Of a stretch of DNA of 23,636 nt, positions 1 through 23,636 are shown piece by piece. How positions within the stretch are numbered: position 1 is the first letter of the stretch; every line of letters starts with the position of its first letter. This DNA comes from a virus. The translations under genes were made by a program, and so were the position numbers. The DNA lies in the IMG/VR virus record IMGVR_UViG_3300021092_000214, positions 1-23,636 of that record. One strand, 5' to 3'. The notes under the pieces were generated by a model. It saw only the letters and a program-made list of their open reading frames with translations, was not told where the DNA came from and ran no database searches.

Positions 1-3000
1 AATGCTGCTCCAACTACTGATACTTCTTCACCTAACCGCAATCCGTGTGGAGTTGAAGTTGTTACTGTAGTAACACCAGTAATAGAACTATAACCAATGT
101 TGGCAACTTCTCTTGGAGCATAAAATACTTTTGGATTAGTTATTGCAACACCAATTACATGCCCATTTAAGACTGAAGCAATTCCAATGTAAGTTATATC
201 TGCAGATCCATAACTAAAGGTTTGAATCCCAACTCTTACTGTTTGTAATCCTGATCTGTAACCAGAACCAGAATTACCTATAGATATTTGAGATATTGTT
301 CCTGCTGTAGATACCAACGCGGTTCCACCAGCAGCAACTAATGGTTGATATCCAAATCCCTCTGTGGATCCAACACTGACGATAATTCCACCTCTAGGAG
401 TGCTGTTTACATTAATATCATTTGTTAATGTTGGATCCGCGACTGGACCACTAAATCCTACTTGTAATTGTCCTCCACCAGCAATAAGTTTATAGTCCCC
501 AGGAATGTTTGTAAGGACATTTCCTAATCTTTGAGGTCCTTGGAAGATATCATTTATTAAGATTAGAGTATTACTAGATGTAATATTATCAATATCGTTA
601 CCTTGATATTTTAATGTAAAGGTTGTTGTAATACCATTGAATTGATTTGATATATCATCAAAAACATAATTATTATCATAGGCTTTTATAAAACTAGTTG
701 TAATTGATTGATTTAATGCTGATCTTAAAAATACTCTTCCACTAAATCTAGAACTAGTTGTTAATCCAGTATAGTCAATATCTCCAGCAGATGTTGCGGT
801 AGTTCCAAATCCAATTGGTAAATTACCCCACATTGGTTCAGAAAAATGTAGTCTATTATCTAAAACATTATAATTTCCGACAAATTTAGTAATTACAGCA
901 TTACTTGCATGGGTATCTTCTGTAGATCCCATCCATGCTCTTTTAACATTCAATACATTAGTGGTTGAATTGACGGCAGAAACTAACATGATTTCATCGT
1001 CAATTTGAATCAAATCACCACTAAAAATAGATGTAACTCCAACAACGTCAATGTTAGTTGTTCCTATCCCAACACTAGAAGTAGTTGCTATTGTATATGC
1101 AGTTCCAACTAATGGTGATTGAATAGTGCCGTTAATTGTAATTAAAAGTCTATTATTTGGAGATATTGATTTGAATAAATGGGTGCTACCAATTCCAACT
1201 GCTGTAATTGCAACTCCAATAGGGTTAAACAATAGCGCATTTGTTGCTGAAGTTGCAACTCTTACTTTTTGATTGTCTTGCTTAATTATAATAAACTTAG
1301 AAGGTAAAAGATTTGTTACTCCAATTCCAGAACCAAAATCTGATGGCGCAATTTTAATAGCGTTTGCAAAATCATTATTTGGTGGAATGTATTCAACTTC
1401 TTCTCCACTAACAAAAAAGTGATTTCCAAGATTTATTGTCCCATCACCAAATTCAAGTTTAGTAGAATCACTTCCATTAAAAGAAACCTCAAATATTGGA
1501 AAACCTCCAGATTTTAATCCAAATCCCCTGTTAACTCCATTAAATTCATCGCTAAAATCATCAATTGTTAAAACTCTATTTCCTATAAATTCTTGATATT
1601 GTGCTAAAAATGGTAAATTAAATAAAATTTCATTTGATATTAAAGTATTTTCTACTTGAATACTTTTTTCTCTAGCAATATCAAAATCTTTTACAGAATT
1701 TAAGTCAACAACTTCTGTTAGATCGGAAATAGCTATTAGTGCATTTAAATTTTGTGCTGTGGACATTCCAGCAACATTTGGATCATATGAATCAATTGTT
1801 AATTCACTAAATTTCTTAAATCCTGCAGTATGTATTAAATTACTTACTAACGGATTCCAAACTTGATATTCAATTGGAGACCTAACAGAATATGAAAAAT
1901 ATTGATAATAATCATTATCATGTATTCTTTGGAAAGATTGATTGAGTTTTCCTGTCTCTCTTAACCAACCTTTTTTAGTAATACTATTGGATTCAATTAA
2001 GTATTTTGCAGTAATACCATCAACAGACGATATAAGACCTTTGTTTTGAGAAGATGCTCCAATCACAAGGTCATCTACCTTAAATATTTTTTTAGATCTT
2101 ATTTTTAAAAATTCATTTCTTCGGTCATAAGATTGAACGACACCAACATTTCCATCTTGGGCTACGATTATTTCCCCATTTCTAAAACTATCTTTTTCCA
2201 AATCAACATCAAATTCTGGAAAATATGCCTCTGGAGTCGCTGTACCAAAAGATTCAAAACTATCAAAAATACCTGGTTCTTCTCCAGGGTTTAAAAATCC
2301 AGTTAAATTAAACGTTAAAGTTGGATTATCGCCACCAATGTCTGGATTTGCTGCTGTAATTCTAAACAACCTGTAATCATAAGCAGCAGAATTATATCCT
2401 CTACCACCAAAATTGGCATCAATATTTGTATTTTCTACAATTATTTTTTCACCAACAATGAATGGATAATCTTGTGATGATGCAAATGTTACAGCAAAAG
2501 AAACTGTGACATTTAAAGTTCCTGGATCAAATACAATATTTTCAATTCTTATTCCATTTGGATTATTAATTGGTAATATTTTTGGTGTTACGTTATACAA
2601 ACCTGTTGTATTTCTTATAATTGTTACCTCAGTATCTCCAATTTCATATTCAAGAGAAACTTCAGTATTTACTCTTCCTGTAAATCCATCAACAACTGCA
2701 AGTTGTGGAGCAACAAAATAGTTTACCCCAGGAGTAACTATTTGAATTCTTTTAAATTTTGATAGTGGTTCAATTTTATATGTGTATGGAAAATTTGCAA
2801 GAGGTCTTAATGTTTTATCTGATGGGTAATCAAATCCAATGTCAGTTAAAACAACACCATTAACTTTACCAATAGTTTTACTTCTTGGTAAAAATAGAGC
2901 TGCAGTTCCAAGTCCACTTACAATTTGGGTCACATTTGGTAGTCTTACATAATTTCTACCTCCAGAATCAATACTAATTTTAGCAACAGGTCCTATTGCA

Positions 3001-6000
3001 GTGCGAGATGCTGTAGAATATGTTGTTTGTGCTTGTAAATTATTATAACTAAATCTTTCTGGTGTAAGTTCTAATGAATATTTAAAAGTATTAGAAGTAA
3101 TACCAGAAACTGTAGTAATTCTATTAAACTTACTATCGACAACAGATAATTTGTTAGGATTTTTAACGTTAAGAGAATCACTTATAATTTCTAATTTTGC
3201 TGCTGTTGCACCAGCATATTTGATTGGAGTCAAGTTATAATATAGTGATGTTGGAATGAAATCATCTATAATTAACTCAGCCTTTCCATTTGATTCTCCG
3301 ATTGTTCCACTCTTTCTAAAATTAAATGCACCTGTATTTTGTGGAGACGTATAAAATTCTTTTTGGAAGAGAGGATCAAAATAAATGTTAAAGTCAAATG
3401 AGGGTAAAGAACCAGAAGCTAGTGTAGTGCTTGATAAATCAAAAATAATTGTTGAATTTTTTGTTGCAAATATTTCTGGATTAACTGGTGTGATAGAACC
3501 TGCTGCTTGGGTTCCAATATTTACTATTTCAATTGCAGTATTTGATGAAATTTTGTCGTAATAATAGTGAGATAAAAGAACTGTGTTGTCATCAGAGACA
3601 ATAACATAATATATTTTTGAATTTATTAACCCAGAAGACGGTGTTGCCGAATTATAAATTACTTTTTGTCCAGTTACAAATCCATGATTTGGTAATGTAA
3701 TAGTATTTCTAGATAAATTAATAGCAACATCAACAAATACTCTTGGATTTACTAACATCCTTCTGTTAATGTCATCATAAGAAATAACAAAAGTTGTAGT
3801 AATACCAGAAGTAACCTTAATGTTAACTTCGTCTCCACTTGTAAGACCATGCTCTCTATTTGTTATAACAGTGGCGGTTTTCTTATAAACGTCTCCACGA
3901 ATAGTTAATGGTAAATTAGTCTTAATACTATGAACCTCTCCAGTTCCATAGTCTGCAATCCTAAACAATTCTAGAACATCAGAACCAATTCCAACAAATC
4001 CACCAGTACTACCAATTCCTATTCTTTGAGTGGAAACACCAATAAAATCATTATCATATGTTGCAACATATAAGTCCTGAGAATCTAAAAGTGGTGTTGT
4101 TGTTGCCGCATAAGAAACGCGAACACCAGTATATCCATGCCCAACGTTATATTTTACTTTATCACCAGTTTTGAAACCATGATTTGGTAAATAAAATGTA
4201 TTTACAATTGTTTGTATTCCTTTTTTCTGAGTTACTCCAGGATTACTAAAGAACAATAATCCAGACTTTTTAGATGCTCTTGTTAATGCACTTCCCGAAG
4301 TTTCATAATAACTACTAGTTAGTTTTCCAAGTTCAACTTGAGCACCCCATACATACACTGTTGGTGATGAATTTAAAGTAAGACCTTGTGTACCAAATGT
4401 TCCAATTCTTATTCTATGAGTTCCAGCACCAGTTTGAGCGGTAAGACTATATCTTTTCCAATCTGAACTTAGTGTTACTAGTTGTGAATAATATAAAGAT
4501 CCATCATCTAAAATAAAATAAATCTGCTCATTTCCAGTGTGTCCTCTTAAAAATACTGAAAATGTATTAAAATCTGATGATAATGAAACAGGTTCAAATT
4601 TTAATCCAAATGCATCAGATGCTCCAGTGGTTGAAGCAAAAGAAACTTTTGCAGCATTAGTTGAACCATCTGGAGAAACAGCACTAAAATATTCTACAGT
4701 TCCAGTTCCTATTCCTGAAGTATAATAATCCCAAGCAGATGGGACAAGAGATGGTGGAACTGGAGTTGAATATAGTATTAGATTTTCAGATGGAATTATT
4801 GCAGATTCCCTAGGATCAAAGTAATATTCACTGTTTAAACGATATTCTGTTGATGTACTAAAACCACTATTAAAAGTAAATTTTCTACTCAGTTCTACTA
4901 TATCATCACCTGAAGTATGTGCAGCTGATACGGATCCACTAAATGATCTATAAACTTTAATTCTAGAATCTTGTGGATATACGTTTATAATCTTGAATTT
5001 TTCCGATTCAATTTTATAAACATCATTTACAGATAAAATAGGAAAATTTAGATTACCAGAAACATTTAAATATGTGACTATTCCAGTTTGTCCATCATTA
5101 CCTATGCTTGATGATAATGTAAGAGTATTTGTAGATATGCCAACTGTATAAATTGATGCAAATTCTGTAGATAAAATATTTAAATTTTGAACAGATACAA
5201 TGTCACCATTTATTAAAGAGTGGGAAGTGCTAGCAAATCCTACATACCTTCCACTAGACCCAAAAGGAGTAAACTCCACATCAACTAATTTACTAAAGCT
5301 ATATGAGATAGAATCTACATCTCTACCTTTAATTTCTGAAATTCTAGCGTATGCTCCAGAACCTCCTGTTCCTTGACTGTTAAAGAATATATTATCCTGT
5401 ATTGAATAATTATCTCCAGGAGAAATTATTTGGAGTTCTGTTAGTTCACCAGGACTAATACTATTAACTTCAGTAAATCCTTTACTAAAAGTATCTGGTT
5501 GAATGAACCCTTGATATTTTGTTTTATTTAAAAGTAATCCTAATGGACTTGTAAATCTAATCCAACCAGTTTTATTTAAATTGACAAAGGATAAGTTTGA
5601 ATATTGATCAAAATTATATTCAATCGGTTTAGATTTAAACGTATCTCCAACAATGTATGGAAATATTGGTTTTAAATATCCATTAAATGGTCCAGACGCA
5701 TCTTTTAATGTATTTACAGTTGCAAAATATGCATAAGTTCCATTTGGAAATTCTGGAGTTTTGCAATATCTTCCATTGTGTATGTCTAAATCACCATTAT
5801 TTGTAAATTCATAATCTTGAACAAAATATCCAGGAGGGAAAGACGCTGTAGATGGTCTATATCCTTTTAACTTTAGTTCATATCCACTACGAAGTCTTAC
5901 AACTGCACCACCTTCCTTGTCGGCATAACCATAAGGTCCATAAATTGGGTTACCATCGTAAGCCCATCCGATAATAGGAGAATGATATTTTGTGACATTA

Positions 6001-9000
6001 CTTTCATTGTCTATGTCTGCTCTATAGACTTTATTACCCAAAATATCTAATGATGTTGATAGAAGTTTTCTTCTAAGTTCTCTAGCAGCGTAAGCATGAA
6101 CAAATTGCAATCCTTTCTCTGATGCAAGAGGATTGCTTACTATTCCATCATCATTATTTACCTGATCTGACTGGAATAATCTTTCAACTATGTTAATAGT
6201 CCAAGATTTAACTTTAGCTTCAAATCTAGCACCATTTCCTGTAGGTATTACTTTAATAATAGTATTTACTTGATTGTATCCAAATCCACTTTCAATAATT
6301 TTTACGTCAACAATTGCTCCATTTAATATTACTGGAACCAAAATAGCACCAAATCCAGAACCAATAACTTCTAGCAAAGGTGGTGAATTATAATTTGAAC
6401 CTGGGTTATTTACAATCGCACCAATTATTTTGCCTTGTGATGATACAATTACACTAATTTGTCCATTTTCACCATTTAATAGTGTTATATTTGGTTGACG
6501 ATTATAGTTTACAACATTTGGGTCGCCATAATTGTCACCAATATTTTTCATGGAGATTGATTGTATCGCTCCAGTAAAAATTGGTCTGATTCTGGCATTA
6601 AAATCTTGACCAGCAAAAGTAGTAACTCCAATTGGAGATTCAATTTTTATATTAATTGGTTGATACTTTATAGAATGCTGCCCTGAACCAACATCTGAAA
6701 AATCAATAAATCTTTTGTTTACATAATTATAATCATTTGATATTGTGCTTCCAACTCCTACAGGGTTAACAGAAGCAACTCTAAATGTATTTTTATTAAT
6801 AACATTAATAAAATACTCAGAATTAGTCGAAAGACCTACTGGTAAAATTCCATCAGTATCAAATAATATAGTTTCTTTTTCTGAATAACCATGATTTAGA
6901 ATTGTAATTGTATTATCAAATAAATTGATTGAGTCACCATTAAAGAATAAAGTTTTATTGCTATATCCTTTTCCAGGATTAATTACTTCAATTGAGGATA
7001 TAACTTTTTTTCTATCTGTAGATGTTAATTTTTGGAGACCTTCTCCGTAAGATCCAAAAGTAACAGTATTAATACCAGAAATGGCATCATCTAAAGTGTT
7101 ATGTAATTTTATACGAACAGGATCAATTATGTTGACAAAATAAATCGCATCGTCAACCAGATTGCCAATTTTAGTTTGATTTTGTGAATTATAAATTATT
7201 TTTTCAAAATTTCTAAATTTATGGTATGTTGTAAATCCAATAGAATTATTCGTTAAATTAACCTGATCATATAAACTACCAGCATTAAAAGATACTGAAT
7301 GGATAATTCTAGATAAATTCGCCTTTGCTTCCGCTCCAGTTCCGTTTCCACCTGAAATTGTAATTTTTGGTTCATCAGTATAATCAAAACCTTTATCCAA
7401 AATATTAATTCTAGACAAAGATCCAGTCACATTACATATACCCTCAGCACCAGAACCAAAAATAGTGTTACCAGCACCAACATTATCGGATATGAGCATT
7501 ATTGGGGGGTCAATTACATCATAATTTGAATCTCCATTTGAAGAAACCACAATTTCTTCAATAGGACCAGAGTAAATTGTGTCTGATGATTTATAATTTA
7601 ATAATTCTACACCATTTAAAAATAATCCTAGTGTTCCTGGTTTTGTAATTCTATTTTCAACAATATCATCATCAACACTTGGAGAAAATTTTCTAATTAA
7701 ATCCTGTGCTTGTAATCTTCTATCATTATATTTTAACAATGAAAGTTTATTATTAAATACTGTACCAAAAACATAGACAAACTGACCACTTCTAATATTT
7801 GATCTACTTGTAGCTAATCGTATTGTACTAGAATTGACTTTATATACAAAATATGGCCCCTCTGCAATATTCAAACCAATATTATTATTTCGTGAATAAT
7901 ATACAGCTTCTCCACTAATAAATGAGTTTGAACCAATGTTAAGATCAAATCCATCATATTGCCCTGTAAATATTACAGATAAGTCCTCAACAATAATAGG
8001 AGTATTATAATAATTTGGTAACGAAGAGCATACAACATAAGTATCTTCGTCATCGGTATAAACATTTTGTATGTCTGCCGAAATAATATTAATTTCTGGT
8101 TGATTATTACTATTTGTTTTTGAAATTCCCTTTCTAATTGAATATTTTACATTAGTTGTATCAATTCTAGTTGTTAAATTAACGTCAAATTCATATTTGT
8201 TTGACACTGCTATAACAAATATATTGTATTGATTACCATCACTTCCTTTTATTGTACCAATATCACCTAAAGTAAATATATTAGGGTCAAAAGTTCTTAT
8301 TCTATATTGAGCAGCTCCATTTAATTTTAAAGCAACTTGAGTAATTTGTTCAATTTCATATTCTGGTGTTACATTATTAATCCACGTCGTTCTTACTTGA
8401 TCTTCACTATCTGCTCCTAAAGAAACAATCTCAACCTGGTCGTCAATTTCATAGTAATAAGATGAATCTCTATCAAACTCTAGGTCTCCAAGTACCCCAG
8501 TAATTTTAACTTTAATTTGCTCATTAGAACTTGTAAGTGCATAAGCATAATCTGGAGTTGTTATATCTGTGTTTAAGTCTATTGCAACTGGAGAAGATAC
8601 ACCAAAAAATTGTGTTGAACTTTTACCGTTGTAAGTAAATTTATATTCTACGGTATTGTCAAATACAACAAGAGTTCCAGAGTCTGTAAAACTTAATGTT
8701 GAATCAACATCAAGATAAGTCTGTCCTAATCCAACAGGATTAGTAATTTTTGTTTTTGGGTGTACAGTAAAATTAAAAGTTTCTAATTCTGGATTATAAT
8801 CCAAACTTAATCTAAAATATTCTTCACCATCTTTAAATATTTTTTCAACGTTGGTAATAGATCCAACCGCTTTTAGAATTGTATTCGTTTCATCCTGATA
8901 TAACGTTCTATTGATCAAATCTTCTGGATTTCCAGATAGTCTTTTAATTACAAGATCCCTAGTAATTCTAAAATCTGCATCAGATGGTTGAATTAAAAAA

Positions 9001-9662
9001 TCTCTAGGCTTAATAATTTGTACGGGTGAACCCCAAATAGATTTAAATAATATATCAAAAGAACTATTGGCACCTTTTGATGAATAAAAATCTTTTAATT
9101 TTGATACTAATACCTTTTCATTTAAATCTTCATAAAACTGAACATCTTCAAAACCTGGAGTATATTGGTATTTAAATTTCTTATAAAGTTCAACTAAAAA
9201 TAACGCATGTAAATTATATACAATTTGATTAGACGTATGTGGTGAACGAAGAGTCTTTTCAAATTCTAAAGCATCTGAGTTTGCAGTTCTGTAAGTAGTA
9301 ATTCCACTAAATCCTCTCTTACAATTGATAAAAGTATCAATTGTTTTAGATTCATAAAGAATAATCTCATCATTAATTTGTAAAAGACCATTATTGGGTG
9401 GAAATCCATCCGTACTTTCAACTTTAATTGTGTTAGTAGTGTAACCAGTATCTTCTGTTAGATTTGTATAATATGTTAATTCTGTAATATTGTTTAATTG
9501 TGTGTATTGATCAATATTATTCAGGATGTCTACTGGACCACCAGGAAACTCTAAAGAATCATAATATTCCTTTAAAAATTCTACAAATTCTGGATATCCA
9601 TCCCTGACAAAAGTAGGAAGTTGATCAGAAACTAAATTTTTGATATTAACTCTGTTCTTCAT
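1..9662 (-). CDS. Giant virion baseplate/tail-fibre protein, 3' end beyond the window
   Basis: One reading frame stays open from the ATG at 9662 to the left edge: at least 3220 codons with no stop seen. It starts 5 nt after the gp6 stop, so it belongs to the baseplate operon. Residues 1-300 (LPTFVRDGYPEFVEFLKEYY near 15-34, DFYSSKG near 191-197) resemble the C-terminal part of T4 gp7 as I remember it (FYSTKG..., LFK...). Residues ~1220-1312 form a YHYH domain (HSPIIGWAYDGNPIYGPYGY, then NGRYCKTPEFPNGTYAYF). Residues ~1640-1800 resemble phage carbohydrate-binding modules (YVWGAQVELG, then TRAS). Around these lie beta-rich GxGY repeats and HG-F/L-xxG-D/E-xV repeats (near 925, 1821, 1931, 1990 and 3205). 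Inferred role: baseplate wedge core joined to a very long host-contacting fibre. The virion-structural role is quite sure; gp7 orthology is less so. Confidence 0.85.
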   Translation of the reverse strand, partial: MKNRVNIKNLVSDQLPTFVRDGYPEFVEFLKEYYDSLEFPGGPVDILNNIDQYTQLNNITELTYYTNLTEDTGYTTNTIKVESTDGFPPNNGLLQINDEIILYESKTIDTFINCKRGFSGITTYRTANSDALEFEKTLRSPHTSNQIVYNLHALFLVELYKKFKYQYTPGFEDVQFYEDLNEKVLVSKLKDFYSSKGANSSFDILFKSIWGSPVQIIKPRDFLIQPSDADFRITRDLVIKRLSGNPEDLINRTLYQDETNTILKAVGSITNVEKIFKDGEEYFRLSLDYNPELETFNFTVHPKTKITNPVGLGQTYLDVDSTLSFTDSGTLVVFDNTVEYKFTYNGKSSTQFFGVSSPVAIDLNTDITTPDYAYALTSSNEQIKVKITGVLGDLEFDRDSSYYYEIDDQVEIVSLGADSEDQVRTTWINNVTPEYEIEQITQVALKLNGAAQYRIRTFDPNIFTLGDIGTIKGSDGNQYNIFVIAVSNKYEFDVNLTTRIDTTNVKYSIRKGISKTNSNNQPEINIISADIQNVYTDDEDTYVVCSSLPNYYNTPIIVEDLSVIFTGQYDGFDLNIGSNSFISGEAVYYSRNNNIGLNIAEGPYFVYKVNSSTIRLATSRSNIRSGQFVYVFGTVFNNKLSLLKYNDRRLQAQDLIRKFSPSVDDDIVENRITKPGTLGLFLNGVELLNYKSSDTIYSGPIEEIVVSSNGDSNYDVIDPPIMLISDNVGAGNTIFGSGAEGICNVTGSLSRINILDKGFDYTDEPKITISGGNGTGAEAKANLSRIIHSVSFNAGSLYDQVNLTNNSIGFTTYHKFRNFEKIIYNSQNQTKIGNLVDDAIYFVNIIDPVRIKLHNTLDDAISGINTVTFGSYGEGLQKLTSTDRKKVISSIEVINPGKGYSNKTLFFNGDSINLFDNTITILNHGYSEKETILFDTDGILPVGLSTNSEYFINVINKNTFRVASVNPVGVGSTISNDYNYVNKRFIDFSDVGSGQHSIKYQPINIKIESPIGVTTFAGQDFNARIRPIFTGAIQSISMKNIGDNYGDPNVVNYNRQPNITLLNGENGQISVIVSSQGKIIGAIVNNPGSNYNSPPLLEVIGSGFGAILVPVILNGAIVDVKIIESGFGYNQVNTIIKVIPTGNGARFEAKVKSWTINIVERLFQSDQVNNDDGIVSNPLASEKGLQFVHAYAARELRRKLLSTSLDILGNKVYRADIDNESNVTKYHSPIIGWAYDGNPIYGPYGYADKEGGAVVRLRSGYELKLKGYRPSTASFPPGYFVQDYEFTNNGDLDIHNGRYCKTPEFPNGTYAYFATVNTLKDASGPFNGYLKPIFPYIVGDTFKSKPIEYNFDQYSNLSFVNLNKTGWIRFTSPLGLLLNKTKYQGFIQPDTFSKGFTEVNSISPGELTELQIISPGDNYSIQDNIFFNSQGTGGSGAYARISEIKGRDVDSISYSFSKLVDVEFTPFGSSGRYVGFASTSHSLINGDIVSVQNLNILSTEFASIYTVGISTNTLTLSSSIGNDGQTGIVTYLNVSGNLNFPILSVNDVYKIESEKFKIINVYPQDSRIKVYRSFSGSVSAAHTSGDDIVELSRKFTFNSGFSTSTEYRLNSEYYFDPRESAIIPSENLILYSTPVPPSLVPSAWDYYTSGIGTGTVEYFSAVSPDGSTNAAKVSFASTTGASDAFGLKFEPVSLSSDFNTFSVFLRGHTGNEQIYFILDDGSLYYSQLVTLSSDWKRYSLTAQTGAGTHRIRIGTFGTQGLTLNSSPTVYVWGAQVELGKLTSSYYETSGSALTRASKKSGLLFFSNPGVTQKKGIQTIVNTFYLPNHGFKTGDKVKYNVGHGYTGVRVSYAATTTPLLDSQDLYVATYDNDFIGVSTQRIGIGSTGGFVGIGSDVLELFRIADYGTGEVHSIKTNLPLTIRGDVYKKTATVITNREHGLTSGDEVNIKVTSGITTTFVISYDDINRRMLVNPRVFVDVAINLSRNTITLPNHGFVTGQKVIYNSATPSSGLINSKIYYVIVSDDNTVLLSHYYYDKISSNTAIEIVNIGTQAAGSITPVNPEIFATKNSTIIFDLSSTTLASGSLPSFDFNIYFDPLFQKEFYTSPQNTGAFNFRKSGTIGESNGKAELIIDDFIPTSLYYNLTPIKYAGATAAKLEIISDSLNVKNPNKLSVVDSKFNRITTVSGITSNTFKYSLELTPERFSYNNLQAQTTYSTASRTAIGPVAKISIDSGGRNYVRLPNVTQIVSGLGTAALFLPRSKTIGKVNGVVLTDIGFDYPSDKTLRPLANFPYTYKIEPLSKFKRIQIVTPGVNYFVAPQLAVVDGFTGRVNTEVSLEYEIGDTEVTIIRNTTGLYNVTPKILPINNPNGIRIENIVFDPGTLNVTVSFAVTFASSQDYPFIVGEKIIVENTNIDANFGGRGYNSAAYDYRLFRITAANPDIGGDNPTLTFNLTGFLNPGEEPGIFDSFESFGTATPEAYFPEFDVDLEKDSFRNGEIIVAQDGNVGVVQSYDRRNEFLKIRSKKIFKVDDLVIGASSQNKGLISSVDGITAKYLIESNSITKKGWLRETGKLNQSFQRIHDNDYYQYFSYSVRSPIEYQVWNPLVSNLIHTAGFKKFSELTIDSYDPNVAGMSTAQNLNALIAISDLTEVVDLNSVKDFDIAREKSIQVENTLISNEILFNLPFLAQYQEFIGNRVLTIDDFSDEFNGVNRGFGLKSGGFPIFEVSFNGSDSTKLEFGDGTINLGNHFFVSGEEVEYIPPNNDFANAIKIAPSDFGSGIGVTNLLPSKFIIIKQDNQKVRVATSATNALLFNPIGVAITAVGIGSTHLFKSISPNNRLLITINGTIQSPLVGTAYTIATTSSVGIGTTNIDVVGVTSIFSGDLIQIDDEIMLVSAVNSTTNVLNVKRAWMGSTEDTHASNAVITKFVGNYNVLDNRLHFSEPMWGNLPIGFGTTATSAGDIDYTGLTTSSRFSGRVFLRSALNQSITTSFIKAYDNNYVFDDISNQFNGITTTFTLKYQGNDIDNITSSNTLILINDIFQGPQRLGNVLTNIPGDYKLIAGGGQLQVGFSGPVADPTLTNDINVNSTPRGGIIVSVGSTEGFGYQPLVAAGGTALVSTAGTISQISIGNSGSGYRSGLQTVRVGIQTFSYGSADITYIGIASVLNGHVIGVAITNPKVFYAPREVANIGYSSITGVTTVTTSTPHGLRLGEEVSVVGAA

Positions 9663-9667
9663 ATTTT

Positions 9668-11572
9668 TTATAGTCTTATAAACTCGCCGTTTAAGTAGCT
9701 AGATGATACTATGTATTGTGATCCTGAGATGTCAATTCCAGAAGAAATTACATCATTAATTATATTAATATTTGATTTTGAATTATCTAGTTGTAAATAA
9801 AGATCTTGCTTTCCAATCACATCATTGGATTTTGGTATTGCAGAAAATTCAATAATATCATCACCAAAAGATTTTTTAGTTGTATTTAAAATATTTAAAG
9901 CATTTAATTTTATTTCTCCTCTATTATAATCAATAGACCCAACATTCTTTCTAACAACGACTGGTTGATTACTTGCATCCAATTTAAAGAGAAATACTGA
10001 TCCAAATCCCTCATTATGTGGAAGATCTGACAGATACACGGTTCCAGTAATACCATCTACAGTAAATCCAGAAGTTTTAAAATTATATCCACTACGATTT
10101 TTTATATGAAATTCATTACCAAAACAAATTTCATACTCCGTAAATTGCCTTAATCTAACTTTAAGATCTCTCCTCATTTGGATTGTTGTGATATTTGAGG
10201 TAATTGCAACCGCAGAGTCATCTATTAACTTTAAAAATTTACTATATTTAAATCTAGATCCATATACATTTAATTCATCAGACGCAGCAAACTTTTCTAA
10301 AGTTTGTTGTACTTGATTTTTTAAATACTCTGGAGTTCCTTGATTGCTGTTATAATATACTTTTGCATTATATTCAATGTAAAGATATTTTAAATCTATA
10401 AATTCAGGAACAATTCCAGCGACTGCGTATTTTCTGAGAGTGATTTTTAAATTATCTTTAATTGCAGTTGGTAAATAAGAACCATTTTTTGGTTTAACCG
10501 TAATATAAACCTTTCCAAATTTTGGTGGATTCAATTCTTCACCACCAAATACAGATACTGATTCAGTTTCTGGATAAATTAGGGGTATCAATGATTCATA
10601 ATCAGATGCTGTGACAGCTCTATTCTGAGAAGCGTATACTCTTGGTGCTAATTTTTTAATAGAAGCGATAGATTCAATATCAGCTCCATATCCCGCTACT
10701 TCAAGTGTTGTTAAGAGTGGTTCATCAACAGTAACAGGACTTCCATTATTATCTGCTAATCTACCAGCAAAAGAAAAATTTCGGACACCATTTGCAATTG
10801 AACCATTTGTAGTTACATAACTAACCATGATAAAATTATTATTTTTTAGTTTACTTCCAAAAGTTCCATCACCAAAGATTAATTCATACCTTTGATCCTC
10901 AATTTCATTTAGAAAAAATACATCATCTGTTGGTTTAACTGCAGTTAAATTATCTGCAAATTTATAAACTCTTGAAATATTACTATTTTTACTTTCTCTA
11001 ATAATCACTCTTATCAAGCTAGTATCAATATTATCATTGTTTAAAATAAATCTTTGGTTTTTATTTAAACTGTCAACAATAAAACTATCTTCAATATATG
11101 ATCCTTCAAAAATATCAACATTCGGGAATTCTGCAATTCCACCAGATACAGGAACTGTAACATCGTCTGGTATAGAGTAAATATAATTTATATTTGAGAA
11201 TGATACGTTTGAAGTAGCAACAATACCTTTTTTTAAGGTAATTGTGATTGGGTTGGAGGCAAATGCAGATATATCAACAAAAAAAGATATTTTAGATCTA
11301 GATGATCTAACTGATCTTGGAAGATAACCTAAATTTCTAGCAAGAGATACTACGTTCTCTCTTAGTGTTGCTCCATCCAAAAACACTTCATTAGTCAACA
11401 TATTTGCATTATATGATGTAATATAAGTGTTGTATGCTAGAGTGTCTAGCAATACACTAAAATTAGACCCATCAAAGTCATAATCTGTGTACCTACCATC
11501 AGCTCTCAAAAAGCTTTTGATAGATTCTCTTATATCGTTAAAATCTAGTGCTGATACGTTAACTATTGGCAT
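9668..11572 (-). CDS. 6: Baseplate wedge subunit gp6
   Basis: 634 aa, close to T4 gp6 (about 660 aa). The N-terminal stretch 31-86 (YDFDGSNFSVLLDTLAYNTY, then NEVFLDGATLRENV) is the most typical part of the T4 gp6/baseplate J-like family. The central block near 310-350 (NRAVTASDYESL, then YPETESVSVFGGEE) is the other hallmark. In T4, gp6 dimers form the inner ring of the baseplate wedges and bind gp25, gp53 and gp7. The ATG directly follows the gp25 stop codon (TAA then ATG), and the giant structural gene starts 5 nt after its own stop, which fits co-translation of wedge parts. No signal peptide or membrane segment is visible, as expected for a cytoplasmically assembled baseplate. Confidence 0.93.
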   Translation of the reverse strand: MPIVNVSALDFNDIRESIKSFLRADGRYTDYDFDGSNFSVLLDTLAYNTYITSYNANMLTNEVFLDGATLRENVVSLARNLGYLPRSVRSSRSKISFFVDISAFASNPITITLKKGIVATSNVSFSNINYIYSIPDDVTVPVSGGIAEFPNVDIFEGSYIEDSFIVDSLNKNQRFILNNDNIDTSLIRVIIRESKNSNISRVYKFADNLTAVKPTDDVFFLNEIEDQRYELIFGDGTFGSKLKNNNFIMVSYVTTNGSIANGVRNFSFAGRLADNNGSPVTVDEPLLTTLEVAGYGADIESIASIKKLAPRVYASQNRAVTASDYESLIPLIYPETESVSVFGGEELNPPKFGKVYITVKPKNGSYLPTAIKDNLKITLRKYAVAGIVPEFIDLKYLYIEYNAKVYYNSNQGTPEYLKNQVQQTLEKFAASDELNVYGSRFKYSKFLKLIDDSAVAITSNITTIQMRRDLKVRLRQFTEYEICFGNEFHIKNRSGYNFKTSGFTVDGITGTVYLSDLPHNEGFGSVFLFKLDASNQPVVVRKNVGSIDYNRGEIKLNALNILNTTKKSFGDDIIEFSAIPKSNDVIGKQDLYLQLDNSKSNINIINDVISSGIDISGSQYIVSSSYLNGEFIRL

Positions 11573-11974
11573 TTATCTAGTTGGTAATAATACAAATTCT
11601 AATCGTTGTGGTAGGGCATCAATTCCAACTATTAAATATGTAATTTTAACATCCATCGCCCCCTCATCATAGTTTGGAGTAATAACCGTTTCTATTAACT
11701 CTACTCTTGGTTCAAACCGATTGATTACTTCTGTTATTTGGGTTTCTATTCGTCTAGCAGTAAATAGATCAATAGTTTCAAATAATAATTTATTTACATC
11801 AGTTCCTATAGAAGGTTCAAAAAACTTTTCTCCCCGTATTGTTAAAACTAAATTTTGAACTGATCGAGCGATAGCTTGTTCATTCTTTAAAACAGCTAAG
11901 TCTCTCGTTAAAGGATTGATCTTTAACGAGAGACTAATATCCCTAAATCCAACACTAATACGCTCTAACGGCAT
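11573..11974 (-). CDS. 25: Baseplate wedge subunit gp25 (gpW/gp25 family)
   Basis: 133 aa, against 132 for T4 gp25. The family pattern is clear: FFEPSIGTDVNKLLFE around 51-66, then helix-rich TARRIETQI, then the conserved NRFEPRVE motif (EPR near 88-90), then a beta-strand tail ending VLLPTR. gp25 is the short inner baseplate protein that contacts gp6 and the sheath; it is lysozyme-like only in name and has no catalytic residues here. The ATG at 11974 lies 22 nt downstream of a perfect T4-type late promoter octamer, so gp25-gp6-giant gene probably form a late operon. Confidence 0.92.
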   Translation of the reverse strand: MPLERISVGFRDISLSLKINPLTRDLAVLKNEQAIARSVQNLVLTIRGEKFFEPSIGTDVNKLLFETIDLFTARRIETQITEVINRFEPRVELIETVITPNYDEGAMDVKITYLIVGIDALPQRLEFVLLPTR

Positions 11975-11996
11975 TATTTTGAATATTATTATGATT

Positions 11997-12004
11997 TATT
12001 TATA
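11997..12004 (-). promoter_or_regulatory. T4-type late promoter octamer
   Basis: On the minus strand this reads TATAAATA, an exact match to the T4 late promoter, which is recognised by the phage gp55/gp33 system. It sits 22 nt upstream of the gp25 start in a short gap (11975-12011) after the 83-aa gene. It would drive gp25, gp6 and the giant gene. Confidence 0.75.
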
Positions 12005-12011
12005 GTGGTTT

Positions 12012-12263
12012 TTACCACTTGTGCCCCCAATTTGGCTCAGTGCCATAAGACCAATCATCATAGTCTTCGTCATTGCGAATTTTTTCGTGAAGTTCATTTT
12101 GAACCTCAAAATCATGTTTTTTAGGGGTCTTATCATCATTTGCGATCTCTCGCAACATCTTCTTTTCTTTAGTTTCCTCAGATAATTTGTAATCTGATAC
12201 TAAACTAGTTGTTCCCCACATGCTGTACATGTAGTTAACATCACGATCCGCTGGTTTTCCCAT
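12012..12263 (-). CDS. Hypothetical protein, 83 aa, charged and hydrophilic
   Basis: No family recognised. The protein starts MGKPADRDVNYMYSMWG and becomes highly charged in the middle (EETKEKKMLREIANDD). It ends with an aromatic, acidic tail (DDWSYGTEPNWGHKW). There is no membrane segment or signal peptide, and the central part is probably helical. The start has a good Shine-Dalgarno (AGGAG about 7 nt before the ATG on the minus strand). It lies between the 153-aa gene and the gp25 late promoter, so it is probably a late gene, perhaps a minor virion or assembly protein; that role is inferred from position only. Confidence 0.75.
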   Translation of the reverse strand: MGKPADRDVNYMYSMWGTTSLVSDYKLSEETKEKKMLREIANDDKTPKKHDFEVQNELHEKIRNDEDYDDWSYGTEPNWGHKW

Positions 12264-12307
12264 TTGTTTGCTCCTGATTTGTTAAATCAGAACTTTTTAC
12301 GGGGTTG

Positions 12308-12769
12308 CTATCCCGAATTTTTGACCATTTCGTAGTCATCACCAAGAATTTCTCTCAAGTATGCATCATTCCACATGTCATAATAAGAGGTTCTTGCTAA
12401 TTTTTTACGAAAATCCTGTAATTTTTCCTTTGGTTGCGCTAAAATTAAGTTATATTTACCATTGTTGGTCTGAATTCCTTTTATATACGTCTTATAATTA
12501 CCACAGTCTTCAAAAAACTTCCATTTTGGATGTTTTGAGTTATGGTGATCCACCCAAAATTGAACTGCATCCAAATTAAAGTAGTCTTCTACAATAAAAA
12601 TGATAACATGATACCCATCAATTGGATATACTTCCTCCGCTGGACACTCTATAATTTTAAATTTGGAATTAGATGCAAATGGACACACTGCAAAACCATT
12701 TAATTCTGGTTTAAGTTTAGATACCTCTTTAATCCAATTTAAAATATATATCTCTTTATCTGAAAACAT
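12308..12769 (-). CDS. Hypothetical protein, 153 aa, with CPFA motif
   Basis: Function unknown. The N-terminal NWIKEVSKLKPELNGFAVCPFA (written here only to show Cys-Pro-Phe-Ala near 28-31) recalls DUF1415-type proteins, where a tryptophan helix is followed by CPFA, but the rest is not clearly that family. A hydrophobic strand (YHVIIFIVED near 53-62) and a helix-rich C terminus (KLARTSYYDMW, then EILGDDYEMV) suggest a small alpha/beta fold. The ATG lies 2 nt downstream of a strong terminator's T-run, so it must be transcribed by readthrough or from a promoter inside that hairpin. Confidence 0.75.
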   Translation of the reverse strand: MFSDKEIYILNWIKEVSKLKPELNGFAVCPFASNSKFKIIECPAEEVYPIDGYHVIIFIVEDYFNLDAVQFWVDHHNSKHPKWKFFEDCGNYKTYIKGIQTNNGKYNLILAQPKEKLQDFRKKLARTSYYDMWNDAYLREILGDDYEMVKNSG

Positions 12770-12771
12770 AT

Positions 12772-12803
12772 AAAAAAGAGTGCTTATTACTATTTAAGCA
12801 CTC
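12772..12803 (-). terminator. Rho-independent terminator
   Basis: Perfect 8-bp stem GAGTGCTT/AAGCACTC (12778-12785 with 12796-12803) and a 10-nt loop, followed on the minus strand by six T (12777-12772). It comes 7 nt after the stop of the 46-aa gene. The loop and stem contain TTAAATAG on the minus strand, loosely like a late promoter core. Confidence 0.85.
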
Positions 12804-12810
12804 TAAGATA

Positions 12811-12951
12811 TTAACCTTGTCCTCTATACCTCTTCCGTGCCCCGTTACGAGACGTTGCGGCGTACTTAGTATGTTTACCTGTCCCTTGACGAGTTTTTTT
12901 GGGTTTTGATTCAATAACAATTTTATTAGTCAGTGAAGGTCTTTTTGCCAT
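12811..12951 (-). CDS. Small very basic protein, 46 aa
   Basis: Begins MAKRPSLTNKIVIESKPKKT and ends RKRYRGQG. About a third of the residues are Lys or Arg and there is no hydrophobic core segment, which suggests a nucleic-acid-binding or unstructured peptide. The ATG follows the previous stop by 2 nt and a strong terminator follows its own stop, so it is the last gene of the 53-aa/glycosyltransferase/56-aa transcript. I recall similar tiny basic ORFs in T4-like cyanophages, but no function is known to me. Confidence 0.7.
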   Translation of the reverse strand: MAKRPSLTNKIVIESKPKKTRQGTGKHTKYAATSRNGARKRYRGQG

Positions 12952-12953
12952 AG

Positions 12954-13124
12954 TTAAGATTCAAATAATGGTTCAAGTGAAATTAAATTAGGGTCGATAT
13001 CTTCCCCCGAGAAAAAGCGTTCAGAGAACTCTTGAAGAATATCAGTACAGTCTTCAAGAGTCATATCCTTATATAATGCTCTACCATTATAACACACGTT
13101 ATAAAGTTTCTCAGAGGTACTCAT
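12954..13124 (-). CDS. Small acidic protein, 56 aa
   Basis: Starts MSTSEKLYNVCYNGRALYKD and continues with an acidic helical part (LEDCTDILQEFSERF). It is placed directly between its neighbours: 1 nt after the glycosyltransferase stop and 2 nt before the next ATG. That tight packing is the main reason to believe it is real. The first ~20 residues look like a short beta hairpin followed by helices. Function unknown. Confidence 0.72.
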   Translation of the reverse strand: MSTSEKLYNVCYNGRALYKDMTLEDCTDILQEFSERFFSGEDIDPNLISLEPLFES

Positions 13125-13125
13125 A

Positions 13126-13911
13126 TCAAATCACACGAGTCTTCTCGTGACCAACACGAATCCGTGGATCGCACCAGGTTTCAATGCCTGCCTCTTTGGC
13201 ATCCAGACAGAACGATACGTCCTCTCCACACATATCCTGAACTGCGCCAGATTCAAAGACTTGCATCTTAGGAGCAAACCAAGGATACTCAAGACGCTCA
13301 AAGACACCGTTACGAATCATAACCCAACCAAAACCTGTGTAATCCACGGTGAATGGTTTACGTCTCTTTGCCATAGATTCAGTGGTCTCATGATTCATAA
13401 CACCACCGTTCTTACGGAAGTCATCCTCATCCAACCAGTGAGCAACTGAGGTTGTTACCCCATCTTCAGTGGCATACCATCCAGCAACGATCTCTTTTTC
13501 TTCTTGAGGAATACCGTCTTTATCTGGTCCAGGTACTGCGAGATCGCACAATTGCCAGAATTTTTCTGTGTTGAACACAATGTCATTATCAATCCAAAGT
13601 TGGTAATCATATTGCAGTTTACCATCCCAAGGAATTTGCTTTGGTCCACGAAGAACGTTTGCACCAAGACATTTGCAACGTGCAAAGTTAACCATGGAAG
13701 AATAGTCTTGAGAGATCTGAATACTCATTCCATTCTGCACAAGGTCAAAACAGAGTTGTACAAATGATTTTAAAAATTGATAGGAACAACCACGTCCTGG
13801 AAGACAAAAGACAATACTCTTGCCTCGCATCCTCTCTCTAATTGCATCATAGTCCCAATCCTCCTTAGGTTGCGTAGGAGCAGTGGCTTTTACAGTGAAT
13901 CCTTTTGCCAT
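13126..13911 (-). CDS. GT-A-type glycosyltransferase
   Basis: 261 aa. A DxD-type metal/nucleotide-sugar motif is seen at LWIDNDIVF (Asp-Asn-Asp 108-110). A GFGWVMIR segment is near 193-200, an acidic catalytic-type motif GEDVSFCLDAKEAG at 229-242, and a C-terminal His in RVGHEK at 255. This order (DxD, GFG, ED, H) is typical of small GT-A/GT2-like enzymes carried by phages. It would transfer a sugar from a nucleotide sugar onto an unknown acceptor such as a virion protein, modified DNA or host surface glycan. It lies in the late cluster, which favours virion glycosylation, but this is inference. No membrane segment is visible. Confidence 0.8.
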   Translation of the reverse strand: MAKGFTVKATAPTQPKEDWDYDAIRERMRGKSIVFCLPGRGCSYQFLKSFVQLCFDLVQNGMSIQISQDYSSMVNFARCKCLGANVLRGPKQIPWDGKLQYDYQLWIDNDIVFNTEKFWQLCDLAVPGPDKDGIPQEEKEIVAGWYATEDGVTTSVAHWLDEDDFRKNGGVMNHETTESMAKRRKPFTVDYTGFGWVMIRNGVFERLEYPWFAPKMQVFESGAVQDMCGEDVSFCLDAKEAGIETWCDPRIRVGHEKTRVI

Positions 13912-13959
13912 ATCTTAAAAGTTTTATCAGGTCAATTCTAACGTTTAGTCTTTAGTTTG

Positions 13960-14121
13960 TCAATAGGAACACTCTACCATAAGTTGTCGATTTACTTCGA
14001 CTTCCTCATAGTCAAATTCCTTCCCTTTGAGTTCTTTCCATTTCTCTATGAATTCATCTTCAGAGAGAACAGCATCAATACAATGGTTATCTTTGTCGTA
14101 GATGTGATAAACTTTGTCCAT
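13960..14121 (-). CDS. Small hypothetical protein, 53 aa
   Basis: Begins MDKVYHIYDKDNHCIDAVLS and ends VNRQLMVECSY. It is mixed charged and likely a compact beta-hairpin plus helix (EDEFIEKWKEL). The start is well supported: AGAGGA Shine-Dalgarno about 9 nt upstream and a CATAAATA late-promoter octamer a further 15 nt or so upstream. It is first in the transcript that continues into the glycosyltransferase. Function unknown. Confidence 0.78.
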   Translation of the reverse strand: MDKVYHIYDKDNHCIDAVLSEDEFIEKWKELKGKEFDYEEVEVNRQLMVECSY

Positions 14122-14144
14122 ATTAAATCCTCTTGACTCCCAAG

Positions 14145-14152
14145 TATTTATG
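14145..14152 (-). promoter_or_regulatory. T4-type late promoter octamer
   Basis: Reads CATAAATA on the minus strand, one base from TATAAATA, 23 nt before the 53-aa gene start. It probably initiates the late transcript 14121 to 12811, which ends at the terminator near 12790. Confidence 0.6.
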
Positions 14153-14183
14153 GCATAACTAGTAATACCTTTGTGATTATAGC

Positions 14184-14876
14184 ATGTATAAAAATAAAGT
14201 CATTAATCACAAATACTATCAGTGCTATGATGTATTTGACTCAAAAACTATTGATGACTTATTAGAGAGTTGTGATAAACATTTTAAATTCAATTCTAAT
14301 TCAAATGCCAAAGCAACAGATCTATATCAAATCACAAACTGTATCATGGATTGTCATGGATTGCATTTAACAGATAGTCTCATCTATCCTTATTGTCAAC
14401 CATATTGGAATACTTTTTGTAAAACAGTATGTGAAAAAGTAAAAGAATATCTCTTACTAGTTTATCCAGAATTATTGAAACCAAAATGGAAACATAAAAG
14501 TATTTTATCTACAGGATATCAAGTCTTCCCACATTCTTGTTGGGCGATTAAAATTTTAGCAGATAAAAGAAGAAGACCTATATGTGACTTAGAAAGAAGT
14601 GTAGACTCCCTATGGCCCGAAGATACATTTATCACCGCAATTTATTATTTAAAGAATACAAGTATTGGTAACGGAACCGTTGTAAAATATAATAAATCTC
14701 AGTATTATAAAAGTGATGGTGCAGAGAACTCTCTGTTTATCTTTAGAGATTCTAAGTTTGGTGAATACATTCCATATAAAGACGATGAAGAAAAAATCGT
14801 AATTCGTTTTGAATTTTGTATTCTTGATAAACCTCATAATGTCCCTTGGACATCTCCGAGAATCGTTGGACCCTGA
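14184..14876 (+). CDS. Hypothetical protein, 230 aa; possible degenerate 2-oxoglutarate oxygenase-like fold
   Basis: The only plus-strand gene in the window. The C-terminal half (ITAIYYLKNTSIGNGTVVKY near 153-172, SLFIFRDS, then KIVIRFEF) has the spacing of the double-stranded beta-helix strands of phage 2OG-Fe(II) oxygenases. I cannot find the HxD...H metal ligands: the usual second His position reads FGEYIPY. The N-terminal half is helical and Cys-rich (about eight Cys). It could be an inactive relative or an unrelated beta protein, so I leave the name open. The ATG at 14184 has no clear Shine-Dalgarno. It is divergent from the 53-aa gene, sharing a short intergenic region (14122-14183). 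Confidence 0.7.
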   Translation: MYKNKVINHKYYQCYDVFDSKTIDDLLESCDKHFKFNSNSNAKATDLYQITNCIMDCHGLHLTDSLIYPYCQPYWNTFCKTVCEKVKEYLLLVYPELLKPKWKHKSILSTGYQVFPHSCWAIKILADKRRRPICDLERSVDSLWPEDTFITAIYYLKNTSIGNGTVVKYNKSQYYKSDGAENSLFIFRDSKFGEYIPYKDDEEKIVIRFEFCILDKPHNVPWTSPRIVGP

Positions 14877-15062
14877 GTGGGAAATTTTTTTCTGAAAAAT
14901 TTTTCAGATGAAAGTGAAATCACTCACTCGATTTGTCACCTCTGTAGGTTAGGGTAGTTAACGATTTTATATACGGCGCAGGGCGCGGCATTAGTATAAC
15001 TTATGGAACGAATTAACTGTCATAACGAGATCTGATGAATGGATGTGTCCGCACGAAAGTAT
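14877..15062. other. Non-coding gap between the plus-strand gene and the small-gene array
   Basis: I see no convincing gene here. Directly after the plus-strand stop there is a perfect 16-bp palindrome CTGAAAAATTTTTCAG (14892-14907), a weak terminator candidate. The rest contains a short GC-rich patch near 14974-14989 and no tRNA-like or promoter-like structure I can defend. Confidence 0.5.
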
Positions 15063-15088
15063 AAAAAACCCCCTCACGAATGAGGGGG
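15063..15088 (-). terminator. Strong rho-independent terminator
   Basis: Perfect 8-bp GC-rich stem CCCCCTCA/TGAGGGGG with a 4-nt loop (15069-15088), followed on the minus strand by six T. It ends transcription of the 56-aa gene, 11 nt after its stop, and closes the whole small-gene array. Confidence 0.9.
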
Positions 15089-15099
15089 CAAAGTGTTAA

Positions 15100-15270
15100 T
15101 CAGGGCAGGCAACCTTTGTCGTCAAGTATACCAATGCTTAGGACATTGTTATACAAACCAACGTAGAATCTGCCGATTGATAACCCAAACTGCTCATCAT
15201 CTTTCCCCGCTTGAGTATCAACGCCGAGGTAGAAGAATTCAGCGATTGAGAGAGAAGTTGCGAATTTCAT
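15100..15270 (-). CDS. Hypothetical protein, 56 aa
   Basis: I prefer the start at 15270 (MKFATSLSIAEFFYLGVDTQ). The frame opens at 15327, but that first ATG would put a stable G6/C6 hairpin inside the coding sequence. The product is small, with a hydrophobic strand-rich C-terminal half (GRFYVGLYNNVLSIGILDD). It is followed by a strong terminator. No function recognised. Confidence 0.6.
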   Translation of the reverse strand: MKFATSLSIAEFFYLGVDTQAGKDDEQFGLSIGRFYVGLYNNVLSIGILDDKGCLP

Positions 15271-15296
15271 TGTGGTGATGATAGTGTGAACGTAGA

Positions 15297-15316
15297 GGGG
15301 GGATTGTGTCCCCCCC
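15297..15316. other. Very stable G6/C6 hairpin between two small genes
   Basis: GGGGGG (15297-15302), a 7-nt loop and CCCCCC make a stem without a T-run. It lies between the winged-helix gene stop (15328) and the 56-aa gene start (15270). It may be a 3'-end stabiliser, an attenuator, or part of the leader of the 56-aa gene. Confidence 0.55.
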
Positions 15317-15327
15317 GATTGTATCAT

Positions 15328-15582
15328 TCACATCATGGCGGCGGCGATTCTGTCACGCTTGCGGATCTGCTCAAAGTTAACAAACCACAGATCCCGCTTG
15401 CCATTATCGGCACGGGTTGCACTCAGAACGCCATCCGTTTCCAGATCGACCATAAGGGCGTGAATAGTGCCCTTATGGCGGCGGGGGTCAAGACCAAACG
15501 AGCGCACAAGGTCGCTGCAGGTCAGGGGTCCGTCGTTGATCAGGCGGGAGCGGATGGCGGTGCGGATGATGGTTTTGATCAT
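15328..15582 (-). CDS. Small winged helix-turn-helix protein, candidate regulator
   Basis: 84 aa. The fold order fits a winged helix: helix 1 (IIRTAIRSRLI), helix-turn-helix around 19-46 (LTCSDLVRSFGLDP, then TIHALMVDLETDG), and a beta wing (GVLSATRADNGKRDLWFVN). A basic patch (DPRRHKG) sits at the expected recognition helix. It probably binds DNA as a small transcription factor; its target is unknown. The 44-bp repeat ends 13 nt before its ATG, exactly as at the 58-aa gene, so both may be under the same control. The stop is followed by the G6/C6 hairpin. Confidence 0.7.
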   Translation of the reverse strand: MIKTIIRTAIRSRLINDGPLTCSDLVRSFGLDPRRHKGTIHALMVDLETDGVLSATRADNGKRDLWFVNFEQIRKRDRIAAAMM

Positions 15583-15595
15583 CAGTCTGATGGGG

Positions 15596-15639
15596 TTGCG
15601 CGAGGTCCGTTTGCCTCGCTTGAATGTATCCTAGAGGGT
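15596..15639. repeat. 44-bp direct repeat, copy 1 (5' leader of the winged-helix gene)
   Basis: Identical over 44 bp to 16320-16363. It contains the inverted repeat GCGAGG/CCTCGC. Copy 1 begins on the minus strand at the stop codon of the 54-aa gene and ends 13 nt before the winged-helix ATG. Confidence 0.9.
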
Positions 15640-15803
15640 CAGGCGCTCACGGGAGCGGGTTTGTCACAATCTGAAATAATGTTGACTTGCTCAAAAAATT
15701 GCATCCATTCATCATCACTTAGGGTGGTGCAATTCTTTTCTACAAGCTCAGCGATTCTTTCAGCGGGAAGTTTATACCGAAGGCGGGAGGGATAGTGTGT
15801 CAC
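15639..15803 (-). CDS. Hypothetical protein, 54 aa, GTG start
   Basis: This frame has no upstream ATG, so a GTG at 15803 is the best start. The product (SRLRYKLPAERIAELVEKNC, then TLSDDEWMQFFEQV) has the amphipathic, acidic helical look of neighbouring array proteins. No Shine-Dalgarno is visible, so the start is uncertain. The stop touches the 44-bp repeat. Function unknown. Confidence 0.5.
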   Translation of the reverse strand: MTHYPSRLRYKLPAERIAELVEKNCTTLSDDEWMQFFEQVNIISDCDKPAPVSA

Positions 15804-15882
15804 TGTGTTGAAATTAGGTTTGCTGTAGTGTGCAGAATGTTGGCGGTGCTGTTTCTAACTGTAGGAGACATTAGAAACATCA

Positions 15883-15918
15883 CCACAAAAATGATGGTGA
15901 AAGTTCTCATTTTTGTGG
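15883..15918 (-). terminator. 12-bp hairpin overlapping a stop codon
   Basis: CCACAAAAATGA (15883-15894) pairs perfectly with TCATTTTTGTGG (15907-15918) across a 12-nt loop. On the minus strand the first arm includes the last codons and TGA stop of the 53-aa gene, so the hairpin forms right at its end. There is no long T-run; it may be a 3'-end stabiliser or a weak terminator. Confidence 0.6.
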
Positions 15919-16068
15919 CACCTTTACAGTTACAATTTCGGCGGGAGATCCGCAGGAACGATAGAACGCTGCCATGCGATCTGCCTCCTCAAATGTAGCA
16001 AACGTTTGCTCTCTCCACTCACAAGAATTGTAGGGAGTTTGGTAGCGAATCGTTACACCTAATGCCAT
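15907..16068 (-). CDS. Hypothetical protein, 53 aa
   Basis: I place the start at 16068 (MALGVTIRYQTPYNSCEWRE). The longer open frame back to 16218 would translate through a terminator hairpin. The product is a likely two-strand, one-helix mini-domain (ATFEEADRMAAFYRSCG, then VTVKVPQK). Its start context TTAACATCATG is shared with the 58-aa gene upstream. Function unknown. Confidence 0.65.
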   Translation of the reverse strand: MALGVTIRYQTPYNSCEWREQTFATFEEADRMAAFYRSCGSPAEIVTVKVPQK

Positions 16069-16089
16069 GATGTTAAGGTAGGAAAGTGT

Positions 16090-16117
16090 AAAAAATGGAG
16101 GGGGAATTTCACCCCCT
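16090..16117 (-). terminator. Rho-independent terminator
   Basis: Stem AGGGGG/CCCCCT (16099-16104 with 16112-16117), 7-nt loop, then a run of six T on the minus strand (16095-16090). It ends the 58-aa gene transcript (stop at 16131). Confidence 0.75.
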
Positions 16118-16130
16118 TGAGTGTTAAGAA

Positions 16131-16307
16131 TCAGGCGAAAACTGCCATCCAGCGAATAGGTTTGCCTGTTGTCATTCGGAAGATGTAGACAATTTGACCG
16201 TGCATTTCTACACTCCAATTAAATGCACAATCCTTTGCATGATCGAAATCATCATAGAATTCTGCGACCGCTTCATTGAACTTGAATTCAGAAGAAATTG
16301 CCCACAT
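16131..16307 (-). CDS. Hypothetical protein, 58 aa
   Basis: MWAISSEFKFNEAVAEFYDD, then an aromatic-rich strand part (FNWSVEMHGQIVYIFRM). It resembles the neighbouring 53-aa protein in size and in its helix-plus-strand look. The ATG is 13 nt downstream of the second 44-bp repeat copy, and a terminator follows the stop, so it looks like a single-gene cassette. Function unknown. Confidence 0.68.
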   Translation of the reverse strand: MWAISSEFKFNEAVAEFYDDFDHAKDCAFNWSVEMHGQIVYIFRMTTGKPIRWMAVFA

Positions 16308-16319
16308 GATGTTAAAGAA

Positions 16320-16363
16320 TTGCGCGAGGTCCGTTTGCCTCGCTTGAATGTATCCTAGAGGGT
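16320..16363. repeat. 44-bp direct repeat, copy 2 (5' leader of the 58-aa gene)
   Basis: Identical to 15596-15639, 724 bp away, and again ending 13 nt before an ATG. It is preceded on the minus strand by the GGGTGCCC hairpin at 16365-16383. Confidence 0.9.
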
Positions 16364-16364
16364 G

Positions 16365-16383
16365 GGGTGCCCGATGGGCACCC
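16365..16383. terminator. 8-bp perfect hairpin, possible terminator
   Basis: GGGTGCCC and GGGCACCC separated by GAT. It lies just downstream of the 205-aa gene stop (16398) on the minus strand, with no T-run on that strand. On the plus strand it is followed by TTTG. Confidence 0.55.
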
Positions 16384-16397
16384 TTTGTAACAATCCG

Positions 16398-17015
16398 TCA
16401 CACTAGGTTTTTGTGTATCCTGCGATACGTTACCCAGGTGATCGCTTGAATCTGCGCCGCTGAATAATACTTTTCGGTCACGCTTGAGATTAACTTAGCA
16501 GCGTCACGGTAAGCATCTTGAATCATGGCGAAAGTTTTGTCTGACATAGCAGGAACTTCTTTCAAGTTAGTTACACTGCCATTCCACACATTGTAGGCGT
16601 GACCATCAATGCAGGGAGTGTCAGAATTTCCATCCTTTGCAATGCAATGATAAAAGGCGATTGTTTTGTTTCCCCGTAGAACTTTCGTGATGAGATCATC
16701 AGAATCTAGCATCAGTTCGATGATAGAAATTGCTTTATCTTTGTTTGCACTGTAGGAGCAAACTTTCACAGAATCCCAGGGGAGATCATAACAATAGGCG
16801 CGGAGCATTGTTTCAGCATCCTCCACATTTCTATCCCATTTGTTGTTAGGAGAAAGTGCAGCGATAACACCTGCCACAGTGTTAGGATTGAAACCATACT
16901 TTTCGCCCAAAGTAACACAAACTTCGTAGGCGTTGTGATACCATTCGGCACCTGTCTGCCTGTCCAGAATGTTGCTCTGGAAATAGGTTGCGATGATCGA
17001 ATCGGTGTGTGCCAT
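16398..17015 (-). CDS. Phage/bacterial protein of unknown function, 205 aa, CIDGHAYNVW motif
   Basis: I choose the start at 17015 (MAHTDSIIATYFQ). The open frame extends to 17066, but the extra 17 residues have no supporting signal. Mostly helical, with blocks that look conserved: GVIAALSPNNKWDRN near 49-63, NKTIAFYHCI near 115-124, CIDGHAYNVWNG near 134-145, and ITWVTYRRI at the end. I recall proteins with the same AALSP...W..N and (C/V)DGHA pattern across phages and actinobacteria without a function. The overall layout loosely recalls helix-hairpin-helix DNA glycosylases, but I see no definite HhH motif. Two operator-like repeats lie about 70-100 bp upstream. Confidence 0.75.
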   Translation of the reverse strand: MAHTDSIIATYFQSNILDRQTGAEWYHNAYEVCVTLGEKYGFNPNTVAGVIAALSPNNKWDRNVEDAETMLRAYCYDLPWDSVKVCSYSANKDKAISIIELMLDSDDLITKVLRGNKTIAFYHCIAKDGNSDTPCIDGHAYNVWNGSVTNLKEVPAMSDKTFAMIQDAYRDAAKLISSVTEKYYSAAQIQAITWVTYRRIHKNLV

Positions 17016-17083
17016 GGGGGTGGGTTGGCGTTGCCAGAATCCTACAGCATCACGGGCACAGCGCAACGGGTTTTCTGATCAGG

Positions 17084-17119
17084 AAATCTTATGGGCGACA
17101 TCAAAAATTCTTATGGCCC
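17084..17119. repeat. Two CTTATGG direct repeats, 22 bp apart
   Basis: TCTTATGGGC (17087-17096) and TTCTTATGGCCC (17108-17119) lie upstream of the 205-aa gene on the minus strand, where they read (G)CCATAAGA. Two-turn spacing suggests a protein binding site, but the copy number is only two. Confidence 0.35.
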
Positions 17120-17187
17120 AGGGGTTGACTTCTAGGGGGCAGCGCCCCTACGCTAGAGGGCGGGAGGGGTGGGAAGCATACAGGTAT

Positions 17188-17216
17188 AAAAAAACCACGC
17201 CCTCTGGCGTGGTTTT
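17188..17216 (-). terminator. Bidirectional rho-independent terminator
   Basis: CCACGCC (17195-17201) and GGCGTGG (17206-17212) with loop CTCT, extended by AAAA/TTTT on the two sides. Seven T follow on the minus strand. It ends the 62-aa gene (stop at 17225) and could also stop plus-strand transcripts. Confidence 0.9.
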
Positions 17217-17224
17217 GTGTTAGA

Positions 17225-17413
17225 TTAGAACTCTACAATCCAGTCAGGATCTTTGTTTAGATTAACCCAGAAATGGTTTCTACCGTTGTGACTGGTGAGG
17301 AATACTTTATCCTCTTTGTGTTGTTCTACAATACACTCATCAATTCCGTCCATTAAATTAGCAAATCTGTTTTTTGCTTTTTTAGATACAGGCGTGACGA
17401 ATGCGGTGTCCAT
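17225..17413 (-). CDS. Hypothetical protein, 62 aa
   Basis: I prefer the ATG at 17413 (MDTAFVTPVSKKAKNRFANL). It follows the 43-aa gene stop by 4 nt, whereas the earlier start at 17437 overlaps that gene. Composition: basic helix (SKKAKNRF), acidic Cys-containing middle (DECIVEQHKED), then a Trp-rich strand end (NHFWVNLNKDPDWIVEF). Followed by a strong terminator. I recall related short ORFs in cyanophages, without a function. Confidence 0.72.
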   Translation of the reverse strand: MDTAFVTPVSKKAKNRFANLMDGIDECIVEQHKEDKVFLTSHNGRNHFWVNLNKDPDWIVEF

Positions 17414-17417
17414 TGTA

Positions 17418-17549
17418 TCAGAAATCGATTGGTTCACTGGTCGGTTTCATTGTATCATCAGAAGCGGTGATGGTGTCAAGAATCTGAAGGATTTCTTCAC
17501 CATTGCTACCCTGACGAAGCATTGAAATCAGAATCGAAGTGTTTTCCAT
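17418..17549 (-). CDS. Hypothetical protein, 43 aa
   Basis: MENTSILISMLRQGSNGEEI, then LQILDTITASDD. Helical and acidic. It runs into the 62-aa gene with a 4-nt gap, so the two are probably one transcript. A block of palindromic TCTCGTCGAGATT-type elements sits just upstream (17565-17623) and may regulate this pair. Function unknown. Confidence 0.68.
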   Translation of the reverse strand: MENTSILISMLRQGSNGEEILQILDTITASDDTMKPTSEPIDF

Positions 17550-17564
17550 GATACGTGATACCTA

Positions 17565-17623
17565 GTCGAGATTTGTAAGTGTGATAAACTCGTCGAGATT
17601 AAATGTGATAATCTCGACGAGAT
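17565..17623. repeat. Palindromic element cluster (three copies, one inverted)
   Basis: Partial copy GTCGAGATTT at 17565, copy CTCGTCGAGATT at 17589-17600, and inverted copy AATCTCGACGAG at 17610-17621. The last two make a perfect 12-bp stem with a 9-nt loop. TGTGATAA precedes both, giving tandem units about 25 bp apart. Located between the 43-aa gene start and the KTSC gene stop. Confidence 0.85.
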
Positions 17624-17632
17624 CTGTTACTA

Positions 17633-17848
17633 TCAGAGGGAAGCAACCAGTTGCTCGCTCTTGATCGCAGTGTTGACAAAGCGACCCACGCTACCTCGTG
17701 CGTTGATAGTGCTGGTCAGTTCGCTAACGAATTGATCAACATTGGGCACAGCGTAGGTGTACTCACGACCACCAACGAAGGTGACGGTCACTTTACCATC
17801 AGTCACATCAGAGATGCTTTCGATGGCAGAAGAAGTGAAGTTAAACAT
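17633..17848 (-). CDS. KTSC-domain protein, 71 aa
   Basis: The sequence follows the KTSC domain layout: SSAIESISD near 6-14, a strand pair VTVTFVGGREYTYAVPNVDQ, and the signature GSVGRFVNTAI near 52-62, compared with (A)SVGRYFNxxI in the family. KTSC domains are short, found alone or attached to tRNA/RNA-related proteins, and their function is unclear. The N terminus (MFNF) is the natural ATG with no strong Shine-Dalgarno. It lies between the 47-aa gene and the palindromic cluster. Confidence 0.75.
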   Translation of the reverse strand: MFNFTSSAIESISDVTDGKVTVTFVGGREYTYAVPNVDQFVSELTSTINARGSVGRFVNTAIKSEQLVASL

Positions 17849-17887
17849 AATAAATTAAAAAAGTAAGGGTTTGAGTGAAGTGTTTTG

Positions 17888-17909
17888 AGCGGGATGCTTC
17901 ACCCCCGCT
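17888..17909. other. Hairpin between KTSC and 47-aa genes
   Basis: AGCGGG (17888-17893) pairs with CCCGCT (17904-17909), 10-nt loop, no T-run. It lies 19 nt after the 47-aa gene stop on the minus strand and before the KTSC ATG. Confidence 0.45.
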
Positions 17910-17927
17910 TGTGAACCTATGATAGCA

Positions 17928-18071
17928 TCACCAATAGTTGGTGTCAACCTCTTGGATCGGTTCGATAACTGTCACAATCTGATTATCTTCGTTGAGATAA
18001 TCTGTTGTGATTTGATTCGGTCCAGTGATAACCTGACCGACAATGTAAGCAGCCAAGAGTGATTCAATCAT
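17928..18071 (-). CDS. Hypothetical protein, 47 aa
   Basis: MIESLLAAYIVGQVITGPNQ, then an acidic, Ile-rich strand part. The first half is hydrophobic enough (IESLLAAYIVGQVI) to be a short amphipathic or membrane-associated helix. It starts 2 nt after the 44-aa gene stop, so the two are translationally linked. Function unknown. Confidence 0.68.
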   Translation of the reverse strand: MIESLLAAYIVGQVITGPNQITTDYLNEDNQIVTVIEPIQEVDTNYW

Positions 18072-18073
18072 GA

Positions 18074-18208
18074 TCAATAATGATGACGGGACATTACACA
18101 ATTGGGGTCATTCCACCAATCAGAATCCTCATAATGTTCGGATTCTTGATACTCATCTTCCGACATTGCGGGCATCGGAAGATCATCAATCCAGGTGATT
18201 TCAGGCAT
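18074..18208 (-). CDS. Hypothetical protein, 44 aa, acidic
   Basis: MPEITWIDDLPMPAMSEDEY, then DSDWWNDPNC. Very acidic and Trp-rich, without secondary-structure clues beyond likely disorder. Coupled to the 47-aa gene downstream. Function unknown. Confidence 0.65.
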   Translation of the reverse strand: MPEITWIDDLPMPAMSEDEYQESEHYEDSDWWNDPNCVMSRHHY

Positions 18209-18228
18209 TGGAGTTCAGTGGTGAACGA

Positions 18229-18360
18229 TCAAATCATACCACGGCGACCCAGTTCTGCCCACACATAGGACGGTGCTGCAGCTGGCACACCAGTGGCGGT
18301 GCTGTTCTTGATCCAGACCAGTTTGCGGGTTTGGATGTCAGAGGCGGAGACGAGGGTCAT
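18229..18360 (-). CDS. Hypothetical protein, 43 aa
   Basis: I use the internal ATG at 18360 (MTLVSASDIQTRKLVWIKNS). The frame opens at 18426, but the extra residues lie across the 14-nt shared leader (18372-18385). Ends AELGRRGMI. Small and slightly basic; function unknown. Confidence 0.6.
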   Translation of the reverse strand: MTLVSASDIQTRKLVWIKNSTATGVPAAAPSYVWAELGRRGMI

Positions 18361-18371
18361 GGGGTGTTCCC

Positions 18372-18385
18372 GTGAACTGATGTCA
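18372..18385 (-). repeat. Shared 5' leader motif, copy A
   Basis: On the minus strand TGACATCAGTTCAC, ending 11 nt before the ATG of the 43-aa gene; the same 14 nt occur at 19675-19688 before another small gene, both followed by A/C-rich CACCCC(A)ATG. Confidence 0.6.
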
Positions 18386-18435
18386 TCATGGCACCCATCC
18401 GCGAGAATTGCAACCCCCTGACCCATTAAAGTTTC

Positions 18436-18609
18436 TTATCCTTCCAGCAGTTCAGGATAGTATTCTTCAACCTCTGCAATCAGTTCTTCGTCGCTATAAC
18501 CAGAGAGGTTTTCTTCGATCTGATCGCCTACCAAACGCATCAAATCTTTGGTGCTCATGTTGTCAAGGATGCGATCAATGTAGGCATCCAGAAGTTCTTG
18601 ACGGTTCAT
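18436..18609 (-). CDS. Hypothetical protein, 57 aa, acidic helical
   Basis: I choose the ATG at 18609 (MNRQELLDAYIDRILDNMST), 1 nt after the 89-aa gene stop, rather than the earlier in-frame starts that overlap that gene. All-helical and acidic, ending DEELIAEVEEYYPELLEG. Proteins with this ending are familiar from marine Synechococcus phages, but no function is known to me. Confidence 0.75.
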   Translation of the reverse strand: MNRQELLDAYIDRILDNMSTKDLMRLVGDQIEENLSGYSDEELIAEVEEYYPELLEG

Positions 18610-18610
18610 G

Positions 18611-18880
18611 TCAGTTAGCGTAGAGGGGAAGTTTTTTGCGGAGACGGATTGCATCATCAATCATCTCACCAACCTGTTCGTAAATGTAGGAAGAACCTCC
18701 TACATCACAGAGCACATCTTGAGTGAAGACAGTAGGAAAATACTGGTCTTGATTGTCTTCTTCGTTATACTCAAAGACATCGTGTTGAGTGAATACAAAC
18801 GCAGCACAACCTGCGTTCTCACCTTGACTCTCAATCATTTGGTTGATAGAGTCACGAAGTTCAGCAAGAGTTCGATACAT
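18611..18880 (-). CDS. Hypothetical protein, 89 aa
   Basis: MYRTLAELRDSINQMIESQG (helical), then a middle rich in Phe and acidic residues (FVFTQHDVFEYNEED), and a C-terminal helix (EMIDDAIRLRKKL). The ATG overlaps the 77-aa gene stop by 1 nt, and the next gene starts 1 nt after its own stop. The 77/89/57-aa genes are one polycistron. Function unknown. Confidence 0.75.
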   Translation of the reverse strand: MYRTLAELRDSINQMIESQGENAGCAAFVFTQHDVFEYNEEDNQDQYFPTVFTQDVLCDVGGSSYIYEQVGEMIDDAIRLRKKLPLYAN

Positions 18881-19113
18881 CAGTTGTCTCCAAAGTTGTT
18901 GGTTTTGAGAACGTGGCGATAATCAATGGATTTGATGCACCAACCAGATGCAGTGCTAATCTCATCTATGAGATCTTCCTCATCATCAGCATCCCAAATC
19001 TGACCAACATAAACCTCATTGAGGCGTTCTTCAGTCATGATTTGGTCTGATTCTGACCAGTCATCCTCGTCAAGTGAACAATCAAACTCAATGGAAGTGA
19101 TTTGATACTTCAT
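18880..19113 (-). CDS. Hypothetical protein, 77 aa, very acidic
   Basis: MKYQITSIEFDCSLDEDDWS, then VYVGQIWDADDEEDLIDEIS, and a C-terminal GWCIKSIDYRHVL. Roughly a quarter of residues are Asp or Glu. The layout (strand, acidic loop, helix, strand) suggests a small alpha/beta domain, maybe one that mimics nucleic acid charge; that is only a guess. First gene of the 77/89/57-aa set. Similar short ORFs exist in cyanophages as I recall. Confidence 0.75.
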   Translation of the reverse strand: MKYQITSIEFDCSLDEDDWSESDQIMTEERLNEVYVGQIWDADDEEDLIDEISTASGWCIKSIDYRHVLKTNNFGDN

Positions 19114-19153
19114 GATTCAGAAGTGAACAAATGAATAATAACGCGGGTGCGCG

Positions 19154-19169
19154 TCTCGTCGAGATTTTA
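19154..19169. repeat. TCTCGTCGAGATT element, single copy
   Basis: TCTCGTCGAGATTTTA at 41 nt upstream of the 77-aa gene start. Same palindromic core as at 17565-17623 and 20796-20935. Confidence 0.8.
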
Positions 19170-19170
19170 T

Positions 19171-19190
19171 GGACAGTTCACAGACTGTCC
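19171..19190. other. Hairpin after the 39-aa gene
   Basis: GGACAGT and ACTGTCC with a 6-nt loop, immediately after the 39-aa gene stop on the minus strand and adjacent to the palindromic element. No T-run. Confidence 0.5.
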
Positions 19191-19191
19191 A

Positions 19192-19311
19192 CTAGAGGAA
19201 GAATTCCTCCAGATAATAATCTACAGTGACTTCCAGCTTTGCTGCTTCCTCTTCAATTGCAGCAGTGAATGCCTCATCAATTGACATCACTTCTTGAATT
19301 TCAGAATTCAT
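19192..19311 (-). CDS. Hypothetical protein, 39 aa
   Basis: MNSEIQEVMSIDEAFTAAIE, then EEEAAKLEVTVDYYLEEFFL. Acidic, helical, short. The start overlaps the end of the 71-aa gene by 11 nt, so it relies on coupled translation. Function unknown. Confidence 0.62.
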   Translation of the reverse strand: MNSEIQEVMSIDEAFTAAIEEEAAKLEVTVDYYLEEFFL

Positions 19312-19516
19312 AAGACTTTACGTACAAGTTTTCAGAGATCATCATAATGAGTTCTGCAAGAACCTCATCATCGATTTGACCCAGTTTGTTGACAATCAGA
19401 TTTCCAATCGCAGTGTGAAGGAAGTCTAACCAATCGTCATCATGAATCAAATCTGCTGCAACATCTTCAGCAAGTGCTGCAGCGATTTTTTTGATTGATG
19501 TGTTGGAAAGTGCCAT
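19301..19516 (-). CDS. Hypothetical protein, 71 aa, helical
   Basis: I take the ATG at 19516 (MALSNTSIKKIAAALAEDVA), which overlaps the 49-aa gene stop by 1 nt; a TTG 3 nt earlier is less likely. Strongly helical and acidic, with hydrophobic heptad-like spacing (IKKIAAALAEDV, then LHTAIGNLIVNKL, then LAELIMMISENL), as in small helical-bundle proteins. Function unknown. Confidence 0.72.
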   Translation of the reverse strand: MALSNTSIKKIAAALAEDVAADLIHDDDWLDFLHTAIGNLIVNKLGQIDDEVLAELIMMISENLYVKSYEF

Positions 19517-19665
19517 CAACCTTCTCCTGCAGCAGTCATCAGATCCATGATCTTTTCATGAAGTACAGCAACATCGCAACCAACGATTTCGCTGCACTCA
19601 TCCCAATCATCATGGAATGCAATCAGATCAGCAAGAGCAGAGAGTTCAGAGATGGTGAAGTTCAT
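19516..19665 (-). CDS. Hypothetical protein, 49 aa, helical
   Basis: MNFTISELSALADLIAFHDD, then WDECSEIVGCDVAVLHEKIM. Two helices with two Cys. The start follows the second copy of the 14-nt leader motif by 9 nt. First gene of the 49/71/39-aa overlapping set. Function unknown. Confidence 0.7.
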   Translation of the reverse strand: MNFTISELSALADLIAFHDDWDECSEIVGCDVAVLHEKIMDLMTAAGEG

Positions 19666-19674
19666 TGGGGTGGT

Positions 19675-19688
19675 GTGAACTGATGTCA
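19675..19688 (-). repeat. Shared 5' leader motif, copy B
   Basis: TGACATCAGTTCAC on the minus strand, 9 nt before the 49-aa gene ATG; identical to 18372-18385. Confidence 0.6.
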
Positions 19689-19703
19689 GTATAAGGGGTG
19701 GAA

Positions 19704-19720
19704 GGGGTGCGGAGCACCCC
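19704..19720. other. 7-bp GC-rich hairpin downstream of the 154-aa gene
   Basis: GGGGTGC and GCACCCC separated by GGA, 11 nt after the 154-aa gene stop on the minus strand. No T-run; probable 3' hairpin. Confidence 0.55.
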
Positions 19721-19731
19721 GAGGTGGACAG

Positions 19732-20196
19732 TTACGCTGCTGTCACATAGTTGGGAATATTGACCCGCTCAACAGGTCCCCAACCGATCTTGTATGCTTT
19801 CCAGTTACCGTTCAAATCGAACAGGTATGCATACTCTTCACCGCACATTTTACCAGAGACAAATTGATCAAAATCAGTATGATCAACATCTAACTCTTCA
19901 CCACGCTCTGTATGATACAAAGGTTGTGGTTCACGAGTGTGAGAATAAGACCAAATGCCAGCATCATCCTCTATAATATTGCCCTCCTTATCACGAAGAG
20001 CAGCACTATCCCAGGTACGATTTGTACGAAGACATGACATCGAACCACCATTAATCAGGTCCTGAACATCATCGCGGTTCTGATAATGCTCTACCAGAAT
20101 CTTACCATTGTGTTCAACATAACCATCCCAGTGGCAGTAAACACTAACCACAGAATGATCAGGAAGTTCGTAACCGATGCGAGAACGAGTGCCCAT
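19732..20196 (-). CDS. Conserved-looking hypothetical protein, 154 aa
   Basis: Start chosen at 20196 (MGTRSRIGYELPDHSVVSVY). An open frame back to 20421 exists, but that part is low in protein-like character and full of RNA hairpins. The N-terminal stretch (SVYCHWDGYVEHNGKILVEH near 18-37) and NGGSMSCLRTNRTW resemble a family I remember from T4-like cyanophages and other phages, of unknown function. Ends with an aromatic part (EYAYLFDLNGNWKAYKIGWG). The only member of the array with a long (225 nt) structured upstream region. Confidence 0.78.
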   Translation of the reverse strand: MGTRSRIGYELPDHSVVSVYCHWDGYVEHNGKILVEHYQNRDDVQDLINGGSMSCLRTNRTWDSAALRDKEGNIIEDDAGIWSYSHTREPQPLYHTERGEELDVDHTDFDQFVSGKMCGEEYAYLFDLNGNWKAYKIGWGPVERVNIPNYVTAA

Positions 20197-20421
20197 TGGG
20201 TTGAGGTGTGTTGGACTCCGCCAATATAACCGCTGCAAACCCACCATGCAACCAACCAGTGGACTGCTCAAAAACTGGCACATCATCGGATCTTTTCCGA
20301 TCTTCTGTGCTATTTTATAAGGACAACCAGCGCCCTTAGGGGAACGGCAGAGGGGTATCTGCCTGATCAACACATCGACACCGAACCTGCAAACTTTTTT
20401 ATAAAAAGTATACAAAAACAT
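20197..20421 (-). other. Structured leader of the 154-aa gene, possible RNA element
   Basis: About 225 nt between a terminator and the ATG at 20196. On the minus strand it holds GGCAGA/TCTGCC (20346-20363, 6-nt loop) and a longer two-part stem GCACA-ATCGGA/TCCGAT-TGTGC (20278-20310, with small internal loop). Near the promoter-proximal end is an ACTTTTT/AAAAAGT inverted repeat (20391-20407). It could be a cis-regulatory leader or a small RNA; it does not match any riboswitch I can recognise. Confidence 0.45.
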
Positions 20422-20458
20422 AAAAAGACCTTATGTGCCCCCACCTTGACACATAAGG
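20422..20458 (-). terminator. Rho-independent terminator
   Basis: CCTTATGTG (20429-20437) and CACATAAGG (20450-20458) form a 9-bp stem with a 12-nt loop, followed by five T on the minus strand. It ends the 56-aa gene transcript (stop at 20488). Confidence 0.85.
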
Positions 20459-20487
20459 CCCTTTATGTTATATTGAGGAGTTACCCC

Positions 20488-20658
20488 TCACCAGATATCA
20501 GAATCCAGATCCTCAATATAAGCATCGCACTTCTCACCAGATTCAAGTTTAAACATCTTCTCCCAATTAATATTGTGAGGATCAAAGTCACCAAGAACGT
20601 CGAGTTCCAGTGTGACGCGATAACGATGCTTACGGGCTTGATCGTAGATAGTTGTCAT
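20488..20658 (-). CDS. Hypothetical protein, 56 aa
   Basis: MTTIYDQARKHRYRVTLELD, then DFDPHNINWEKMFKLESGEK and an acidic end DAYIEDLDSDIW. Two strands and a helix are likely. It is bracketed by a sigma-70-like promoter (20711-20683) and a terminator, so it is a single-gene transcription unit and the first gene of the array. Similar short ORFs occur in cyanophages as far as I recall; function unknown. Confidence 0.75.
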   Translation of the reverse strand: MTTIYDQARKHRYRVTLELDVLGDFDPHNINWEKMFKLESGEKCDAYIEDLDSDIW

Positions 20659-20682
20659 GAGAACTTTGTGCGAACTGTAGTA

Positions 20683-20711
20683 ATCTTACTCCACACTTAC
20701 CGTTGTGTCAA
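20683..20711 (-). promoter_or_regulatory. Sigma-70-type promoter for the 56-aa gene
   Basis: Minus strand TTGACA (20711-20706), 17-nt spacer, TAAGAT (20688-20683). The predicted start of transcription is about 15-20 nt before the ATG at 20658. Early-type host-polymerase promoter, consistent with early expression of the array. Confidence 0.6.
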
Positions 20712-20795
20712 TACCTTATAAGAATGTATTGATAACGATGCATTATATATGACACAACGAGAACTTATATGATACCATATGTGGATTCGCCCACA

Positions 20796-20935
20796 TCTCG
20801 TCGAGATTTATGATTCTCAATAAGGATTTGTTATTGAGAATAACCGCGCAGGTCTCGTCGAGATTTTATGATGATCTTATGAGTCTTGATGCACATCTCG
20901 TCGAGATTGTCAAGTGCCCGTCTCGTCGAGATTTT
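20796..20935. repeat. Four direct copies of TCTCGTCGAGATT (iteron-like)
   Basis: Copies start at 20796, 20853, 20896 and 20921, all in the same orientation, spaced 57, 43 and 25 bp. The core TCTCG-T-CGAGA is palindromic around one base. Located in the gene-free region between the 56-aa gene and the plus-strand promoter. Confidence 0.9.
20813..20841. repeat. Perfect dyad, copy 1
   Basis: ATTCTCAATAA (20813-20823), 7-nt loop GGATTTG, TTATTGAGAAT (20831-20841): 11-bp perfect inverted repeat. Related to 21070-21098 at 25 of 29 positions. Confidence 0.8.
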
Positions 20936-20966
20936 GTGCGAATCCTTATATTTTTCTTCGCGGGTC

Positions 20967-20995
20967 TTGACGTTTTTTTGCGGTTGTGCTATAAT
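20967..20995 (+). promoter_or_regulatory. Strong sigma-70 promoter on the plus strand
   Basis: TTGACG (20967-20972), 17-nt spacer, TATAAT (20990-20995) with an extended -10 TG two bases earlier. Start of transcription expected near 21002. No clear plus-strand gene follows before the convergent methyltransferase gene, so the product may be a non-coding or primer RNA. Confidence 0.75.
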
Positions 20996-21014
20996 ACGCT
21001 GCCTAAGATCACAA

Positions 21015-21050
21015 GGATTCAGAGGGATTCAGAGGGATTCAGAGGGATTA
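21015..21050. repeat. 10-bp tandem repeat GGATTCAGAG
   Basis: Three complete units (21015, 21025, 21035) plus a partial fourth (21045). About 13 nt after the predicted start of the plus-strand transcript. Confidence 0.9.
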
Positions 21051-21069
21051 TAAGAGCATAAACCACTGT

Positions 21070-21098
21070 ATTCTCAATAAGTATTTGCAAATGAGAAT
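21070..21098. repeat. Dyad, copy 2
   Basis: ATTCTCA (21070-21076) and TGAGAAT (21092-21098) flank a central AATAAGTATTTGCAAA. Same 29-bp design as 20813-20841, 257 bp away, with a weaker stem. Confidence 0.7.
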
Positions 21099-21135
21099 CA
21101 AGAACAAAAACACACTTTTATATTTAAAAATACAT

Positions 21136-22134
21136 TTAATTAATAGAAAAACCTTTTTTTAATGTTATTTTGTCAATTTTCATATCATTTTCAAAGATTT
21201 TATAACGGAATGCATTACAAGAACTATGAGGTGGAATAATAACAGGAGTATAATATCCAGTGAATGCAGTATAACAATGTTTAAAGTCTAATACAGAATC
21301 TCCACACTTTAACATTGGACGAATCACAAGTAAATAAGGTTCATCAATCTCTGGTAACTTAAACTGTATGATACGATTTGACTGATAGTGTTCTGGATTA
21401 TTAATATCAAACACATGAGTGCCAATATGTTCAAATTCATGTGTTTGATAGATGTCTTGCAATAGATTGCGAACACCTACAAAAGTGCTATTTTTATCCA
21501 CAAGATGAACATGATGATAATAATGATCTGCTGAGTGAATAACATTATTATAATATTCAGCAAATTTAGGAGATAAACCCAGGTCTAATGTTACTCCTCT
21601 TGAGATACCTGGATTATTCTCAATATTAATCAAATGACTATAATCTTGAATAGTTAAACGTATAATACTAAAATGAATGATATATTCAGATGGTAGTATT
21701 TTAAAGGGTAATGGGACATTAAATGCACTACCCATCATATCATTCCAGATAAAAGATCCTACCAATTCATGAAAGAGAATATCAACATCTTTAACATTAT
21801 ATGAATCAAATTTAGATGCAATGAATTCATTATTAATCACATGAATCTTTTTAGATAAACCCATTTTTTTTGCTACATTTTGAATATGAGCAGCAGACTT
21901 TGGATTTTGTTCAAAACAGGTTACATGCTTTGCTTTATGCTTTAATGCTAGGAATGCTAGAACACCACTACCTGAACCAACATCAATACAACGTTTACCT
22001 TTACATTCTTTTAGAATTTGATCATAATAACTTAATCGCATTGATTCATTAATCAGTGCAATACCATTATATTGAGAGTCTATCTCTTTATTGAGAGACT
22101 GCATTCTTTCACTATAATTCTGATCAAAGTCCAT
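21136..22134 (-). CDS. SAM-dependent methyltransferase, protein-arginine-methyltransferase-like
   Basis: 332 aa. Motif I is CIDVGSGSGVLAFLA (DVGSGSG at 51-57), with the SAM-ribose acidic residue at FEQN (Glu75). VDILFHELVGSFIWND (117-132) is placed like the double-E loop of protein arginine methyltransferases. The first Glu is present (Glu123); the position of the second holds Asp132 by my alignment, which may change product or substrate. The C-terminal 200 residues are strand-rich like the PRMT beta barrel (FNVPLPFKILPSEYIIHFSI). The true substrate is unknown. The ATG overlaps the upstream 90-aa gene by 11 nt, so it is in the beta-ketoacyl synthase operon. Only a weak possible stem follows it. 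Confidence 0.78.
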   Translation of the reverse strand: MDFDQNYSERMQSLNKEIDSQYNGIALINESMRLSYYDQILKECKGKRCIDVGSGSGVLAFLALKHKAKHVTCFEQNPKSAAHIQNVAKKMGLSKKIHVINNEFIASKFDSYNVKDVDILFHELVGSFIWNDMMGSAFNVPLPFKILPSEYIIHFSIIRLTIQDYSHLINIENNPGISRGVTLDLGLSPKFAEYYNNVIHSADHYYHHVHLVDKNSTFVGVRNLLQDIYQTHEFEHIGTHVFDINNPEHYQSNRIIQFKLPEIDEPYLLVIRPMLKCGDSVLDFKHCYTAFTGYYTPVIIPPHSSCNAFRYKIFENDMKIDKITLKKGFSIN

Positions 22135-22396
22135 TAAATGCCACTTGCTGATTCTCAGTTAATTTATAAATCTTTTGACCTTCAAGTTTATAACTCCCTG
22201 GTGGTAGTCCTAATTGACCAGGAAGTTCCTTTGTATCATTTACAGTGATATCAATCACCTGATCATTCAACGGTGTAACTTTACGATATGCTCGATTCGC
22301 AGGATTCAATGCTACCATCATTTGTGCATCACTGAGCAATGCACATTGACATATATCCTCTCCTGTATTCAGATTCACAACCACATAATAACTCAC
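22124..22396 (-). CDS. Hypothetical protein, 90 aa, GTG start
   Basis: Starts with GTG at 22396 (MSYYVVVNLNTGEDICQCAL), overlapping the synthase stop by 4 nt (GTGA), and overlaps the methyltransferase start by 11 nt. The stretch VVVNLNTGEDICQCALLSDA resembles a small beta-strand domain with two Cys; the rest (GQLGLPPGSYKLEGQKIYKL) looks like a beta hairpin. No ACP phosphopantetheine (DSL) motif, so it is not an acyl carrier protein. Function unknown; the tight coupling makes it a likely partner of the synthase and the methyltransferase. Confidence 0.72.
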   Translation of the reverse strand: MSYYVVVNLNTGEDICQCALLSDAQMMVALNPANRAYRKVTPLNDQVIDITVNDTKELPGQLGLPPGSYKLEGQKIYKLTENQQVAFNGL

Positions 22397-23571
22397 AGTT
22401 TTACCTCAATCACTTGTGATGCACACTTACCACCAAAACCAAAACTGTTATTTACTGTACGCAGAACTTTTGATGTCTTGAAGCTACGTGGAGTCCTTAT
22501 AAGTTGCCTTGATACATCATACTCTGCATTCTTCAGATTATAACAATATGGCATCACACCATTCTTCATACTCAGAATACCGTAAATACATTCCAATACA
22601 GATGCAGCAGCAAGTGTATGACCAATCTTTGATTTAGGTGCATAGATTGGAATATCAGGCAAATACTCACGCAATACATCATATTCTACTTCATCACCAA
22701 TCGGTGTACTTGTAGCATGTGCAGAGATCACATCAATCGTATCAGGTTCAATACCATCCAATGCTTTATCCAGTGCTAATCTTGCACCACGTCCATCAGT
22801 GGCAGGACTTGTTAAATCCATTGCATCACTTGCACAACCAACTGGATATAACTTTGCATGAACAGTTGACTTATAGTGTTGTACTTTATCCTTTGACTGT
22901 AAAATTAAAATACCCGCGCCTTCTCCCATCACAAATCCTTCACGATTCTCATCAAATGGAGAATTATGATTACCCAGTGCGCCAATGCCAGCGAAGTATT
23001 TTAATGCCATCTCAAAGACTCCAGCATCTGCTCCACCTACAATCACATAATCATACTCATCCAGTATCCTCATCGCATAATCAATTGAATACATTCCAGT
23101 CGCACAACTTGCATAGATTGCCAGTGATGCCCCGTGAAACTTATAATGACTCGTAATCTGTCCTACAATCATATCGGGAATACGATTCACAATCTTAAAT
23201 GGATTTACCCTCTTATTCTCTTTGAATCGTTGGAAGTTACCATCAAGAAACTCCACATCATTTGATACACTTGATACAATTACAGCAACATTTGATGAGT
23301 GTGGTAGATTTGCCATCTTCAGTGCCTGTTCAGTTGCATGAAGTGCCATCTGTTGTGCCCGCGTCATGTTAGCGGTTATTTTTGGCGTAAACGCCTCGGG
23401 AAGTAGAATATCATGCAAACATGGAATACCATACTGAATCTTATGATCTCCCATAAAATCTAGCTTTTGAATGGGATTGTATTCATTCATCAAATTCAAA
23501 AAGCAATCACCAGGAGTATTTCCCAGTGCATCAATCATCCCATAACCAACAACATACGCAGGATTCACCAT
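22393..23571 (-). CDS. Beta-ketoacyl-ACP synthase (KAS I/II, FabF-like)
   Basis: 392 aa, near the usual 410. All the family's active-site landmarks are intact: nucleophile Cys156 in YASCATGMYSID, His285 in SAHATSTPIGDEVE, Lys313 and His318 in PKSKIGHTLAAAS, plus PFDENREGFVMGEGAG at 205-220 and the C-terminal glycine loop NNSFGFGGKC at 374-383. The enzyme would condense malonyl-ACP with an acyl primer in fatty acid- or polyketide-type synthesis. Start ATG with a strong GGAGG Shine-Dalgarno about 10 nt upstream. It is complete, so likely active. It lacks detectable AT, KR or ACP partners in this window; a partner might lie to the right or come from the host. Confidence 0.92.
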   Translation of the reverse strand: MVNPAYVVGYGMIDALGNTPGDCFLNLMNEYNPIQKLDFMGDHKIQYGIPCLHDILLPEAFTPKITANMTRAQQMALHATEQALKMANLPHSSNVAVIVSSVSNDVEFLDGNFQRFKENKRVNPFKIVNRIPDMIVGQITSHYKFHGASLAIYASCATGMYSIDYAMRILDEYDYVIVGGADAGVFEMALKYFAGIGALGNHNSPFDENREGFVMGEGAGILILQSKDKVQHYKSTVHAKLYPVGCASDAMDLTSPATDGRGARLALDKALDGIEPDTIDVISAHATSTPIGDEVEYDVLREYLPDIPIYAPKSKIGHTLAAASVLECIYGILSMKNGVMPYCYNLKNAEYDVSRQLIRTPRSFKTSKVLRTVNNSFGFGGKCASQVIEVKL

Positions 23572-23577
23572 ACTGTA

Positions 23578-23636
23578 CTAACCTCCAAATCCCTTGACTG
23601 GTTTCTTCTTCTCTATTCTATCAAGAACTTCCACAT
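23578..23636 (-). CDS. 3' end of an upstream gene in the same operon
   Basis: Only the last 18 codons are visible, ending EVLDRIEKKKPVKGFGG before TAG at 23580-23578. The stop is 6 nt before the synthase ATG, and the Shine-Dalgarno of the synthase lies in these last codons. Too short to name. Confidence 0.6.
   Translation of the reverse strand, partial: VEVLDRIEKKKPVKGFGG

Follow-up and report, generated by a model that had tools for sequence, protein, structure and literature searches.

The DNA analysed here (hereafter the window) is a stretch of 23,636 nucleotides carrying the gene of a putative viral beta-ketoacyl-ACP synthase (KAS) near one end. The features of the window that are needed for the following analysis are listed below.

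9668..11572, minus strand: T4-like baseplate wedge protein gp6 (best matches 54%, from cyanomyoviruses)
11573..11974, minus strand: T4-like baseplate wedge protein gp25, which marks the type of phage
21136..22134, minus strand: SAM-dependent methyltransferase of 332 aa, the N-terminal part of which is RsmD/PrmA/PRMT5-like
22124..22396, minus strand: protein of 90 aa with no Pfam match, the start of which overlaps the KAS stop
22393..23571, minus strand: viral KAS II/FabF-like beta-ketoacyl-ACP synthase of 392 aa, with catalytic residues C156, H285, K313 and H318
23578..23636, minus strand: small upstream ORF, present in the window by its 3' end only, holding the SD-like GGAGG ahead of KAS

The translation of the KAS gene gave an uninterrupted reading frame of 392 aa, beginning with the ATG at 23571 and ending with a stop at 22393. 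The original prediction of a complete KAS at 22393-23571 was thus exact in its coordinates, and the strand, which it did not give, is minus. The residues Cys156, His285, Lys313 and His318 and the Gly-rich end are all present, as had been claimed. The SD-like GGAGG lies at 23586-23582, approximately 10 nt ahead of the KAS ATG. No T4 late promoter was seen in the 65 nt upstream of KAS in the window or in its near relatives; such a promoter (TATAAATA) was found upstream of KAS in L025 only. The small ORF at the 5' side of KAS is ~67 aa long at full length in contig L008 and has homologues in L008, L040, L009, L011 and L012.

The genes for KAS, the 90-aa protein and the methyltransferase overlap end to start, which agrees with the proposed operon of the three genes. 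The 90-aa protein also adjoins KAS in L002, as well as in L003, where it stands behind an inserted HNH-like gene. It was considered as a candidate ACP and rejected, as no ACP domain match was obtained. The methyltransferase gene is present in L003 and gave no match in INPHARED. As a fixed partner of KAS it was rejected, since it is missing at that place in L002, a relative with 93% identity; this part of the operon proposal did not hold. The stable element of the local operon is KAS itself. HNH-endonuclease-like genes, recognised by eye, directly follow KAS in L003 (7179-7568) and L004 (7170-7484), and this site is possibly that of a homing element. Members of the cyanophage subclade encode a glycosyltransferase of family 11 (fucosyltransferase-like) some kb upstream of KAS (L002 1353-2489, with homologues in L003-L006). 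The remark that KAS lies far from the structural genes is true only in relative terms, as the baseplate gene gp25 is 10.4 kb off on the same strand.

The nearest relatives of gp6 were those of Synechococcus and Prochlorococcus phages (52-54% identity, S-SM2 with 54% among them). The profile search also detected psbA and psbD in G003, a relative of 119 kb with a KAS 72% identical to that of the window. Since gp6 and gp25 are T4-like, gp6 matches cyanophages best and the relative carries psbA and psbD, the window is most likely a fragment of an uncultured T4-like cyanomyovirus. The earlier description of KAS as a phage gene is thus supported, and a cyanobacterial host, as assumed there, is probable. 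The same relative contains zwf-, gnd- and talC-like genes and several NodU/CmcH-like carbamoyltransferases (L179, L187-L191; all seen by eye). The far end of the window is occupied by a giant tail/baseplate-like ORF (3-9662, minus strand) of more than 3220 aa, which is open at the window end; its relative in G001 (12112-25284, minus strand) has 4390 aa.

To find relatives of the protein, viral contigs were scanned with a profile of 15 rows. The scan yielded 104 relatives, the best 80 of which were kept; nearly all of these 80 were 40-93% identical to the KAS of the window, and they form 34 groups at 85% identity. Metagenomic viral contigs thus hold at least 80 KAS loci. Meanwhile, no member of the family was found among the 50,697 phage records of INPHARED, which gave only bacterial-looking or distant matches of 25-34%, although more than 400 Synechococcus-phage or cyanophage records there contain a related gp6. 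The view of KAS as a rare phage gene therefore holds for INPHARED records and less so for metagenomic viral contigs. One protein annotated as 3-oxoacyl-ACP synthase (L287 3776-4720, MW202545; 314 aa), encoded near the tail genes of a siphovirus, was 27.5% identical over half of the query and was rejected as a member. Two phage KS3/FabB-like proteins from BFVD, A0A8S5QDX3 and A0A6J7X0R1, share the KAS fold but are only 24% and 19% identical to the KAS model; they were compared outside the tree and are probably separate acquisitions.

The bacterial counterparts were more distant. In GTDB genomes, the best 80 of more than 590 pattern matches were 28-36% identical to the viral KAS, a selection that may have missed closer ones. 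Matches in the phylum Cyanobacteriota were found in 116 of 118 genomes, with at most 37% identity over part of the length, and the identity did not exceed 33% among the plasmid matches listed. The near-identical host fabF that would have spoken against the original prediction was not found in these searches, the best bacterial matches seen being ~28-37%. A KAS tree of 88 proteins, including 35 viral representatives and a limited bacterial sample, was built by a quick method and rooted at the midpoint. All 35 viral rows fell on one side of a long branch with a support of 100, and the KAS of the window was not placed within bacterial FabF in this tree. The phage-only clade for which a tree had been suggested as a check was hence recovered, and KAS apparently represents an old virus-only branch.

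These results bear on the explanation that a host fabF was captured recently or that the assembly was contaminated with host DNA. Phage records can indeed hold bacterial-looking KAS genes, as the 25-34% INPHARED matches, mostly from unannotated records, illustrate. Nevertheless, the virus-only clade and the low bacterial identity (no relative above ~37% in the genomes and plasmids searched) make a recent capture very unlikely. The gene also recurs in contigs of different metagenomes, and G001 shows it in unchanged gene order next to T4-like baseplate genes, so that we regard this explanation as barely credible.

The class of the enzyme was examined by alignment, profile searches and structure prediction. 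When the protein was aligned with FabF and FabB of E. coli, C156, H285, K313 and H318 proved to be the active-site residues, equivalent to FabF C163, H303, K335 and H340. These four residues and the NNSFGFGG motif are identical in 81 of the 81 aligned viral KASs, the gate loop NNSFGFGGK occupying residues 374-382 in the window protein; the catalytic and gate residues are thus kept although the viral KASs diverge to ~40% identity. The N- and C-terminal ketoacyl-synthase domains PF00109 and PF02801 scored 91.5 and 75.5 bits against Pfam gathering cut-offs of 20.8, and the presence of an intact KAS gene with its catalytic residues is, on this sequence evidence, far beyond chance. The dN/dS of 0.14-0.26 obtained against six close relatives shows purifying selection, as estimated from these sequences.

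Among the NCBIfam models, FabF was the best for the window KAS with 242 bits, although the protein missed the cut-off of the FabF equivalog TIGR03150 (241.9 vs 493.75 bits); polyketide models reached at most 138 bits. When the viral KAS profile was compared with a PDB set, FabF was preferred over FabB and KasA (Listeria FabF 209 bits, FabB 148). The AlphaFold2 model, for which 15 viral sequences served as input, had a pLDDT of 85 and was weak at residues 103-109 and 124-131. Its top PDB fold matches were FabF structures of the thiolase fold, with TM values of ~0.87-0.92, and the Foldseek comparison with B. subtilis FabF gave an E value of 3.7e-36. By sequence profile and predicted fold, the viral KAS is therefore nearest to FabF/KAS II. 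A polyketide ketosynthase or chain-length factor was ruled out by the retained active Cys, by the residues and by the profile scores below that of fabF. The polyketide-type or surface-glycan role suggested earlier is not borne out by the nearest profile and fold, which are those of FabF.

The viral proteins share with FabF of bacterial type II fatty acid synthesis (FAS) the thiolase fold, the Cys-His-His plus Lys set and the GFGG gate loop, whereas the identity is only ~28-33% (28% with E. coli FabF), the clade is separate and the length is 392 aa instead of 413 aa. FabF residues 96-99 and 213-219 (numbering that counts the start codon) are missing from the window KAS and from more than 80% of the viral KASs. 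A Lys stands directly after GFGG in 81 of 81 viral KASs, where FabF has T, H or Q. The segment around FabF I108, a residue lining the acyl pocket of FabF, is replaced in the viral proteins, the window KAS having S103. The Lys, the deletions and the changed I108 segment were all absent from the aligned bacterial rows. Because of the replaced segment, the chain specificity may differ; a smaller residue at the I108 position could admit long chains, in a part of the model that is itself weak.

The genes accompanying KAS on other viral contigs were then compared. Across the groups, the commonest neighbour of KAS belongs to a family of membrane desaturases with three histidine boxes. As PF00487 alone was too insensitive for these proteins, the profile A3 was built from KAS neighbours within 8 kb. 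It matched 19 of the 47 viral KAS contigs, each of which has a copy at most 8 kb from KAS, upstream or downstream. The closeness of desaturase and KAS gave a combined Fisher p of 0.0013 (11 lineages, contigs of at least 50 kb), a value that is generous because building A3 from neighbours biases the distance test, which is also favoured by gene order shared by descent. The desaturase query matched one record among the 50,697 phage records.

Further acyl-ACP genes were found near KAS in other subclades. Immediately ahead of KAS, G028 and G045 encode a FabI-like protein, the holo-ACP synthase AcpS and a desaturase. In G011 and G044, an ACP gene lies 4-7.5 kb before KAS, and the gene of a soluble acyl-ACP desaturase starts inside the KAS end. 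A MaoC-like protein is encoded on the KAS contig of G037. FabA/FabZ gave no match on the 47 viral KAS contigs; FabG was looked for via PF13561. Away from KAS, G028 also encodes a 326-aa protein with an ACP-like domain, the DIDSLDAIEL motif lying within a longer chain (L180 1793-2773, near 72.3-73.3 kb). L160 (G037), from a phage with two desaturases besides the MaoC-like protein, encodes two radical-SAM-like proteins, recognised by eye, between 5.5 and 2.6 kb ahead of KAS.

The viral contigs are fragments. On those of the window's own subclade, including G003 (119 kb) and G001 (70 kb), no desaturase, ACP, AcpS, FabI-like, MaoC-like or FabA/Z match was found. The link of the window KAS to lipid genes is therefore carried over from the sister clades.

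Some of the loci look different. Around KAS, L169 (G044, 513-10801) and L123 (G011, 3669-16048) resemble biosynthetic clusters, with ACP, several 2OG-Fe(II) oxygenase-like proteins, an FkbM-like protein (by eye), a soluble acyl-ACP desaturase and PhyH; L169 adds a cytochrome P450 and L123 a ferredoxin-like protein (by eye). Up to four tandem HxD...H paralogues, resembling 2OG oxygenases, directly precede KAS in L125 (5721-7989), and such genes were also seen in L015, the L016-L036 group and L135. The oxygenase-like families C2 and C116 had no Pfam match at E 0.05; in the Pelagibacter phage Mosig, the C2 profile hits a protein that bears the annotation Asp_Arg_Hydrox.

It is mainly the oxygenase-rich loci of G011 and G044 that speak for a second explanation. 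In this view, KAS would make or lengthen an acyl or polyketide-like chain that goes into a dedicated small molecule or a surface lipid and is then oxidised, rather than into bulk membrane fatty acid. The HxD...H proteins upstream of KAS in several other groups and the replaced I108 segment (S103 in the window), with its possible change of chain specificity, would fit this. However, KAS is closest to FabF and not to polyketide synthases by both profile and fold, the commonest partner found is a desaturase, no cluster of this kind surrounds KAS in the window, and in the cyanophage G003 oxygenase-like genes, seen by eye, also occur away from KAS. We consider such a specialised product unlikely.

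KAS enzymes are dimers, and the viral protein might accordingly pair with host FabF, or hold host acyl-ACP, and so redirect or slow host lipid synthesis as a regulator or poison, catalysis being secondary. Stand-alone viral KAS genes with no other FAS gene detected are common in our set, as would be expected. Yet the full catalytic set is present in 81 of 81 viral KASs, and the FabI-like, AcpS, ACP and desaturase neighbours seen in other lineages point to productive catalysis. We consider a mainly regulatory role very improbable.

As the catalytic residues are conserved and acyl-ACP genes are neighbours in sister lineages, a working condensing enzyme is favoured. Our main reading, to which we assign a probability of about 0.6, is that KAS is a catalytically competent, virus-specific condensing enzyme of the KAS II type, by which a T4-like cyanomyovirus alters the acyl chains of the infected cell. 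A role in acyl-chain metabolism, as originally predicted, is likely given the FabF-like profile and fold and the neighbours in sister lineages. We infer the activity, substrate, ACP partner and physiological purpose of the enzyme as follows. The acyl group would be loaded from acyl-ACP onto Cys156. His285 and His318 would assist in binding malonyl-ACP, which would be decarboxylated and condensed to a 3-ketoacyl-ACP longer by two carbons. Since the contigs of the window's subclade showed neither a phage ACP nor any other FAS protein, host ACP, malonyl-ACP, FabG, FabZ and FabI would be used. The outcome may be an increased elongation flux, a changed acyl chain length in the membrane lipids of the infected cell, or both. 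In the sister viral lineages, KAS would act together with a viral desaturase, joined in some cases by a viral ACP, AcpS, FabI-like or MaoC-like protein, to yield longer and/or unsaturated chains.

Phage KAS genes and viral lipid genes have been described before. Three roseobacter prophages are reported to carry fabG-acpP-fabF (PMC8224337) and so also place a KAS gene in a phage context, but in bacterial gene order, whereas the KASs studied here form a virus-only clade and that of the window belongs to a T4-like phage. The accessible text of two virome surveys lists fabF as a viral AMG (PMC10653327, PMC12783922); the enzyme name and the idea are the same, these being annotation-level calls that we liken by name only. 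Virus-encoded fatty acid desaturases have been described, with arguments that they are functional (PMC7300359, where Roitman et al. 2018 is cited for cyanophages). They too are phage genes acting on acyl chains, and they are of the neighbour type commonest beside the viral KAS; however, they desaturate existing chains without making a carbon–carbon bond, and none was found in the window's subclade. In the literature within our reach, mostly outside subscription papers, neither a virus-only KAS clade nor its linkage with ACP, AcpS, FabI-like or desaturase genes was described, and nothing on phage ACP, FabI or AcpS was found. While prophage and virome studies already list fabF as an AMG and viral desaturases are known, the virus-only KAS clade and the position of its putative members beside desaturases, and in a few cases also ACP, AcpS, FabI-like and MaoC-like genes, appear to be new.

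To our knowledge, the making of carbon–carbon bonds in fatty acids is not usually ascribed to phages. The virus-only clade, the conserved active site and the acyl-ACP neighbours suggest that chain building, and not only desaturation, may be under viral control. More broadly, and with somewhat less than even odds, aquatic phages, including T4-like ones, may have in common an old type II fatty-acid module that evolved in viruses and has KAS as its core, the other parts (ACP, AcpS, FabI-like reductase, MaoC-like dehydratase, membrane or acyl-ACP desaturase, oxygenases) being mixed between lineages, which would give virus-specified acyl chains in infection. As the virus-only KAS often stands beside viral fatty-acid genes, the viruses carrying it probably reshape the fatty acids of infected cells, and it becomes a testable question whether infected aquatic bacteria, cyanobacteria included, contain virus-specified lipid chains.
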